A DNA stretch of 64,000 nucleotides, taken from the NCBI RefSeq assembly GCF_004421185.1, contig NZ_LXQB01000021.1:467-64466 (forward strand), given 5' to 3'. The notes under the pieces were generated by a model. The model was not told the DNA's origin. It made no database searches and saw only the letters and a program-made list of their open reading frames with translations. Below, piece after piece: positions 1-64,000 of the stretch. The stretch's first letter is position 1. Each line of letters starts with the position of its first letter. Made by a program: the position numbers and the translations under genes. This DNA is from Methylacidiphilum sp. Yel (lineage in GTDB: Bacteria; Verrucomicrobiota; Verrucomicrobiia; Methylacidiphilales; Methylacidiphilaceae).

Positions 1-190
1 GCATATCCGGATGCTCAGTACGGAGTGTCCAGTACGTCTCGTGATGCAATTTCACACCGTTCTTGCAACGCTTCTGCCAGCCAACAGCACAGACAGCGTT
101 GAAACAATCAGTGTACTCAGGGAGTATGCGCAAGAGGATTTGAGCCTGTTTGGTTGTAGGTTCTAGAAACAATCGGATTGTCCTCCTCAT
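1..190 (-). CDS. tnpB: TnpB-family transposon nuclease, N-terminal part, cut by window edge
   Basis: Reading the minus strand from the ATG at 188-190 gives 63 residues that run off the window start without a stop. The pattern is that of the TnpB/OrfB N-terminus of IS200/IS605-type elements: MRRTIRLFLEPTTKQAQIL, then a Tyr and Asn-containing helix, a GWQKR segment, KLHHETYWTLR and a Pro near the edge. TnpB is an RNA-guided endonuclease carried by these elements; its catalytic RuvC part would lie outside the window. No tnpA is visible upstream. Whether the gene is intact cannot be told from here. Confidence 0.7.
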   Translation of the reverse strand, partial: MRRTIRLFLEPTTKQAQILLRILPEYTDCFNAVCAVGWQKRCKNGVKLHHETYWTLRTEHPDM

Positions 191-233
191 ACTTCACATA
201 CTATCCTATTTTGCGAAGCGAGAGTAACAACAC

Positions 234-262
234 TCCTCCCCATGCCTAAAGGAAGGGGGTCT
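234..262 (-). repeat. Stem-loop resembling an IS200/IS605 element end
   Basis: On the minus strand a CCTTCC arm, a TTTAGGCATG loop and a GGGAGG arm can form a six-pair hairpin. Similar CCTTCC-TTTAGG-GGGGAGG hairpins occur at ends of IS200/IS605 elements. It sits about 45 bases upstream of the tnpB start, so it could be a left end or the end of another copy. The resemblance is from memory of the family, not from a search. Confidence 0.4.
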
Positions 263-310
263 TGCGCGCGACGCTGTTGGCTGATGAATAAAGAAAAGAT
301 TTCTTCCTTC

Positions 311-356
311 CCTGTACAGGAAGCTCCTATGATGCTGTACTGATTATCAGTTCAGC
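311..356 (-). terminator. Possible ftsH terminator region (two nested inverted repeats)
   Basis: Just after the ftsH stop the minus strand holds an 11-base inverted repeat around 334-356 (GCTG-A-ACTGAT opposite ATCAGT-A-CAGC, one mismatch) and then a second short palindrome centred on TGTACA at about 313-330. A pyrimidine-rich stretch with TTTTCTTT follows. This could be a terminator, but the first hairpin has almost no loop and there is no long U tract. Confidence 0.3.
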
Positions 357-379
357 TTATCCTCCTTCCCTATCAACAA

Positions 380-2443
380 TTAAGCGGGAGCTCCTTCAAG
401 CCCAGGTAAGAGCCCATCATTTTTTCTTGCTTCTTCTTCTCGAGTAGGATTCTGCATCGACTCAGCCACATTGTTCGAGGGTAAAGATGGTGTATTTTTT
501 GGTGGAGGATTAGTCATCTTCCCGGTTTTAACAATCTCAATAACCTGCTCGGCGTTGAGTGTCTCATATTCGAGAAGGGCCTGAGCTAATGCTTCTACTT
601 TGTCTTTATGCTCAAGAATGATCCTTTTAGCTTTTTCGTAAGCTGTCTGGATAAAATGTTGGACTTCATGGTCAATAGCACGCGCAGTCGCTTCACTATA
701 CCCCCTAGCAGTTCCCAGTTCTCTACCAAGGAAAACCATTGAAGAGTCATCGGAATAATGAACCATCCCCAGTTTTTCACTCATTCCCCATTCACAAACC
801 ATCTTACGAGCATACCATGTGGCTTGGCGAATATCCCCACTGGCCCCACTGGAAATATCTCCAAGAAATACCTCTTCAGCCACCCTTCCTCCCATTGCCA
901 CACAAAGATCATCAAGAACCTCTTTCTTTCGGGCATTGTATTTATCAGAAGCCGGAAGCATCATCGTTACACCAAGAGCCGGTCCTCTGGGTATGATTGT
1001 AACTTTATGGATAGGATCTGTATTTTCCAACAGGACATTAAGTAGGGCATGCCCCGCCTCATGATAAGCGGTAGTCTTCCGCTCTTCTTCACTCATCGCA
1101 AGACTCCTCCGTTCCTTCCCCCATCTAACCTTATCTCTGGCCTCTTCTAAATCAGGCTGATCGACGCTCTCTTTGCCTTTCTTAGCTGCAATAAGAGCCG
1201 CCTCATTTATTAAGTTAGCCAGTTCGGCCCCTGAAAATCCTGGAGTTCCCCTTGCCAGAGCGGTAAGATCAGCACTCTTAGAAAGCTTAATTTTCTGTGC
1301 ATGCACCCTAAGAATCTGTTCTCGTCCACGAATATCAGGAAGATTGACGCGTACTTCCCGATCGAATCTTCCTGGCCGCAACAACGCAGGATCCAGAACA
1401 TCCTTTCTATTCGTTGCCGCAATGACAATGACTCCTTCTTGCGATTCGATACCATCCATCTCAACAAGAAGAGCATTTAATGTCTGCTCTCTTTCATCAT
1501 GACCGCCTCCCAGTCCAGTGCCACGGGCTCGCCCTACGGCATCAATTTCATCAATGAACACAATACAAGGTGCATGACGCCGGGCTTGCTCGAACATATC
1601 ACGAACTCGCGAAGCCCCAACCCCCACAAACATTTCAACGAAGTCTGAACCACTGATACTGAAAAAAGGAACATCCGCTTCCCCCGCAATAGCTTTTGCT
1701 AAGAGGGTCTTGCCTGTGCCTGGAGGGCCAACCATTAGAACCCCTTTAGGAATTCTTCCTCCAAGTTTTTGAAACTTCTTCGGATCCTTGAGAAATTCTA
1801 CTAATTCCTGGACCTCCTCTTTTGCCTCTTCTACTCCAGCTACATCTTTAAAAGTGACCTTGGTTTTACCACCACTTAAAAGTCTGGCTCGACTCTTTCC
1901 AAAACTAAAGGCACCTCTCCCAGCCATCCGGATCTGTTGGCGAAAAAGAAAATAGAGAGCCAATATAAAGAGCAAAAAAGGCAACACACTTAAAAAAGCC
2001 TGTCCCCAAAAATTATGAATGACTTTGACATCAATCTCTGGAAAGCCTTTGGAGGCAAGAAATTGTTTTAAGTCTCTATTAAACTCCAAATCGACAACAG
2101 TTCTAAAAGGGACAATAATTTCAGCGTTTTCTGTAGGCCCTGCAGGTCGTGTATACCTTCCCTCCAGAAAAGTCTGACCTGTAGAAGTATCTCGAATAAA
2201 CACTAAGGACTTTACCCTTCCTTGGTCCAAAAGTCGGGTTAATTGAGGAAGGGATTTCTGTTCTATCCCTGGCCCCTGATTGACACTCACATAATAAGCA
2301 AGGACCACAAAAAGAATGGATACTAGAAAAAAAAGAAACCCTTTCCAATTCGATTCTCCCCCTGGTTCGTTTTTCGATGGATCATTCCTTCTTGAGGACG
2401 TATTTTTTTTCATTTTTGGAAATGGCATCGAAGGTTTAGACAT
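380..2443 (-). CDS. ftsH: ATP-dependent zinc metalloprotease FtsH
   Basis: Membrane-anchored AAA protease that degrades misassembled membrane proteins and regulatory proteins. The 687-residue chain has a transmembrane segment at about 36-52, a periplasmic FtsH-extracellular domain, a second membrane segment at about 150-167, then the AAA module: Walker A GPPGTGKT at 239-246, Walker [10 protein letters not shown] around 294-302, and the second region of homology RPGRFDREV. The zinc site HEAGH lies at 461-465 in the C-terminal M41 peptidase domain. Length and order are normal for the family. The tail ends in a low-complexity, charged stretch. It stands alone, upstream of a decayed transposon gene and after the menaquinone genes; I see no frameshift. 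Confidence 0.97.
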
Positions 2444-2507
2444 AAGAAGATAAATAATTTTTTTTTATTACATAATACCATTACAAGTAATTTCTTGCAA
2501 ACAAAAG

Positions 2508-3734
2508 CTAAGGGATTTTCCGGAGTATTTCCTTATTACTCTTGATCTTGACTTTAGATGGGTTGGAAGAACCATTTTCAGGCTTTCGCAAAGGAATCGG
2601 TTCAATGATACGGTAATAGGTATCCCGACGGACGGGGAGTTTGCCAGCATTTTCAATGGCCTTTTTTAGGGCCTCAACCGTTTGTCCTGGCGGTGTTTTG
2701 GCTCCAGCCATGTGGAATATTTTTTCTTTATCGATCGTACCATGTAAATCATCCGCTCCAAAATTTAAAGCGAGTTCTCCTATCGCCATGCCAGAACTAA
2801 TCCAGTAGGCAGTAATATGGTCAAAGTTATCCAAACAAAGCCTACTGAGCGCGATCGTCTTCAAAAAATCGACACTGGATGCCTTTCGAATATGACTTAG
2901 TTTCGTATTGGCTGGTTCGAAGGCAAAAGGAATGAAGGCACAGAATCCGCCCGTTTCTTCTTGCAGATCCCTAAGCCTAAACAAATGATCTATACGCTGG
3001 GGGAATGTTTCCACATGGCCAAAAAGCATCGTAGCGGTACTTTTTTTCCCAAGATTATGCCAAAGGCGATGAACTTCCATCCATTCCTCAGCCGACTCCT
3101 TCCCTAAACAGATTTGATGGCGTACCTCGGGATCAAATATCTCAGCTCCGCCTCCTGTCAAAGCATCCAGGCCTGCTGATGCAAGATCATGAAGGACTTC
3201 CACAATAGGTTTTTTGGCAATTCTTTTTGCTAAATGCCTTATTTCTACGGCCGTGAAAGCTTTCATCATCATTTGAGGAACTCTTTGTTTAATAGCACGG
3301 ACTAACTCAAGATAATAGGAGTAGGGAAGTTTTGGATGCAGCCCACCGACACAATGCAGTTCTGTTGCGCCATTTATTGCTGCTTCTTCTGCTTCATTAA
3401 CAAGTTGCTCTATTGATTCAGTAAAGGATCCAGGTTGGTTTTCCCGCCTATAAAAGGCACAGAATTGACAGCTTAAAATGCAGATGTTTGAATAGTTCAG
3501 GTAGCGGTTCAGAATATAACTGACCCGCTCTCCATTCTTTTTTGTTGCAACACTATCAGCAAGTGCTCCTAAGAAATTGAGATCTTCGCTTTGGTAAAGA
3601 CGGAGGGCATCTTTAAAATTTAGTCTATGTCCCTCATTAACCTTCTCTAGGACATCTGTTAACCCTAGGCGAATCGACTGATCCAACAATCTTCTATAGT
3701 TTCTCTCAATGCTTTCCATATGCTTGTATTCCAA
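2508..3734 (-). CDS. mqnE: Aminofutalosine synthase (radical SAM)
   Basis: Radical SAM enzyme of the futalosine route to menaquinone; joins the chorismate-derived enolpyruvyl benzoate from MqnA to adenosine, giving aminofutalosine. The chain (408 residues) has the radical SAM cysteines CILSCQFC at about C85, C89 and C92 after YLNYSNIC. Motifs ELHCVGGLHPKLP, KAFTAVEI and GGGAEIFDPEVR match MqnE rather than MqnC, which has IQGG and HGFSPPE instead. The start overlaps the end of the prenyltransferase gene by 29 bases; the next Met, five codons in, would cut this to 14. Its partners mqnA and mqnC are about 15 kb away in the same orientation. Confidence 0.9.
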   Translation of the reverse strand: MEYKHMESIERNYRRLLDQSIRLGLTDVLEKVNEGHRLNFKDALRLYQSEDLNFLGALADSVATKKNGERVSYILNRYLNYSNICILSCQFCAFYRRENQPGSFTESIEQLVNEAEEAAINGATELHCVGGLHPKLPYSYYLELVRAIKQRVPQMMMKAFTAVEIRHLAKRIAKKPIVEVLHDLASAGLDALTGGGAEIFDPEVRHQICLGKESAEEWMEVHRLWHNLGKKSTATMLFGHVETFPQRIDHLFRLRDLQEETGGFCAFIPFAFEPANTKLSHIRKASSVDFLKTIALSRLCLDNFDHITAYWISSGMAIGELALNFGADDLHGTIDKEKIFHMAGAKTPPGQTVEALKKAIENAGKLPVRRDTYYRIIEPIPLRKPENGSSNPSKVKIKSNKEILRKIP

Positions 3735-4578
3735 TACTAAGAAGGATTCCTATAAAAATAAACACGCTAATCCAAGCATTGAGTTCAAAAAATATTTTTT
3801 CTATCTTCGCTTGCTCTCTTTTTCTGCTCATCACATGTTCAGAGCCAAGAATGCAACCAACCACTCCAAGGGCTATCCAATAAGGCCATCGCAGTCCTCC
3901 GATGAATCCAAAAAAAACCCATCCTATCCATGCCAGAAAATGTAAAAGAGCCGCTATTTTTAATGATAAATCTTCTCCAAATTGAGCCGGCAACGAATAT
4001 AAACCAAAGCGCCTATCAAATTCCACATCCTGCAAAGCATAAATGATATCAAAACCAAAAGTCCAGAAAAAGACAGCTAAAGAAAGCAAAAACGGAAGCA
4101 TGCTGCTAAAAGAGCCTTTGACTGCAGCCCATGCCCCAAGAGGGGCAAGACTAAGGCAGACTCCAAGTACGGCATGAGAATAAGGACTAAACCGTTTAGT
4201 AAAAGAATAGAATACGATCAAAAAAGCAGCCACAGGCGATAAGGCAAAACAAAGGAAATTTAGCGAGGCTGCACTGATTTCAAAAATTACTAGAGAAATG
4301 ATCCCTAAGAAGAGAACTTCTCTTTTGGTCGCCAATTTTGATCTATTCTGGGTTCTTGGATTTTGTTTATCGTACTCCCAATCAAGATAACGATTGAAGG
4401 CCATAGCCATTGTCCTAGCGGCTATCATACAGAACAGAATGCCAATCAACGTCCTTAAGGAAGGCAACCCCCTGGCAGCGACCATCATGGAACTCAAGGC
4501 AAAAGGCAGGGCAAAAAGGGTGTGAGAAAACTTTACAAGCTCAAGAAGATTTTTCAGCTTGACCCAGTAGCTTTTCAA
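3706..4578 (-). CDS. mqnP: UbiA-family prenyltransferase (MqnP-like)
   Basis: Integral membrane enzyme that attaches the isoprenoid tail to an aromatic ring. About eight or nine hydrophobic segments are visible over 290 residues, and the Asp-rich substrate motif appears as NRYLDWEYDKQNPRT near residue 62, with a second acidic motif DVEFDRRFG near 184. UbiA proteins act on 4-hydroxybenzoate, naphthoates or others. Its position between a UbiX-type gene and mqnE argues for the menaquinone (futalosine) prenylation step, which is inference. The gene ends inside the start of mqnE and begins 18 bases after the UbiX-type gene, so the three are probably one transcript. Confidence 0.8.
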   Translation of the reverse strand: MKSYWVKLKNLLELVKFSHTLFALPFALSSMMVAARGLPSLRTLIGILFCMIAARTMAMAFNRYLDWEYDKQNPRTQNRSKLATKREVLFLGIISLVIFEISAASLNFLCFALSPVAAFLIVFYSFTKRFSPYSHAVLGVCLSLAPLGAWAAVKGSFSSMLPFLLSLAVFFWTFGFDIIYALQDVEFDRRFGLYSLPAQFGEDLSLKIAALLHFLAWIGWVFFGFIGGLRWPYWIALGVVGCILGSEHVMSRKREQAKIEKIFFELNAWISVFIFIGILLSIGIQAYGKH

Positions 4579-4596
4579 AGGCCCCTCTCCTTATCT

Positions 4597-5151
4597 CTAG
4601 CAATGCTCTCTCCAGCGGACTGACAAAGAATTTTCTATACCAAGATGATCCAATACCCTGGCGTTGACCGAATCAACAAGCTCCTCGATGGTGGAGGGAA
4701 GACCATAAAAAGAGGGGCAGGCTGGTAAGATTAAGGCGCCGGCTTCAGTTAAAGCGGCCAAATTGCGAAGATGGATCAAATGGAGGGGGGTTTCTCGAAT
4801 AACCAAGATGAGCTTTCTTCTTTCTTTTAAGAACACGTCTGCACTGCGAGTGATTGTTGAATTAGAAATTCCTTGAGCAATACGACCAACCGTACCCATT
4901 GAGCAGGGAATAATAACCATAGCATCGAATCTGGATGAACCACTGACAAAGGGTGCATCCATTGTGTTATCACTGTATAAGCCAAATTTTTTAGGAATTT
5001 CAAGATTTCTGCCTAATTCCAGACCGATCACCTGTTTGCCACGATTGCTTATGATAACATGGATTTCATGTTCGGTCGATGATAGGAAATGGAGTAATCG
5101 TTGGGCATATATAGCCCCACTAGCCCCTGTGATTCCAATAACAATTCTCAT
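4597..5151 (-). CDS. ubiX: UbiX-family flavin prenyltransferase
   Basis: Makes prenylated FMN, the cofactor of UbiD-type decarboxylases, by joining dimethylallyl phosphate to FMN. The 184-residue protein opens with the flavoprotein motif VIGITGASGAIYAQRLL and holds the family segments VIIPCSMGTVGRIAQG, LILVIRETPLHLIHL and a Pro-rich ILPACPSFYG near residue 140. Length fits UbiX/Pad1. It leads the mqnP-mqnE transcript, so it probably serves a UbiD-like decarboxylase of menaquinone synthesis (called MqnM/MqnL in some bacteria); no such decarboxylase is in the window. The start ATG follows an AT-rich gap after the decayed tnpB fragment. Confidence 0.88.
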   Translation of the reverse strand: MRIVIGITGASGAIYAQRLLHFLSSTEHEIHVIISNRGKQVIGLELGRNLEIPKKFGLYSDNTMDAPFVSGSSRFDAMVIIPCSMGTVGRIAQGISNSTITRSADVFLKERRKLILVIRETPLHLIHLRNLAALTEAGALILPACPSFYGLPSTIEELVDSVNARVLDHLGIENSLSVRWREHC

Positions 5152-5204
5152 CTAAATCCTTAAGTTTATCACACTGCAAATCAAAAATGGCTTTTATTTT
5201 TTAT

Positions 5205-5430
5205 TCAGCGTTCCATTTCGTTAGACTTACTCAATTCTACTAACACAGGTTCGAAGCTGACTTCCTGCTTCACCGAGGCTGTCGACAGTCCGGACATCGC
5301 CACTCGCAAACAGCCAGCGGCATTTTTTCCTGCACCGTCCAGCAAGTTGAACAGTTCTTGCTGGAGGGAAACCAGCGGTCGGCCACCACAACCATCCCCT
5401 CCCTCACGCCACTTTGCCTTCTATTCCAGT
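5205..5430 (-). pseudogene. tnpB: Decayed C-terminal fragment of a TnpB-family gene
   Basis: The minus strand encodes VVVADRWFPSSKNCSTC and CEWRCPDC, the zinc-ribbon region of TnpB. The frame then breaks at CPDCRQPR-stop. Two bases out of frame the coding continues as ASVKQEVSFEPVLVELSK and stops at 5205, which resembles the usual TnpB tail. The segment that should follow the last zinc-ribbon Cys, with the HDRDxNAAxN motif and the third RuvC Asp, is missing, so this is a dead fragment with an internal deletion. Nothing of the first 300 or so residues remains upstream. Confidence 0.75.
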
Positions 5431-5782
5431 TGCCGCCGAAACTCAAAGAAACTCTTTTCCTTCTACTCCCATATAAAAAACCACTGAAAAAAAAGTCCTT
5501 AGGCAATATCTCCCGTAGAAAAAAATTAGTGTATGGCTTTTTAAGGTCAAAGAAAAGAAATTTGTATCACATTTTCCTGTAATAACATAGTTGCATTTAT
5601 ACTACTTTAAATACTTAATAGTATGTCTAGTTTCATGAAAATAAAAACAAACAAAGTTGCAACCTTCTTTGGGTAAAAAGATTAGAAGAATTTTTTGATC
5701 AATCTTTTATGGTCAAAGAAGGGAGAGCATCAAAAAAAAAAATAGCTGAATTTGAAATTAACTTCTATTGTCTGAGGAGATA
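5431..5782. other. AT-rich intergenic stretch before the response regulator
   Basis: No convincing gene, RNA or repeat is seen. The stretch is AT-rich and holds several tracts of A, with a TTGCAT box at 5591-5596 that could be a -35 element, but no matching -10 box at a good distance. It should contain the promoter of the regulator gene. Confidence 0.4.
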
Positions 5783-6469
5783 ATGGAAATAAAGAATAAG
5801 ACAAGAACAGAGAAAATTAAAGTGTTCATTGTTGATGATCATCCGATAGTTCGGGAAGGAATTGCTCAACTGCTAAGTAAAGAGAAGAACATTATAGTTT
5901 GTGGAGAAGCTAGCAATGCCTACGATGGATTTGAAAAGATAGGCAAGACACTACCCGATGTAGCCATTATAAACCTCTCGATGCCTGGTAAAAATGGTTT
6001 AGAACTGATCCGAGATATTCGATTTGCTTATCCAAATATTTCCAATCTTGTTTTTTCGATGCATGATGAAATGATTTATGCAGAAAGGGCTTTGAAAGCA
6101 GGGGCAAGAGGATATGTAATGAAAACTGAAGGAGTTGAAAAACTGATCGAGGCCATTTACAAAGTCTCCAGGGGAGAAATAGCAGTCAGTCCAAGGGTCT
6201 CTAATGAAATTATTTCCAATATCTCTTCTAAGAACCAAAAATCAATAAATAACCCCACCCAGCTTCTAAGCAACAGGGAATTTGAAATTTTCCAACTGAT
6301 AGGTAAAGGCCTTGGCATCAGACAGATTGCCGAACAGCTTCATATTAGTATTAAAACTGTCGAATCCTACAGGAGTTCAATCAAGGAAAAATTGAAAATC
6401 AAATCGACCGAAGAGCTTGTCCATTATGCGGTCAGTTGGTGTCGAGCCGAGTTTTTTGGGATCAAATAA
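5783..6469 (+). CDS. NarL/FixJ-type response regulator with Asn at the phospho-acceptor site
   Basis: Two-domain transcription regulator: receiver domain at about 10-130 and a LuxR-type helix-turn-helix at about 160-225 (LSNREFEIFQLIGKG, then KTVESYRSSIKEKL). The acidic pair VDDH is present at 17-20 and the conserved Lys is in GYVMKTEG. The residue that should be the phosphorylated Asp is Asn64 (IINLSMPGKNG, codon AAC), so classic phosphorylation is unlikely. I start at the ATG at 5783 because AGGAG lies just before it; a TTG at 5768 would add five residues. No sensor kinase is nearby. Its targets are unknown; the methyltransferase gene right behind it may share the transcript. Confidence 0.85.
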   Translation: MEIKNKTRTEKIKVFIVDDHPIVREGIAQLLSKEKNIIVCGEASNAYDGFEKIGKTLPDVAIINLSMPGKNGLELIRDIRFAYPNISNLVFSMHDEMIYAERALKAGARGYVMKTEGVEKLIEAIYKVSRGEIAVSPRVSNEIISNISSKNQKSINNPTQLLSNREFEIFQLIGKGLGIRQIAEQLHISIKTVESYRSSIKEKLKIKSTEELVHYAVSWCRAEFFGIK

Positions 6470-6495
6470 AAGCTCGTATACCCCTTAGACTTTCT

Positions 6496-7203
6496 ATGAA
6501 CTCTCTTTTTTTACGATCTTCTTGTGTGCTCCTTTGCTTTTTATTTTTTGGTTTCCTCAAATTTGGCTACGCCACTACTTCGCATAGGGAGCAAGAAGAA
6601 TATAGGTTCAAAGAGCCTGCCTTATGGGCAGGACAATTTGATGCTCCTTCTAGAGACAAATGGCAAAAACCACAAACTGTTATCCAGGCACTCCAATTAA
6701 AACCGGGACAAACTGTTGTGGATATTGGAGCTGGCACTGGATATTTTGCTGTAAAATTTGCCCGTGTTGTTGGTCCTCAAGGCAAAGTCTTAGCTTTGGA
6801 TAGAGAATTATCAATGGTGAAATATTTAAAAAAACGGGCGAAAAAGGAAGGCTTAAATAATCTTATTGTCCGAAAATCGCCCACAAACAATCCTGAGCTT
6901 GAAAAGCAGAGTGTGGATCTGATTTTTTTCTGCAATAGCTATCATCATATTCACAATCCCAACTATCTCAAAGCCTTAGCTGAGGCACTCAAGAAAGATG
7001 GAAAGATAGCAGTCATAGACATCAAGCCTCATGCTCCGCGGCTTTTCCCAGCCACTGCAAGATTCAAAAGGCATATAAAACTATCCGCTCAAGCAGTAGT
7101 GGAAGATTTCCAGCATGCAGGCTTTAGTCTTGACAAAGAGTTCCGTTTTTTACCCTATCAATATTTTCTTGAATTCAAGCCCACATTGGTCCCTTCTCGC
7201 TAG
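6496..7203 (+). CDS. Class I SAM-dependent methyltransferase with N-terminal signal-like segment
   Basis: The Rossmann methyltransferase core is clear: motif I VVDIGAGTGYFAVKFA near residue 75, an acidic LALDRE strand end, and the motif IV region SVDLIFFCNSYHHI near 140, followed by IAVIDIKPHAP. Before it is a hydrophobic stretch (CVLLCFLFFGFLKFGYA) that looks like a signal peptide. The ATG at 6496 starts right before this segment; the longer frame beginning at 6436 would overlap the regulator gene. Substrate unknown. The gene lies 26 bases after the regulator and converges on dapB. An exported SAM enzyme would be odd because SAM is cytoplasmic; membrane anchoring facing inside is possible. 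Confidence 0.75.
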   Translation: MNSLFLRSSCVLLCFLFFGFLKFGYATTSHREQEEYRFKEPALWAGQFDAPSRDKWQKPQTVIQALQLKPGQTVVDIGAGTGYFAVKFARVVGPQGKVLALDRELSMVKYLKKRAKKEGLNNLIVRKSPTNNPELEKQSVDLIFFCNSYHHIHNPNYLKALAEALKKDGKIAVIDIKPHAPRLFPATARFKRHIKLSAQAVVEDFQHAGFSLDKEFRFLPYQYFLEFKPTLVPSR

Positions 7204-7218
7204 TAATCTAAGAGTTGA

Positions 7219-7974
7219 CTACTGTAATTGACCCAATCCCAGCACATCTCTCATAGAATAAATGGCAGGAGGTTTACCGACTATCCACTTAGCCGCTTTG
7301 AGTGAACCGTGAGCAAAAGGGAACCGGTTTTCTGCCCTATGGGTTAATTCTACAACCTCTCCAGGACCACAATACAAAACCGTATGAACTCCCACCACTG
7401 TCCCAGCTCTTATGGAATGGATTTGAGGCAGTTTTGGTGCTACCTTTTGTTCCGAAGCAAAATTTTTAGAAGCCTCTTCAATTATTTTTTCTGCGGCCAT
7501 GAGGACTTCAAAAAGCCTTTTTGCTGTTCCACTGGGAGCATCGAGTTTGGTATTGTGATGAATATCAATAATGGCTTTATCATAGCTTTTACCCAGCACC
7601 ACTGTAGCGGTGTGTACCATCAATTCCAGAAGATTTACTCCCAAAGAAAAATTAGGAGACATAACAATAGGGATTTTTTGAGCAGCTTCTTTTATTTTTT
7701 CAAGCTCCTCGGGAGTATGCCCTGTCGTACCAATAACCAAGGGAAGAGAATGGCTAAGAGCGGCTTCCACCAGCTCTCGGCTAAAATGATGTACCGAAAA
7801 ATCAATGATACAATCAGCAGCTGTCTTCAAAGCTTCTTCTAGCCGGTCTTCCTTATCGATCAATCCTACTATTTTGACTTCTGGATCTAATGAGGCAGCC
7901 TGAACAACTGTCTGTCCCATTTTCCCATGTGCCCCTGTCAAAAGAATTTTTGTTATCCTTCCTTGTTGGTTCAT
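7219..7974 (-). CDS. dapB: 4-hydroxy-tetrahydrodipicolinate reductase
   Basis: Reduces the DapA product with NAD(P)H in the lysine/diaminopimelate pathway. The N-terminal nucleotide motif TGAHGKMGQTV and the later IIDFSVH, IGTTGHT and MSPNFSLGVNLL segments are family signatures; DIHHNTKLDAPSGTAKRL carries the catalytic His and Lys. Length 251 is usual. It is the last gene of a tight dapF-dapA-dapB set, seven bases after dapA, all on the minus strand. Confidence 0.95.
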   Translation of the reverse strand: MNQQGRITKILLTGAHGKMGQTVVQAASLDPEVKIVGLIDKEDRLEEALKTAADCIIDFSVHHFSRELVEAALSHSLPLVIGTTGHTPEELEKIKEAAQKIPIVMSPNFSLGVNLLELMVHTATVVLGKSYDKAIIDIHHNTKLDAPSGTAKRLFEVLMAAEKIIEEASKNFASEQKVAPKLPQIHSIRAGTVVGVHTVLYCGPGEVVELTHRAENRFPFAHGSLKAAKWIVGKPPAIYSMRDVLGLGQLQ

Positions 7975-7981
7975 CTTCCAC

Positions 7982-8887
7982 TCAAGCCCATAAATGTTCT
8001 ACTTTTGCTAGTTTTTCTTTTGTGCGCAATAAAGTTGTTTTTAATTTCTCAAGATTTTGAGGTTGAAGGGGAGCCAGTGGTAGCCTGAATTCCAGATCCG
8101 TTAAGCCTTCCATTGCCAATGCTGTTTTTACAGGCACAGGATTGGTTTCAATCATCAAATCCCTAAATAACGGATAGAGACTCTGATGGAGCTGACGGGC
8201 TTCAAATGGCTTTCCTTCTAGAAACAATCGTACGAGTGCAGCCACCGGCCTAGGAAAAAGATTGGAAGCCACGCTGATTACTCCAACTGCCCCAACACTC
8301 AGGAAAGGTAAAGTCAACGCATCATCCCCACTGAGAATAGAAAAATCCCCAGCAAGTCCTTCTACCAACTGACTTACCCTATCCACATTCCCTCCAGCTT
8401 CTTTTATGCCCACAATATTCTTATTTTTTTCTACCAACCGCTTGACTGTATCTACAGCAATATCCACACCGCATCTTGAAGGAATATTGTAAAGGAGAAT
8501 CGGCAAGGAAGTTGAAGTAGCTATTGCCGAAAAATGGCGGAAAAGACCTTCCTGAGAAGGACGGTTATAATAGGGAGAAACTAAGAGAACGCCATCAACC
8601 CCTATTTTTTCAGCTTCTTTGGTAAGGTGAATGGCTTCAGCTGTACTGTTTGATCCAGTACCAGCAAAAATCTTTATACGTTTATCCACAATTTCTGCAG
8701 ACCAGCGGATCAGCTCGATATGCTCTTCATAGGAAAGCGTTGGCGATTCTCCCGTTGTCCCAACAGGAACTATCCCATCGACACGATTTTCGACTTGAAA
8801 TTCTAACAGACGCTCTAAAGCTTTTCTATCAATCTGCCCATTATGAAATGGGGTAATAATAGCCGTATAGGTTCCTTGAATTTTCAT
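7982..8887 (-). CDS. dapA: 4-hydroxy-tetrahydrodipicolinate synthase
   Basis: Condenses pyruvate with aspartate semialdehyde. The 301-residue TIM barrel shows GTTGESPTLSYEEH (conserved Thr pair), SPYYNRPSQEGLFRHF, LYNIPSRCGVDI (catalytic Tyr in the LYNIP segment) and the Schiff-base Lys in GIKEAGGNV. All key residues are present. It follows dapF by 11 bases and precedes dapB by seven, so the three are surely co-transcribed and supply meso-diaminopimelate for the cell wall and lysine. Confidence 0.96.
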   Translation of the reverse strand: MKIQGTYTAIITPFHNGQIDRKALERLLEFQVENRVDGIVPVGTTGESPTLSYEEHIELIRWSAEIVDKRIKIFAGTGSNSTAEAIHLTKEAEKIGVDGVLLVSPYYNRPSQEGLFRHFSAIATSTSLPILLYNIPSRCGVDIAVDTVKRLVEKNKNIVGIKEAGGNVDRVSQLVEGLAGDFSILSGDDALTLPFLSVGAVGVISVASNLFPRPVAALVRLFLEGKPFEARQLHQSLYPLFRDLMIETNPVPVKTALAMEGLTDLEFRLPLAPLQPQNLEKLKTTLLRTKEKLAKVEHLWA

Positions 8888-8898
8888 AGTACTCTTTT

Positions 8899-9720
8899 TT
8901 AAGGCAATTCTATTTGCCCAACAAAGACTTTTTTGGCAGGACCTTCAAGAAAGACCTCCTCAAAGCCCTTTTCAGTTCTTCTAAAATGCACCTGCAATCT
9001 CTGCCCGCTACGAACGAAAACTTCGATTGGCGAATCCATGCCTAGGATCACACTAGAAATAAGAGCCGAAGCCGTAACTCCAGATCCGCAAGCCAGTGTT
9101 TCTCCTTCCACCCCCCGTTCATAAGTCCTTACTTTTATCGATCGCTCTCCTGCCTTCCAGACAAAATTCACATTCGTTCCTTCCGGCTGAAATGCACTAT
9201 GCCATCTAATTTCAGAGCCCAAAGCCTGAAGAGCAGCTTCTGGCCATTTTTCATAATCTCCAAAAATTACAACATGGGGGACACCAGTATCGATTGTATG
9301 GCCGATAAGCGTGCGGTCGTTAAGGCTAATTGGCAAATCTATCCTGAAGTTTTTCGCAGAAGGCATTGTTATCTTCACCCTTTCTCCCTCAACCCAAGCC
9401 TCGACTTTCCCACAATCCGTCAAAAAAGACAGTCTTCCGCAAGCTACGTTTTTATGTTCTGTTTCCAATGCAAACCTAGCAAAACATCTAGCACCATTTC
9501 CACAGAAGCTTGCGCGACTGCCATCTGCATTAAAATAAACCATTCGGAGCCCTTCTTTGTCTGCCCATTCAACAAGCAAAATGCCATCAGCTCCAATCCC
9601 TCTATGACGATCACAGAGATAAGCTATAGAAGAAGCATCCAAACTCAGGAATCCTTGGCGGTTGTCAAGCAGAATAAAATCATTACCCGCCCCATCCATT
9701 TTGGTAAAAAAAAGGGTCAT
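8899..9720 (-). CDS. dapF: Diaminopimelate epimerase
   Basis: Cofactor-free epimerase turning LL- into meso-diaminopimelate. Both catalytic cysteines are visible in their motifs: SFCGNGARCFARF near residue 72 and ETLACGSGVTASA near 210. The N-terminus FTKMDGAGNDFILLD is typical, and length (273) is normal. It is the first gene of the dap set; its start is 60-odd bases from the divergent hisH, and their promoters must lie in the A-rich gap at about 9720-9780. Confidence 0.95.
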   Translation of the reverse strand: MTLFFTKMDGAGNDFILLDNRQGFLSLDASSIAYLCDRHRGIGADGILLVEWADKEGLRMVYFNADGSRASFCGNGARCFARFALETEHKNVACGRLSFLTDCGKVEAWVEGERVKITMPSAKNFRIDLPISLNDRTLIGHTIDTGVPHVVIFGDYEKWPEAALQALGSEIRWHSAFQPEGTNVNFVWKAGERSIKVRTYERGVEGETLACGSGVTASALISSVILGMDSPIEVFVRSGQRLQVHFRRTEKGFEEVFLEGPAKKVFVGQIELP

Positions 9721-9814
9721 AAAAAAAAAATTTGTTTTTCATTTACTATTATACAGAATTGATAGAAAAAAACGTAAAGAATTGCAAAATAGATTCGAAC
9801 AGAAAACTCAACCA

Positions 9815-10453
9815 GTGCTTCCCATTGGGATTATCGATTATGGCATGGGCAACCTTCAGAGTGTCGAAAAAGCATTTGAATCCTTATCTTGTAAAGTAGA
9901 AAGGCTCTTTTATCCTCCTAACCATTATAATTTTCTTGCAATCGTCCTCCCTGGAGTAGGAGCTTTTGGAGACGGAATCAGAGGACTAGAGGCTAAAGGG
10001 TTCCTCCCCTTCCTAAAGCGTTGGATATCCAAGGATTTACCCTTTTTGGGTATTTGCCTTGGGTATCAACTTCTCTTTGAAGAAAGTTTGGAATCTAAGG
10101 GTGCCAAAGGAATCGGTATTTTTAAAGGAAAAGTTGTCCGATTCCCTGAAAGCAAAGAAAAAGTACCTCATATCGGGTGGAATTCGGTAGAAGTGTTGGA
10201 AAAATCAGAGTATTTGGAAGGGATATCATCTGGTGATTACTTTTATTTTGTGCATAGCTATTATCCCGAAGTCGTTCAAAAAGAGATTATTCTTTTGCAA
10301 ACAACCTATGTTGTACCATTTGCCAGTGCCATCGCTAGAGGAAATCTTCTAGCTACTCAATTCCATCCTGAAAAAAGCCATAAGAAAGGGATCCAACTTC
10401 TAAAAAATTTTTTGATCCACTCAACAATCCACAGACCTTTAGTTACGATCTAA
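9815..10453 (+). CDS. hisH: Imidazole glycerol phosphate synthase, glutaminase subunit
   Basis: Class I glutamine amidotransferase that feeds ammonia to HisF in histidine synthesis. The N-terminal strand IGIIDYGMGNLQSVEKAF, the nucleophile elbow FLGICLGYQLLF (Cys) and the HPEKS His-Glu pair are all present. There is no ATG in the expected place: I choose GTG 9815, which gives 212 residues, the usual length. TTG 9782 (223 residues) is equally possible, and the frame stays open back to an ATG at 9662, but that would overlap dapF. It is followed by hisA after seven bases; hisF is not in the window. Confidence 0.88.
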   Translation: MLPIGIIDYGMGNLQSVEKAFESLSCKVERLFYPPNHYNFLAIVLPGVGAFGDGIRGLEAKGFLPFLKRWISKDLPFLGICLGYQLLFEESLESKGAKGIGIFKGKVVRFPESKEKVPHIGWNSVEVLEKSEYLEGISSGDYFYFVHSYYPEVVQKEIILLQTTYVVPFASAIARGNLLATQFHPEKSHKKGIQLLKNFLIHSTIHRPLVTI

Positions 10454-10460
10454 GAGTCCC

Positions 10461-11195
10461 ATGAAAATCTATGCTGCCATTGACCTTTATAAAGGACAAG
10501 TCGTCCGGTTAAGACAAGGGAAATTGGAGGCTCTGAAAGTCTATTCATCGGATCCTCTCCAAACTGCCCAGTTATGGCAAGCACAAGGAGCCGACGGGCT
10601 ACATATAGTTGATTTAGAAGGAGCCTTTGAAGGCAAACCAAAACAACTTTTGATCTTAGAAAAAATAGCGAAATGTACTCACTTACCTATCCAATACGGG
10701 GGGGGGTTGCGCACAGAAAATGATGTCTTTAAAGCAATTGAAAGTGGCGCTCAAAGAGTGGTCATCGGTAGCCGACTTCTTTCTGATCCAAGCTTTCTAG
10801 AAAAAATTTCTGGAGCGGTAGGTAGCGAAAGAATTGTAGCAGCGATCGATGCAAAGGATGGTCAAATTTTAATGGAAGGTTGGACGAAAGAAAGCCGTTA
10901 CCGAATTGAAACTTTTGTAAAAATATTGGAAAAATCTGGTGCTGGTTTCTTATTGTATACGAACGTCATGACGGATGGAACACTAGAAGGACCCGATATC
11001 AAGGGCACTCAAAAACTAGTACAAAATAGTTTTTTGCCTGTTTTTGCTTCTGGGGGAATAGGTTGTCTTAGAGATGTGGAGGAACTTCAAAAGATAAAAG
11101 GCCTCTATGGAGCCATTCTTGGAAAGAGTTTATACGAAAAAAAAATTTCCATCCACTCGATCAAAAACATCTCTGCATTGGGATCTTCTTTTTAG
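10461..11195 (+). CDS. hisA: ProFAR isomerase (HisA)
   Basis: Isomerises the 5'-ProFAR intermediate of histidine synthesis. The barrel starts with MKIYAAIDLYKGQVVRL, carrying the catalytic Asp of AIDL, and has VDLEGAFEGKP, IQYGGGLRTENDV and VIGSRLLSDP, then AAIDAKDGQI with the second catalytic Asp and FASGGIGCLRDVEEL. Length 244 matches HisA. It is translationally close to hisH. The resemblance to HisF is expected; the IDLYKG start and lack of the HisF KDGR motif favour HisA. Confidence 0.93.
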   Translation: MKIYAAIDLYKGQVVRLRQGKLEALKVYSSDPLQTAQLWQAQGADGLHIVDLEGAFEGKPKQLLILEKIAKCTHLPIQYGGGLRTENDVFKAIESGAQRVVIGSRLLSDPSFLEKISGAVGSERIVAAIDAKDGQILMEGWTKESRYRIETFVKILEKSGAGFLLYTNVMTDGTLEGPDIKGTQKLVQNSFLPVFASGGIGCLRDVEELQKIKGLYGAILGKSLYEKKISIHSIKNISALGSSF

Positions 11196-11235
11196 CTATT
11201 GCTATTTTTTTCTATACAAGAAAACAATTTGTGTT

Positions 11236-11264
11236 TTGAATTTCGATCCTTAAAAAAATATGCT
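11236..11264 (+). promoter_or_regulatory. Candidate sigma70-type promoter for the TonB receptor gene
   Basis: TTGAAT at 11236-11241 and TATGCT at 11259-11264 are separated by 17 bases, about 55 bases before the receptor start. This is a pattern match only. Confidence 0.35.
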
Positions 11265-11319
11265 TGTCTGTTCTTCTACATAATGTTGAGTCTTTGTCGA
11301 CTTTTGGTGAAAAAAAAAA

Positions 11320-13821
11320 GTGGGGGCAAAAAGGTTATCAAACAAAAGAGACTTTTTAAAAATATCTAGCTGCTCTTACTTTTATTTTTCTTTCTACTTT
11401 TTTGCCACTTTCAGTTTTTTCAGCTGCTTGCTGCAGGCTCAATCCAGTGAAAATAACGACAAGTTAAGTCCCTTGGCTTCTACCATTCCAGAAGAAATAG
11501 CACCTGAATATCCCCTGCAGCCATCTAGTATTCGGTCGAAAAAACCGAAGGAAAACCAATCTATTGATGCCACCAGCGATCAAACAGAGATCGAAGAAAC
11601 CACACGAACTGCTCAGATAGTTTCCAGAAGGAGTTTAGAATCCATTAATTTTCAGAATGTCAATGAGCTTTCCGCCTATCAAGTAGGCATTAATCAAACC
11701 CAGATGACCGGTAGTCCGCAAGCTGAACCTATCTTAAGGGGACTGCCAGCAACAAGATATAGAAATGGCATGCTTGTTGGATTCAGTAGAGATGCTCAAT
11801 TTGGGCCTCTAATGAATCCGAATATGGATGAAAATCTGGATATGGTAACAGGTCCTTCCAATATCATCTTTGGACCTCAAGAATTGGCTGGAGGATACCT
11901 TAATGAAATAACCAAATCTCCCTACTTTGATCGGTTCCAAGGAGAGGCTTCCTATACGGCAGGGATGTATGGAACGAATTTCTGGAATTTAGACTTTGGA
12001 GGACCAATTAAGAATAACCTGGCTTATCGGCTTGACTATTTTGGTCAAGATGGCTCTTCCTATTACAACTACTACTATGGCTCCTATCTAAGAAGAGAGT
12101 CTGGATACCTCGCACTGAGTTATAAACCTTACGAAAAATTGACAATCGATTTTAATGGAGAAATCGATTCCAACAGCTTAAATCCTCCGGCGGGTCTCAA
12201 TCGGCCGACTCAGGAACTAATTAATAATAGGCTCTATCTGACTGGCTCTTTTGCGGGCTGGTTCGACCAAAACGGGGTATTCCACAAGGGGATAGGCACT
12301 TCTCCTCCTGGGGAAGGCTATGCGGTCAACTGGGGAGCTGCTGTCCCCATCGATCCAAGAACTAATATTCTGAATAATCCTATAGATAGCACTGAACAGT
12401 TTTATGCCGTTTCTCAGCTCATAGAAACTCTGGAAGTTTCAGACAACTTTAAAATCATCAACAATTCCCTCTTCGAGTACTATAGCACGTTCATCGATCA
12501 AATGATTCCTGTCGATTTTTGGACTGTCCTTCCTGCAGGCTACAATTTTGATGATAGAATAGAAAATCAATTCAATTTCTCGGCTCCAATAGGCAATCTG
12601 TTCACACACAATAGTATCGATTGCGGCCTTGAATTTCGTTATTTTAGCGACAACGAATATTCTGGAGTATGGCATTCTCCTGTTAATACCTGGGATCTAA
12701 CAAAACCTTTGTTGGACATTTTTTTTTCTCCAATAGTTTCCTACAATCAAGCCTTGCTCTTTGGCAATCCTTACCTCACTGACATTCCTGTTCCTGGCTA
12801 TCCTGGTTTTTATTATAATTCCCATAATTTTGTAACAACCGCTTCGACTTTTTATAAACTTTCCCCATTTTATCAACATAAGATTGATCTGAGCGAAAAA
12901 TGCAGCCTTATTTTTGGAGGACGGGCCGATTTTTATTCCGTACACGCCTCTAGTCCTCCAGGTACTCCTCTGCCATTGTTTTTAGAAAATAACATGACCG
13001 CTATTCTGCCTCAACTTTCTATGAGCCTCACTTATGATCCTTTCTCTTGGATGAATTCCCATTTTACCTATTTTTTCGGCCAAAACCCTTTTCCTAGTGC
13101 CTTTGGGAGCTTCGCTCCAGACTTTACTTCAACCTATTATCATCTAACCAATCAATACTTCGAAATCGGCACGAAATTTAACCTCTATAAAGACAAAGTG
13201 TCGATCGATCTTTCGGGATTTTATCAAGACGGATTCATTCCCGCCTATGTGCTTCCACAAGGATCGGTAGCCACCACCCAAGCCTATCTCAAAGGCAGCC
13301 AACTACAAGCTATTTGGACACCCCTGCACAATCTTTCTATCAATGTTGGCTATGCATTCATTGATGCCCATGAAGATTGGATTGGCTCTCCTATTGGTCC
13401 TTTGACTACTCAGCCTTATCCTTCCAACATAGCTGATCAACTCGGTTTACGCGTGGATCCATACGTTTTTCTCGCTCCTCTCAATTACCCCTTTATTGGA
13501 TTTCCAAGAAACTACGCCAACACGGTCATAACTTATCAATCTGAAAAAGGCCTAGGATTTTCACTCTGGACTATTGTTCAAAGTGGGCAATTCTTAAATT
13601 ATGACTATACCGTTAGAATCCCCTCATGGTATACGCTCAATGCACGGATTTTCTATACCACCTCAAAATGGGAAATAAGCCTTTATTTTTACAATTTTAC
13701 GGACGAAAAATACTGGGCTCCGGGTGCTCCCGGCTTTATTAGTGCAAGATCTTTCAATTATGATTTTATCACTCCACAACTTCCTTTCTGGATACAAGGA
13801 AGCCTTCGGATATTCTTCTGA
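11320..13821 (+). CDS. TonB-dependent outer-membrane receptor
   Basis: Outer-membrane gated porin that imports a scarce ligand with energy from TonB. The N-terminus has a basic and then strongly hydrophobic signal segment ending near LLQAQS. A plug domain follows (QIVSRRSLESINFQNVNEL, PILRGLPATRYRNGM, VTGPSNIIFGPQELAGGY), then a long aromatic, Tyr- and Pro-rich beta-barrel region ending in a Phe (LRIFF), typical of barrel C-termini. Length is 833 residues. The start is a GTG at 11320; no ATG is near. The gene is alone, with no transport partners, so the ligand (iron chelate, lanthanide chelate or other) cannot be read from context. Confidence 0.88.
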   Translation: MGAKRLSNKRDFLKISSCSYFYFSFYFFATFSFFSCLLQAQSSENNDKLSPLASTIPEEIAPEYPLQPSSIRSKKPKENQSIDATSDQTEIEETTRTAQIVSRRSLESINFQNVNELSAYQVGINQTQMTGSPQAEPILRGLPATRYRNGMLVGFSRDAQFGPLMNPNMDENLDMVTGPSNIIFGPQELAGGYLNEITKSPYFDRFQGEASYTAGMYGTNFWNLDFGGPIKNNLAYRLDYFGQDGSSYYNYYYGSYLRRESGYLALSYKPYEKLTIDFNGEIDSNSLNPPAGLNRPTQELINNRLYLTGSFAGWFDQNGVFHKGIGTSPPGEGYAVNWGAAVPIDPRTNILNNPIDSTEQFYAVSQLIETLEVSDNFKIINNSLFEYYSTFIDQMIPVDFWTVLPAGYNFDDRIENQFNFSAPIGNLFTHNSIDCGLEFRYFSDNEYSGVWHSPVNTWDLTKPLLDIFFSPIVSYNQALLFGNPYLTDIPVPGYPGFYYNSHNFVTTASTFYKLSPFYQHKIDLSEKCSLIFGGRADFYSVHASSPPGTPLPLFLENNMTAILPQLSMSLTYDPFSWMNSHFTYFFGQNPFPSAFGSFAPDFTSTYYHLTNQYFEIGTKFNLYKDKVSIDLSGFYQDGFIPAYVLPQGSVATTQAYLKGSQLQAIWTPLHNLSINVGYAFIDAHEDWIGSPIGPLTTQPYPSNIADQLGLRVDPYVFLAPLNYPFIGFPRNYANTVITYQSEKGLGFSLWTIVQSGQFLNYDYTVRIPSWYTLNARIFYTTSKWEISLYFYNFTDEKYWAPGAPGFISARSFNYDFITPQLPFWIQGSLRIFF

Positions 13822-13843
13822 TCCTTCCAACCAAAAGACTAGT

Positions 13844-14896
13844 TTATTTTTCTCTAAACTGAATCTCCAGCAGTACCACCTCCGATCGCTGTCCAACCCT
13901 TACAGGAGGTCCCCAAGTCCCCGCCCCTCTGGTGACAACCACATGTGTCGAGCCTATTTTTTGGTATCCGTAGCTAAAAGAAAAAATTCTCTTCACAATA
14001 AGATTGATTGGCCAAAATTGTCCTTGATGCGTATGTCCACAAACAAGCAGATCGACTTGATTCTCAACGGCCTCTTCGATAGCTGTCGGCCTATGATCCA
14101 TCACAAATATAGTTTTGGATCTATCTATTCCTTGAAGAATGATCTTCAGTGGTTTTCTTTTTTCTTTGCCTTCCAGGACTTCCACCGCCCTATCATTTCT
14201 ACCCACAATGTATAAAAACTGATCGACTCTTTTTATTTCATCTTTGAGAATAGTAAAACCGCATTTTTCAAGAAAAGAGGCAAGGCTATCGGAACCGTAA
14301 AAACACTCATGATTTCCAATACAGCCATAGACTCCATAAGGAGCAGAAAGGCTCATAAAAATCTTATCTAGCCCTTCCTTTTCGAGCACTGTTCTACTGC
14401 CATCAAGCAAATCTCCTGGAAGAAGAATAAGATCAGGCTGAAGGGACTGAATTTTTTTACATATTCTTGAAAGCCTTCTTTTACCAATTGTTCCTCCTGC
14501 ATGTATGTCCGAAGCCACCACTAATCTTAAGAAGGGATGTAGACTTTGTTTCTTAATGACAAGCTCCAATTTTTTAAGCTCAATATTTAAGGTATTGACA
14601 TAACCCTTGATCAAAATCAGACTGACGGCTCCCACAATCCCCAGCCCAATCATCCATTCTCTACCAACAAAAAAAGAGCGGACTGGCGCAGGGAGCCATG
14701 GCCGACTAATGTCTACCAGGCATATTCCTATGAATAAATAGACGACTGCAGGCATCCAAAGACTGGATATGGACATGATCCAGTTCACATAATGAAAATA
14801 GTAGTGGGATTTCAAATAAGAGCCTACAGAATAACCGAAGACAAAAAGGGCGCCAATGGTCAGATAAATGAGCTGAAGAATAAAATGGTGGGGCAA
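13844..14896 (-). CDS. Membrane-anchored calcineurin-like metallophosphoesterase
   Basis: The first 120 residues hold three or four hydrophobic segments. The catalytic domain follows with the full metal-site set: ASDIHAGG near residue 130, LLPGDLLDG, GNHECFYG and CGHTHQGQFWP, ending with GAGTWGPPVRVG. This arrangement is that of the YkuE/YaeI-like group, which includes enzymes acting on lipid-linked phosphates such as UDP-diacylglucosamine, but the substrate here is not evident. It converges on the TonB receptor gene, whose stop is 22 bases away. Confidence 0.85.
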   Translation of the reverse strand: MPHHFILQLIYLTIGALFVFGYSVGSYLKSHYYFHYVNWIMSISSLWMPAVVYLFIGICLVDISRPWLPAPVRSFFVGREWMIGLGIVGAVSLILIKGYVNTLNIELKKLELVIKKQSLHPFLRLVVASDIHAGGTIGKRRLSRICKKIQSLQPDLILLPGDLLDGSRTVLEKEGLDKIFMSLSAPYGVYGCIGNHECFYGSDSLASFLEKCGFTILKDEIKRVDQFLYIVGRNDRAVEVLEGKEKRKPLKIILQGIDRSKTIFVMDHRPTAIEEAVENQVDLLVCGHTHQGQFWPINLIVKRIFSFSYGYQKIGSTHVVVTRGAGTWGPPVRVGQRSEVVLLEIQFREK

Positions 14897-14992
14897 CAGA
14901 AGAAAACCGCGGAATATGACGTATCCACTAGTGCCATAAAAAAGGACAAAAAAAAACTGCGTCTCATGCTTCGTTTTTTTTAGAACTTTTAA

Positions 14993-15463
14993 CTATTCGG
15001 CTCCACCAATCCTGCGCGAGATTTGTCGATCCAGGGAAAAAAAGCCCCCACCTCCAACTACTAAAGACAAAGACCCCGCCCAAAGACTCAATGCATATTC
15101 CATCCCTCCATCATGCACAAAAAAAGCATGCCTATGCACGACAAGAATGGCAACGCTCATAATTAGGACCAAATTGAAAGCGGCAAGACGCGTAGCTAGG
15201 CCCAGGAAAAGAAGGATTGCTCCAAGAAATTCTCCTCCGCCAGCCAATGATGCCCAAAGGATACCTGGAACCAAATGAAATTTTTCAGTAAAACTCAACG
15301 CCGTTGCCTCTAGACCTTTGCCACCAAACCATCCAAAGAGCTTTTGAGATCCATGAGCAAAAAAAATAAGGCCAAGGGCTATTCTCAAAGGCAAAAAGGC
15401 AAAAGAAGGGGTAGTTCTAAAAATATAATACATAATAAAAGCTCTCTTACTATTTCCCTTCAT
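14993..15463 (-). CDS. DoxX family membrane protein
   Basis: A 156-residue protein with four hydrophobic segments and the DoxX pattern: LRIALGLIFFAHGSQKLFGWFGG, then GGGEFLGAILLFLGLATRLAA and a loop with HRHAFF. DoxX proteins are small membrane proteins linked to quinone or redox functions in some bacteria, but their role is often unknown. It starts nine bases after the carB stop and is probably read with it. A second Met, ten codons in, is an alternative start. Confidence 0.82.
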   Translation of the reverse strand: MKGNSKRAFIMYYIFRTTPSFAFLPLRIALGLIFFAHGSQKLFGWFGGKGLEATALSFTEKFHLVPGILWASLAGGGEFLGAILLFLGLATRLAAFNLVLIMSVAILVVHRHAFFVHDGGMEYALSLWAGSLSLVVGGGGFFSLDRQISRRIGGAE

Positions 15464-15472
15464 AGGAAAAAT

Positions 15473-18400
15473 TCATCTAGCGGTTGACAAGCCATAATGA
15501 TACTCTTGCAGAGCTTTCACATGGATTTCTCTGGACTGGAGCGATCGGATCGCTTCGACTGTTGCACGAGCGGCGGCAATAGTTGTCATGACAGGAATTT
15601 TACTATAAAGTGAGGTAGTTCTTATTCGAATCTCGTCTTTTCTTGCCGTTGGACCAGAAGGAGTATTGATTACAAGCGCTATCTCCCCGTTTTTGATCAG
15701 ATCCAATACATTCGGTCTGCCTTCGGATAGCTTATAGAGTTTCATGCATGCTACCCCGGCTTCGTTTAGTGCACGGGCTGTACCTTCTGTAGCTACAATT
15801 TCAAAACCAAGCTTGTTAAGGGCACGGGCAATCTCAATCCCATCTTTTTTATCTTGATCGCGGACACTTATAAAAACTTTTCCTCGCAGCGGCAAGGGCG
15901 CATTCAAAGCAATCTGGGTTTTAGCATAAGCAATCCCAAAATCATCATCTATTCCCATGACTTCCCCAGTGGATTTCATTTCTGGACCAAGCAGGATATC
16001 CACCCCAGCAAACCGATCAAATGGGAAAACCGCTTCTTTGACACAGAAATAAGAAGGGGTAATCTCAGCGCCAACATATCCAAGGTCTTTTAGCTTTTTT
16101 CCCATAATCACTTGAGTCGCCAACTTAGCCAGAGGGATTCCGATTGCCTTGCTTATGAATGGAACGGTCCGAGAGGCCCTCGGATTAACCTCTAGCACGT
16201 AAAGATTGTTTTTTTGCACAGCAAACTGTACGTTCATCAGCCCCAAGACCTTTAATTCCCGGGCTAACAAATAAACTGTCTGTCGAATTTCTTCTTTAAT
16301 GGGTTCTGAAAGACTGAAAGGTGGAATCACACAGGCACTGTCTCCGGAATGGACCCCAGCCAATTCCACATGCTCCAAAATAGCCCCAATAAAGACATCT
16401 TCACCGTCACTAACACAATCGATATCCACTTCTATGGCGTCTTCTAAAAAATGATCAAGTAAGACTGGCTTATCTGGTGCAGCCTCGATAGCCTCTTCCA
16501 CAAATCTCACAAGATCATTCTCTGTATAAACGATATGCATCGCCCTTCCCCCTAATACATAAGAAGGACGCAAAAGCACTGGATAGCCTATTGCTTTTGC
16601 AGCTTCAATGGATTCTTCTACATTTGAAATAATCCGGCTTTGCGGCTGGCGCAGCCCAAGTTTTGCAATTAGCCTGGAAAAAAGCCTCCTATCTTCAGCC
16701 ATCTCAATGGATTCAACCGATGTACCAAGAATCTTTACGCCAGCTTTTTTTAATGACAAGGAAAGGTTCAAAGGGGTTTGTCCCCCAAACTGTATGATCA
16801 CCCCAGCTGCCTTCGTTCGTTCGTAAACTTGGAGAACGTCTTCGGTGGTGAGCGGCTCAAAAAACAGTTCATCAGAGCTATCATAATCGGTAGAAACGGT
16901 TTCAGGATTTGAATTGATCATGATAGTTCTATAGCCAAGCTCTCGCAAAGCCATCAAAGCATGAACACAACAGTAATCAAATTCGATTCCTTGCCCAATC
17001 CTATTCGGTCCAGCTCCTAATATGATGATTTTCTTTTTGTCTTCGGCCTTTATTAGTTCACTCTGCCCCGGTTCGTAAGTGGAATAATAGTAAGGGGTAG
17101 AAGCTTCAAATTCAGCCGCACAACTGTCAACTAATCGATAGGAAGGAAGACAATTGAGCCTTTTTCTTAAAGCTCTAACCTCTTCTTCGGAAAGGTTCCA
17201 GAGATGAGCAAGTTGTCTGTCAGAAAAACCATCCATCTTTGCTTCAAGCAATAAAGAGGGGTCATGGCTAGTCCTTAATTTTTGTTCTTCTCTGACAAGT
17301 TCTTCCACTTGACTAAGAAACCATGGATCAATCCCACTTAGAGAAGCTACGGTTTTTATATCCATTCCGCAGCGAAAAGCATGACGAATATAAAAAATCC
17401 GTTCCGCTCGAGGAGTGAGCAGAAAATATCGAATTTGTTCTTCGGAAAGCAACTGATCATGTCCATGGATGCCCCCGGTAATCCCAAATGCACCAATCTC
17501 TAAGGATCTTAAGGCTTTCTGCAGCGCCTCCTTGAAGGTTCTTCCAATAGCCATCACCTCTCCAACACTTTTCATCGAGGAGCTTAGAGTCGGATCAGCT
17601 TCTGGAAACTTTTCAAAAGTAAACCGAGGGATTTTGACGACTACGTAGTCGATGGCGGGTTCAAAGCAGGCTAAGGTCTTTTTTGTAATATCGTTGGGCA
17701 ATTCATCGAGCGTATAGCCAATAGCAAGTTTAGCCGCAATTTTGGCTATAGGAAATCCCGTTGCTTTAGAGGCCAACGCAGAAGAACGGGACACCCTAGG
17801 GTTCATCTCAATGACAACCATTCTTCCGGTTTTCGGATCAACGGCAAACTGGATGTTAGATCCTCCAGTCTCTACCCCAATTTGTCTAATAACAGCAAAA
17901 GACCAATCCCGCATCTTTTGGAACTCCTCATCGCTTAGAGTTTGAGCAGGGGCTACTGTAATACTATCCCCGGTATGAACTCCCATTGGATCAAGATTTT
18001 CTATTGAACATATCAGCACACAGCTATCCTTGCTATCCCGCATCACCTCCATTTCAAACTCTTTCCACCCCACCAAGCCTTCTTCAATCAGAATTTCGCC
18101 GATAGGAGAAACACTTAACCCCCGTGCAGCTATGGTCTCGAATTCTTCCCGGTTATAGGCGATCCCTCCGCCCTGACCACCCAGAGTAAAAGCAGGCCTA
18201 ATAATCAAAGGATACCTATTAATTTGTGCCGCGACCGCTTTTGCTTCTTCTATGTTTCTGGCAATACCCGATTGGGGTACGTCCAGACCGATCCGAAGCA
18301 TTTCCTCCTTAAAAAGCTGCCTGTCTTCGGCCTTCTTTATAGCTTGAACATTCGCTCCAAGCATTTCTATGCCAAGCTCTTCTAAAATTCCCCTTTGAGC

Positions 18401-18706
18401 AAGCTCCACGCCTACATTCAAAGCGGTTTGTCCTCCTAAAGTCGGCAGTATGGCATTGGGTTTTTCCAACCTGATGATCTTCTCTAGAAAATCGGCAGTG
18501 ATAGGCTCAATATAAGTTTTGTCAGAAAACTCAGGGTCAGTCATGATGGTCGCCGGATTGCTGTTAATGAGGATTACCCTGAACCCTTCCTCTTTCAACG
18601 CCTTGCAAGCTTGAACCCCAGAATAATCAAATTCGGCAGCCTGCCCAATCACAATGGGCCCACTGCCGATCACTAAAATCGACTCTATGTCCGTTCTTTT
18701 ACCCAT
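15473..18706 (-). CDS. carB: Carbamoyl-phosphate synthase large subunit
   Basis: Makes carbamoyl phosphate for pyrimidine and arginine synthesis from bicarbonate, ammonia and two ATP. The 1077-residue chain has two homologous ATP-grasp halves (first half beginning [20 protein letters not shown], second half [19 protein letters not shown] at about 560) and a C-terminal MGS-like allosteric domain. Motifs such as [18 protein letters not shown] and its second copy [16 protein letters not shown] are intact. Length is the family norm. The small subunit carA is not in the window. Confidence 0.97.
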
Positions 18707-18802
18707 TGTACTTTCTGATAAAGAAGCAGCCCAAAGGCCTTCTGTTGAATATTTTTATCATCCATTGCAAGGCAAATCGCAACTAGAGACCTTTTCCAAA
18801 GA

Positions 18803-19918
18803 TTAATTCAAAAGCTGATACCAATTATTTCTTCTTTTAGGTTTAAATCCACTGCTAGTAATGGCTTCTTCGATTTCTTTTACAGTAGTTCTATAGGTGG
18901 TTCCCGCCGAAGAAACGACATTTTCTTCCATCATCACACTGCCAAAATCATTGGCCCCATAATAAAGGGCAATTTGTCCGACTTCTACTCCTTGAGTTAC
19001 CCAAGAAGATTGGATATTTTCAATATTATCCAGAAAAATTCTAGCCAGCGCCTGCATTCGTAAATATTCTGATGGTCCTTTTTTTGTCGCTTTGAGTTTT
19101 GTATTTTCCGGCTGAAATGTCCAACAGATAAAAGCTGTAAACCCTCTTGTTTCATCTTGTAGCTTTCTGATTTTTTCAAGATGCTCCAACCGATCCTCCA
19201 GCTCTTCTACATGCCCAAACATCATCGTCGCACTAGATTTTAAACCGAGACGGTGCGCCGTTCTCATGACTCCCAACCATTCTTCTGAAGAGCATTTTAA
19301 AGGAGCAATTTTTTTTCTGACAGAATCAACAAGAATTTCCCCTCCACCACCAGGTATGGAGCCAAGTCCGGCTTCCATGAACCGCTTGATAATCTCCTCT
19401 ACAGGAAGACGAAAGATTTTGGAAAAGTGAAGAAACTCAGGAGGCGAAAACCCATGAATATTAATGTGGGGAAACTTTTTACGGATAGAAAAAAGCAAAT
19501 CCAGATAATAATCGATGCCTAGAGCTGGATGATGGCCTCCCTGTAAAAGGATCTGAACCCCTCCAATAGCCTCCAATTCCTTAATTTTCTCTTCAATTTG
19601 CTCTATAGAAAGCACATAATGATCAGGATCTTTGAGTGTTCGATAAAAGGCACAAAATTTGCAATAGGTCGTGCATACATTGGTATAATTAATGTTCCTA
19701 TCGATAATATAGGTTACAATTTCGGCCCCCTTCCCACCATATGCTGAGGATTTGATCTGCTTTCTCCTTAAATCAGCCAACATCCCAAGCTCCGCTAAGG
19801 GAAGGAAATAAAGCGATCTAGCTTCTTCAAAATTTATTCTTTCAAAATTCTCTATTTTTCTTCTGACCTCATCTATCAACTGTTCAGCGGCACCATATTC
19901 CATCGTATTCATACCCAA
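18803..19918 (-). CDS. mqnC: Cyclic dehypoxanthinyl futalosine synthase (radical SAM)
   Basis: Radical SAM enzyme that cyclises dehypoxanthine futalosine in menaquinone synthesis. Radical SAM cysteines CTTYCKFC are at about 82, 86 and 89 after RNINYTNV. IQILLQGGHHPALG-like text, HGFSPPEFLHF and GLGSIPGGGGEILVDSVR separate it from MqnE. Length 371 is normal. It begins inside the last ten bases of mqnA, which implies coupled translation. Two further Met codons close to the start leave a few residues of doubt. Confidence 0.92.
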   Translation of the reverse strand: MGMNTMEYGAAEQLIDEVRRKIENFERINFEEARSLYFLPLAELGMLADLRRKQIKSSAYGGKGAEIVTYIIDRNINYTNVCTTYCKFCAFYRTLKDPDHYVLSIEQIEEKIKELEAIGGVQILLQGGHHPALGIDYYLDLLFSIRKKFPHINIHGFSPPEFLHFSKIFRLPVEEIIKRFMEAGLGSIPGGGGEILVDSVRKKIAPLKCSSEEWLGVMRTAHRLGLKSSATMMFGHVEELEDRLEHLEKIRKLQDETRGFTAFICWTFQPENTKLKATKKGPSEYLRMQALARIFLDNIENIQSSWVTQGVEVGQIALYYGANDFGSVMMEENVVSSAGTTYRTTVKEIEEAITSSGFKPKRRNNWYQLLN

Positions 19919-20640
19919 TGAAAAGGATTAACCTCTTTGATTAACCTTAATTGTATCAATTTTTTAGAAAACTCTTCAATGCCCATTTTTTCTTTTCCCT
20001 TAACTTCATAACGAATGAATTGGGTCAAGTAGGTAATCTCTTGTGGGGATTGAGCGATTTTTTCTATGGAAGCTAAGCCTCTTTCTTTGGCTTGGGTTAA
20101 AAGTTCTTTTATCTTTTGTTTCTCCTTATAGTCGGCTCTGATCGTCCACAGCGCAAAGACAAAGGGTAGACCGGTCAATTTTTTCCAAAGGCCACCCAGA
20201 TCAATCACCGTTCTTTCTGGATGTTCTTTACGATACTGTAAAGCCTTGTCTCCAATCAAAAGAAAACCATCTGCTCTCTCGTGTGCAGAAACAAACCGGA
20301 GTGGTCTATCGAAGAAACATTCAAAAATAACCCGTAGAAGCAGCATCGAACTACGGCTTTCACAGTCGCCACTAACTGTTTGCAAGGCATCTAAAGGTTT
20401 ATCGTTGACCAGTATGACACTATAGACATTTCCATCGGCTACAATGCCTATGCCATCAACAAAATAGCTCCATCCCTCAATCAGCGATGCTCCAACCGGA
20501 CAGAGAGCCACATCAACTTTTCCCTCTTTGAGCATCAGAGAAAGTTGAGCAGGGGTTGCAAACTCAATGTGGTTATTAAGTCCATAGATTAAAGGCTTGG
20601 CATTAAGATAAGGAACAGAACCTATTGTTGGGTAGAACAT
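19909..20640 (-). CDS. mqnA: Chorismate dehydratase (MqnA)
   Basis: First step of the futalosine route: removes water from chorismate to give 3-enolpyruvyl-benzoate. The 243-residue protein has the periplasmic-binding-like fold signature IGSVPYLNAKPLIYGL and later CPVGASLI and LIGDKALQYRKEHPE with VIDLGGLWKKLTGLPFVFA, all typical of MqnA/MqnD proteins. MqnD, the other member, has a different N-terminus. It leads the mqnA-mqnC pair; together with mqnE, mqnP and the UbiX-type gene the window holds much of the pathway, but no mqnB or mqnD. Confidence 0.88.
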   Translation of the reverse strand: MFYPTIGSVPYLNAKPLIYGLNNHIEFATPAQLSLMLKEGKVDVALCPVGASLIEGWSYFVDGIGIVADGNVYSVILVNDKPLDALQTVSGDCESRSSMLLLRVIFECFFDRPLRFVSAHERADGFLLIGDKALQYRKEHPERTVIDLGGLWKKLTGLPFVFALWTIRADYKEKQKIKELLTQAKERGLASIEKIAQSPQEITYLTQFIRYEVKGKEKMGIEEFSKKLIQLRLIKEVNPFHWV

Positions 20641-20668
20641 CTTTCTCTTTCTTAAGACTGAAGGGTTG

Positions 20669-22984
20669 TTAAACGGCTTGCGGTTGAATAGGAATCTTTT
20701 TCCCTCTCTTCTCAGTTAGTCGATGAAACCAGTACAGCAGAGCTGGACTTATAAAATGAGAAGAAAACATTCCCCCAAGCACCCCAATCAAAATGGCTAA
20801 GGAAAAAACAGAAATCACTGGGCCTCCAAGGAGAAGCATCGATACGGTCGCTAACACTACCGTGCCTCCAGTCATAATTGTCCGAGCAAGGGTTTTGTTA
20901 ATACCCTCATTAATAATTTCTTTGAATGTCAAACTGCTTTTATATTTCAATGTTTCCCGAATTCTATCAGAAATAACGATCTTTTCGTTAATCGAATAGC
21001 CAAGAATCGTTAAAAAAGCGCCAATTAAATACATGTCAAATTCCTTACCAAATATGGCCATAAGACCTATGGCTAGCAACACATCATGGAGCTGTCCAAT
21101 GCCAGCAGCCAAAGCAAAAGACCATTCATAACGGAAAGATACATAAAGGAGAATGGCTAATAGACCTAAGGAAAGGGCTAAAGCCGCTCGATTTTTAAGT
21201 TCCTCGCCAACCACCGGACCCACACTATCCATTCTTGATAGACTAAAGCCAGCTTGTGGAAATTTTTCTTTAAGTACACCGACACTTTTTTCCCCTTCCC
21301 CATAACGAACTTGATAGATAAGCTGCTTGGACTCTTTAGCATACTGCAGTAAGCTTGGATGGATTTTTGCTTCTTCTAAAACCTCTCTGACGCGAGCTAC
21401 TGGAATCATTTCCTTATAGGAAACCGTTAGAGCATCGCCTCCGGCAAAATCAACTCCAAGAAGCTCCCCGCTTCTCAAAAAGAAAGTAGACATTCCTACT
21501 ATCAGTAGCATAGCAGCCGCTGGGACCGTCAGCCAACTGAATTTTATAAAATCAAAATTTGGTTTATGCAGGAATTTCATCATGGAAAGTTTCTTTAGCA
21601 TCCCCCAAGACAAAAGCCATTCAAACACATTACGACTCAAGACAAGAGCAGCAAAAAGATTGGCAACGATACCAAGAACGAGAGTTACAGCAAATCCCTG
21701 TAATGGGCCACTCCCAAGCTCCATGAGAATAACCGATGGAATAATCAGACTAACATTAGAATCAAAAATGGCACTAAAAGCCTTATTGAAGCCAATAAAA
21801 ATGGCTTGCCTGACAGGAACTCCTACCTCAAGCTCATCTCTAATCCGTTCATAAATAAGCACATTCGCATCAACCGCCATGCCTATAGTCAAAATAATAC
21901 CCGCAATCCCTGGCAGAGTCAGGGTAAAATGAAACTGAGCCAGTAATCCCAAAAGCAAGAGGAGATTGACTAATAAGGCAATGATGGAAACCAGTCCTGC
22001 AAGCCTATAATAAAAAACCATAAAAAGGACTACAGAAGCAAAGGCAGCTAGGGCGGCGTTGATGCCGCTGACTATGGAATCTCTCCCAAGAGAGGGATCC
22101 ACTCCCCTTTCTTCTAAAATCTTCACGGGGGTCTCAAGCGGATTTTCAAGAACACTGGCAAGATCTTCCGCTTCTTTGGGACTCATATTCCCACCAGAAA
22201 TGACGGCGCTTTTAAAAATAGCCGTTTGGATAACAGGCGCACTTTTCACTTCCCCATCTAGGACAATGGCTAACCTTTTACCTATATTATTTGAGGTGAT
22301 CTCACCAAATCTCTTTGCCCCTGCCTCATTGAATTCGATCACCACGGTAGGTCGTCCTACTTCGTCGAATCCTCTAAAAGCCCGTTTGACATACTTCCCT
22401 CCCATCTCTTCCCTTTTCTTTACAAGGATCCATGCTTCCGTTTTATTCCCTTTTGATATCTCTTGAGAAAAAGGAAGAATCTCATAGCCAGGAGGGATTT
22501 TTTCTTGTCCAGATTGGATGGCGGCTATCATCTTATCCGAGTCAGGATGCACTAGCCTAAATTCCAGTTTAGCGACTTTGGAAAGCTGTTCTTTGGCCGC
22601 AGCCTTCTCTGATTCGGATAGGCCGGGTATTTGCACGCTGATTCGCCGTTTGCCTACCGGTTGAATAATTGGTTCAGAAAGACCAAACTTGTCAACCCGC
22701 TTGCGAATGACCCCGATAGCCTGATCGAGCGCCCCGGGAGTGGGTTCGCCTTGGAGTTCTAGCAAGAAAGCTGTTCCTCCTTTTAGATCGAGCCCAAGCC
22801 TTATCTTTTTTTCTAGCGGGAAAAGGGAAAATATTGCATTAAAGAGAATCGAAAGAGTAGAAGCCAATCCTACCCATCTTTTGATTCTGTCCTCGACGGC
22901 AGTAAAATACCAGATGAGGGTAATAAGGAAAAAAAGGGCCGTAGCAAAAGAAAAAAATAGCATTTTACTAATACCCCTTATCAA
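20669..22984 (-). CDS. secDF: Fused protein translocase subunit SecDF
   Basis: One chain of 771 residues carries both SecD and SecF, which use the proton gradient to help pull proteins across the membrane after SecYEG. The SecD half shows LGLDLKGGTAFLLEL near residue 65 and the TM4 block GIAGIILTIGMAVDANVLIYERIRDE; the SecF half shows GVDFAGGDALTVSY near 515 and SINEKIVISDRIRE. Each half has its set of six membrane segments. It lies downstream of yajC and tgt, a common order for this group. Confidence 0.95.
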   Translation of the reverse strand: MIRGISKMLFFSFATALFFLITLIWYFTAVEDRIKRWVGLASTLSILFNAIFSLFPLEKKIRLGLDLKGGTAFLLELQGEPTPGALDQAIGVIRKRVDKFGLSEPIIQPVGKRRISVQIPGLSESEKAAAKEQLSKVAKLEFRLVHPDSDKMIAAIQSGQEKIPPGYEILPFSQEISKGNKTEAWILVKKREEMGGKYVKRAFRGFDEVGRPTVVIEFNEAGAKRFGEITSNNIGKRLAIVLDGEVKSAPVIQTAIFKSAVISGGNMSPKEAEDLASVLENPLETPVKILEERGVDPSLGRDSIVSGINAALAAFASVVLFMVFYYRLAGLVSIIALLVNLLLLLGLLAQFHFTLTLPGIAGIILTIGMAVDANVLIYERIRDELEVGVPVRQAIFIGFNKAFSAIFDSNVSLIIPSVILMELGSGPLQGFAVTLVLGIVANLFAALVLSRNVFEWLLSWGMLKKLSMMKFLHKPNFDFIKFSWLTVPAAAMLLIVGMSTFFLRSGELLGVDFAGGDALTVSYKEMIPVARVREVLEEAKIHPSLLQYAKESKQLIYQVRYGEGEKSVGVLKEKFPQAGFSLSRMDSVGPVVGEELKNRAALALSLGLLAILLYVSFRYEWSFALAAGIGQLHDVLLAIGLMAIFGKEFDMYLIGAFLTILGYSINEKIVISDRIRETLKYKSSLTFKEIINEGINKTLARTIMTGGTVVLATVSMLLLGGPVISVFSLAILIGVLGGMFSSHFISPALLYWFHRLTEKRGKKIPIQPQAV

Positions 22985-22994
22985 ATTTCAAAAT

Positions 22995-23042
22995 AAGCTC
23001 CCCACAATCATTTATATAAACAGTCCTAATCTTTGGGAGCTT
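22995..23042 (-). terminator. Inverted repeat between yajC and secDF
   Basis: AAGCTCCC at 22995-23002 and GGGAGCTT at 23035-23042 form a perfect eight-base inverted repeat with a 32-base AT-rich loop in the yajC-secDF gap. It could be an attenuating hairpin or an mRNA processing site. No U tract follows directly. Confidence 0.3.
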
Positions 23043-23077
23043 TTGCAAATCTCTTTTTTTGATAAGCAAACAATCAC

Positions 23078-23491
23078 TCATCCAGTTTTACCTTTGGCAT
23101 CCTTCGATTCTTTTGTTTCTTTTGGTTCTTCTTTTACAGTTTTCGTTACGGTGGTCAGAGCACTTTTCAATACTTCAATTTTGACATTTTCAGCGACCCG
23201 AATGACAACGGTTTTTTCCTTGACATTAGTCACTACTCCTAAAATGCCTCCAGAAGTAATCACTCTGTCCCCGGTTTCAAGACTGGCAATGAGCTTTTCT
23301 TGTTCTTTTTTTTGTTTCTGCTGAGGCCGAATAAGCAGAAAATAGAAGATTCCAAATATGAGAATCGTCGTTACAAAAAAGGTCATTGGGGGAGGGCCTT
23401 CTGGAACTTGCTGGTTGGCCCCTGGGCGACCATGGGGTTGCGGGAGAGGAGGTGGCGCCATACTAAACCAGAATTCAACATTACTTTTCAT
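23078..23491 (-). CDS. yajC: Preprotein translocase subunit YajC
   Basis: Small accessory membrane protein of the SecDF complex. The single transmembrane segment MTFFVTTILIFGIFYFLLI at about 37-55 is followed by the family signature RPQQKQKKEQEKLIASLETGD and a VITSGGILGVV beta region. The N-terminus is Pro-rich and the C-terminal tail is Lys/Glu-rich, so at 137 residues it is a bit longer than the E. coli protein (110). It sits between tgt and secDF on the same strand. Confidence 0.93.
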   Translation of the reverse strand: MKSNVEFWFSMAPPPLPQPHGRPGANQQVPEGPPPMTFFVTTILIFGIFYFLLIRPQQKQKKEQEKLIASLETGDRVITSGGILGVVTNVKEKTVVIRVAENVKIEVLKSALTTVTKTVKEEPKETKESKDAKGKTG

Positions 23492-23513
23492 AGAATTTCT
23501 CTTCGTTTTAAAT

Positions 23514-24650
23514 TTACTTTGTTATCTTTTTATTTCTCCATCTAGTTAACAAATCCATCCATTGTCCATTGCCAATGGATAGTCTCATTTCCTTCATCAA
23601 TCTGTTGTAAAATGAGAGATTATGCATAGACAAGAGCATTATACCAAGAATTTCTTGAGATTTTAACAGATGATGGATATAGGCTCTACTAAATTTTCGA
23701 CAAGCATAACAGGAACATTTTTCCTCTATAGGTAATCCATCTTTTTTAAAGCTGGCATTTTTTAAATGGAGGATTCCTTCCTCAACGTAGGCTGATCCAT
23801 GTCTGGCTAGCCTAGTAGGTAATACGCAATCAAAAAGATCTATACCTAAATCCACCATCTGGATGATTTGCCATGGATGGCCCATCCCCATGACATACTT
23901 TGGATAGGAACTATCCATAAAAGGGCTAAGGGCTTCGATAGTCTTGAGGCTTTCCTCTTGCGGCTCTCCAACGCTTAAACCGCCAATGGCAAATCCATCA
24001 AACCCTATTTTCAAAAGTTCTTCAAAGCAATACTGACGCAATTCTTTCTTAGTGCCTCCTTGAACAATGCCAAAGAGCAAAGGGTTTGTAGAACGTTCTA
24101 CCATTTCAGTCCCCCAATGCTTTTCCCAGCGCTCTTTACCCATTTTAGCCCAACATATCGTCCGTCGAGTGGCCTCAACTAAATCCTTTTCCTTAGAAGA
24201 CCAAGGCGGGCAATGATCAAGACTCATTACAATATCGGCTCCCAGTTCAATTTGAGCATCGATTACCGATTCAGGAGTCAGCAACAATGAAGAACCATCA
24301 ATCGGGGATTTGAATCGTACCCCTTCGGGTAAAATTTTACAGAAAGAAGAGAGGCTAAAGAGCTGAAATCCTCCACTATCAGTAAGAATCGCTCCTTCCC
24401 ATCCCATGAATTTATGAAGTCCTCCTGCCTCCTTAATGATCTGGATTCCAGGGCGAAGACTTAGATGATAGACATTGGCCAAAACCATCTGGACGCCATC
24501 TTTTTCTAGATCTTTTGGGAAAACCGCTCTGACAGTCGCTGCTGTTCCTACAGGCATAAAACAGGGAGTTGCCACTTCCCCATGCGGAGTAAATAGCCTT
24601 CCTAACCTAGCCTTCGAACCCGCTACCTCTTTAATGACTTCAAATTTCAT
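23514..24650 (-). CDS. tgt: Queuine tRNA-ribosyltransferase
   Basis: Swaps guanine-34 of tRNAs with GUN anticodons for the queuosine precursor. The barrel has ILTDSGGFQLFSL with the catalytic Asp, GADIVMSLDHCPPW, GGLSVGEPQEE, GVGHPWQI-like VMGMGHPWQI, and the second Asp in LFDCVLPTRLARHG. Zinc ligands appear as CSCYACRKFSRAYIHHLL. I start at ATG 24650 because MKFEVIKE is the normal N-terminus; the frame is open 25 codons further up. Length 378. It heads the tgt-yajC-secDF group. Confidence 0.95.
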   Translation of the reverse strand: MKFEVIKEVAGSKARLGRLFTPHGEVATPCFMPVGTAATVRAVFPKDLEKDGVQMVLANVYHLSLRPGIQIIKEAGGLHKFMGWEGAILTDSGGFQLFSLSSFCKILPEGVRFKSPIDGSSLLLTPESVIDAQIELGADIVMSLDHCPPWSSKEKDLVEATRRTICWAKMGKERWEKHWGTEMVERSTNPLLFGIVQGGTKKELRQYCFEELLKIGFDGFAIGGLSVGEPQEESLKTIEALSPFMDSSYPKYVMGMGHPWQIIQMVDLGIDLFDCVLPTRLARHGSAYVEEGILHLKNASFKKDGLPIEEKCSCYACRKFSRAYIHHLLKSQEILGIMLLSMHNLSFYNRLMKEMRLSIGNGQWMDLLTRWRNKKITK

Positions 24651-24887
24651 CACTATTGTTTCTGTTATGTAATAAAAGAGAGTTGGTTCTTTAAGCCAAT
24701 TGTAGACTATACTATACCACTGCAATCCATTTTGTTCTTGCCCCTATGCGCCACCCATTGATACAAAAAAAAGAAGTGCATTTATGCCAGAATAAAATCA
24801 AAAAAAACATAACGATACAGTTTGCAGTTAACATAATGGGTATCTTTTTTCGGAAATTACCGAAGCAAAGATGAAATAATTAACTTT

Positions 24888-25916
24888 ATGCCAGAACTTC
24901 GTAAAGATCCTTTTGTGCCAAATCGATGGGTCGTTTTTTCTCCTGAAAGAAAACAAAGGCCTGTAGAATACACTGTAGTGACTCAAAACAATCATAGAGA
25001 AATTTTCGATGCCTTTTCTTGGGGGAAAGAAAAACTCACTCCTCATGAAGTTTTCGCTTTTAGACCTAAGGATAGTCCCTCCGACTCCCCTGGTTGGATT
25101 GTTCGCGTTGTCCCCAACAAGTATCCCGCTTTACGTATTGAAGGCGATCTCCAAGCCGAGGGTATTGGAATGTTTGATCGCATGAATGGGATAGGTGCTC
25201 ATGAAGTCATCATCGAAAATCCCGATCCAACAGTCGAGCTTGCCGATCAAACAGTTGAAGGCATTTCATTAGTACTAAAAGCCTATAGGGAGAGGATTCT
25301 TGATTTACAACAAGATATTCGCTTTCGCTATATTCTCATCTTTAAGAACAAAGGCAGGATGGCCGGGGCTACAATCATTCATCCGCATTCTCAATTGATA
25401 GCCTTGCCCATAGTCCCTCGCGAAGTTAAGGAAAAAATTGAGCAGGCTAAAAGGCATTTTGAAATGAAAGAAAGAAGCCTTTTTGCCGACGTATTATATG
25501 AGGAACTGAGAAATGGGAAAAGGATTGTTTTAGAAAACTCTTTTTTTGTAGCTTTTTGCCCATGGGCAAGCCGCTTCCCATTTGAATCTTGGATAATGCC
25601 AAAATTCTCTTCCTTGGATTTTTCTGCTCTTGACGATAATCAGATCATGCTTTTAAGCGATATTCTTCAAAATCTTTTGAAGCGATTGAAAAAAGGCTTA
25701 GAAAATCCAGACTATAATCTTGTTCTGCAGACAGCTCCGCTTCGTAGTTCTCGACGTGAGTATATGACTGCAGTAGAAGTCGATTACCGGTGGCACATTG
25801 AAATTCTACCAAGGATTTCTTTCCTTGCAGGATTTGAATTAGGTAGTGAATTTTTCATCAATCCAATCTATCCGGAAGAAGCAGCCGATTTTCTTCGACA
25901 AATTCGTAAGATATAG
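24888..25916 (+). CDS. galT: Galactose-1-phosphate uridylyltransferase-like HIT-superfamily enzyme
   Basis: Nucleotidyl transferase that exchanges a sugar phosphate with a nucleotide sugar. The N-terminus MPELRKDPFVPNRWVVFSPER and the active-site HPHSQ (in ATIIHPHSQLIALP, near residue 165) are those of GalT; VVPNKYPAL and the C-terminal HIEILPR segment also fit. The CxxC zinc pair usually found near residue 50 is replaced by FDAFSWGKE, so the structural zinc site looks lost. Length is 342. It precedes two GH57 genes, so a role in glycogen-linked sugar phosphates, perhaps with ADP-glucose rather than UDP-galactose, is an inference. Confidence 0.82.
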   Translation: MPELRKDPFVPNRWVVFSPERKQRPVEYTVVTQNNHREIFDAFSWGKEKLTPHEVFAFRPKDSPSDSPGWIVRVVPNKYPALRIEGDLQAEGIGMFDRMNGIGAHEVIIENPDPTVELADQTVEGISLVLKAYRERILDLQQDIRFRYILIFKNKGRMAGATIIHPHSQLIALPIVPREVKEKIEQAKRHFEMKERSLFADVLYEELRNGKRIVLENSFFVAFCPWASRFPFESWIMPKFSSLDFSALDDNQIMLLSDILQNLLKRLKKGLENPDYNLVLQTAPLRSSRREYMTAVEVDYRWHIEILPRISFLAGFELGSEFFINPIYPEEAADFLRQIRKI

Positions 25917-25960
25917 TTTGTATAGTTTTGTATGATAGCCAATAAACAATTTTAATTGTT

Positions 25961-28117
25961 ATGAACATTCTTCTTCTCTGGCACATGCATCAACCCGACT
26001 ACATTGATCATGCTACCAATGTGGCGCTCATGCCATGGGTCAGACTCCATTCGGTTCATAGCTATCTGGACATGTTGGAAATGGTTGAAAGATTTCCAGG
26101 ACTCAAAACGATATTTAATTTTACGCCGGTGTTGCTTGAGCAGATTGAAAAACTAGTAGAAAAAGAAGCAAAAGACTTCGTTGAAATTTTAACCAGAATC
26201 CCCGCCACCGAACTTAATCCGATCCAAAAACAAAAGATTTTGGAAAATTTTTTCAAAGCCAATTATGAAACCATGATTCGGCCAATACCTCGGTATTATG
26301 AACTCTTGCAAAGAAGAGGCAAGGTAGTTAATTACGCAAGATTAGAAGAATTAACCTCGCTTTTTAATCCTCAGGATTACTTAGACATACAAGTATTTTA
26401 TAATCTGGTCTGGTGTGGTTATGCTGCCCGAAAGCAGTATCCTTTTCTAAACGAATTAAGAAAGCAGGGAGGAAATTATACCGAAGAGCAGAAAGAAGAG
26501 CTTTTGAAAATTCATCATACCATCCTTTCCTCCATCATCCCAAAGTATAAAATGGCTCTGGATAGAGGCCAGATCGAAATCACCACCTCTCCCTACTATC
26601 ACCCTATTCTTCCTCTTATCTATGACACCAACTTTGCTCGCCGCTGCATGCCCTACGTCAACCTCCCCTCTCAATTCAAAGCCCCCGAAGACGCCTTGAA
26701 CCAACTGAAGCTAGGCCAGGAAAAAATAAAGAGTGTTTTTGGTAGAGCTGTCCGTGGGGTTTGGCCATCAGAAGGCTCAGTCTGTCCAGAACTTCTGCCA
26801 CTTTTCAAAGAAGCGGGATTTGATTATTTTTTTACAGATGAATCCATTCTCTTCCGTAGTCTTGAACTTGATCCTCACTGGCGTGGGAAACATGAAGATC
26901 ATCTCCTTCTTTTCCAGGGTTGGCGGGTAGAGTTACCAGAGGCTGCTCTTTGTGCTCTCTTCAGGGAAAGGCCCCTGTCGGATTTTATTGGATTCAAAGC
27001 TTCCCAAAACGATCCATTACAAGCGGCCAATTTTCTTCTCCATAGCCTTGAGAATACCTGCAAACATATTGATCCTAAAAGAGGGGCAATTCTTATAGCT
27101 CTGGATGGTGAAAATGCTTGGGAGTCTTTTAACGATGGGGGAGAGGCATTTCTTAGTTCCTTCTATAGAGGACTTGTTGAACATCGTAATTTAAGAACAA
27201 CTCTCGCTTCTGAGTATTTTGACACCTATCCCCCAACTACTACTGTTTACAAGCTTTATACCGGTTCATGGATCAACGCTGACTTCGATATATGGATTGG
27301 AGATAGCGAGGAGAATAAAGCTTGGGAATGGCTGGGGAAAACCAGAGAATTTTTAACTAAAAATTCAACTAAAGAAGGGAATTCTTCTGAGCTTAAAAGT
27401 TGGAAATGTCTTTATGCTGCCGAAGGCAGTGACTGGTTCTGGTGGTATGGTCCAGATTTTTCCACTGATTCCGACCAGCTCTTTGATGAGCTCTTCCGCG
27501 CTCATCTTAAAAATGTGTATGGGTTTTTAGGCTTCACCCCACCGCCTTATCTAGACCTGCCTATCAATGTTCCTTCCCTCCCTGTCCCTTATATTTTTCC
27601 CAGATTGTACATCAGCCCAAAATTAACAGGAAGACTCGAAAATTATTTTGATTGGGTTGGTGCCGGCTTCCTTGACATTTCGGTTCAACAAACCGCTATG
27701 TACCAATCGAATCGGATTGGCAAAAAACTGTTCTTTGGTTTTGATAAAAACAATTTTTACCTCCGGTTAGACTTAGCAGCAAAACCAGAAATTGTGGTCG
27801 TTGACTTTATCTCTCCGGCCATACATAGAATCGAATGCGTCGCCAAAGATGGTAACCTATGGGATAAGAAAATTGAAGCCATGGACAGTGCAGGTATTTT
27901 TCAGCCTGTGGAAGGAACAATAGAGGTCTTTTGGGATGATTTCTTTGTCCTTGCTGTTCCTGTAGCTTCCATAGGTTGGAAAGAAAATAGTCAAGTTAGT
28001 TTTTTTGTAAGGATTCTTAATCATGAACATCTAAGCCTGGAACGATATCCTGAAAGAGGGACTATTGATTTCGTATTTCCTTCTGAGGATTTTGAGTTAC
28101 AACAATGGTTCATCTAA
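25961..28117 (+). CDS. GH57 alpha-glucan hydrolase (amylopullulanase/alpha-amylase type)
   Basis: Retaining alpha-glucan enzyme of glycoside hydrolase family 57. Conserved regions in order: LLWHMHQPDY at the N-terminus, the nucleophile region VWPSEGSVCPELL near residue 268, and the acid/base Asp in LIALDGENAWESF near 382, followed by GSWINADFDIWIGDSEENKAWEW. All expected catalytic residues are present. The 718-residue chain ends with a beta-rich domain. No signal peptide is seen, so it should act on intracellular glycogen or maltodextrin. It lies 44 bases after galT and overlaps the next GH57 gene by 13 bases. Confidence 0.9.
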   Translation: MNILLLWHMHQPDYIDHATNVALMPWVRLHSVHSYLDMLEMVERFPGLKTIFNFTPVLLEQIEKLVEKEAKDFVEILTRIPATELNPIQKQKILENFFKANYETMIRPIPRYYELLQRRGKVVNYARLEELTSLFNPQDYLDIQVFYNLVWCGYAARKQYPFLNELRKQGGNYTEEQKEELLKIHHTILSSIIPKYKMALDRGQIEITTSPYYHPILPLIYDTNFARRCMPYVNLPSQFKAPEDALNQLKLGQEKIKSVFGRAVRGVWPSEGSVCPELLPLFKEAGFDYFFTDESILFRSLELDPHWRGKHEDHLLLFQGWRVELPEAALCALFRERPLSDFIGFKASQNDPLQAANFLLHSLENTCKHIDPKRGAILIALDGENAWESFNDGGEAFLSSFYRGLVEHRNLRTTLASEYFDTYPPTTTVYKLYTGSWINADFDIWIGDSEENKAWEWLGKTREFLTKNSTKEGNSSELKSWKCLYAAEGSDWFWWYGPDFSTDSDQLFDELFRAHLKNVYGFLGFTPPPYLDLPINVPSLPVPYIFPRLYISPKLTGRLENYFDWVGAGFLDISVQQTAMYQSNRIGKKLFFGFDKNNFYLRLDLAAKPEIVVVDFISPAIHRIECVAKDGNLWDKKIEAMDSAGIFQPVEGTIEVFWDDFFVLAVPVASIGWKENSQVSFFVRILNHEHLSLERYPERGTIDFVFPSEDFELQQWFI

Positions 28118-30147
28118 AAAAGATCGATATTCTTTGGGTTGTCCACTTTCATCAGCCCACAGGTGTTTTTGCTGAAACCAAGAAAAAATTTACTCATAAG
28201 GCCACCCTCCCTTTCCTTCAATCGATTAGGAATCATCCTCAAGTCCGACTTTCTCTCCATTTTAGCGGCAACTATCTAGTCTATCTCCAAGAAAATGAAA
28301 AAGAGGTTATAGAACTGATTCAAAAATTGATTACTGAGAAGCGGATTGAACTTCTTGGAGGAGGATTTTATGAACCCATCTTTTGTTATATTTCCAATGA
28401 GGATAGCTTGCTGCAGCTTGAAAAATTGAATCGGTTTTTAAAAAACACCTTCGGTCAGTCTCCTAAGGGAGCTTGGCTAGCTGAATCAATATGGGAACCT
28501 TATTTTGTCGAGCTACTCTGCCGATCTGGGTATCAATATACCATTCTAGAGGACAGTCTTTTTGAAAATGCTGGTATAACACCCGCCGAAATCAGCCAGC
28601 CATTTCTTACTCAATTCAACCAGCACGCCATTCATGTGTTTGCTTATCATTCATCCTTCTCAAAAGAAATTCCTTTTAAAGATATCAAAGATATCCATTC
28701 CTCATTCGTACAAATAAGCCACAGGGAAGGCATGCAACTTCTTTGCATTGCTCAAAATGGAGAGCTATACGGTTTTTGGCCTGATACCAGAGAGCAAATT
28801 TATCATAGGGGTCGACTTGAAGACTGGTTGCAATATCTCGAGAATAACTCATCTTGGATTCAAACCAGACTGCCATCGGAATTCATTGATGGATGCTGGC
28901 CAATAATCACCCTGCCTTCAGGGGGGAGAAAAGAACTACAACCTTTTTGCTTACCGCATAAAGCCACATTAGATTACATTTCCGCACTCAATGACTTAAA
29001 GGTCAGATTTGATGCTGATAGATTCCTCAAGTTTTTTCGTGGAGGTCACTGGTTAACCTTCCTCTCTAAGTATCCCGAAGCTAATCACATCCATAAAAGA
29101 ATGCTTCAAGTCAGCGCCAAAATCCGATTATTGCCCAAGGAATTCCAGGAAGAAATCTTTGACTGTCTGTTGGCAAGTCAAGGACATACAGTGTATTGGC
29201 ATGCCTTTAAAGACGGTCTTTTTGGTAATTATATTCGAGATTCAGCCTTTTATCATATTCTTAAGGCTGAGAAAATGATCAAAGAAAAAGCAGCGCATCT
29301 TTTACCGCCTATTGAGCAAAATGATTTTGATGCAGATAAGTTCCCAGAAATTTTCCTCCGCTCTTCCCACTGTTCTTTATGTATTGAACCTTTGTATGGT
29401 GGCTCCATCACCGAGTTTAATTTCCTACCCACCTCTTATAACTTAGCCAATACCTTAAAACGACATCCCTGTTATTTCCCTGAACCTGTTCCTCCAGATA
29501 TGTATATCGAAGATTGGCATCAAAGGACTCTCTTTCTAGATCATTTCGTTCCTTTATCCACTTCAGCCTATGATTTTATCAACGGTTCTTTTTTGGAATA
29601 TGGGGATTTTGTCAATCAGCCCTTCACCATTGTGGAGCTCGTCCAGAATGCAAAGGGATTATCCGTTGTATTGGAAAGAAATGGAGGACTATATTTTATA
29701 AACAAAAAGTTCCATTTTACAATTAGAAAGGAATACATTCTTTCTCCTCATGGAGAACTTTATGTGCATTACACCATCACTAATAACGATACGGTCCCAA
29801 TAGAACTTCTTTATTGTTGTGAAATCAATTATTCGATCCTTTCAGTTGATTCCCTAGACCGTTATATCCTCATTAAGGATAAAAAACTTAACCCAGGCAT
29901 GATTTTTGAACAAGAGCAGGTGAGCGAATGGACCATTTATGACAAGACCCGAAATCTTGCTTGGCAATGGATTATCCCCGAAGAACCCGTACAAATTTAT
30001 CACTTTCCTATCTATACGGTCAGTTATGAAAGGGGATTATTCGCGAAAGACTACCAAGGATCCACTTTTGAGATCCTTAAGTCTTTCCACCTGCAGCCTA
30101 AGGAAAAGATGACATTGAAAATAATTACAAAATTTCTAAATTCCTAG
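28105..30147 (+). CDS. GH57 4-alpha-glucanotransferase-like protein, acid/base Asp replaced by Asn
   Basis: 680 residues with a GH57 catalytic domain followed by the DUF1925/DUF1926-like beta domains of the Thermococcus 4-alpha-glucanotransferase group ([16 protein letters not shown], then HYTITNND). Region 1 is [11 protein letters not shown]; the nucleophile region [11 protein letters not shown] keeps its Glu (about 127). In the region that reads DDGEKFG in the characterised enzyme, this protein has AQNGELYG: Asn218 (codon AAT) takes the place of the expected acid/base Asp. It may be inactive, altered or a binding partner of the upstream GH57. It overlaps that gene by 13 bases. Confidence 0.85.
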
Positions 30148-30187
30148 ATTGAATTTTTTTGAAAAGTTTCGTAGCTTTCCTGTCAAG

Positions 30188-30607
30188 GTGAAAAAAGTAT
30201 TACTATTACTCATTTCTTGTTCATTGGTTTTTCTAGCTTGCTCTAATAAATCAAAAAAAATTGAATCAGAAGGATCTAAAGGCGCCAAAGCTGGGAAATT
30301 GCCTGAAAAAGCAAACGAACCCCAGCCTGGTGGCAGTTCTTCTGGAACAACAGGAGAAAGCACAGCCGGTAGTCCTTCTACATCCAATCCTCCTGTTTCT
30401 GGAGAATATAAACCATGGGGATCTTCTGGAGGTTCGCAGGCACAACAACCCACAAGTAAATATCCAAAAGGGATATCAGTCCCTGGAAAGCCTGGATACG
30501 TAAAAAGCCCTTATGCTCCAGATGCGGGTTTGGTGGATGTTAGGGGATTTCCTCCAGGAACGGAAGTCCGTTGTCCTTACACAGGCAAGATTTTCGTTGT
30601 CCCCTAA
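30188..30607 (+). CDS. Small predicted lipoprotein, Gly/Ser/Pro-rich
   Basis: From the GTG at 30188 the protein begins [20 protein letters not shown], a classic lipoprotein signal with the lipobox Cys at residue 18. A TTG at 30149 would add 13 residues. A long Lys-, Gly-, Ser- and Pro-rich linker follows, then a compact ending: [20 protein letters not shown] and [12 protein letters not shown] recognise that ending only as a motif of small exported proteins in Verrucomicrobia-like genomes, with no known function. Length 139. It follows the GH57 genes by 40 bases and may be read with them. Confidence 0.7.
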
Positions 30608-31269
30608 TGCTGCAAGCTATTGCTCCCATCCGATTGGAATTGGGTGTTTTTGTAAGTAGTCCTAGTAGCTAGCCTGTTCTTTGGCCTCTTTCCTAAGAAT
30701 AGGCTGGCTACGAGCTCATTATTGGTAAAAGAAAGTATCGGCTCGTCAGCTAGGCAAATTTGGGGAAGAGGAGAGAAGAGCCGCTGCTTTCTACCGATAC
30801 GCCGATTCACATTTTTTGTGGTCAAGGAAGATCATTGGCAGCTCCTGAAGCCTAAGACTTCGTTTGGTTAAGATCTGGAAAGTATGGTGCAGGCAACTTT
30901 GTAGGGTTTCTCAAAACCACTTTGAATCAAGCAAAAGGACAAGTTCTCGTGTAAAAGATCGCTCATAGACTTACCAACAATCAAGCGCCCCTTGGTCTAC
31001 CTTTTTGGAAGATCGATCATAGCTGGATAGAGTATCAAACTGCAAGCCGTTTCGATAAGGTGAAACTCCAAGTCTTTGAAGGCAATAGGAGAAAGGCTCC
31101 GCATGGCAGTTCGTAGAGCCAAAACTAACCTTTGTGTAGCCGGTTATAGAGGTGCTTTGAAAGAGTAAGCTCCAAAGTGTTCGTGTTGGAGAGGAGAAAA
31201 ACCGCTGTGAAAGGTGTGCTGCTTTCTCTTCCGGTCATCCAAAGGATTTAGTCGGAGTATCCATACCAA
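30608..31269. other. Non-coding, hairpin-rich stretch with possible decayed transposase
   Basis: No intact gene is seen in 660 bases. On the plus strand, short open pieces such as SGKYGAGNFVGFLKTTLNQ (about 30880-30950) resemble the RuvC-proximal part of some TnpB/OrfB proteins, but the frame is broken by stops. It also contains a long hairpin (listed separately) and a second inverted repeat, GTATCGG at about 30738 with CCGATAC at about 30797. The stretch divides the carbohydrate genes from the ATPase pair. Confidence 0.35.
30665..30711 (+). repeat. 17-bp stem-loop
   Basis: Arms at 30665-30681 and 30695-30711 pair over all 17 positions in RNA form, 15 Watson-Crick plus two G-U, with a 13-base loop TGGCCTCTTTCCT. 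No U tract follows, so it is not a plain terminator. It lies 58 bases after the lipoprotein stop; it could protect the 3' end of that mRNA, be an IS end, or belong to an RNA gene. Confidence 0.65.
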
Positions 31270-32331
31270 ATGGGCGTTGAATATCATAATCGCTGTTTTA
31301 AAGATCTCGCTCTAGAGGATCTCGCTAGAATAAATATTATCACTGGAGATAACGCTGCCGGTAAATCGACGATACTTGAAGCTATTTTTATTGCTTGTAA
31401 TCCCCATCTACAGGCAATACGCATGTTAAATGGCTCTCGCATTCCTCCTTTACCTATTTTACAAAAAGATAATTTTTTCAGTTTGGTAGAACGTTATTTT
31501 AATGACCCATACTCTAGAATTGTTTTTGAAGTTGATAAGAAAAATTCGGATTCCTCTGAAAAGTGGAAGGTAGAGATGATAATACTTCGCCGTTTATCTG
31601 AATTTAGTACTCCTTCCTCTATACCTCCTTTTCAAGAACCTTGTTTAGAATTTAAAATTACTGAAAATAATAAACCTGAAAAGAAACCTGAAAAGATCTT
31701 GATTGGATTTACTGATAACAATCTGGTTCAGCAGCATGGCCCTTTCAAAGAAATTTTGCCCAATAAGTTCTTTTTTAGTAACAGTATTCAAATTCCATCT
31801 GAATCTGCAGGAATTTTGTCCTCTCTTATTGAAAAAAAAGAAGAGAGTGTTCTCTTAGATGCTTTTAAAAAGGTATACCCTGAAATCGAAGATATTCTTA
31901 TATTGGTACCCGCAGACTTTCCGAATGGAGCTGTTTTTTTTAAAATAAAAGATCCAGACATAATAATTCCCTCTACCCTCTATTCTTCTGGTACTCATAA
32001 ATCATTTACTATTTTGCTCGCGGCTGCAGACCCTAGGCTCAAACAACAAGGGATCATTCTGGTTGATGAGATAGAAAATGGTATTCACTGGAGTAGAATG
32101 CAGAGTTTCTGGCGATTGTTAGACGATGTTACCACAAAAACCCAAATACAGGTTTTTGCAACAACTCATAGCTATGAATGCCTTGAAAGTTTTGTCGATA
32201 TCATGAAGAAACCCGTTGAATTTACAATTATCCATGCAAAAAAGGATCCTAAAACTAATGAGTTTTCGGCATCCGTAATTCCTGGAGAATTTGCTGAATC
32301 AGCCATCAAATCCCGGCTAGAAATACGATGA
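31270..32331 (+). CDS. AAA/ABC-type ATPase, OLD/RloA-like
   Basis: SMC-like ATPase head of 353 residues. Walker A is GDNAAGKST at 26-34, preceded by RCFKDLALEDLARINII. The ABC signature-like SSGTHKS is at 239, Walker B IILVDEIEN near 262-270 and the switch His in ATTHSYE near 300. Such AAA_15/AAA_21 ATPases are partners in defence systems (OLD, AbiL, PARIS, Gabija) but also stand alone. The N-terminus seems a few residues short of the usual first strand, and an in-frame stop lies just upstream, so slight 5' erosion is possible. It is AT-rich, next to a decayed stretch, and 22 bases before its DUF3226 partner. Confidence 0.85.
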   Translation: MGVEYHNRCFKDLALEDLARINIITGDNAAGKSTILEAIFIACNPHLQAIRMLNGSRIPPLPILQKDNFFSLVERYFNDPYSRIVFEVDKKNSDSSEKWKVEMIILRRLSEFSTPSSIPPFQEPCLEFKITENNKPEKKPEKILIGFTDNNLVQQHGPFKEILPNKFFFSNSIQIPSESAGILSSLIEKKEESVLLDAFKKVYPEIEDILILVPADFPNGAVFFKIKDPDIIIPSTLYSSGTHKSFTILLAAADPRLKQQGIILVDEIENGIHWSRMQSFWRLLDDVTTKTQIQVFATTHSYECLESFVDIMKKPVEFTIIHAKKDPKTNEFSASVIPGEFAESAIKSRLEIR

Positions 32332-32353
32332 TTCCCATCTGTTTACTAGTGAA

Positions 32354-33028
32354 ATGAATAATCAAAATAATATCCCTCCCATAGAAAAAGAAGACCTTCT
32401 TATTATTTGCGAAGGAGAAGCAGACGAAGTATTTCTGAAAAAGTTAGGAGAGAAAAACCAGTTTAATGAATATGTGGTATGGAGTGCAGATGGTAGAGAT
32501 AAATTTCCTGAAAAATTTAAAGCGGCTATAGCGAATTTTAAAGATCATAAAAAGTCCCATCTTATATTGTTTATTGCCGATGCGGGAAATGAGCCGAATA
32601 GAACTTTTAAAGAAATCGTAAACCAACTGAAAAAAATAACAAAAGTTTCAAATTTTCCGAAGAGTTGCTGTAAGGTTGCTTCTAATAAAGGATATCCGGC
32701 TGTAAAAATTCACCTTCTGCCAGACTGCAATGAACCAGGCGCACTGGAAACTCTTTGTTATAGTGTAATGAAAGAAAATCAACAAATTGCTGAGTGTATA
32801 GAAAAATTCGCCAATTGTACTAATACTATTAAAGATTGGCCAATAGAACGAAGGGATAAGGCTTATGTGCAATGTTTTATTGCTTCTACAAATCAAGAAG
32901 ATCCTAATAAATCGTTACGTTTTTACCTGACCAATACAAGTTTCAAATTCGATCATGATGCACTAAAACCCTTAGTCAAAGTTATAAAAAATTCTTTAAT
33001 GGCCGCAAAGGAGCAAGCCAATGGATAG
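32354..33028 (+). CDS. DUF3226/TOPRIM-like protein paired with the ATPase
   Basis: 224 residues with the layout of DUF3226 proteins, which have a TOPRIM-like fold: LLIICEGEADEVFLKKL with the conserved Glu at 20, then LFIADAGNEPNRTFKEI with Asp76, IHLLPDCNEPGALETLC and KAYVQCFIAS. The family usually has Asp-x-Asp in the second motif; here it is D-A-G, so one metal ligand may be missing. The role of DUF3226 proteins is not settled; as a TOPRIM partner of an OLD/RloA-type ATPase it could be a nuclease effector. It follows the ATPase by 22 bases. Start ATG 32354 lacks a strong ribosome site. Confidence 0.72.
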   Translation: MNNQNNIPPIEKEDLLIICEGEADEVFLKKLGEKNQFNEYVVWSADGRDKFPEKFKAAIANFKDHKKSHLILFIADAGNEPNRTFKEIVNQLKKITKVSNFPKSCCKVASNKGYPAVKIHLLPDCNEPGALETLCYSVMKENQQIAECIEKFANCTNTIKDWPIERRDKAYVQCFIASTNQEDPNKSLRFYLTNTSFKFDHDALKPLVKVIKNSLMAAKEQANG

Positions 33029-33131
33029 AAACTCTTCTAAGCTTGCCTTAGAAAAGTCTTTATAAAGATATTATCGATTTTAGTTTTGAGTATTCTCAGT
33101 GAAACCGGTGGCATGCCTTTCTTGTTCAGGA

Positions 33132-33581
33132 TTAAGGCCTTCCTCCAAAGCTTACATAATCGTCTAAATCCAAAAGATCAAACCAACTTCCTATATCCTC
33201 TCGATCAGGAGCAATTTGCTCAAGAGAGGTGACAAAAAACTTTTTTGATTCAAGATCAGAAGGGCCGCTTCGCTGCAGAAAACTAGACCAGTTTTCAATT
33301 TGCCAAGAAGCTAAGGAAAGAGGTGATATTTTTAAAATTTCTTTCAAAACTTCTTTATCTGATGAAGTTTTAGAAAGAATCTCCAAAAACTGTTTTTCAT
33401 TAATCTGAAGGAAAGAAAAGAGCTTTTGATCCATGGGACAATTGAACTTATACTCCCCGATCTTTCCTTTGAGCAATGCTCTCCCTTTGTCAATCACTCT
33501 AGGGAGCAGTACGAACCCGCCTAATTGCACTCTAGGACTTCGAGGGGGATGTTGTGTCAAATCGAAAGGATCATAATCCAT
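33132..33581 (-). CDS. DUF5069 domain protein
   Basis: 149-residue soluble protein with the DUF5069 pattern: FDLTQHPPRSPRVQLGGFV, LPRVIDKGRALLKGKIGEY, then NCPMDQKLFSFLQI. The family is common in Verrucomicrobia and related groups and has no known function. It follows coxB by about 80 bases on the same strand, so it may be the last gene read from the respiratory locus, but the gap would also allow its own promoter. Confidence 0.78.
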   Translation of the reverse strand: MDYDPFDLTQHPPRSPRVQLGGFVLLPRVIDKGRALLKGKIGEYKFNCPMDQKLFSFLQINEKQFLEILSKTSSDKEVLKEILKISPLSLASWQIENWSSFLQRSGPSDLESKKFFVTSLEQIAPDREDIGSWFDLLDLDDYVSFGGRP

Positions 33582-33662
33582 CTTCTCTAGAAATTAGTTT
33601 AGAGCCAGTTTTAGAATTAACTATAGGAGAGGGACCGTAGGCCAACATTGAATTCGAATTGA

Positions 33663-34457
33663 TCAGTTAGTAGCCGCCACAGAAGGCCGAGCATGATTGC
33701 TAGATTCAGCATTCATTTCAGCCATCTGTTTGAGCCAATTATTGTACTCCTCCTGAGACTCAACCACAAGATAGCCTTTCATAGCAAAATGGCCGACTCC
33801 ACAAAGTTGACCACAGGCAATCTCAAATCTTCCCGTTTTGATAGGAGTAAACCACAGTGGTATAGTCAATCCTGGAATTGCATCCCTTTGTATCCGCATT
33901 TGAATAATATAGAAATTATGGACTACATCCTTGGAACCAATCTGAACCAGTAAAGGTTTTCCCACAGGTACATGCATCTCGTTCATCGTAACAATATCAT
34001 CTTTAGATGCCGGATCAGTTTTATCGAGACCTATGGGATTCATAGGATCAATGAGAAAATTATCCCGCCTCCCCAGCTTACCATCAGCTCCAGGATAATG
34101 GAAAAGCCATCCAAATTGTTGAGCAATAGCCTCCACTACAATCGCCTCAGAAACCGATGGGGGATTCAAAACCCGTTTGCCCCATAGTGGAATGGAAAAG
34201 CCGAAGAGTAAAACCATCTCAACAAAAATAACTCCCCATTCCAAATGCTTTGGCCAATCAGCTTTCAACCCTTCATAGCTAGCTTTAGGATGCCTTTTGC
34301 TGCTAAACTTCACCAAAGAATAAACAAAAAACGAAGACCAAATAACAAAAAGAATAAGCATAAACCATAAGATCAACTCCATGAATTGATCTACTTGGTG
34401 TCCATGTTCAGCAGCATTTGGGGAAATACCTGTAAGTTCCAACAAAAGTGCGATCAT
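33663..34457 (-). CDS. coxB: Cytochrome c oxidase subunit II
   Basis: Carries the CuA centre that takes electrons from cytochrome c. Two membrane segments (about 28-50 and 73-92) are followed by the cupredoxin domain. CuA ligands are visible: His180 in DVVHNFY, Cys215 and Cys219 in ACGQLCGVGHFAMKG, His223 and Met226. The residue between the cysteines is Gln rather than the usual Glu, whose backbone is the ligand. There is no fused cytochrome c domain; separate cytochromes are encoded upstream. Unusually, coxB comes at the end of the locus, well after coxA. Length 264. Confidence 0.95.
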   Translation of the reverse strand: MIALLLELTGISPNAAEHGHQVDQFMELILWFMLILFVIWSSFFVYSLVKFSSKRHPKASYEGLKADWPKHLEWGVIFVEMVLLFGFSIPLWGKRVLNPPSVSEAIVVEAIAQQFGWLFHYPGADGKLGRRDNFLIDPMNPIGLDKTDPASKDDIVTMNEMHVPVGKPLLVQIGSKDVVHNFYIIQMRIQRDAIPGLTIPLWFTPIKTGRFEIACGQLCGVGHFAMKGYLVVESQEEYNNWLKQMAEMNAESSNHARPSVAATN

Positions 34458-34466
34458 AATTCCTTT

Positions 34467-34751
34467 CTATACTCCGCGTTCAACACTAAACTGAGGGCTT
34501 GTTTCTTGAGGTTTGGTGGCATCTTCAACTTGTCTTTCTCGTTCCAAAGCCGCTTCTTTTCTATTCATTTTTATAAAAAACGAAATGAAAAGTCCAAAAA
34601 CTAACCCCAACAACCCTAGGAGAAATAGAACTGCTGGTAACATCCCCTTCGTCGCCGGAGAGTTAGGAACCGAGCAAATGCCACAAGAAAAAGCTTTGTC
34701 TATAGTAAGAACTAATAGCAACCCTACATATCCAAAGATCCCGCTTTTCAT
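34467..34751 (-). CDS. Small exported/membrane protein of the oxidase locus
   Basis: 94 residues: a signal-like N-terminus (GIFGYVGLLLVLTIDKAFS), a CGIC pair at about 23-26, a second hydrophobic segment (LPAVLFLLGLLGLVFGLFI) and a charged tail. I do not recognise a family. It lies nine bases before coxB, in a run of oxidase genes. The CxxC could bind metal (for example copper) or be structural; that is speculation. Confidence 0.65.
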   Translation of the reverse strand: MKSGIFGYVGLLLVLTIDKAFSCGICSVPNSPATKGMLPAVLFLLGLLGLVFGLFISFFIKMNRKEAALERERQVEDATKPQETSPQFSVERGV

Positions 34752-34817
34752 TCAACAACTCCTAGTTAAGTTTGCTTATTTTATCTGTTAGGCCCAAAAA
34801 TGACTTTTTTAGAATTT

Positions 34818-35132
34818 TTAATTTTTCCACAGTCTTTCTTCTTCATTGTCTTCTTGTAGATCCAAGAATTCAGCATAATCGGGAGGTGGAGCTTTTGATT
34901 TTCTAAAAAGATAATAAATAAAAAACCCAAGAGCTGCCCATACAACAAACACAATAGTTACCAGAAAGAATCCTGCCCAATCCTCTTTTTCAAAACCCCT
35001 CGTTACCCCTGTCATTGAAAAGATCTTTTGATCATTACATAGTGATTGAAAATAAAGCAAAAATAGAACAACAGCAGTAAAGGCTAGGAGATAGTTTTTC
35101 TTATTTTTCCTATTCTGGTAGTGTATTTTCAT
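34818..35132 (-). CDS. Small membrane protein of the oxidase locus (two TM)
   Basis: From ATG 35132 (MKIHYQNRKNKKNYLLAF) the protein is 104 residues with hydrophobic segments at about 14-30 and 52-75, then a Pro and acidic tail (KAPPPDYAEFLDLQEDNEE). The frame is open further upstream, but that would overlap the 68-residue gene before it, so the ATG just after that stop is preferred. No family recognised; position suggests an oxidase assembly or accessory role. Confidence 0.6.
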   Translation of the reverse strand: MKIHYQNRKNKKNYLLAFTAVVLFLLYFQSLCNDQKIFSMTGVTRGFEKEDWAGFFLVTIVFVVWAALGFFIYYLFRKSKAPPPDYAEFLDLQEDNEEERLWKN

Positions 35133-35137
35133 CAGGT

Positions 35138-35344
35138 TTAATAAATTTTCATTTTCTTCATCTTTAATAGGAACCATATCCCATAGATAACAGCCAAAAT
35201 GCCAAACAAAAAAGACCCTACTCCTAGCCATACATACAAAAGCTCATGACTTTGTATATAGCTGTAGATTGACCAGACTCCAAAAGTAAGAAACAAAAGT
35301 GTGGCTAGCGTTATAAACACCAAGTGGAATTGTCGAAGGGACAT
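35138..35344 (-). CDS. Small two-TM protein of the oxidase locus
   Basis: 68 residues, nearly all in two hydrophobic helices (LVFITLATLLFLTFGVWSIY and VGSFLFGILAVIYGIWFLL), with a short Lys-rich end. It starts 15 bases after coxD and ends five bases before the next gene. Small helical subunits of this kind often accompany heme-copper oxidases. No family recognised. Confidence 0.65.
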   Translation of the reverse strand: MSLRQFHLVFITLATLLFLTFGVWSIYSYIQSHELLYVWLGVGSFLFGILAVIYGIWFLLKMKKMKIY

Positions 35345-35359
35345 ATTTTTTTCCTTTAT

Positions 35360-35656
35360 TTATTTTCCTATAGAATCAAAATAAGAAGCTACTAATAATA
35401 AAAATAAAGCCAAAACAAAAAGGATCGCAAGACCAATAAGATGATGGATAGTCTTTTTCTCCCAAAAAATATGCATCAGGATCCCTAAAGCCAACAATGC
35501 CTGTACACCAGCAATGACTAATCCTGCAGCAATATTCATTCCCCCTAAATGAAGATATGAAACGGCGACATTGACCAAAGCAAGTATTACCAAAAATCCA
35601 AAAACGATGAAATAAGACTTAATCCGCTTTTTTTCCGTCTGAATTTCTTCACTCAT
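35360..35656 (-). CDS. coxD: Cytochrome c oxidase subunit IV, bacterial type
   Basis: 98 residues with three hydrophobic segments, matching the COX4_pro group of small bacterial oxidase subunits (FGFLVILALVNVAVSYLHLG, then VQALLALGILMHIFWEKKTIHHL and a last helix). Holds no redox centre; helps stability of the oxidase. It follows coxC by about 36 bases, as in many aa3-type operons. Confidence 0.82.
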   Translation of the reverse strand: MSEEIQTEKKRIKSYFIVFGFLVILALVNVAVSYLHLGGMNIAAGLVIAGVQALLALGILMHIFWEKKTIHHLIGLAILFVLALFLLLVASYFDSIGK

Positions 35657-35692
35657 TGTAGCCTTCTCCTTTATATAAAGTAGTAATCCTCA

Positions 35693-36484
35693 TTAAAACA
35701 GGTAGAGTGTTGGGAAAAGAAAGATCCAAACTAGATCGACAAAATGCCAAAAAAGCCCTGCTACTTCGACCCTATTGGCTAAATGTTCTGGATTGGTTCT
35801 ATATAAGGCCGCTCCTGGTCCCCAAAAATAACCCAAGACTAATAATCCGCCTAAAATATGAAGCGCATGAATCCCAGTCATCGTAAAATAGGTGGCCAGG
35901 TAGGTATTATACTTTGGAACGAAATTAGACCACCAGCGAATTTCCTTTTTAGGGATTTCTAGGACTTTCTCTTCTCCCTCAGGCTTAGAAAAAATGGATT
36001 TTAATTGAAAAAGAAAATCTCCGGCATTTTCAGGATCAGGCTTAATTTTTAGGACATCAGAATGGATGGCTTCCTCTTCTGTCATCGCCAAATGGCCTGT
36101 AATTTCCTGTCCACTATTCAAGATTATCCCGTAATGATGGAACTTATCTTTATATTCCACAGATTTAACGCTGAGAAACAACACCCCACAAAAAAGAGTG
36201 ATCCCAAGCCATTTTCTATAATTAGAAAATTGCCGCATCTTTAAGGAACTCCACGCCATAACCATCGTGATACTCGAACTAATAAGCACCATGGTATTAA
36301 AGAGCCCCATGGGCACATTAAGGATATGATGCGGCCAATGGGTAGCACCTAGCCTTAGAAAAATATAGGCTGAAAAAAGGCCTCCAAAAAGCATGACCTC
36401 AGAAGCTAAAAACAACCAAATCCCGACCTTTGCATTATAAAGACCGGTATCCGGTCTGGCAGTCACTGTATAGGGGATCTCCAT
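35693..36484 (-). CDS. coxC: Cytochrome c oxidase subunit III
   Basis: Heme-free membrane subunit of the aa3-type oxidase, seven membrane segments. Typical motifs are LFLASEVMLFGGLFSAYI near residue 25, TMTGIHALHILGGL near 205 and WHFVDLVWIFLFPTLYLF at the end. Between helices 3 and 4 there is a hydrophilic insert of about 80 residues (from VEYKDKFHHYG to WWSNFVPKYN) with a Lys/Glu-rich stretch, more than most subunit III proteins have. It lies about 50 bases after coxA. Confidence 0.93.
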   Translation of the reverse strand: MEIPYTVTARPDTGLYNAKVGIWLFLASEVMLFGGLFSAYIFLRLGATHWPHHILNVPMGLFNTMVLISSSITMVMAWSSLKMRQFSNYRKWLGITLFCGVLFLSVKSVEYKDKFHHYGIILNSGQEITGHLAMTEEEAIHSDVLKIKPDPENAGDFLFQLKSIFSKPEGEEKVLEIPKKEIRWWSNFVPKYNTYLATYFTMTGIHALHILGGLLVLGYFWGPGAALYRTNPEHLANRVEVAGLFWHFVDLVWIFLFPTLYLF

Positions 36485-36533
36485 TTTAAAAACCTCTCCT
36501 CTTTCTTTTCTTTCTTCTATATGTTTTTTACTA

Positions 36534-38381
36534 TCAAAAAGAAACCTGGGACAATTTTCCTTCTTTATTTAGTCTTTCATCCGATTCCCATTGCGGTAAA
36601 TAATCCTGTTTGTATCCCGGGACACTATACTCGTAAGGATCCCTATAAACCGCTACAGGATGCAGAAAATTTCCATGTCCTGGAGGGGTGGGAGTTGCCC
36701 ATTCAAGGGTTGTTGCTTGCCAGGGATTATCATCAGTTACCTTTTTACCTGCAAATAAACTCCAGAAGAAGTTAATAATAAAGGGAATTTGAGCAATCGC
36801 TAAAGCCCAGGCAGAAAAACTCATTACCTGATTCAACCACAAGACATTCTGAGCCATCTGCCAGCCCGCACCTCCATCGTACCATCTTCTATGAACGCCC
36901 GCAAACCCTTGCACGAGCATGGGGAAAAAGATGCCATTGAAAAATATAAAAGTGGGCCAAAAATGAATTTTACCAAGAAATTCATTCATGTATCTGCCCG
37001 TAGCCTTTGGGAACCAGTAGTAAATTCCTGCAAAGAGAGCAAGCAGGGAAGCAGGAGCCATCATGTAATGGAAATGTCCGATTACATAATAGGTGTCATG
37101 GAGTACCACATCGGAAGCTGTCCATCCCAGGGGCAAACCCGTTAATCCTCCTATGCCAAACATTGGTAGCCAGGCAAGGGCAAAAAGCATTGGGACATTA
37201 AAGCGGATAGAAGCTCCCCAGAGTGAAAGAAGCAAGACCGTTCCCAAAAGAACGGAAGGAATAGAGATGATTGTTGTAAAGATCTGGAAGAACGATGTTA
37301 CTGCCTGTCCCATGCCTGTCATATACATGTGATGGGCCCAAACAATCATCGATAAAAAGCCAATGGCCAAAAGCGAATAAACGAATACCTTATAACTCCA
37401 AAGCGGTTTTCTAGTATTATTCGCAAAGATCTCCCCCACAATTCCCATGGTAGGAAGAATCTGAACATAGACTTCAGGATGGCCCAAAAACCAGAAAAGA
37501 TGCTGCCACAGAATCGAGGAACCTCCCCCACTAATATCCGCATGCTTGCCATTAATAATTAAGCCTTCAGGAGAAAAGAAGCTTGTTCCAAAAAGCCTGT
37601 CCATCAGCTGCATGATCGCTGCTGATTCTAATGGTGGGAAAGCAAGGAGCAACAAAAAGGCTGTGACTAATTCACTCCACACAAAAACAGGCAGGCGCAT
37701 CCAGCTAAGCCCTTTTGTTCTTAACTGAATGATGGTGGTAATGATGTTCACTGAGCCCAGCAAACTTCCTGTGATATTAAAGGCCATACCGATAAGCCAA
37801 AGGGTTTGGCCATTAAAAATGGGATGAAAACCCGGCCCCATATCAGCAAAATCAGCCAGTGGCGTATACGAAGTCCATCCCGATTTCGCTGCTCCTCCAG
37901 GCACAAAAAAACTGACCATCATAATGAGCACTCCCACAAAAAACAACCAGAAACTGGCCATATTCAGCCGAGGGAAGGCCATATCAGGTGCTCCAATCTG
38001 TAAGGGAACCACAAAATTGCCAAACCCAGCAAAAAGCGCAGGCACCAACGCCATAAATATCATCATGGTGCCGTGCATCGCCCCAAATGAATTATACAAC
38101 TGCGGGGTCATCACTCCACCTGGAGCCATTGATGAGCCTAACAACTTTTCAAGAATAGGCCCAAAAATAGGAATCGGTTTTCCAGGAAAAGAAAGTTGCC
38201 AGCGCATCAACACCATCAAGAAAAAGGCAAAAAGGGCCACAAACAGCGAGGTCACCATGTATTGGTAACCGATCATTTTATGATCGGTAGAAAAAACGTA
38301 CTTTCTTATCCAAGAGATTTCTTCATGGCCTTCATGATGACCATGTGCTGCCTGAGAAGTCATAGACATTTCAGAATCCAT
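36534..38381 (-). CDS. coxA: Cytochrome c oxidase subunit I, K-channel Lys replaced
   Basis: Catalytic heme-copper subunit, 615 residues and 12 or more membrane helices. Ligands are all there: His103 (GAMHGTMM), His301-Tyr305 with Glu303 (GHPEVY), the CuB pair His350-His351 (WAHHMY), and His436/His438 (GHFHYMM). D-channel residues Asp133 and Asn140 in GAPDMAFPRLN are kept. The helix that in A1 oxidases reads VPTGIK, with the K-channel Lys, reads IPSVLL here, so Leu379 stands where Lys is expected. It is followed by coxC and coxD. A gap of about 130 bases separates it from the cytochrome c gene upstream. Confidence 0.96.
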   Translation of the reverse strand: MDSEMSMTSQAAHGHHEGHEEISWIRKYVFSTDHKMIGYQYMVTSLFVALFAFFLMVLMRWQLSFPGKPIPIFGPILEKLLGSSMAPGGVMTPQLYNSFGAMHGTMMIFMALVPALFAGFGNFVVPLQIGAPDMAFPRLNMASFWLFFVGVLIMMVSFFVPGGAAKSGWTSYTPLADFADMGPGFHPIFNGQTLWLIGMAFNITGSLLGSVNIITTIIQLRTKGLSWMRLPVFVWSELVTAFLLLLAFPPLESAAIMQLMDRLFGTSFFSPEGLIINGKHADISGGGSSILWQHLFWFLGHPEVYVQILPTMGIVGEIFANNTRKPLWSYKVFVYSLLAIGFLSMIVWAHHMYMTGMGQAVTSFFQIFTTIISIPSVLLGTVLLLSLWGASIRFNVPMLFALAWLPMFGIGGLTGLPLGWTASDVVLHDTYYVIGHFHYMMAPASLLALFAGIYYWFPKATGRYMNEFLGKIHFWPTFIFFNGIFFPMLVQGFAGVHRRWYDGGAGWQMAQNVLWLNQVMSFSAWALAIAQIPFIINFFWSLFAGKKVTDDNPWQATTLEWATPTPPGHGNFLHPVAVYRDPYEYSVPGYKQDYLPQWESDERLNKEGKLSQVSF

Positions 38382-38514
38382 ACGCGTTCTCCCATTATAT
38401 GTTATAACATGTATATACTATTCATTTTCTCTTTTTAAGCAATCCACAAAAACATGCTTTTTCTTATTAATAAAATTGATTTGATTTAAAATTCAATGCG
38501 ATTTTTTCTGCTTT

Positions 38515-39153
38515 CTATTCTCCAAGGGTGGATAACTCTGTTGTCTTCCACGCTCCCTCTTTTTTCCCATATTTTTCTCTAAACTGTTTGACTTCACTGG
38601 CCTCGACCTTATCGCCATGATTACCCCAAGAATTGCGAATAAAGGTCATAATGGCAGCAAGCTTTTCGTCGTTTAAGGCAGTTTTCCAGCCTGGCATTAC
38701 CCCATTGTAATTTTGTCCATTGATCTTAAGTTCTCCAGAAAGACCGTTTAACAATATGGCCGCCAATCTTGCCTTGCTCCCAATGACATACTCTGAATTT
38801 GCCAGTGGAGGATATTGCCCAGCCATACCCATACCACTGGGCTGATGGCAAGCTGCACACATGGCTTGGTATTGCTCCTGCCCAATGGCCATAGGATCAG
38901 CAGCAACAGCTTGTGGTTTTTGCAAAACCTTCTCTTTTGGTTTCTCTTTTGGCATATACCCCCAAAAGAGGCTAGTGGCGTCGAAGACCGACGATCGCCA
39001 TCCCCCTGTTTCAAATACCAAGATATACACTACCACCGACAAAATAATAAAGGATAGGAGCCAAAACCAACTAGGAATTTTTCTATTCGATTCTTCCCCT
39101 AGAGGGGGTTGCGGGATGCCTGTCGGTTGGGGATTCTTTTCGTTTTCTCTCAT
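38515..39153 (-). CDS. Membrane-anchored monoheme cytochrome c
   Basis: 212 residues: a cytoplasmic Pro-rich start, one membrane helix (WFWLLSFIILSVVVYILVF, about 29-47), a linker, and a class I cytochrome c domain with the heme motif CAACH at 99-103 and a Met ligand probably in GVMPGWK near 165. It overlaps the CcoO-like gene by four bases. By position it could be the electron donor to the oxidase CuA site, like the c domain fused to subunit II in caa3 oxidases, which is missing here. Confidence 0.85.
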   Translation of the reverse strand: MRENEKNPQPTGIPQPPLGEESNRKIPSWFWLLSFIILSVVVYILVFETGGWRSSVFDATSLFWGYMPKEKPKEKVLQKPQAVAADPMAIGQEQYQAMCAACHQPSGMGMAGQYPPLANSEYVIGSKARLAAILLNGLSGELKINGQNYNGVMPGWKTALNDEKLAAIMTFIRNSWGNHGDKVEASEVKQFREKYGKKEGAWKTTELSTLGE

Positions 39154-39746
39154 TGCTTTTTGGGTTGGGTAGGATAAGATCTATCAAGAGAAAGCAGATA
39201 TGCTACCAGAGCTACAGCTTCCGGTGAGGGCATGATTTGCATCCCATTAGGAAGGGTTCTATCCAGTTCTGGGGGTAGAGCTTGGGGATTCCTTTTTCCT
39301 TCCGCTCTGACTTTCCGAAAAAGATATTTGTAAGGGGGCATAATCGTTCCAGGAAATATTTGATTGGGTTCATATAAAAGAATATAAAACCAGCTTGAAT
39401 CTTTTTTCCTCTTCCCAATATTAGAAAGATCAGGTCCTATTCTCACAATCCCTAGAAACGGATTGGTCTCATGATAATAATCCACTGGCAAAGTTCTTCG
39501 GTTTCCCCATCCTCTGGCAATGTCCGAACCCATATTGGCTGGCCTGACTAGTTGCGTATGACATCCTGAACAGCCATTAGCTCCATATACTTGTTGTCCA
39601 ACTTCAACAAGCCCAAAATTAGGCGGGGGGGTTTCCTCTCCTTCAGGCGAAGGATCTAAAACCTGCGAAGGGATAATGACATAGACAAACCATCCAAATA
39701 GAAAACAGAGAAAGATGCCTAAAACCCAAACAATTCGTGCTATCAT
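39150..39746 (-). CDS. CcoO/FixO-like monoheme cytochrome c
   Basis: 198 residues with an N-terminal membrane helix and a single heme motif CSGCH at 59-63. The surroundings are those of the cbb3 oxidase subunit II: GQQVYGANGCSGCHTQLVRP, then ARGWGNRRTLPVDYYHE, IGPDLSNIGKR and PGTIMPPYKYL. It follows the CcoN-like gene by about 26 bases, mirroring the ccoN-ccoO order, but no ccoP-like diheme gene is present and the partner subunit I looks inactive. Confidence 0.85.
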   Translation of the reverse strand: MIARIVWVLGIFLCFLFGWFVYVIIPSQVLDPSPEGEETPPPNFGLVEVGQQVYGANGCSGCHTQLVRPANMGSDIARGWGNRRTLPVDYYHETNPFLGIVRIGPDLSNIGKRKKDSSWFYILLYEPNQIFPGTIMPPYKYLFRKVRAEGKRNPQALPPELDRTLPNGMQIMPSPEAVALVAYLLSLDRSYPTQPKKQ

Positions 39747-39772
39747 TGACTACCTTTCCAATCGATTATGAG

Positions 39773-41218
39773 TTAGATAGATCGCGATAAATTTTTTTCA
39801 TTCTTTTCGATTCCCTCCTTCTCTACTGGCATTAGGAACATGAGTAGCAAAAGAAAACAATAGGTAAGCTGGGAGAAGAGTATCAGAGTAGCAGACATGC
39901 CAGCTCCTCTTAGATAAGGCAACACAGATTCTACTACTTGAGAGAAAGGAAGTTCAGCATTTTCTAATTCCACGCTCTGGACGATCCCTCCTAGAAACAA
40001 AAATACAAAAAGAAAGCTTATCCCATACATATTTGTCCAAAATGTGATCTTTAAAAAGGTCTCCGATAGCCACGGTTTTCTAAAAAAATTTGAATAGAGA
40101 TAATGGGCCATCCCCATGAGAACAAAAGAATAAAAGCCATAGATAAAAAGGACAAGAAAGGCAATTTCTACAAAACTAAAATGAACGAGCCGGCTAACGA
40201 ATGGCATAGCAATGCATCCATCCCCGACAATCGCAATCAAAAAACAGTAGAAGGCAATCAAAAAATATCTTGAGAAAATGTTCTGCTTATTGGCCTGTAT
40301 TCTTTTTTTAAGCCTTTGCAATAGATCGATTCCAATGGCAACGGCTCCTAAGATGAGCAAGATTCGAGCTGCAATACCTAGACCTACGATCCAAAGGGGG
40401 AAAGGAGCCCCAATCAGGTGAGAAGCACTGGCAAAATTAGAACATAGAAAAAATAGGATTAAGCCCAACCAGCCAAGAAAACTCGAAGATCGTTGACCGT
40501 TCCTCCCTTCCACATAATCATAGAGCATAGACAAACCAACAGGAGCCAACCAAAGATGCAAAAACCCTTCATTAAACCACCATTCCATGCTTGCAAAAGA
40601 AACACCTCGAATAACTAACCAGTGGAAAAAGATAAAAAGACTGCCAATCGCCCATGGGAACCATAGTAAAGCTATTAGAAGATAGCTATGGGAAAGGCTT
40701 CTCAAAAAACTTCCACTAACAAGCAACTTCTTTACAATCCAATAATTCATCAAGGAATAGTTCAAAAGAAGCAGAAATAAGACAAAATCAGGCCAGCCCG
40801 CCCATGATAGAGAAGGAATCTCCCCAATGAGAACGGCCATCATCCCAATAAAAATGGATAGATTCCAAAAAAGAGCGGAGCAAAGAAAATAGCCGCTGCC
40901 CCTAAATGGTTCCTGAGCATTCTTTCCTATAAGATAGAGTGCATAGGCTAGCCCACCGTTCATTCCCCATCCGTAAGAAAATACAAGAAAAGAAGCCAAT
41001 CCGATCCTACCAAAGGTCAACCATCCCCACGATCCAAGCAGGCTTGGAATCACTATTTTACCAGCACCCAAAAGAGCAAATCCCATAGATACCAAAAGCC
41101 AAAAAAAGGCAGCAACAAGCATAAATATCACAGGAATGAAAAAGGATCTGTCAAGAGAGACTGGTCTAGAAACTCCACTCCCAATCCACTCCTGAGATTC
41201 TACCATTGGATTGCTCAT
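39773..41218 (-). CDS. CcoN-like heme-copper oxidase subunit I homolog without most ligands
   Basis: 481 residues with about 12 membrane helices. GWLTFGRIGLASFLVF (65-80) lines up with the CcoN segment in which LTFGR is followed by RPLHTNAVIF, but the heme-b His is absent. EWWFNEGFLHLW (212-223) corresponds to the CuB-ligand helix (WYGHN in CcoN), with the His replaced. ASASHLIGAPFPLW (263-276) corresponds to GPHHL, one His left. The C-terminal HxH helix also lacks its pair. I conclude it is a structural relative unlikely to bind the binuclear centre. It is followed by the CcoO-like gene. Confidence 0.65.
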   Translation of the reverse strand: MSNPMVESQEWIGSGVSRPVSLDRSFFIPVIFMLVAAFFWLLVSMGFALLGAGKIVIPSLLGSWGWLTFGRIGLASFLVFSYGWGMNGGLAYALYLIGKNAQEPFRGSGYFLCSALFWNLSIFIGMMAVLIGEIPSLSWAGWPDFVLFLLLLNYSLMNYWIVKKLLVSGSFLRSLSHSYLLIALLWFPWAIGSLFIFFHWLVIRGVSFASMEWWFNEGFLHLWLAPVGLSMLYDYVEGRNGQRSSSFLGWLGLILFFLCSNFASASHLIGAPFPLWIVGLGIAARILLILGAVAIGIDLLQRLKKRIQANKQNIFSRYFLIAFYCFLIAIVGDGCIAMPFVSRLVHFSFVEIAFLVLFIYGFYSFVLMGMAHYLYSNFFRKPWLSETFLKITFWTNMYGISFLFVFLFLGGIVQSVELENAELPFSQVVESVLPYLRGAGMSATLILFSQLTYCFLLLLMFLMPVEKEGIEKNEKNLSRSI

Positions 41219-41231
41219 CGGTTGCTTTCTC

Positions 41232-41606
41232 CTATTTTTCAGGCCTTTGTATACCAGGTAAATACACTCCTGAAGCCTTTGGTTTTTTCGATGCCTCCTC
41301 TTTCACTACATTTTCCATTGCTTCCTCGATTGGGATATGAACAATCCGCTTTTCTTTGTCAATCCATCCATAAGATGAAAGCCTTTTCTTTGCCTCTAGC
41401 TGATCGGCAAGCCGCATTTTTCTTATTTCTTCGGCTCTCTTTTTTTCTGCCAAAGCTTGCTTATTCTGCATGGAAGAAGCATAGAGGAAGGAGAATAAAA
41501 GCCCTAAAAGGAAAAGCATGCTGATTCCAACGAGCACGAGCAGATCCTCGAAAATGAGAGGCTTTTTTAGCTTTTGGTTTTGATCCATCTGCTGGGTATT
41601 CATCAT
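41232..41606 (-). CDS. Small membrane protein between actF and the CcoN-like gene
   Basis: 124 residues: one membrane helix (LLVLVGISMLFLLGLLFSFLY, about 22-42), a charged likely coiled-coil stretch rich in Lys, Glu and Arg, then SYGWIDKEKRIVHIPIEEAM and a Pro/Lys-rich end. A similar GWxDKxxxxxxIPIxxAM motif occurs in small proteins near complex III/oxidase or SCO genes in other bacteria (from memory). It may be an assembly or linker subunit. Confidence 0.65.
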   Translation of the reverse strand: MMNTQQMDQNQKLKKPLIFEDLLVLVGISMLFLLGLLFSFLYASSMQNKQALAEKKRAEEIRKMRLADQLEAKKRLSSYGWIDKEKRIVHIPIEEAMENVVKEEASKKPKASGVYLPGIQRPEK

Positions 41607-41623
41607 TTGTCTCCTTCCTTCTT

Positions 41624-42826
41624 TCAGTTATATACTTCTATCGATTCCTGCAGCCTTGGATCATGGATTGGATATAAACAAACTCTGCTAGCATTTCTCA
41701 GATAACCAGATAAAAACACCAATCCCATCCCCACCACGATCGATATTTCTATCCAGCCAACTTCCAGATTTCTCTCAAACTCCATGGGCATAACAATCCA
41801 ATACAATTCCACAGCCTGCATAAACAACACCCAACTAGCAACCATTGCTAAAAATCGTTCGTTTTTCTTTGTAGCTTGAGGAAGAAGAAATAGGAAAGGC
41901 AACGCGAATCGACCAACCACTAACAACAAAGAAACGTAAAACCATCCATCATAGTTTCTTTTTATAAAAAAATCTGTCTCCTCAGGAATATTCCCATACC
42001 AAATCAACATGTACTGACTGAATGCCAGATAGGCCCACAGGGCTGTAAAAGCAAAGAGCAATTTACCAAGAAGATGATAATGCTCAGCGTTCATTTGGAG
42101 GAGATAACCAAACTTTCGAAGACCAAGAAGAATAAGAATCCAAAGACTTAAACTGGCTCCCGCTGCGCCTGTAAAAAGATAAAAGGCCCAAACGGTGGAA
42201 CTCCACCTAAACTCAAGAGACATTGCCCAATCGATAGCAAAAAAAGTGAACAGAAAGCCAAAGAGGATAGCAAGGGGATAAGCGATGCGTTTAAGTTTGA
42301 GTGAATGCAATGGGTTGCCATCGCCGTCTTGGATACAGGACTGCTTGCGAAAATACCAGCTCACGATACTAAAAAAACAAAAATAAAGCACCGCTCGGAG
42401 GCTAAAAAATGGGACATTAAGATAGGAAGCTTTTTCCAAATACTCTTTGAGTTTTTGGATTTCTGGTCTTGTCCATTCGTAAAGATAATGGGTGGAAAAA
42501 ATGTCGAAGAAGATCGGTAGAGCGAACAGAACAACTAATGGGAATAGTGCAGCTACATTTTCCACCTGTCTTCGTAAAAGAGTGTCCCAGCCAGCATTCG
42601 TGACATAATGGAGGATAACCCAAAACAGAGAGCCGGTACATAGACCAAAATAAAACAAAAAAGAAAAAAGCCAGGCATGGAAAAATTCAGATTTGTTGAC
42701 CAACAGCCCCAATAACGAAATCAACAGCACAATGCTGCCAGCTATTCCTAAGAGTCGAATAACACCTTTGAGTTTTTCTTTAGGGAGCATAGTCCGTTGA
42801 TGAATAAAGTAGCTGGCATCATTCAT
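41624..42826 (-). CDS. actF: Alternative complex III subunit ActF
   Basis: 400-residue integral membrane protein with ten hydrophobic helices, the second NrfD-type membrane subunit of alternative complex III (quinol:cytochrome c/oxidase oxidoreductase). Segments like HAWLFSFLFYFGLCTGSLFW near residue 52 and AFSQYMLIWYGNIPEE near 265 are characteristic. It overlaps the actE stop by four bases. Its job is quinol handling and/or proton movement without a cofactor of its own. Confidence 0.88.
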   Translation of the reverse strand: MNDASYFIHQRTMLPKEKLKGVIRLLGIAGSIVLLISLLGLLVNKSEFFHAWLFSFLFYFGLCTGSLFWVILHYVTNAGWDTLLRRQVENVAALFPLVVLFALPIFFDIFSTHYLYEWTRPEIQKLKEYLEKASYLNVPFFSLRAVLYFCFFSIVSWYFRKQSCIQDGDGNPLHSLKLKRIAYPLAILFGFLFTFFAIDWAMSLEFRWSSTVWAFYLFTGAAGASLSLWILILLGLRKFGYLLQMNAEHYHLLGKLLFAFTALWAYLAFSQYMLIWYGNIPEETDFFIKRNYDGWFYVSLLLVVGRFALPFLFLLPQATKKNERFLAMVASWVLFMQAVELYWIVMPMEFERNLEVGWIEISIVVGMGLVFLSGYLRNASRVCLYPIHDPRLQESIEVYN

Positions 42827-43440
42827 TGCTGGATCTCCTTGAGAATTTGTTTTTTTTCCTCAGGCAATGCTTCAAAAGGAACGTTTTGGCTTTTTTGCAA
42901 AGCCCTAATGTAGGCAACAATAGCCCATCTTTCTTCCACAGACAGATTGGCCCCATAGCCTAGCATCATTCCCTGACCATGTGAAAGAATATAAAAGATC
43001 TGGCCATCTGGTAGCTCCCTTGTATGATCCTGATGATAGTTCGGAACTCCAAAAAGATTAAACCGCGTTGCTATTCCGTTACCATAGCCAGCCAATCCAT
43101 GGCAAGCCGAGCAGTAAATTTCAAAGTTCTCTTTTCCTTTTTTAAGCGTATCGATCGATAAAGCAATGGGGAATCCTTCTCCCCACTGTTCTCCAATAAT
43201 GCCTGTAGAAAGATAAGGGTTATCCACCGGCTCCTCCCAACATACTGTTCCACTGACTGGCATTCGGGCTGCCATACCATCTGGAAAAAAGATGCTATAG
43301 GCCTGTTCTTTGACTTTCAACTGCCTGACCATGTCAGGAAAAATCTCCAATGGAGGCTTTGGACTTTTCCATCCTCGTAGTCCCGCTGTGGCTATCACTG
43401 TAATCACTAAAAGAAAACAAATATAAAAGAAATACCGCAT
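42823..43440 (-). CDS. actE: Alternative complex III cytochrome c subunit ActE
   Basis: 205 residues, with an N-terminal hydrophobic anchor or signal (YFFYICFLLVITVIATAG) and one heme motif CSACH at 110-114 (NFEIYCSACHGLAGYG). A Met ligand is probably in GQGMMLGYG near 170. ActE passes electrons on from the complex. It sits between actD and actF, overlapping actF by four bases. Confidence 0.9.
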   Translation of the reverse strand: MRYFFYICFLLVITVIATAGLRGWKSPKPPLEIFPDMVRQLKVKEQAYSIFFPDGMAARMPVSGTVCWEEPVDNPYLSTGIIGEQWGEGFPIALSIDTLKKGKENFEIYCSACHGLAGYGNGIATRFNLFGVPNYHQDHTRELPDGQIFYILSHGQGMMLGYGANLSVEERWAIVAYIRALQKSQNVPFEALPEEKKQILKEIQQ

Positions 43441-43444
43441 TGGT

Positions 43445-44041
43445 TTATCTCCGAATGCTCACAACAGCTTGGGCTCCTAATTGTTTTAAAATAAGTTTTG
43501 TTTTATCTTCTGAAAAATGTGGATCAGCATTTTCCACTACCAAAAAAAAGCGATCATCCATCGCTTTTTGCGACAACCGTTCCCAATTCCAGACCGATTT
43601 ATAAGGAGAAGGCATACGGTTAAAAAAGAGCACACCGATAACCGTGCTGAAAGAAGCAAAAAGAATTGTCATTTCAATCAGAACGGGAACAAAAGCTTGA
43701 AATCCCAGATACGGTTTACCTTGGACTACCAAAGGATAAAAAAGGCCTTGGAGATGACTACTCAACACCTCCTTAAAGAATGAGGGTCGAGGAGCAGAAA
43801 TAGCCGTTACCATCACTAGGGCAATAGTCAAGCCAATCAAGCCTCCCACCAAACTAAAAAGAGAGACTTTCGATTTACCAAGTCTCCTGACATGGGCTAT
43901 TCCATGAATCGGGAATGGAGAATAAACTTCCCATTGCGTATAACCCAATTTAGAAAGCTCCATGGCCGCTGCCATTAGTTTATGGATGGAATCAAATTCA
44001 GCTCCTAATCCATAAATATCCTCAGTTCTCTCAGGCTCCAT
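43445..44041 (-). CDS. actD: Alternative complex III subunit ActD (DUF3341)
   Basis: 198 residues with two membrane helices (about 63-85 and 112-140) and the DUF3341 N-terminal domain: IYGLGAEFDSIHKLMAAA, then YTQWEVYSPFPIHG. No redox cofactor. It overlaps the end of actC by 11 bases, so translation is coupled. Confidence 0.92.
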   Translation of the reverse strand: MEPERTEDIYGLGAEFDSIHKLMAAAMELSKLGYTQWEVYSPFPIHGIAHVRRLGKSKVSLFSLVGGLIGLTIALVMVTAISAPRPSFFKEVLSSHLQGLFYPLVVQGKPYLGFQAFVPVLIEMTILFASFSTVIGVLFFNRMPSPYKSVWNWERLSQKAMDDRFFLVVENADPHFSEDKTKLILKQLGAQAVVSIRR

Positions 44042-45473
44042 AAAGGGTTCCTTTCTTCAAATCATATTCTTTCCGTTCCATTTCATAGACTAAAGTTTTT
44101 ACTTCCGAGATCGATATCACTGGGAAAAACCGCGTAAAAAGAAGGAATAGCATAAAGAAAAATCCCACAGTTCCTACGAACAATCCAATATCCACCCAAG
44201 TCGGATAATACATTCTCCAGGATCCAGGCAGAAAATCTCTCGAGAGGGCAGTAACCACGATGACAAAGCGCTCAGACCACATACCCACGTTGATTAGAAT
44301 CGAAATGCAAAAGACCGCCCACGGACTAGACCTTATTTTTCTCCACCAAAAGAGTTGAGGCAAGAAGACATTAAAACCGAACATTAAAAAATAGGCAATG
44401 GCATAGGGACCAAAAATACGATTCAAAAAGAGATACTTTTCGTAAACATTGGCACTATACCAGGCTACAAACAGCTCAATGATATAGGAATAGCCTACCA
44501 TGGAACCCGTGGCAAGCATGATTCTAGCCATATTATCTATATGCTTTGGAGTGATCACATCTTTGAGCTGCGGGTAGAGTGTTCGCAAAGGAATCAATAA
44601 AGTGGCAATCATTGCAAAACCACTGAAAATCGCACCGGTAATAAAATCAGGAGGGAAAATCGTTTCATGCCATCCTGGTAACACCGTTGTCGCAAAATCA
44701 GTAGAGACAACGGAAGCGACCGAAACGACTAAAATCGTGGCAATGCCGCCTAAACAAAGATAACCAAGTTCATAGTGATGCCATTCAGTAGCCGAACCGC
44801 TCCATCCCCAACAAAGAATATGATAAAGCCGTTTTTTCCAGCCTTTCTCAGCTCTATCTCTTAAAACAGCAATATCCGGGATCAATCCGAAATACCAGAA
44901 CAAACAGGAAACCGTAAAATAGGTGCCCACAGCAAATTCATCCCAGAGTAAGGCCGCCCTGAAATTTTGCCATACTGCATACGACTCTGGAACAGGAACC
45001 AAATACCAAAACATCCACTGCCTCCCAATATGAAACAGAGGGAAGACTGCTGCACAGAGAACAGAAAAAATCGTCATAGCCTCAGCCGCTCTGTTCACCG
45101 AGTTTCTCCACTTTTGTCTAGTAAGAAGAAGGATGGCTGAAATCAGAGTGCCCGCATGGCCAATCTCTATCCAAAAAACAAAATTAAGAATCGCTAGCCC
45201 CCAGAATACAGGACTATTCAGTCCCCATACTCCAAGCCCTGTACTGATAAAATAAACAATTGTTAGTGGCAGCAGCAGCGAGAGAAGAAAAGAAAGTAGA
45301 AAAGCAATCCACCATTCTAATTTCGCTGGCTTTTCGACAATAGAGCAGATCGCTTCGGTTAACCAGCCGTAGTTCCTCTTGTTCAGCACAAGAGGAGGCC
45401 TCTCTAATTGCTTGAGCAACAACGCTTTTTTTTCTTCAGAAAGGTTCTTCTCTAGCCCAAATTTGCCTATCAT
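44031..45473 (-). CDS. actC: Alternative complex III subunit ActC (NrfD-like)
   Basis: 480-residue polytopic membrane protein with about ten helices, the main quinol-site subunit of the NrfD/PsrC group. Recognisable segments are FWIEIGHAGTLISAILLLTRQKW cut at INFVFWIEIGHAGTLI near residue 100, FSVLCAAVFPLFHIGRQW, and WSERFVIVVTALSRDFLPG near 405. Lies six bases after actB. Confidence 0.93.
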   Translation of the reverse strand: MIGKFGLEKNLSEEKKALLLKQLERPPLVLNKRNYGWLTEAICSIVEKPAKLEWWIAFLLSFLLSLLLPLTIVYFISTGLGVWGLNSPVFWGLAILNFVFWIEIGHAGTLISAILLLTRQKWRNSVNRAAEAMTIFSVLCAAVFPLFHIGRQWMFWYLVPVPESYAVWQNFRAALLWDEFAVGTYFTVSCLFWYFGLIPDIAVLRDRAEKGWKKRLYHILCWGWSGSATEWHHYELGYLCLGGIATILVVSVASVVSTDFATTVLPGWHETIFPPDFITGAIFSGFAMIATLLIPLRTLYPQLKDVITPKHIDNMARIMLATGSMVGYSYIIELFVAWYSANVYEKYLFLNRIFGPYAIAYFLMFGFNVFLPQLFWWRKIRSSPWAVFCISILINVGMWSERFVIVVTALSRDFLPGSWRMYYPTWVDIGLFVGTVGFFFMLFLLFTRFFPVISISEVKTLVYEMERKEYDLKKGTLYGA

Positions 45474-45479
45474 AGCTCT

Positions 45480-48400
45480 CTAGTTCTCTTTTTTACCTTC
45501 GGATTGGGTGTGAGGCGCAATCGAAGGATTTGGATTATTGATCCTTGCCAAATAAGTGATCCTAGGTCTTGTATTCAGCTCTTGCAAAATCCGATAAGCT
45601 CGCTCATTCTTTTTCCATTTAGTGACCGTGCTCTGTTGATCCATCAGATTCCCAAATATGATAGCTCCAGCTGGGCAAGCCTGCTGACAAGCCGTTTTCA
45701 CAGAATCAGTAGGGATAGTTTTAGGCTCTGTACCTTTGGACTTTGCCAGAACCGTTATTTTTGCTTCTTCAATCCGTTGAACACAAAAAGTGCACTTCTC
45801 CATGACTCCCCGCATCCTAACGGTAACATTAGGATTTCTCTGAAGCTGAATAGTCAAAGGAGAACCTAGATCACCGAAAGGACCCAAATACAAATTTTCT
45901 ATTTCAAAGGGCCCAATCTTCTTTTTCTTCAGCACATCTCTTTTATTGTAATCAAAAAAATTAAATCGTCTGACCTTATAAGGACAGTTAGCTGCACAGG
46001 CTCTTGTGCCAATACAACGGTTATAAACCATCACATTCAACCCATCTTTACTATGGACTGTTGCATAGACTGGGCAGACCGACTCGCAGGGAGCATTTTC
46101 ACATTGCTGGCAAAGCATGGGTTCGAAAAACATCTGCAGATTTTCATCGCTCCCCTGATAATAATTATCTATCCTCATCCACTGCATAATCCGACCGCGC
46201 ATAACCTGCCCCTTGCCTACAATCGGAATATTGTTTTCACTCTGACAGGCCACAACGCAGGCGTTGCATCCCACGCAGCTTCCCAAGTCAATAACCATAC
46301 CCCATTGATAGGGCCCTCCCCAAACCCCTCCCCTATAAGCAGGACCTTTTTCTTTCTGGCCAGAATAAGGATTTTCATAAATGGAGACTTCTGGGATCTC
46401 TTCCGTCCCCTGCTCTGAAATAAAATCGGGATGCTTTCGGAAATACTCAAGCGAAGCTATCTTGACTAGCGGTCTTCCATGCATCAATTGATGTTCTTGA
46501 GATTTCGCCAAGTCATAAAACCGATTTGTTTTTTGGATCGTACAGTCACCAATCCACCAAAACTGTTCGGTTTTGGTAAGTGGATAAGCATTAAAGCCCA
46601 CCCCTGCGGCCACTCTTAATTCTTTCTTCCGACCATACCCTAGGGCTAAAGATAAGGAATTGTCAGCATGACCAGGAACGACTAAGGTAGCCACCTCAAT
46701 CCATTTTTCCCCAGAAACAATGCGCACGATTTCCGCCTTTCTTGAATCCGCTTTTCGGGCAAAAATGCCATAACGCTTAGCCGTATTAGGACTCATTAGC
46801 AAAGCGTTATCCCAGCAGAGCTTGGTCACGGTCTCAGGTAATTCTTGCAGCCATCCATTATTGGCTAAACTGCCTTCGTCCACTTTAGGGCAAGGATAGA
46901 AAACAAGTTCCAACTGCTCTTTATTGACTCTTTGAACTTTAAGATTTTCGACACTCTTGCTCCATTCTTCCCACTTTGGAACAGCATTTACAGATTGAGG
47001 TAAGGACTCTTTGTAAAATCCATCGTGCAATAGTTTTCTCCAAATAAGATCCTTATCAGCGTCTGCGGCAGGGAAAAGTTTAAAAAAAGTATCTCGGACT
47101 AGACGCAATCCAAGAGGCAGAGGAATAAAGGGAGGAGCTCCTGCCACTGGCGGTTGAGCCAACAGGGAGGGAGGAGTTGGTTCAGCCTCTTCCAAAGCCT
47201 CCCACCTCCCGTTCATAAAAGCAAAAAGTTCCAATAAACCGATAGATCCAAAAAGTGGTTCGATCAGAGGTTGTTGAGTAACGTAGAGCCCGCTGGAGGT
47301 TTTCGAATCTCCCCAGCATTCTAGGTAATGACTTAGAGGAATATGCCAAGTAGCATAGGCAGCTGTCTCATCGTTTAATAGCCCAAAATGAACAACAGAA
47401 GGAAGGCTGCGCTGTAGTTCAGGCCAATGGCTATCCCCTGGAGCATTATAAACTGGGTTAGCCCCAATGATAAGAAGCTCTTTGATTTCTTCTTTTTTAA
47501 TCATTTCACAGAGTTCTAGGAAGCTAGCGCCTTCTGATTCTAGCTGGGGGATCAATCTCACTGCCTTTCTTTCTCCAAAGGCTTCGTTGATGGCAAAAAC
47601 TAATAGTTGTTGCGATACTGGGGCCATCCGGCTTATCACTACCAGGGGTGCGTTTGCATCGGCCAAATCCTTAGCCAATACTTTTATCCAATTTATCAGC
47701 TCCGCACTCCAATCTGCGGGAATGCTAAAGGAAGTAATGGCGGGCTTTAAATTTTCAAAGCCTTTTTCTTGGGTCAAGAAGTAACACAAGGTTAACAAAA
47801 AAAGCTCAAAATCGGAGACTTTTAGAGCCAGCCGATGATCGGCCATTGCCCCAGTCACCGTCATCCTATTTTCGACGACATAAAGTCTATTCATCGAACT
47901 GGAGCTATCTTTTAGTTTTCTTGATTTCACAAATCCACGGATGGCCTCTACCCCCTCTTCAGCTGAACAGAAATCGCATCCTACAGAAAGAATGACATCG
48001 GCCTTCTCCCACTGGAAAACAGGGCTATAGGAAACTCCATAAAATCGCTTTATAGCCTCTTTTCTGTTCTCATTACCCACTGGATCATAAAAGGCGAAAG
48101 TCGCATGAGGACATTTTTCCAAAAATTCGGTTTTTAGCCGATCAAACGTAGGAGAAATTACAGGAAAAGAAAGTATAGCTACCCCTGCCCCTTTTCTATC
48201 ATTCCACTGTTGCAGTTGAGATTTAAAAAAATCGATAAACTCTTTTTTGGATACCACCTCTCCGTTTCGGGTAATGCGCCCATCCCTATCCGGATCATAG
48301 AGATCTAGGATCGAAGCTTGCGTTTGCGTAGAGACTCCGTACTCAGAAAAGTAAGGGTTAGGATGGATATGGGTAGGCCTTCCCTCGTGAGATTCTACAA

Positions 48401-48590
48401 GGATTGGCTCGGCACCGTTTCGAGTCGGTCTGGAAGTAGCATAAAACAAGGCTTTTCCTGGTATAATCCATTCAGGACTATTGGTATAGGGCACAAGAAA
48501 AGCCTCTGGACGTCGGCATCCTGTCGCTGCTATTGATCCAGTCGCCATAGCCGCCGCCGAGATAGTCTTCAAAAAAGTCCTGCGGTTCAT
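45480..48590 (-). CDS. actB: Alternative complex III iron-sulfur subunit ActB
   Basis: Large periplasmic subunit of about 1036 residues. MNRRTFLKTISAAAMATG is a twin-arginine signal, followed by ATGCRR, a possible lipid-anchor Cys. The first two-thirds resemble a molybdopterin oxidoreductase that has lost its cofactor; the last third has ferredoxin-type clusters: CVGCNACVVACQ, CQQCENAPCESVCP, CIGTRACAANCP and CTFCVQRI with CQQACPAGAI. I start at ATG 48590, which is preceded by a purine-rich AAGGGAAG and begins right at the Tat motif; the frame is open nine codons further. Such a protein needs the Tat system; tatA is nearby at 52176. Confidence 0.93.
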   Translation of the reverse strand: MNRRTFLKTISAAAMATGSIAATGCRRPEAFLVPYTNSPEWIIPGKALFYATSRPTRNGAEPILVESHEGRPTHIHPNPYFSEYGVSTQTQASILDLYDPDRDGRITRNGEVVSKKEFIDFFKSQLQQWNDRKGAGVAILSFPVISPTFDRLKTEFLEKCPHATFAFYDPVGNENRKEAIKRFYGVSYSPVFQWEKADVILSVGCDFCSAEEGVEAIRGFVKSRKLKDSSSSMNRLYVVENRMTVTGAMADHRLALKVSDFELFLLTLCYFLTQEKGFENLKPAITSFSIPADWSAELINWIKVLAKDLADANAPLVVISRMAPVSQQLLVFAINEAFGERKAVRLIPQLESEGASFLELCEMIKKEEIKELLIIGANPVYNAPGDSHWPELQRSLPSVVHFGLLNDETAAYATWHIPLSHYLECWGDSKTSSGLYVTQQPLIEPLFGSIGLLELFAFMNGRWEALEEAEPTPPSLLAQPPVAGAPPFIPLPLGLRLVRDTFFKLFPAADADKDLIWRKLLHDGFYKESLPQSVNAVPKWEEWSKSVENLKVQRVNKEQLELVFYPCPKVDEGSLANNGWLQELPETVTKLCWDNALLMSPNTAKRYGIFARKADSRKAEIVRIVSGEKWIEVATLVVPGHADNSLSLALGYGRKKELRVAAGVGFNAYPLTKTEQFWWIGDCTIQKTNRFYDLAKSQEHQLMHGRPLVKIASLEYFRKHPDFISEQGTEEIPEVSIYENPYSGQKEKGPAYRGGVWGGPYQWGMVIDLGSCVGCNACVVACQSENNIPIVGKGQVMRGRIMQWMRIDNYYQGSDENLQMFFEPMLCQQCENAPCESVCPVYATVHSKDGLNVMVYNRCIGTRACAANCPYKVRRFNFFDYNKRDVLKKKKIGPFEIENLYLGPFGDLGSPLTIQLQRNPNVTVRMRGVMEKCTFCVQRIEEAKITVLAKSKGTEPKTIPTDSVKTACQQACPAGAIIFGNLMDQQSTVTKWKKNERAYRILQELNTRPRITYLARINNPNPSIAPHTQSEGKKEN

Positions 48591-48694
48591 CTTCCCTTCT
48601 TCTTTCATCGCATCCATAATTATAAAACCTCTAATCCTCTTTTCCTTTTAAGAGCTGTTTTTATCTGAAGACCGTAATACTATAATCCATGTAA

Positions 48695-49351
48695 TTACCT
48701 ATGACAGGCATCACAATTTTCTGGTGGATGTATTCCCATTTCTTTTACTAGTTTTTTGCCAAGGAGCCGCTGGGTTTCTCCTTCATTCTCTGGCTTCCAA
48801 TCCAAATCAAATACTTTATCCGGTGGCCTCACAAAGTATTCAGGATTTCTATGGCAATCCAAACACCAACTCATGCTTAAAGGCTGGTCGTGATAGACCT
48901 TCTGCATCTGATTGACCTTACCATGACAGCTCACACAACTTATTCCTCGGTTGACATGAGCGGAGTGATCAAAATAAACATAATCGGGCAGTTGGTGTAT
49001 CCTTACCCACTTTATAGGCTTTCCTGTTTCCCAACTTTCTCGGAGTGGTGCCAATTTAGGGCTGTCCATTTTAATTTGCCTATGACAGTTCATACAAGTT
49101 TGTGTAGTCGGAATATTAGAAAAGCCACTTTTTTCAACATAACTGTGACAAAAACGGCAATCTAAACCAAGCTGATCGGCATGGAGAGAATGATCGAATG
49201 GTATGGGCTGTGTTGGCATGTAGCCAACCCTCGAGTATTTAGGCGTAAAATAATAGCTGATGCCCATCACAAATAAAAAACCCAGCACTACAATCCCTAA
49301 AAGTATTTTAGGAGGCAAATCGTTAGACTGCCGGTTAAATATATTACCCAT
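48695..49351 (-). CDS. actA: Alternative complex III pentaheme cytochrome c subunit ActA
   Basis: First gene of the respiratory locus. 218 residues from ATG 49351: an N-terminal membrane anchor (ILLGIVVLGFLFVMGISYYF, about 16-35) and five CxxCH heme motifs with Cys at 65, 86, 139, 163 and 213. ActA collects electrons from ActB. A TTG three codons upstream is a possible alternative start. It is preceded by a good promoter-like sequence and, further up, two tRNA genes. Confidence 0.94.
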   Translation of the reverse strand: MGNIFNRQSNDLPPKILLGIVVLGFLFVMGISYYFTPKYSRVGYMPTQPIPFDHSLHADQLGLDCRFCHSYVEKSGFSNIPTTQTCMNCHRQIKMDSPKLAPLRESWETGKPIKWVRIHQLPDYVYFDHSAHVNRGISCVSCHGKVNQMQKVYHDQPLSMSWCLDCHRNPEYFVRPPDKVFDLDWKPENEGETQRLLGKKLVKEMGIHPPENCDACHR

Positions 49352-49371
49352 TGATAACAATAATTGATCAA

Positions 49372-49402
49372 ATTAGATAAGCTTCTATCTCTTTATTGCC
49401 AA
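49372..49402 (-). promoter_or_regulatory. Candidate promoter of the act-cox locus
   Basis: On the minus strand TTGGCA (49402-49397) and TCTAAT (49377-49372) each match the sigma70 boxes at five of six bases, with a rather long 19-base spacer. Transcription would start some 10-15 bases before the actA ATG. Sequence match only. Confidence 0.35.
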
Positions 49403-49488
49403 TCCTTTTTAAATAAAAAAGGAAAAATGAAAATTGGTTCTACATTTTTTCTGTATCTTATCCAATAATTGAGGCAATTTAGAAGAAT

Positions 49489-49560
<72 letters not shown>

Positions 49561-49764
49561 ATTAAAATAATTAATTATATTTTTTTTGTATAAGCATTAT
49601 TACCAATTCTTTTAGGCATGATGTATAAAAAGAGTTCATTTTTCAACAACTATTTGACTGGTTCTCTTTTCTTTGAGAAGCCACTGCTCATTATTTTTGT
49701 TGAACACTGTTCTATGAGAAAAAAACTTTCCCAATTAATTATAAACTGCCATATTAAATTGCTC

Positions 49765-49838
49765 CGGGCTGTAGCGCAGACTGGTAGCGCGCTTGGTTCG
49801 GGACCAAGAGGTCCAGGGTTCAAATCCCTGCAGCCCGA
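49765..49838 (+). tRNA. tRNA-Pro (anticodon CGG)
   Basis: Cloverleaf of 74 bases on the plus strand: acceptor CGGGCTG with CAGCCCG, D arm with GCGC/GCGC around the AGACTGGTA loop, anticodon stem CTTGG/CCAAG with loop TTCGGGA, and T arm CAGGG/CCCTG around TTCAAAT. CCA is not encoded. It is 22 bases before pgeF. Confidence 0.95.
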
Positions 49839-49859
49839 AAAACTAGCAGGATAGCCTCA

Positions 49860-50501
49860 ATGCCTACATTACAATGGGAGTTTTTCCCAGCCTTGACTGT
49901 TTTGCCGCTGAAACACGGCTTTTCTCTTCGTTATCCAAGAAAGCCAAACCAAGCAGCAAAAGAAGAGCATCTTTTAAGACCTTCTCTGAAGGCTCTTGGC
50001 CTTGACGAATCCATTCCCATAGCCACAGCTGGGCAGCCACATGGAGATGGTATTGCTGTTGTAAAAAACAAAAACCAACTGTTCTTTCCACAAGCCGATG
50101 GATTACTAACTGACCTATCCAATCTTCTTCTATGCATCCGTGTGGCTGATTGTGCGGCTCTGTATATCTACGATCCGCATTCTACAGCAATAGGGCTTGT
50201 GCATGCCGGCAAAAAAGGCACGCACTTAGAGATCGTTAGAAAAGCCCTCCGGCAAATGACCCACGTTTTCGGTTCGAAGCCAAGCGAGCTAATTGTCCAG
50301 ATAAGTCCCTGCATTCGCTTTCCTCATTATGAGATTGATTTTCTCTCCGATATAATCCATCAACTTCACTCTGAAGGAGTGGAGCAGATTTTCGATGCGG
50401 GCAGCTGTACAGCCTGTAATCTCGATCGATATTTTTCTTACAGAGCTGAAAAAGGGAATACAGGAAGAATGTGGGCAGTTTTCCTCAAACAACCCCTCTA
50501 G
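49860..50501 (+). CDS. pgeF: Peptidoglycan editing factor PgeF (YfiH/laccase-domain)
   Basis: 213-residue single-domain protein of the multicopper polyphenol oxidase-like YfiH family, shown in E. coli to remove misincorporated residues from peptidoglycan precursors. The metal ligands are in place: His in AGQPHGDGIAV near residue 60, Cys in VADCAALYIYDP near 99, and His in GLVHAGKKGT near 118. The C-terminal YRAEKGNTGRMWAVFL is also a family mark. It is read just after tRNA-Pro and converges on the hpnH follower gene. Confidence 0.88.
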   Translation: MPTLQWEFFPALTVLPLKHGFSLRYPRKPNQAAKEEHLLRPSLKALGLDESIPIATAGQPHGDGIAVVKNKNQLFFPQADGLLTDLSNLLLCIRVADCAALYIYDPHSTAIGLVHAGKKGTHLEIVRKALRQMTHVFGSKPSELIVQISPCIRFPHYEIDFLSDIIHQLHSEGVEQIFDAGSCTACNLDRYFSYRAEKGNTGRMWAVFLKQPL

Positions 50502-50567
50502 ATAATATTGCCAGAATTAATCCCAGGACCATCTCCGCAGGCAAAGATAGCCTAAGATAGCAGTCAA

Positions 50568-50942
50568 TTAGTCCAGCAGGCCTGCCTGCTTCATTTCTGA
50601 CTCGATTTTTTTGGCTTCTTCACGTCTTTCTTTTTCTTTTTTAGCCTTCCATGCTTCATAGGATTTCCCATCTGCTGGATCTTTTCCACTGAACGTCACG
50701 GCACAGATCTCTTCGATAGGAATACGACGCGCCGACTCTTCACCAGGAAGAAGCATTTCGACAAAAAAAGGAGCTTTTGTCAATTGCCTATTAAAAAGAT
50801 AGCCTTCGATGGTCTGCCCCTGAACAAGTTCAAGAGTCACATCTCCCCGATAATCAAAGGCTGCTTCAAGAATTTCGATCTTTTGACTATCGTTTGAAAA
50901 CACGTATTTTTCTCCGCTTAACACCTTTTTTTCTTTCCCCAT
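50568..50942 (-). CDS. Uncharacterised protein downstream of hpnH
   Basis: From ATG 50942 the protein has 124 residues (MGKEKKVLSGEKYVFSND). A longer frame exists but would overlap hpnH; this ATG comes 16 bases after the hpnH stop. The middle looks like a small beta domain (VTLELVQGQTIEGYLFNRQ), the last third is a charged helix with many Lys and Glu. No family recognised. It may share a transcript with hpnH. The end of the frame carries a short palindrome, AGCAGGC-CT-GCCTGCT at 50575-50590. Confidence 0.6.
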   Translation of the reverse strand: MGKEKKVLSGEKYVFSNDSQKIEILEAAFDYRGDVTLELVQGQTIEGYLFNRQLTKAPFFVEMLLPGEESARRIPIEEICAVTFSGKDPADGKSYEAWKAKKEKERREEAKKIESEMKQAGLLD

Positions 50943-50958
50943 ACTCTGCTCTACTGCT

Positions 50959-51966
50959 TTACAAAGATAGTGTAGCTTTAACTGTCTTAGCAAAGCCTCT
51001 CCAAGATCCAAAAGTATCGTTCACTGCCGTTGCCTCATAGCCTGAATGAACCATACAGTTAGCGCACTTTGGATTGCCACTCCTAAAACCATATTTTTCC
51101 CAAGGAGTGGACTCCATAAGTTCCTTAAAGCTTTTGGCATATCCATCTTGGAGCAGATAGCATGGCTTCTGCCAACCAAAAACATTATAGGTGGGATTTC
51201 CCCATGGCGTGCAATCATACTCGATATTTCCTTGAAGAAATTCCAGAAAAAGAGGCGAAAGATTGAATTTCCAACTTTTTTTTCTGTCTTTTAAAATTTG
51301 TTTAAAAAGCTCTTTAGTTTTATTCCTTTGTAGAAAATGCTCCTGATCCGGCGCCTTTTGATAGCTGTACCCTGGCGAAACCATTATTCCTTCTATTCCC
51401 AAACGCATGGCTTCATCGAAAAAAGCTCTGACTCTTTCTGGATTGGCCCCATCAAAAAGGGTGGAATTGATCGTAACCCGAAAGCCCCTTTTCACCGCTT
51501 CTTTTATTCCTTCGACTGCTGTTTCATAGACTCCTTCCCGACAAACCGATTCGTCATGCTCTTCTTTGAGCCCATCCAAATGAATGCTAAAAGTCAAATA
51601 CTTGCTTGGCTTGAATAAATCCAGCCTTTTCTTCAACAGAAGGGCATTGGAACAAAGATAAATATATCTTTTCATTCTAATTAACCCTTCGACGATCCGA
51701 TCGATTTCCTTATGGACCAGTGGCTCTCCTCCAGCTATACTGACAATAGGAGCGCCACATTCTTCAGCCGCAGCCCAGCACTGCTCCGGTGTGAGCCTTC
51801 GATTAAGAATATGATCCGGATATTGAATTTTCCCGCATCCTGCACAAGCCAGATTACACCGGAAAAGTGGTTCTAACATTAACACAAGGGGATATCTTTT
51901 TACCCCTTTGAGTTTTTTCCCAATAACGTAACTGGCGACAGTCCAAACTTGAGATAAAGGCACCAT
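50959..51966 (-). CDS. hpnH: Adenosyl-hopene transferase HpnH (radical SAM)
   Basis: Adds the adenosyl group to diploptene, the first step to extended C35 hopanoids. The radical SAM cysteines CNLACAGC are at 37, 41 and 44, with the HpnH hallmarks VPLSQVWTVASYVIGKKLKG, YPLVLMLEPLFRC and GCGKIQYPDHIL, SIAGGEPLVH and SIHLDGLKEEHD. I start at the ATG 51966 (335 residues), which matches the usual N-terminus, rather than 15 codons earlier. Hopanoids stiffen membranes and are known in methanotrophs; squalene-hopene cyclase is not in the window. Confidence 0.92.
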   Translation of the reverse strand: MVPLSQVWTVASYVIGKKLKGVKRYPLVLMLEPLFRCNLACAGCGKIQYPDHILNRRLTPEQCWAAAEECGAPIVSIAGGEPLVHKEIDRIVEGLIRMKRYIYLCSNALLLKKRLDLFKPSKYLTFSIHLDGLKEEHDESVCREGVYETAVEGIKEAVKRGFRVTINSTLFDGANPERVRAFFDEAMRLGIEGIMVSPGYSYQKAPDQEHFLQRNKTKELFKQILKDRKKSWKFNLSPLFLEFLQGNIEYDCTPWGNPTYNVFGWQKPCYLLQDGYAKSFKELMESTPWEKYGFRSGNPKCANCMVHSGYEATAVNDTFGSWRGFAKTVKATLSL

Positions 51967-52175
51967 AGTGAACAGGAGAATAAAAAAGAACAAAAAGAAA
52001 GTCAATGCCATAGTGTTTTTTTCTATAGAAATATTATGAAAAAACCTTAAAAGGCTTTGAGAAACCTTTTTCCTTAGAAAAAAGCAGCTCTTGACCGGTT
52101 AGTCCACTTTAGAAAAAAAATATAGACTCTCTCTCCTTCCTGTAGCTGAAAAGGAAAAAGTGTGCTATTTCTAGA

Positions 52176-52451
52176 TTATGAGCTTTTATTGACTTCTTTG
52201 TCTGTGATCCGAGAGACAGTGCCTTCTGGAGAAGCAATCTTTGGAATATTCTGAGAAGGCTCTTCTGTTTCAACTTTAGCTGCCTGTCTTACTTCTTTTT
52301 CAAATTCTTCTTTTGCTTTATGGAATTCTCCTAAAGCTTTTCCTAACCCACGTGCCAACTCAGGCAATTTCTTGGCACCGAAAAGAAGAAAGACCACGAC
52401 AAATATCCAGAACCATTCCGATCCTGATGGCAAACCAAATGCAAATGTCAT
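52176..52451 (-). CDS. tatA: Sec-independent translocase protein TatA
   Basis: 91 residues: an N-terminal membrane helix (WFWIFVVVFLLFGAKKLPEL) with the TatA hinge, then ARGLGKALGEFHKAKEEFEKEV as the amphipathic helix and a charged tail. The FG-x-x-x-LPELARGLG pattern is intact. Forms the pore that exports folded Tat substrates, of which ActB in this window is one candidate. Stands alone; tatC is not nearby. Confidence 0.93.
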   Translation of the reverse strand: MTFAFGLPSGSEWFWIFVVVFLLFGAKKLPELARGLGKALGEFHKAKEEFEKEVRQAAKVETEEPSQNIPKIASPEGTVSRITDKEVNKSS

Positions 52452-52507
52452 AAAAAAACCATATCAAAAAAAAATTTTTTATCAATCGAACAAAATTATC
52501 GAATGCC

Positions 52508-54262
52508 TTAGGAGGGGGCATCGATCCACTTTCCTTCCTTTTTTATCAACTCAATCAACGCCTCTACCGCTTCAGCCTCAGGAATATTAAATCGCACTGC
52601 TTTTTTTCCTACATACAAATTAACCTTCCCCGGAGCCCCACCAACATAGCCAAAATCTGCATCTGCCATTTCTCCAGGCCCATTGACAATACAACCCATG
52701 ACTGCTATTTTAAGACCCTTGAGATGGCCTGTTGCTTTTTTTATACGGGCCGTTGTCGATTGAAGATCAAACAAAGTTCTTCCACAAGAAGGACAAGCCA
52801 CATACTCAGTTTTTACAATCCGATTGCCAGACCCCTGTAAAATAGAATAGGCTAAGACGAGGGCATAGGAAGGATCTGGATCCCGTCGTATTAGAATGGC
52901 ATCTCCGATACCGTCACAAAGCAAAGCGCCAATATGAAGACTGGAAGCTATGAGGTTTTTTTCCTTATCGGAGGTATGCTGATCTCTCTCTGGGAAAAAT
53001 GTATCTTTCAAAAGGATAGGGTGCCGGTCCCCTAAGATCGCCGCCAAAGCTCTAAAAGCAAAAATCGGTGGGTAAGGTGAGCCATCTTTGATAGTCACTA
53101 ATTTTGTTGGTGATTCTTTTAAAGCTAAAATCGATTGGATATCATCCAGATCAAGCTCGATCACAGCAGAAGGATCATAGGGAAATTCAGCAAGAAACTC
53201 TTTACCAGGCGGATTGTTTCTAAGATAATCATAATGGGATAAAGGGACGGCTACACGCACGGGGGCTTCTCCCCCTATAGCTATGCCATAATCAAGCTGT
53301 ATAGTAGGCCGCCTGTTATATTCGAAGGAAGGTTTAAAAGAAAATCCATTGACTTTAGGAGCGGGAGCGGCGGCCAACTCCTCAACCACGGCAATCAGTT
53401 TTTTGGCCACAGGAATTTCGTGCACGCTGCTTTCTGTTAAGGATACCCGTATAGTATCTCCAATGCCATCGGCTAGCAGAGAGCCTATACCAATGGCGCT
53501 TTTGATCCGACCATCTTCCCCATCCCCAGCTTCAGTAACTCCAACATGGATAGGATAATTCCAATCTTCGCCAAGCTTTTCGAGACGCTCCACAAGCTGA
53601 CGATAAGCTGCAATCATAATTCGAGGATTAGAAGCTTTCATCGAAAAGACAATGTCATGAAAACCGTATTTCCTACAAATCGTGGCATATTCCAAAGCAC
53701 TCTCGACCATACCATGAGGGGTGTCTCCATACCGGTTCATTATCCTATCGGAAAGAGAGCCATGATTGGTCCCGATACGCAACGCTATCTTTCTTTTGGA
53801 GCAAAACTCAAGAAGTGGCAGAAACGTTTGTTCTATTCTTCGAAGTTCTTCATTATATTCTTGGTCCGTATACGATCGAATGATAAATTTTTTTCGGTCG
53901 GAGAAATTCCCTGGATTGATTCTAATTTTTTCCACCCATTTTGCAGCTTCCATGGCTGCTTCGGGTTTAAAATGAATATCTGCGACAATGGGTACCTTAC
54001 ATCCCAACTGATCTAATCCCTTACGAATAAACTCAAGATTAGATGCATCCTTAACCGTAGGAGCCGTAATCCGGACAATTTGGCATCCGCATTCTACCAG
54101 CTCCATAGCTTCTTTCAAACAGCTATCCGTATCCATTGTATCAGAGGTGAGCATTGATTGAACGACTATGGGGTGATGCCCACCTAGCCCCACCGAACCC
54201 ACCCGAACTTCTCGAACAGGTCTTCGTGTATATTCAAAAAAATTCCGTTTATAAGAGAACAT
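52508..54262 (-). CDS. ispG: HMBPP synthase IspG (GcpE), long form with insert
   Basis: Iron-sulfur enzyme of the MEP isoprenoid pathway that makes HMBPP. At 584 residues it is the long type with an extra domain between barrel and cluster domain, as in plants, Chlamydia and Bacteroidetes (short E. coli form is 372). N-terminal SVGLGGHHPIVVQSMLTSDT and RITAPTVKDASN, and the C-terminal cluster region with YVACPSCGRTLFDL and MGCIVNGPGEMADADFGYVG are complete. It follows rseP and dxr on the same strand. Confidence 0.95.
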   Translation of the reverse strand: MFSYKRNFFEYTRRPVREVRVGSVGLGGHHPIVVQSMLTSDTMDTDSCLKEAMELVECGCQIVRITAPTVKDASNLEFIRKGLDQLGCKVPIVADIHFKPEAAMEAAKWVEKIRINPGNFSDRKKFIIRSYTDQEYNEELRRIEQTFLPLLEFCSKRKIALRIGTNHGSLSDRIMNRYGDTPHGMVESALEYATICRKYGFHDIVFSMKASNPRIMIAAYRQLVERLEKLGEDWNYPIHVGVTEAGDGEDGRIKSAIGIGSLLADGIGDTIRVSLTESSVHEIPVAKKLIAVVEELAAAPAPKVNGFSFKPSFEYNRRPTIQLDYGIAIGGEAPVRVAVPLSHYDYLRNNPPGKEFLAEFPYDPSAVIELDLDDIQSILALKESPTKLVTIKDGSPYPPIFAFRALAAILGDRHPILLKDTFFPERDQHTSDKEKNLIASSLHIGALLCDGIGDAILIRRDPDPSYALVLAYSILQGSGNRIVKTEYVACPSCGRTLFDLQSTTARIKKATGHLKGLKIAVMGCIVNGPGEMADADFGYVGGAPGKVNLYVGKKAVRFNIPEAEAVEALIELIKKEGKWIDAPS

Positions 54263-54281
54263 GGTTGTTCCTCCATTTTCA

Positions 54282-55718
54282 TTAGGGAGAATGAGGCTGT
54301 GGTGCCGGCTCTCCCTCCTTAGGATGGAATTTTAATTCTGGAATATTTCCTTTTGATTTCCAAGGAATTTCTTGAACATCGAAAAAGGTAACATAGAGCA
54401 TATAGCCAATGAGGAGAGTTGCAAAGACGGTTTGCAAAGCTTCTAGCAACTTAAGGCTCAGAGGCCGGCCACGGATCCATTCAACCAATCCCAAAAGAAT
54501 ATGCCCTCCATCTAGCACTGGAATAGGGAATAAATTGATCAGCGCAGCATTAACATTGAAAAGGACACTGAACCAAAGAGCAAGCCTCCATCCATGCGGG
54601 CTTTCAAAGAGCATGTAATAAAATCTCATAATTCCTATTGGTCCACTCAAATGCTGAGGTTTGATGTCAGACTTGGGAGATAAAAGAGCTTGCAAAACAT
54701 TGAACATCGCAGAAACACTCGCTTTGAGCTGTTCCAAAGGAGTCGGATGCGATAGGGTCATCTGGCCATTTAAATCCCACAGGATACCGATCCTTGGAAC
54801 ATTTTCTCCCTCTGGAAGCATGGGTTTGATTCGTACTGAAAAAGTCTTCTCCCCCCGTTTAATCAACAATGTCATTTCTTTTTGAGGATGGGAACTTACA
54901 TAATCATTAAGTAGAAAGGGCGAATAGAGTTTTTGGCCATCTACTTCTAGAATCTGATCGTTTGGTTGAATAGAAGCGACATCGGCAGGACTCCCAGCAA
55001 ACACCTTAGCAACCGTTGGAGTTTGAGCCGGCATGATAAAGATTTGTCTCAAACCTTTCCTCTGGAAGGCTGATTTTTCTTCTTTGACAGGAACAACATT
55101 AAAGCGCAACTTCTTTCCGTTTCTATCAACCTCTACGGCAATCGTCGATCCTTCGCTTCGAATGATATTCCAGGTAACTGAGTCGTTATCCATACCTTGG
55201 AATCTACAAACAGGATGGCCATCGATTGATATTATTTTATCCCCTGGTCGCAATCCGGCTCGATACGCGGGAGAGTCTTTCATGACATAGCCAATAACTG
55301 TTGTCATTTCGCTTTCACTCACCGGACGACCCACAACATAGACGACCAGAGCAAAGACAATTGCCAGAAGCAAGCTAAAAAGAGGGCCCGCCAGAGCTAC
55401 GATAATTTTATCCTTTGGAGAGACCGGAGGCAGAGAGATTTTCTCTTTGCCATTGTCTTGCCCTTTATTGTCGTTAGGAATCATCTGAGGCAAGGCAACA
55501 AATCCCCCAGCAGGAATCCATCCCAAACTATAGGTTACCCCTCCAATCTCTTTTTTCCAAATGGGATGACCAAACCAAACCCCGAACCTTTCCACCACAA
55601 GCCCCCTCCATTTTGCTGCCAGAAAATGGCCAAGCTCATGGACAACAATCATAATGTTAAAAAGCAGGATTACTTCGAACAATATGACAAGAAAATGAAG
55701 GAGTGGTTTTAAGCCCAT
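54282..55718 (-). CDS. rseP: Site-2 protease RseP family
   Basis: Intramembrane zinc protease that cuts anti-sigma factors or signal remnants. The zinc site VVHELGHFLAAKWRG has His27-Glu28 and His31; the later NLFPIPVLDGGHI near 405 carries the Asp ligand. Two PDZ-type domains are between them (PAYRAGLRPGDKIISIDGHP near 155 and PADVASIQPNDQILEVDGQK near 245). 478 residues. It lies between dxr and ispG, a very common order. Confidence 0.93.
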   Translation of the reverse strand: MGLKPLLHFLVILFEVILLFNIMIVVHELGHFLAAKWRGLVVERFGVWFGHPIWKKEIGGVTYSLGWIPAGGFVALPQMIPNDNKGQDNGKEKISLPPVSPKDKIIVALAGPLFSLLLAIVFALVVYVVGRPVSESEMTTVIGYVMKDSPAYRAGLRPGDKIISIDGHPVCRFQGMDNDSVTWNIIRSEGSTIAVEVDRNGKKLRFNVVPVKEEKSAFQRKGLRQIFIMPAQTPTVAKVFAGSPADVASIQPNDQILEVDGQKLYSPFLLNDYVSSHPQKEMTLLIKRGEKTFSVRIKPMLPEGENVPRIGILWDLNGQMTLSHPTPLEQLKASVSAMFNVLQALLSPKSDIKPQHLSGPIGIMRFYYMLFESPHGWRLALWFSVLFNVNAALINLFPIPVLDGGHILLGLVEWIRGRPLSLKLLEALQTVFATLLIGYMLYVTFFDVQEIPWKSKGNIPELKFHPKEGEPAPQPHSP

Positions 55719-55753
55719 AGAAATATTTAAAAAGAAATTTATTCCACAACCGC

Positions 55754-56914
55754 TTAATGTCTAACTTCTTTTTTTATCCATTCTCTTGCAGCCATTCTTG
55801 AAAGCTCATCGGCCTGGATAATTTCTTCTAGCCCTGGATTCTGTATCTGCTGGTGGGTATCAAGAACATAGCTAACGCACTCCCATATTTGAGAGAAAGA
55901 AATTTTACCTTCCAAAAATGCTTCCACCGCCACTTCATTGGCAGCATTCAATGCACACGGATAAGTTCCGGCAGCCTCTCCAGCAAATCTTGCAAGCCTA
56001 AGAGCTGGAAAACATTTGTGATCTGGAGATTCGAATGTCAAGGTTCCGACTTCATATAAGTTTAATTGTCTTACGGGGCTAGGCAGCCTTTCTGGAAAGG
56101 TAAAAGAAAACTGGATAGGAAGGCACATATCCGAATGGCTAAGCTGTGCTATTTGAGAACCGTCACAGAACTCAACTAAAGAATGGACAATGCTTTGTGG
56201 ATGAATGACGACATCGATCTGAGAATAAGGAAGAGAGAAAAGATGATGGGCTTCGATCATCTCAAGCCCTTTATTGAAAAGTGAAGCCGAATCAATTGTG
56301 ATTTTCTTGCCCATTTTCCATGTGGGATGATTCAAGGCTTCTGCCACAGTCACTTTTTTAAGCTGTTCAAGAGTATAGCCTCGAAATGGTCCTCCAGAAG
56401 CAGTGAGAATAATCCTTTTGAGGGCCCGGCAATCTTCCCCTCGAATGCACTGGAAAATCGCACTATGCTCACTATCCACGGGAATGATCTGTACATTTTT
56501 TTCTCTTATCCTTCGCATCACGACTGCTCCAGCCATCACAAGAATTTCCTTGCTGGCAAGAGCGAGGAGAGCTTTCTTATCTATCGCCCTTAAGGTTGGT
56601 TCTAGTCCACCAGTCCCCACAATAGCAACAAGCACAATATCGGCCTCTACCTCCTCTATAAGGTCATTGAGACTGTTCGGGCCCCATAATCCCTTTGATG
56701 TGGCTAACTCATTGAACCATTCCGGCTTTGAAGAAGCTTTCCACAAAGCAAAGGCTTTGGGTTTAAACTCATGACACTGCCTTCGGAGTAATTCAGATTG
56801 GGTCCCTGCCGCAAGACCAACTATTTCAATACGTTCAGAAAGCTTTCTGGCTACTTCCAGAGCACTCCGCCCAATCGAACCAGTCGAACCTAAAATGACG
56901 ACTTTTTTCCTCAT
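55754..56914 (-). CDS. dxr: 1-deoxy-D-xylulose 5-phosphate reductoisomerase
   Basis: Second step of the MEP isoprenoid pathway. 386 residues with the NADPH motif VVILGSTGSIGRSAL, the central ALASKEILVMAG and PVDSEHSAIFQC (metal and substrate site), and the flexible loop SGGPFRGYTLEQL and NHPTWKMGKKITIDSASLFNK. All key residues are present. It supplies ispG in the same group; downstream hopanoid and menaquinone tails use the products. Confidence 0.96.
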   Translation of the reverse strand: MRKKVVILGSTGSIGRSALEVARKLSERIEIVGLAAGTQSELLRRQCHEFKPKAFALWKASSKPEWFNELATSKGLWGPNSLNDLIEEVEADIVLVAIVGTGGLEPTLRAIDKKALLALASKEILVMAGAVVMRRIREKNVQIIPVDSEHSAIFQCIRGEDCRALKRIILTASGGPFRGYTLEQLKKVTVAEALNHPTWKMGKKITIDSASLFNKGLEMIEAHHLFSLPYSQIDVVIHPQSIVHSLVEFCDGSQIAQLSHSDMCLPIQFSFTFPERLPSPVRQLNLYEVGTLTFESPDHKCFPALRLARFAGEAAGTYPCALNAANEVAVEAFLEGKISFSQIWECVSYVLDTHQQIQNPGLEEIIQADELSRMAAREWIKKEVRH

Positions 56915-56946
56915 GAAAGGAAGGAAAGAGCAATTCCTTAATATTT

Positions 56947-57309
56947 TTAACTAGCAGATTTCCCTTCCTTAGCCACCTCTAGAAACCTGTTGAAATCCTC
57001 ACTAGATCGAACTGCCAGTTCTGCCAGCATTTTTCTATTCATTATAATTCCAACCTTCTTTAAAGCCTCCATAAACCGACTATAAGTTAATCCATTGTTT
57101 CTACAGGCAGCATTAATGCGTTGAATCCACAGAGAACGAAACTCCCTTTTTCTGGTTTTCCTATCCCTATAAGCCCAATACCTAGCTTTATAGAGGGCAT
57201 CCTTGGCATATCTAAAAAGTTTACTCCTTCTCCCACGAAACCCGCGCGCACTCCGTAACAGCCTTTTACGCCGTTTGCGGGATACTACTGAATTTGTTGC
57301 TCTTGCCAT
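56947..57309 (-). CDS. rplT: 50S ribosomal protein L20
   Basis: 120 residues, very basic, with the L20 pattern VSRKRRKRLLRSARGFRGRR, YAKDALYKARYWAYRDRKT and RINAACRNNGLTYSRFM. Early 23S rRNA binder needed for 50S assembly. It follows rpmI by about 36 bases in the classical infC-rpmI-rplT order; L20 represses this operon in E. coli and B. subtilis, but I see no clear leader pseudoknot here. Confidence 0.97.
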   Translation of the reverse strand: MARATNSVVSRKRRKRLLRSARGFRGRRSKLFRYAKDALYKARYWAYRDRKTRKREFRSLWIQRINAACRNNGLTYSRFMEALKKVGIIMNRKMLAELAVRSSEDFNRFLEVAKEGKSAS

Positions 57310-57345
57310 ATGCTTTTCCTCCCTTAGTCTCCTTGTACGATCCTT

Positions 57346-57561
57346 TTAGCGATTAGAAAAGGGGAGGCTTTCCTCAATTTTTTTTCGATCCGAACTATCT
57401 ACTAGTCTCACTGAACCAATTCTTCTCATTCTTTTCCTATTTTTCGAGGATGCGAGATGTCGCCTCCCTGCACCATAATAAAGAATTTTACCGTTTGCCG
57501 ATACCTTAAATCTTTTTGCGACTGATTTTTTTGTTTTTCTTCGAGCTATAGGTTTGGGCAT
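57346..57561 (-). CDS. rpmI: 50S ribosomal protein L35
   Basis: From ATG 57561 it is 71 residues: MPKPIARRKTKKSVAKRFKV, then HLASSKNRKRMRRIG. A GGAGGGA ribosome site lies six bases before this ATG, which decides the start against a codon six residues further up. Basic, normal length. Confidence 0.94.
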   Translation of the reverse strand: MPKPIARRKTKKSVAKRFKVSANGKILYYGAGRRHLASSKNRKRMRRIGSVRLVDSSDRKKIEESLPFSNR

Positions 57562-57590
57562 TTCGATTTCCCTCCACACTTTAAACCTTT

Positions 57591-58217
57591 TTAGGATTTT
57601 TCGGTTTTATCCTTTTCTTCTTTCGGTTTTTGCTTATTCGTTTCAACCTCAGAGAGGTTATACTTTAGCAGTCTTTTGTTCGCTGGTAAAGGAATAAAAG
57701 TAAGGGAAATATTTCTTCCCGCCAGTTTCGGCTCCTGATCCGTTTGTCCGATGTGTGCTAAGTCTTGAATCAATCTTTTCATCAAATTCAATGCTAGATC
57801 CTGATGGGTAATTTCTCTGCCTCTTAAAAAAAGATTGAACTTTACTTTCATTCCCTTCGCCATGAACGCTTCAGCCTGTTTTAATTTTATGAGAAAATCA
57901 TGCTCATTGATATTCACATGGAGCTGAATTTCTTTGAGCTTTGTTGCCCCTTTTTTTGAATCTTTCTCTTTTTTGGAAAGCGAATATTTATATTTCCCAT
58001 AATCCAAGATCTTACAGACAGGAGGATTGGCTTGTGGGGAAACCTCGACGAGGTCCAACCCTTGCTGTTGAGCCCTTAGCTGGGCTTCATGAATGGGAAG
58101 AACACCTAAAGATTTCCCCGTCGAATCGATCACAAGCACTTCCTTTGCCCGAATAGCATTGTTTATCCTAACGAATGGTTTTTTGTTGTTATGTTGAAAA
58201 CGAGATGAAGGATGCAC
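57591..58217 (-). CDS. infC: Translation initiation factor IF-3
   Basis: Keeps 30S subunits free and checks the start codon. The N-terminal domain begins with VRINNAIRAKEVLVID and the C-terminal domain has KEIQLHVNINEHDFLIKLKQAEAF (with KVKFNLFLRGREITH). 208 residues, somewhat longer than E. coli because of a Lys/Glu-rich tail. The start is a GTG at 58217, with no ATG in a sensible place; IF-3 genes often use rare starts for self-control. It lies 14 bases after thrS. Confidence 0.95.
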   Translation of the reverse strand: MHPSSRFQHNNKKPFVRINNAIRAKEVLVIDSTGKSLGVLPIHEAQLRAQQQGLDLVEVSPQANPPVCKILDYGKYKYSLSKKEKDSKKGATKLKEIQLHVNINEHDFLIKLKQAEAFMAKGMKVKFNLFLRGREITHQDLALNLMKRLIQDLAHIGQTDQEPKLAGRNISLTFIPLPANKRLLKYNLSEVETNKQKPKEEKDKTEKS

Positions 58218-58231
58218 AGTATATAGTCTTC

Positions 58232-60067
58232 TTAGATTCTTCGCTCTTTACACTCAGTTAAGAGGAGAGAAAGAAAAGCCTCTAGTTCCATCTCTCCAAG
58301 ATTTCCTTTCCTTGCCGTTCTTACAGAAACTCTAGACATTTGTTCTTCTTTTTTCCCAACGATTAGCATATAAGGCACTTTTTCAAGTTGTGCAATACGA
58401 ATTTTTGCCCCAAGTGTTTCATTTTTTCTATCTAAAGTAACCCGAAATTTATGCTGCTGCAAAAGCGCAGTCACCTTTTGGCCATAGGGGACAAAAGCAT
58501 CGGAAAGTGGAATGACCCGCACCTGTTCGGGAGCCAACCAAAGGGGAAAATGCCCTTCGAAATGTTCGATCAAAATGGCAAGAAATCTTTCCATCGATCC
58601 AAATGGAGCCCTGTGAATAATTACAGGACGCTCTTTATTGCCATCTTCTCCAACATAGGTAAGAGAAAAGCGCAAAGGCAAGTTGTAATCCAATTGCACA
58701 GTTCCCAGTTGCCATAATCTTCCAATTGCATCTTTGACAAGAAAATCGACTTTCGGCCCATAGAAAGCGGCTTCTCCTGGTTCCTCCACAAAGTTAATAC
58801 CCGACTCTTGGGCAGCTTTCCGTAGATCCCTTTCAGCTTTTTGCCAACTTTCCGCACCTCCCACATACTTTTCTTTATCTTCCCCTCTTAATCCTAATCT
58901 GGCCTTGGCATCAGTCAGCCCCAGTTTTTCCACTACGACTTTTACAAGCTCCAAACAGCTTAAAAGTTCTGCTTCCACCTGACTTTCCATACAAAAAATA
59001 TGCGCATCATCCTGAGTAAACCCCCTAACCCGAGTCAGTCCTGAGAGCTCTCCAGACTTTTCAAATCTATAGACAGTGCCAAATTCAGCAAGACGTATGG
59101 GCAACTCCCTATAGGATCGGGGCTTAGCAGCAAAAATCCGGATATGCATGGGACAATTCATTGGTTTTAAAAGATAGCCAGAGACCTCCCCTTTTTCTAG
59201 CCGATTTGCCAATTCTGCACAACTCATCTGTTTTTGTTCAAATTCCTTAAGTTCAGCAGGCTCTAGGATCGGAGGAAATTGAGAGTCACGGTAATAAGGA
59301 TAGTGGCCAGAAATCCTAAAGAGATCTAACGAACCAATGTGTGGGGTATGAACCAGCAGATAGCCTCGCCTTTGCAACTCCTCGGTAAGAAAGGCTTGCA
59401 GTTCAGCCCTTATGATTGCGCCTTTAGGAAGCCATAGGGGAAGACCTGGTCCCACCTCCTCATCTATCAGGAAAAGTTCCAGTTCTTTGCCAAGTTTACG
59501 ATGATCCCTTTGTTTAGCTGCTTCAAGTTGCTTAAGATAAGCTTCTAGTTCTTTTTCTGAATAAAAGGCCGTTCCATAGATACGTTGGAGTTGTGGGTTT
59601 TTTTCGTCCCCTTTGTAATATGCACTAGAAACATGGGTTAGTTTAAATCCCTTTATCCACCCCGTATCTTCCACATGTGGACCGGCACATAGATCGATAA
59701 AATGATCATTTTGATAGAGTGTAATTGGCTCATTTTCCGGAATCGATTCAAGGATATCCAGTTTATAACGGCTTGGAGTTGCTCTTTCAGATAAGGCTCC
59801 CAACCTGCCTTTTAAAGCTAACTCTCTAGCCTCTTCTCTTGAGACTTCAATTCTTTTGAAGGGCTGTCTTTCTGCAATAATGCGACGCATCTTTTCTTCT
59901 ATAAGTGGAAAATCCTCTGGGCTAATCCGGTGGTCTAATTCCACATCATAATAGAATCCTCCTTCCACAGGAGGACCCGCTGCCAATTGTGCCTCTGGCC
60001 ATATTTCTAAGATGGCCGTCGCTAATACATGGGCAGCAGAATGACGCAACTTTTCCAATGGATTCAT
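58232..60067 (-). CDS. thrS: Threonyl-tRNA synthetase lacking the N-terminal TGS domain
   Basis: Charges tRNA-Thr. From ATG 60067 (611 residues) the chain starts directly with the second, editing domain (LRHSAAHVLATAILEIWPEA), so the usual 60-residue TGS domain is absent. The editing site HSSAH-like HSAAH is present. The catalytic core has LKPMNCPMHIRIF with the zinc Cys, RVRGFTQDDAHIFC and, near the end, the anticodon-binding domain. Between motif 2 elements there is an insert of about 30 residues (LEPAELKEFEQKQMSC). The frame is open 22 codons above the chosen ATG, but those do not encode a TGS. Confidence 0.92.
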   Translation of the reverse strand: MNPLEKLRHSAAHVLATAILEIWPEAQLAAGPPVEGGFYYDVELDHRISPEDFPLIEEKMRRIIAERQPFKRIEVSREEARELALKGRLGALSERATPSRYKLDILESIPENEPITLYQNDHFIDLCAGPHVEDTGWIKGFKLTHVSSAYYKGDEKNPQLQRIYGTAFYSEKELEAYLKQLEAAKQRDHRKLGKELELFLIDEEVGPGLPLWLPKGAIIRAELQAFLTEELQRRGYLLVHTPHIGSLDLFRISGHYPYYRDSQFPPILEPAELKEFEQKQMSCAELANRLEKGEVSGYLLKPMNCPMHIRIFAAKPRSYRELPIRLAEFGTVYRFEKSGELSGLTRVRGFTQDDAHIFCMESQVEAELLSCLELVKVVVEKLGLTDAKARLGLRGEDKEKYVGGAESWQKAERDLRKAAQESGINFVEEPGEAAFYGPKVDFLVKDAIGRLWQLGTVQLDYNLPLRFSLTYVGEDGNKERPVIIHRAPFGSMERFLAILIEHFEGHFPLWLAPEQVRVIPLSDAFVPYGQKVTALLQQHKFRVTLDRKNETLGAKIRIAQLEKVPYMLIVGKKEEQMSRVSVRTARKGNLGEMELEAFLSLLLTECKERRI

Positions 60068-60189
60068 CTTTTGTACTTTCTTCCTTCTTTTTTGATACAC
60101 TCCGGTACACAAACAATCCTGGCTTGAGAACAATTATTTACCAACAGCATTCACTAGCCTAATTCATTCACATCATTAATTTAACCTCA

Positions 60190-61029
60190 TTAATGTTTGC
60201 TTACGATCGATTCTTTCTGTGTCTCCACTAACCACTTTTTTCTCATATAGAAAAGAATAAAAGAAAGCAACAGAGTCAGCAAAGAGAGAAGTTGGCCCTG
60301 AGTGAGAAAACCAAAATAATAGCCAATGTGCGCATCGGGTTCTCTGAAACATTCGCCAATGATTCGTAGCAAACTATAAAAGAAAAGAAAACCGATCGAA
60401 ACCGAGCCCGTTGTTTTTATTTGAAAGCGGATATAAATTAACACTCCAAAGAGCACAACCCCTTCCAGGAAGGCTTCATAGAGCTGGGAAGGATGCCGAG
60501 GAACAGCCTGTCCATCGACCAAAGGTGCCTGGGGAAATATCACTGCCCATGGTAGGGCAGCCGGCCTTCCCCACAGTTCTCCATTTATAAAATTAGCCAG
60601 TCTTCCAAAAAAGATACCTATAGGCGCACACAATGTGGCGGCATCGGCGATTTGAAAAAAAGGAATGTTCCATTTGTAGGAAGCTATGCTAAGGACGATC
60701 AGCACCCCTATGATGCCACCATGACTTGACATCCCCCCTTTCCATATTTCAAAAATCGACCAGGGCTCTTGGATGGTGTGAGCAAAATCATACAGCAGGC
60801 AGTACCCAAGCCGACCACCGATTAATACGCCTCCAAGGGCAATCCAAAACACCAAATCATCCACTTGACGAATAGAAAGCGGAAGCCAACCCCTTTTTCT
60901 CTGCCATCTTAATCCTATCCATAGAAATAAAAACCCAAGGGCATAAGCTAGTCCATAATAGCGGATGCCGATCCCCTCAGAGAATTGAACAAGAAAAGGG
61001 CTTAAATGATGAATGTAATAAGCAATCAT
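60190..61029 (-). CDS. lgt: Prolipoprotein diacylglyceryl transferase
   Basis: Adds diacylglycerol to the lipobox Cys of lipoproteins. Seven membrane segments over 279 residues, with the family signatures GIRYYGLAYALGFL, GGRLGYCLLYD, MSSHGGIIGVLI and FGRLANFINGELWGRP (catalytic Arg/Asn region), and RHPSQLYEAFLEG. Complete. Stands as the last minus-strand gene before a separate promoter region; candidate substrates in this window include the lipoprotein at 30188. Confidence 0.96.
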   Translation of the reverse strand: MIAYYIHHLSPFLVQFSEGIGIRYYGLAYALGFLFLWIGLRWQRKRGWLPLSIRQVDDLVFWIALGGVLIGGRLGYCLLYDFAHTIQEPWSIFEIWKGGMSSHGGIIGVLIVLSIASYKWNIPFFQIADAATLCAPIGIFFGRLANFINGELWGRPAALPWAVIFPQAPLVDGQAVPRHPSQLYEAFLEGVVLFGVLIYIRFQIKTTGSVSIGFLFFYSLLRIIGECFREPDAHIGYYFGFLTQGQLLSLLTLLLSFILFYMRKKWLVETQKESIVSKH

Positions 61030-61084
61030 TGGTTTTTATATAGAGAGCCAACTAAAACATGAATAACATTTTATAGAAAAGACT

Positions 61085-61113
61085 TTGACTTCCATTCTAT
61101 TTATTACTAAGAT
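61085..61113 (+). promoter_or_regulatory. Sigma70-type promoter for the small secreted protein gene
   Basis: TTGACT at 61085-61090 and TAAGAT at 61108-61113 are separated by exactly 17 bases, 115 bases before the start of the small gene. The untranslated leader would be about 110 bases. Confidence 0.5.
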
Positions 61114-61228
61114 CACTGCAAATTAGCAATCTATAAAGTGTTTGCAAATGTATGTGCTTAAATTTAGCGAAGGGTAGGGAATCTAAACGGTGGAAAATGA
61201 TTGAAATGTCAACAAGGAGGTTATTGAA

Positions 61229-61405
61229 ATGAAAAATATCACTAAAATACTGTTTATTGTCCTGTCTTTGAGTCTTGCCTTTGGTCCTATTTGCGGAATT
61301 GCAAAGCCCAAAGCCGAACAAGTTCAGGACGAATCGAAACCTGAGAAGAAAACAAAGAAACATAAAAAAGAAAAGAAAGAAGAGAAAAAAGAAGAGAAAA
61401 AGTGA
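61229..61405 (+). CDS. Small secreted Lys/Glu-rich protein (58 residues)
   Basis: ATG 61229 to TGA 61405 encodes 58 residues. A perfect AAGGAGG ribosome site lies eight bases upstream at 61214-61220, and a promoter-like pair lies further up. The N-terminus is a clear signal peptide (ITKILFIVLSLSLAFGPICG, cut likely after an Ala near 25), and the last 25 residues are a run of Lys, Glu and a His (EKKTKKHKKEKKEEKK). No family is recognised. A charged, unstructured secreted tail could bind metal or polyanions or serve as an envelope protectant; that is a guess. Confidence 0.7.
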   Translation: MKNITKILFIVLSLSLAFGPICGIAKPKAEQVQDESKPEKKTKKHKKEKKEEKKEEKK

Positions 61406-61565
61406 TAGAACTCTTTTTAAACCCACCCCGTTGTGGAATTGCAGCTTAGCTCATCGCCCACTGTATAGATTTTACCCTTCGCCATTTAAGCATCAGGTCC
61501 CATAGGCTCTATCACAGCTTACAACCGTCCCTTACCTCTATGATTTAAGCGAAAGAAAATGGCTA

Positions 61566-63155
61566 TTATCCATTTTCAGTTTTTTTCAATAACCAGTATT
61601 CTATACTATCGAAGAGAGCCAGCCAGGAAGCCTCAACAATATCATGAGAAACGCCTACGGTTGACCAAATCTCTTTGCCATCAGTTGATTCAACCCATAC
61701 GCGAATCGAAGAAGCCGTTCCTTCTGTTGAATCAATAATCCGTACTTTATAGTCTTCCAGACGCAGCTGACCGATTGCAGGATAAAATTTTACCAATGCC
61801 TCACGCAAGGCTCTATCAAGGGCATGCACAGGCCCATCTCCTTCAGCAACTGTGTAGATCCTTTCTCCATGGATTGATATTTTTATGGTCGCCTCGCAGA
61901 CTTTGTAATTCTTTGAAGGCAGTTGACGGATCGACACATGATATTCTAATAAATGGAAAAAGGATGGATAAGGAGAAAGGAGTTTCCGCAGGAGCAAGGC
62001 AAAAGAGGCTTCAGCTGATTCAAATTCATAACCTTTGGCTTCCAACTCCTTAATTTTATTAAGCACCCGTTGGATATTAGGATTATTCTCTTCTAAAGCA
62101 ATTCCAAGCTCCTTTGCCTTGAGAACAATATTGGATTTGCCAGAAAGTTCTCCAACCAGAATCCTCCGATGATTTCCCACAAGAGCCGGATCAATATGTT
62201 CATAGCTTCTTAGTAGTTTCTGCAAGGCATTGACATGAGTCCCCCCTTTATGGGCAAAAGCAGATCGACCAACAAAAGGAGCCTTTGGATTAGGTCGCAC
62301 ATTAGCAATTTCATCTACAAATAAAGACAGCTCTCTTAGTTCTTTGAGCTTTCCATCTGGAAGAACTTTTTGTCCCATTTTCAGTTCAAGATTCGCGATA
62401 ACAGATATAAGATTACAGTTACCGGTTCTTTCCCCATACCCATTGATTGTCCCTTGGACTTGACGTGCTCCAGCCTTTATTGCCCAAAGAGCGTTAGCAA
62501 CAGCCAACTCTCCGTCGTTATGCGTATGAATCCCAATAGGTACCTTACAAATCGAACAGACCTCAGAGGTAATTTGTCCAATTTCCCATGGCAAGCTCCC
62601 CCCATTGGTATCACAAAGCACAATGAAATCCGCTCCTGCTTCCTCGGCTTCTTTAATGCATTGTAGGGCATAATCCTTATTCGATTTATAACCGTCAAAA
62701 AAATGTTCGGCATCAAAGATAACCTCTCGGCCGTGGGATTTTAAAAATTGGATAGAGTCTCGGATCATAGCAAGATTTTCTTTTTCAGAAGTCCTCAAAA
62801 CTTCAAAAACATGCAAAAGCCAACTTTTCCCAACGATCGTCACCACAGGGCTTTGCGCTTCCAACAAAAGCCTTATCTGTTGGTCTTCTTCTACAGCAAG
62901 CATGGCCCTTCTGGTGCTACCAAAAGCAGCAATCTTTGCTTGTTTTAAGTTCAAACCTTTTACCTGACTAAAAAAAGAAAAATCCTTAGGATTACTGCCT
63001 GGCCATCCTCCTTCTATATAGGCTATGCCAAATTCATCCAGCCTTTTAGCAATTCGAAGCTTATCAGAAAGAGAAAAGTGAATATCTTCTCCTTGTGCTC
63101 CATCTCTTAAGGTCGTGTCATAAAGCACCAATTGATTTGTTGCAGCCGTATGCAT
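61566..63155 (-). CDS. cimA: (R)-citramalate synthase
   Basis: Condenses pyruvate and acetyl-CoA to citramalate, a threonine-free route to isoleucine. 529 residues: the DRE-TIM barrel opens with LYDTTLRDGAQGEDIHFS, followed by EGGWPGSNPKDFSFF, GIHTHNDGELAVANAL and QVQGTINGYGERTGNCNL, which fit the CimA group rather than LeuA. The C-terminal LeuA-type dimer domain (about 390-510) carries feedback control in the family. Alone in its position. Confidence 0.9.
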   Translation of the reverse strand: MHTAATNQLVLYDTTLRDGAQGEDIHFSLSDKLRIAKRLDEFGIAYIEGGWPGSNPKDFSFFSQVKGLNLKQAKIAAFGSTRRAMLAVEEDQQIRLLLEAQSPVVTIVGKSWLLHVFEVLRTSEKENLAMIRDSIQFLKSHGREVIFDAEHFFDGYKSNKDYALQCIKEAEEAGADFIVLCDTNGGSLPWEIGQITSEVCSICKVPIGIHTHNDGELAVANALWAIKAGARQVQGTINGYGERTGNCNLISVIANLELKMGQKVLPDGKLKELRELSLFVDEIANVRPNPKAPFVGRSAFAHKGGTHVNALQKLLRSYEHIDPALVGNHRRILVGELSGKSNIVLKAKELGIALEENNPNIQRVLNKIKELEAKGYEFESAEASFALLLRKLLSPYPSFFHLLEYHVSIRQLPSKNYKVCEATIKISIHGERIYTVAEGDGPVHALDRALREALVKFYPAIGQLRLEDYKVRIIDSTEGTASSIRVWVESTDGKEIWSTVGVSHDIVEASWLALFDSIEYWLLKKTENG

Positions 63156-63244
63156 AGTAGAAAAATAATCTTCTCACAAATTGGAAAGAAAGCAAATAGG
63201 TTTTGATCTGGACAATATATCTAAAAAAAAGATAAATTATCAGA

Positions 63245-63592
63245 ATGCAAATTACGATTTCATCACCAACCTTAAAGTTGACCGATGCACTCCACAATCA
63301 TATCGAATCGAAATTTGAAAAATTGACCCGAATCAACGATCGGATTCTCTCTGCCCAATTAAATATCCATCATGAACCTTCTAAGGCCGACATTAGCCAT
63401 CAAGCTTTTTGTATAAAAGCTAGATTATACATTCCGGGTAAGGATATTGTCGCAGAAGATCGGGGGCATGATCTGTATCAAGCGGTCGATCTTGTAGTCG
63501 ATAGGCTAGCTAGACAGCTTCGTAAAAGGAAAACGGATTTAACGGACAAATCCAGGAACACAACCAGAGAGTTTAAAGAAAAAGAGAAATAA
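63245..63592 (+). CDS. hpf: Ribosome hibernation factor, short HPF/YfiA type
   Basis: 115 residues of the S30AE domain: MQITISSPTLKLTDALHNHI, FEKLTRINDRILSAQLNIH and VAEDRGHDLYQAVDLVVDRL, RQLRKRKTDL. It is the short form, without the dimerisation domain of long HPF. Binds idle ribosomes under stress. Divergent from cimA, so the 90-base gap must contain both promoters. Confidence 0.93.
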   Translation: MQITISSPTLKLTDALHNHIESKFEKLTRINDRILSAQLNIHHEPSKADISHQAFCIKARLYIPGKDIVAEDRGHDLYQAVDLVVDRLARQLRKRKTDLTDKSRNTTREFKEKEK

Positions 63593-63720
63593 TCCTTTTT
63601 GAGCAAAAGAGCTAAGCCAAAAAGACATAGAAAGCAGTGAGTAGCAGGGAGCTATTCATGGCACAGAGCCAAGCCTTTAAAAACAAGCAAAGAAGGAGTT
63701 GTTCGGGAGGGATTAGCAAT

Positions 63721-64000
63721 TTATGCCCTCAACCGCAACCATTCCTCTCTAGCCGCTTCGACTAATGGTTTCAATGTCTGAGCACTAAAATCAAAAGGTA
63801 GTCCAGCCGCTTGGAAAAGTTCCTTCAGAGGTCTTGAACCTCCTAGAGACAAAGCATAAAGGTAGCGATCAAGGGTGGCTTTTAAATCCTTTTTGGCTGC
63901 CATCCAAAAGGCCAAAGCCCCTATTTGGGCAATTCCATATTCGATATAATAGAAAGGCAGCTCGAAAATATGTAGTTGCCTCTGCCACAAATACCGACGG
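63721..64000 (-). CDS. M3-family oligoendopeptidase, C-terminal part, cut by window edge
   Basis: The minus-strand frame is open to the last base of the window and reads RRYLWQRQLHIFELPFYYIEY, GIAQIGALAFWM, then a Leu-rich helix ending at 63721. FYYIEYGIAQIGA is the well-known C-terminal part of M3 metallopeptidases of the oligoendopeptidase F (PepF) type. The HExxH zinc motif would lie further upstream, outside the window. Ends with Lys/Arg-rich helices; no break is seen. Confidence 0.9.
   Translation of the reverse strand, partial: RRYLWQRQLHIFELPFYYIEYGIAQIGALAFWMAAKKDLKATLDRYLYALSLGGSRPLKELFQAAGLPFDFSAQTLKPLVEAAREEWLRLRA

Follow-up and report, generated by a model that had tools for sequence, protein, structure and literature searches.

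The stretch of DNA analyzed here, referred to below as the window, comprises 64,000 nucleotides of the 2.25 Mb genome of Methylacidiphilum sp. Yel. It carries an operon in which the genes of alternative complex III (ACIII), ActA-B-C-D-E-F, are followed by orf124, a CcoN-like gene, the genes of CcoO and of a membrane cytochrome c, CtaD, CtaE, CtaF, two small open reading frames, and CtaC (Table 1). The product of the CcoN-like gene is designated psi-CcoN here. Since orf124 ends only 13 bases from this gene, there is no space between them for the CcoS-like gene that is found in the operons of ligand-complete relatives. The preliminary description of this DNA concerned the loss of ligands in psi-CcoN; the membership of its gene in an ACIII-aa3 operon and the recurrence of the loss go beyond that observation.

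Table 1. Genes of the ACIII-aa3 operon and ligand sites of psi-CcoN, with positions in the window
Feature	Position	Strand	Support
psi-CcoN, CcoN-like subunit I of the heme-copper oxidase family, cofactor ligands lost	39773..41218	-	481 aa; COX1 50.2 bits; SESSHFV; TM 0.81-0.85; dN/dS 0.09-0.16
S76, site of low-spin heme b His	40991..40993	-	alignment with P. stutzeri CcoN and ligand-complete relatives
E217, site of CuB His 1; Glu or Asp across the psi-CcoN family	40568..40570	-	alignment
S266 and H267, site of the CuB His-His pair; H267 is the sole remainder	40418..40423	-	alignment, His conservation
F354 and V356, site of the HxH binding hemes b3 and b	40151..40159	-	alignment
CcoO-like mono-heme cytochrome c (FixO family)	39150..39746	-	PF02433 71.8 bits; CxxCH and Met136 kept; equivalents of Thr100/Thr103 lost
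Mono-heme cytochrome c with a membrane anchor, at the position of CcoP	38515..39153	-	CxxCH in 118/118 relatives, Met153 in 99-100%
orf124, small one-helix protein; in most relatives flanked by ActF and the CcoN-like gene	41232..41606	-	ORF list, synteny
ActF of alternative complex III	41624..42826	-	location, conserved synteny; itself unmatched in Pfam and NCBIfam
ActE, mono-heme cytochrome c	42823..43440	-	domain search, synteny
ActD	43445..44041	-	synteny
ActC, NrfD-like quinol subunit	44031..45473	-	53-57% identity across Verrucomicrobiae
ActB, molybdopterin-type/FeS fusion	45480..48617	-
ActA, penta-heme cytochrome c	48695..49360	-	five CxxCH, no sixth
CtaD, intact A-type oxidase subunit I	36534..38381	-	COX1 431.6 bits
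CtaE (35693-36484) and CtaF (35360-35656)	35360..36484	-
CtaC, CuA subunit II	33663..34457	-	PF00116 44 bits; no CxxCH, that is, no fused cytochrome c domain

Ligand sites, fold, and selection

Over its full length, psi-CcoN matched the Pfam COX1 family with a score of 50.2 bits at a cut-off of 34.8. The CcoN profiles recognized it weakly (ccoN, 23.4 bits, E 2.5e-5), and its sequence matches in the PDB were CcoN chains only, namely 9g6b_A (E 7.7e-5) and, weakly, 3mk7_A (E 0.44). An AlphaFold2 model based on a 41-sequence alignment (pLDDT 88.7, pTM 0.89) had CcoN chains as all its seven top PDB matches, with TM values of 0.81-0.85; this alignment includes ligand-complete relatives, so that homology enters into the fold result.

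The seven active-site residues read HHYHHHH in P. stutzeri CcoN and SESSHFV in the aligned psi-CcoN, with one of them kept. The preliminary description had reported that the heme histidine is missing from the helix equivalent to LTFGR..PLHTNAV, that the helix of the CuB histidine reads WWFNEG, that the HH pair is down to one histidine, and that the C-terminal HxH is gone. The alignment bore out all four readings: one histidine of heme b is replaced by S76 (GRIGLAS), the first CuB histidine by E217 (WWFNEG), the second CuB histidine by S266 next to the retained third one, H267, the heme b3 histidine by F354, and the second heme b histidine by V356. Moreover, S260 stands in the place of the active-site tyrosine of helix VII. 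Of the six histidine ligands of heme b, heme b3, and CuB expected in a C-type oxidase, one is present. Clearly, the gene at 39773-41218 on the reverse strand encodes a descendant of CcoN without the ligands of heme b and of the heme b3-CuB center.

Two hemes and CuB require six histidines. psi-CcoN contains six histidines in total, and three of these, H199, H267, and H346, do not vary within the family, which is not enough for all three centers. This argues against hidden histidines elsewhere in the protein forming normal sites, which the preliminary description had named, along with the lack of a CcoN fold, as an observation that would speak against its reading; the TM values of 0.81-0.85 dispose of the latter. 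In NO reductases of the NorB type, FeB is bound by three histidines and a glutamate, and the heme by three histidines. From a site of this kind psi-CcoN has only E217 and H267, and the heme histidines are absent. Judged by the missing ligands of heme b and of the heme b3-CuB center, psi-CcoN is neither an O2 nor an NO reductase; both activities are excluded on established chemistry.

Inside the ACIII-aa3 operon, psi-CcoN is selectively maintained. Its dN/dS was 0.15-0.16 in comparison with the two closest relatives (dS 0.2) and 0.09 in comparison with more distant ones, for which dS is saturated, and this range is similar to those of CcoO and the downstream cytochrome c. Homologues were present in 48 of 60 relatives. 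Among these relatives were all eleven further genomes in g1 and g3, groups taken here to be Methylacidiphilum and Methylacidimicrobium, and all the copies reaching the ligand positions in these genomes are ligand-less.

Distribution, loss of ligands, and co-changing genes

A profile built from degenerate forms was run on 388 genomes of the phylum, the families of which are coded f1-f28. CcoN proteins of the ACIII type scored 260-600 bits with this profile, ordinary CcoNO fusions scored below about 195 bits, and unfused CcoN genes with no adjoining ACIII operon scored about 170-220 bits. ACIII-type CcoN and ActC were found together in 91 genomes, ActC alone in 2, and the CcoN-like gene alone in 2, as counted in the window's own family, order, and class and with the distant ActC-like matches of genus g17 (below 460 bits) left out. 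The order ActA-F, orf124, CcoN, CcoO, cytochrome c was nearly constant, independent of whether the ligands were present or absent. As would be expected of a subunit of an ACIII(-aa3) complex, psi-CcoN is encoded in the ACIII operon and co-occurs with it. Genome contigs were searched for further ACIII loci with ActC as the anchor. In the sampled ACIII loci of Planctomycetota and Acidobacteriota, the CcoN-CcoO-cytochrome c block was absent, and CtaC-D-E-F came directly after ActF or orf124.

Some loci had peculiarities of their own. In a genome of the same family, G005 (L232, 12693-15597), the interval from orf124 to CtaE lacks the CcoN-like gene, CcoO, the cytochrome c gene, and CtaD altogether. 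This joint absence is consistent with a natural deletion of one module and, as G005 has ACIII, indicates that the module is not essential for ACIII itself. An insert of about 7 kb between ActF and orf124 in L036 (G001, about 11.2-18.1 kb) is probably the nos (N2O reductase) cluster that, in M. caldifontis IT6, was reported to lie among the genes of ACIII (PMC11102522). The genome of the window has a second ActC/NrfD-like gene (L233, G000:C23, 9001-11172; 724 aa, 686 bits), with no other Act genes recognized nearby. G014 has another, divergent CcoN-like gene without ligands (L054, 9135-11260), which is accompanied by a CcoO of its own, lies outside ACIII, and adjoins an ordinary CcoNO gene. The degenerate ACIII-linked CcoN of Chthoniobacter flavus Ellin428 (L183, 14595-16092) is in two frames in the deposited draft, which is due either to a sequencing error or to a true frameshift.

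Losses of ligands were counted on a tree of the partner genes ActB, ActC, ActF, and ActE, with the CcoN gene itself not used, because the tree of the CcoN-like proteins joins degenerate lineages by long branches. The partner-gene tree contained 113 operons, 30 ligand-complete and 83 degenerate. The number of Dollo losses, with ligands never regained, was 16; it was 14 after the collapsing of branches with support below 0.99, and 10 when only branches with support of 1.0 were kept. Within the window's own order, IQ-TREE analysis gave three losses and rejected a single degenerate clade (p-AU 1.1e-44 in the AU test), and with it the descent of all degenerate copies from one ancestral loss. Taken together, these counts indicate that the ligands were lost at least 10 times independently, and probably 16 times. 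The count could be inflated if ligand-complete genes moved between lineages; however, a transfer of the whole operon moves the partner genes too, so that the partner tree should absorb most of such transfer.

Degenerate copies display dozens of ligand patterns, e.g., AHAHDNF, SSGSLTT, HSAQKFI, FEAADVQ, and QQGRHQQ. In family f13 (L147, L148, L151, L154, L157, L163, L126, L135), the pattern is HNSQRYH: the histidine pair of the low-spin heme b is kept, and the ligands of heme b3 and CuB are lost, as would be predicted for a single-heme intermediate. The partly degenerate CcoN of L046 (G044, 3955-5454; YHVYYHH) comes from a genus in which every other member sampled is ligand-complete, and it possibly represents a recent, ongoing loss.

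CcoS is required for the insertion of cofactors into CcoN. Directly upstream of ccoN, all 32 ligand-complete ACIII operons had a short one-helix gene matching FixS/CcoS, as detected with a profile made from these genes; five other ligand-complete loci, which lack a CcoS-like gene, are not ACIII-linked. Among 90 degenerate operons, one had a match, and it was a remnant without the membrane helix. The CcoS-like profile found no such gene upstream of psi-CcoN, and FixS had no match in the six Methylacidiphilaceae genomes searched, that of the window included. Thus, the repeated demotion of CcoN in Verrucomicrobiae was accompanied by the loss of the CcoS-like gene.

The partner CcoO had been described as intact. 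This is true of its CxxCH motif and axial methionine; the threonine pair of the GTxRTGPDL motif, which ligand-complete relatives keep, is lost. T100 was present in 36/36 CcoO sequences of ligand-complete operons versus 6/92 of degenerate ones, and T103 in 35/36 versus 4/92, with a majority loss of the pair in 16 of 16 loss clades. These threonines may serve the contact of CcoO with the hemes of CcoN. CxxCH was retained in all the degenerate lineages' cytochromes (92/92 for CcoO and 87/87 for the downstream cytochrome c). The nearest PDB chains of the window's CcoO are CcoO chains, and psi-CcoN thus has a mono-heme CcoO next to it; the downstream cytochrome, with one CxxCH, is not a di-heme CcoP. 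In about 40% of the sequences from degenerate lineages, CcoO lost its axial methionine (Cys in 21, His in 6; f11, f4, L194, L197, L209, L218). The change to cysteine or histidine suggests altered heme coordination, and the heme of CcoO is therefore probably not an ordinary electron carrier everywhere.

The CcoN fold, the absence of the ligands, purifying selection, and the repeated independent loss together with that of the CcoS-like gene provide good support for the proposal, made in the preliminary description, that a heme-copper fold has been kept here without its metals.

Candidate roles of psi-CcoN and their meaning

The cbb3 oxidase of P. stutzeri (3MK7) shares with the psi-CcoN module the CcoN fold and the succession of a mono-heme CcoO homologue and a membrane cytochrome c. 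psi-CcoN differs from it in the loss of six of the seven active-site residues, the lack of a CcoS-like gene and of a di-heme CcoP, and the location in an ACIII operon. Nearest to the ancestor are the ligand-complete ACIII-linked C-type oxidases of Verrucomicrobiae (e.g., in f2, f5, f6, f10, f12, f17, and f19), of the same operon and protein family, which, unlike psi-CcoN, keep HHYHHHH, the CcoS-like gene, and the threonine pair of CcoO. In G060 and G198, which are 98-99% complete, such a CcoN was the only heme-copper subunit I found, which suggests that it is active and that the ligand-complete relatives are probably real oxidases. The checked genomes with a degenerate copy had at least one further COX1 match in all cases except G046, a draft.

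Rhodothermus marinus and Flavobacterium johnsoniae form ACIII-(c)aa3 supercomplexes, in which ACIII is linked to the oxidase through a cytochrome c domain; this domain is carried by subunit IIc in Rhodothermus, and is an extra heme domain of ActA in Flavobacterium (PMC5928083, PMC8552683). The window's operon similarly encodes ACIII together with an A-type oxidase. In contrast, no CcoN-like or CcoO subunit was described in these supercomplexes. A membrane subunit that retains a fold without the binding site of its homologue has a precedent in ActF, the cofactor-free partner of ActC (PMC5928083), although the fold of ActF is NrfD/PsrC-like and not derived from an oxidase.

We consider it fairly likely that psi-CcoN is a cofactor-free scaffold subunit, which would hold c-type cytochromes between ACIII and the aa3 oxidase; both this role and the electron wire described below are what we infer from the conserved features. 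The ancestor would have been an ACIII-linked C-type oxidase (CcoN-CcoO-cytochrome c) docked to ACIII. In lineages with another oxidase it may have become catalytically redundant and lost its cofactors, and its helical body would have been retained as an anchor of CcoO and the downstream mono-heme cytochrome c between ACIII and the acceptor. Electrons would then pass from menaquinol through ActC/ActB and the hemes of ActA/ActE to the downstream cytochrome c, possibly also to CcoO, and on to CuA of the adjacent aa3 oxidase. Such a bridge would fill a gap: CtaC has no cytochrome domain and ActA only five hemes, which makes the extra cytochromes of the operon the obvious candidates.

Residues T225, S249, T327, S330, and T351, conserved in ligand-complete forms, fall to 11-18% in degenerate ones, in which the positions conserved in at least 85% of sequences are mainly glycine, proline, and aromatic. 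The loss of the polar core, with the fold, gene order, cytochromes, and selection all kept, fits a structural body. Thus, of the new jobs suggested for this fold in the preliminary description, a scaffold fits best, because the conserved features are structural and the adjoining cytochromes are retained, and a proton or sodium path is unsupported as a general function. In several degenerate operons (e.g., in f12), the examined stretch contains no CtaD, so that bridging to a neighboring aa3 oxidase cannot account for the role entirely. Together with the CcoO copies lacking the axial methionine, this argues that the role is not identical everywhere.

It is unlikely that the emptied fold conducts protons or sodium ions, e.g., by coupling the redox chemistry of ACIII to ion movement. 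The same drop of the polar helix residues to 11-18% speaks against it; moreover, no acid in the core is common to the degenerate lineages, and the replacements differ among the loss lineages, leaving no shared ion site. A lineage-specific form of this function would be in better accord with the conserved intramembrane acids E212, E217/D, and E351 of Methylacidiphilaceae, which, with R285 and beside H267, replace other residues of ligand-complete relatives. ActF, for which half-channels were proposed (PMC5928083), is a precedent of such a cofactor-free subunit. A role of psi-CcoN as a factor for the assembly or stability of the adjacent aa3 oxidase, or for the maturation of CcoO and the cytochrome c, rather than as a permanent subunit, seems similarly improbable. 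Although the gene shares an operon with CtaD-E-F-C in several families and is missing along with CtaD in G005, its presence follows the ACIII genes, and many operons whose examined stretch contains no CtaD have nonetheless kept a degenerate form.

Quite improbable, too, is a redox or sensor protein that binds a cofactor in a new way, as a metal at E217/D and H267 or as a single low-spin heme. Methylacidiphilaceae do retain these two residues at former CuB ligand positions, and in f13 the ligands that remain are precisely the histidine pair of the low-spin heme b; however, the window's family has neither histidine of this pair, only three of its histidines are invariant, and there is no CcoS-like insertion gene. 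That the gene is a pseudogene left to decay after the loss of a cbb3 oxidase, as the lost catalytic residues and the split frame in C. flavus Ellin428 might suggest, is highly improbable, being contradicted by frames that are open over about 480 aa in nearly all copies, a dN/dS of 0.15, the conserved fold and gene order, and the near-perfect co-occurrence with ACIII across a class.

Beyond the window, the scaffold reading would mean, and we think it reasonably probable, that the core of a heme-copper oxidase was repeatedly turned into a structural subunit which carries no cofactor and belongs to an assembly of quinol oxidoreductase and oxidase. The route would be repeatable and have a fixed signature: the CcoS-like gene and the threonine pair of CcoO lost, the ligands scrambled, and the cytochromes kept. 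It would represent a new ACIII architecture in a whole bacterial class. In the open-access literature searched, no previous account of a CcoN without ligands was found.

Genome papers and reviews of verrucomicrobial methanotrophs have listed their ACIII-linked operon as that of a cbb3-type oxidase (PMC6688271, PMC8498564, PMC10205796, PMC11102522), and one paper ties it to the high oxygen affinity of these organisms. The genome of the window encodes five COX1 proteins, two of the A-type, one of the B-type, one cNOR, and psi-CcoN, and the COX1 proteins of close relatives fall in the same classes by score. The COX1 search found no CcoN other than psi-CcoN in this genome. As far as its sequence tells, it encodes no functional cbb3 oxidase, and the published claim of such an oxidase in these methanotrophs looks wrong. 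With no other CcoN in the genome, the cbb3 annotation should be withdrawn, and the high oxygen affinity should be explained otherwise.

The presence of a CcoN gene serves as a marker of high-affinity respiration. Most sampled ACIII-linked copies of CcoN in Verrucomicrobiae are without the active site. The 10-16 independent losses, together with the surviving ligand-complete sister lineages, constitute a natural experiment on the non-catalytic role of the oxidase core.
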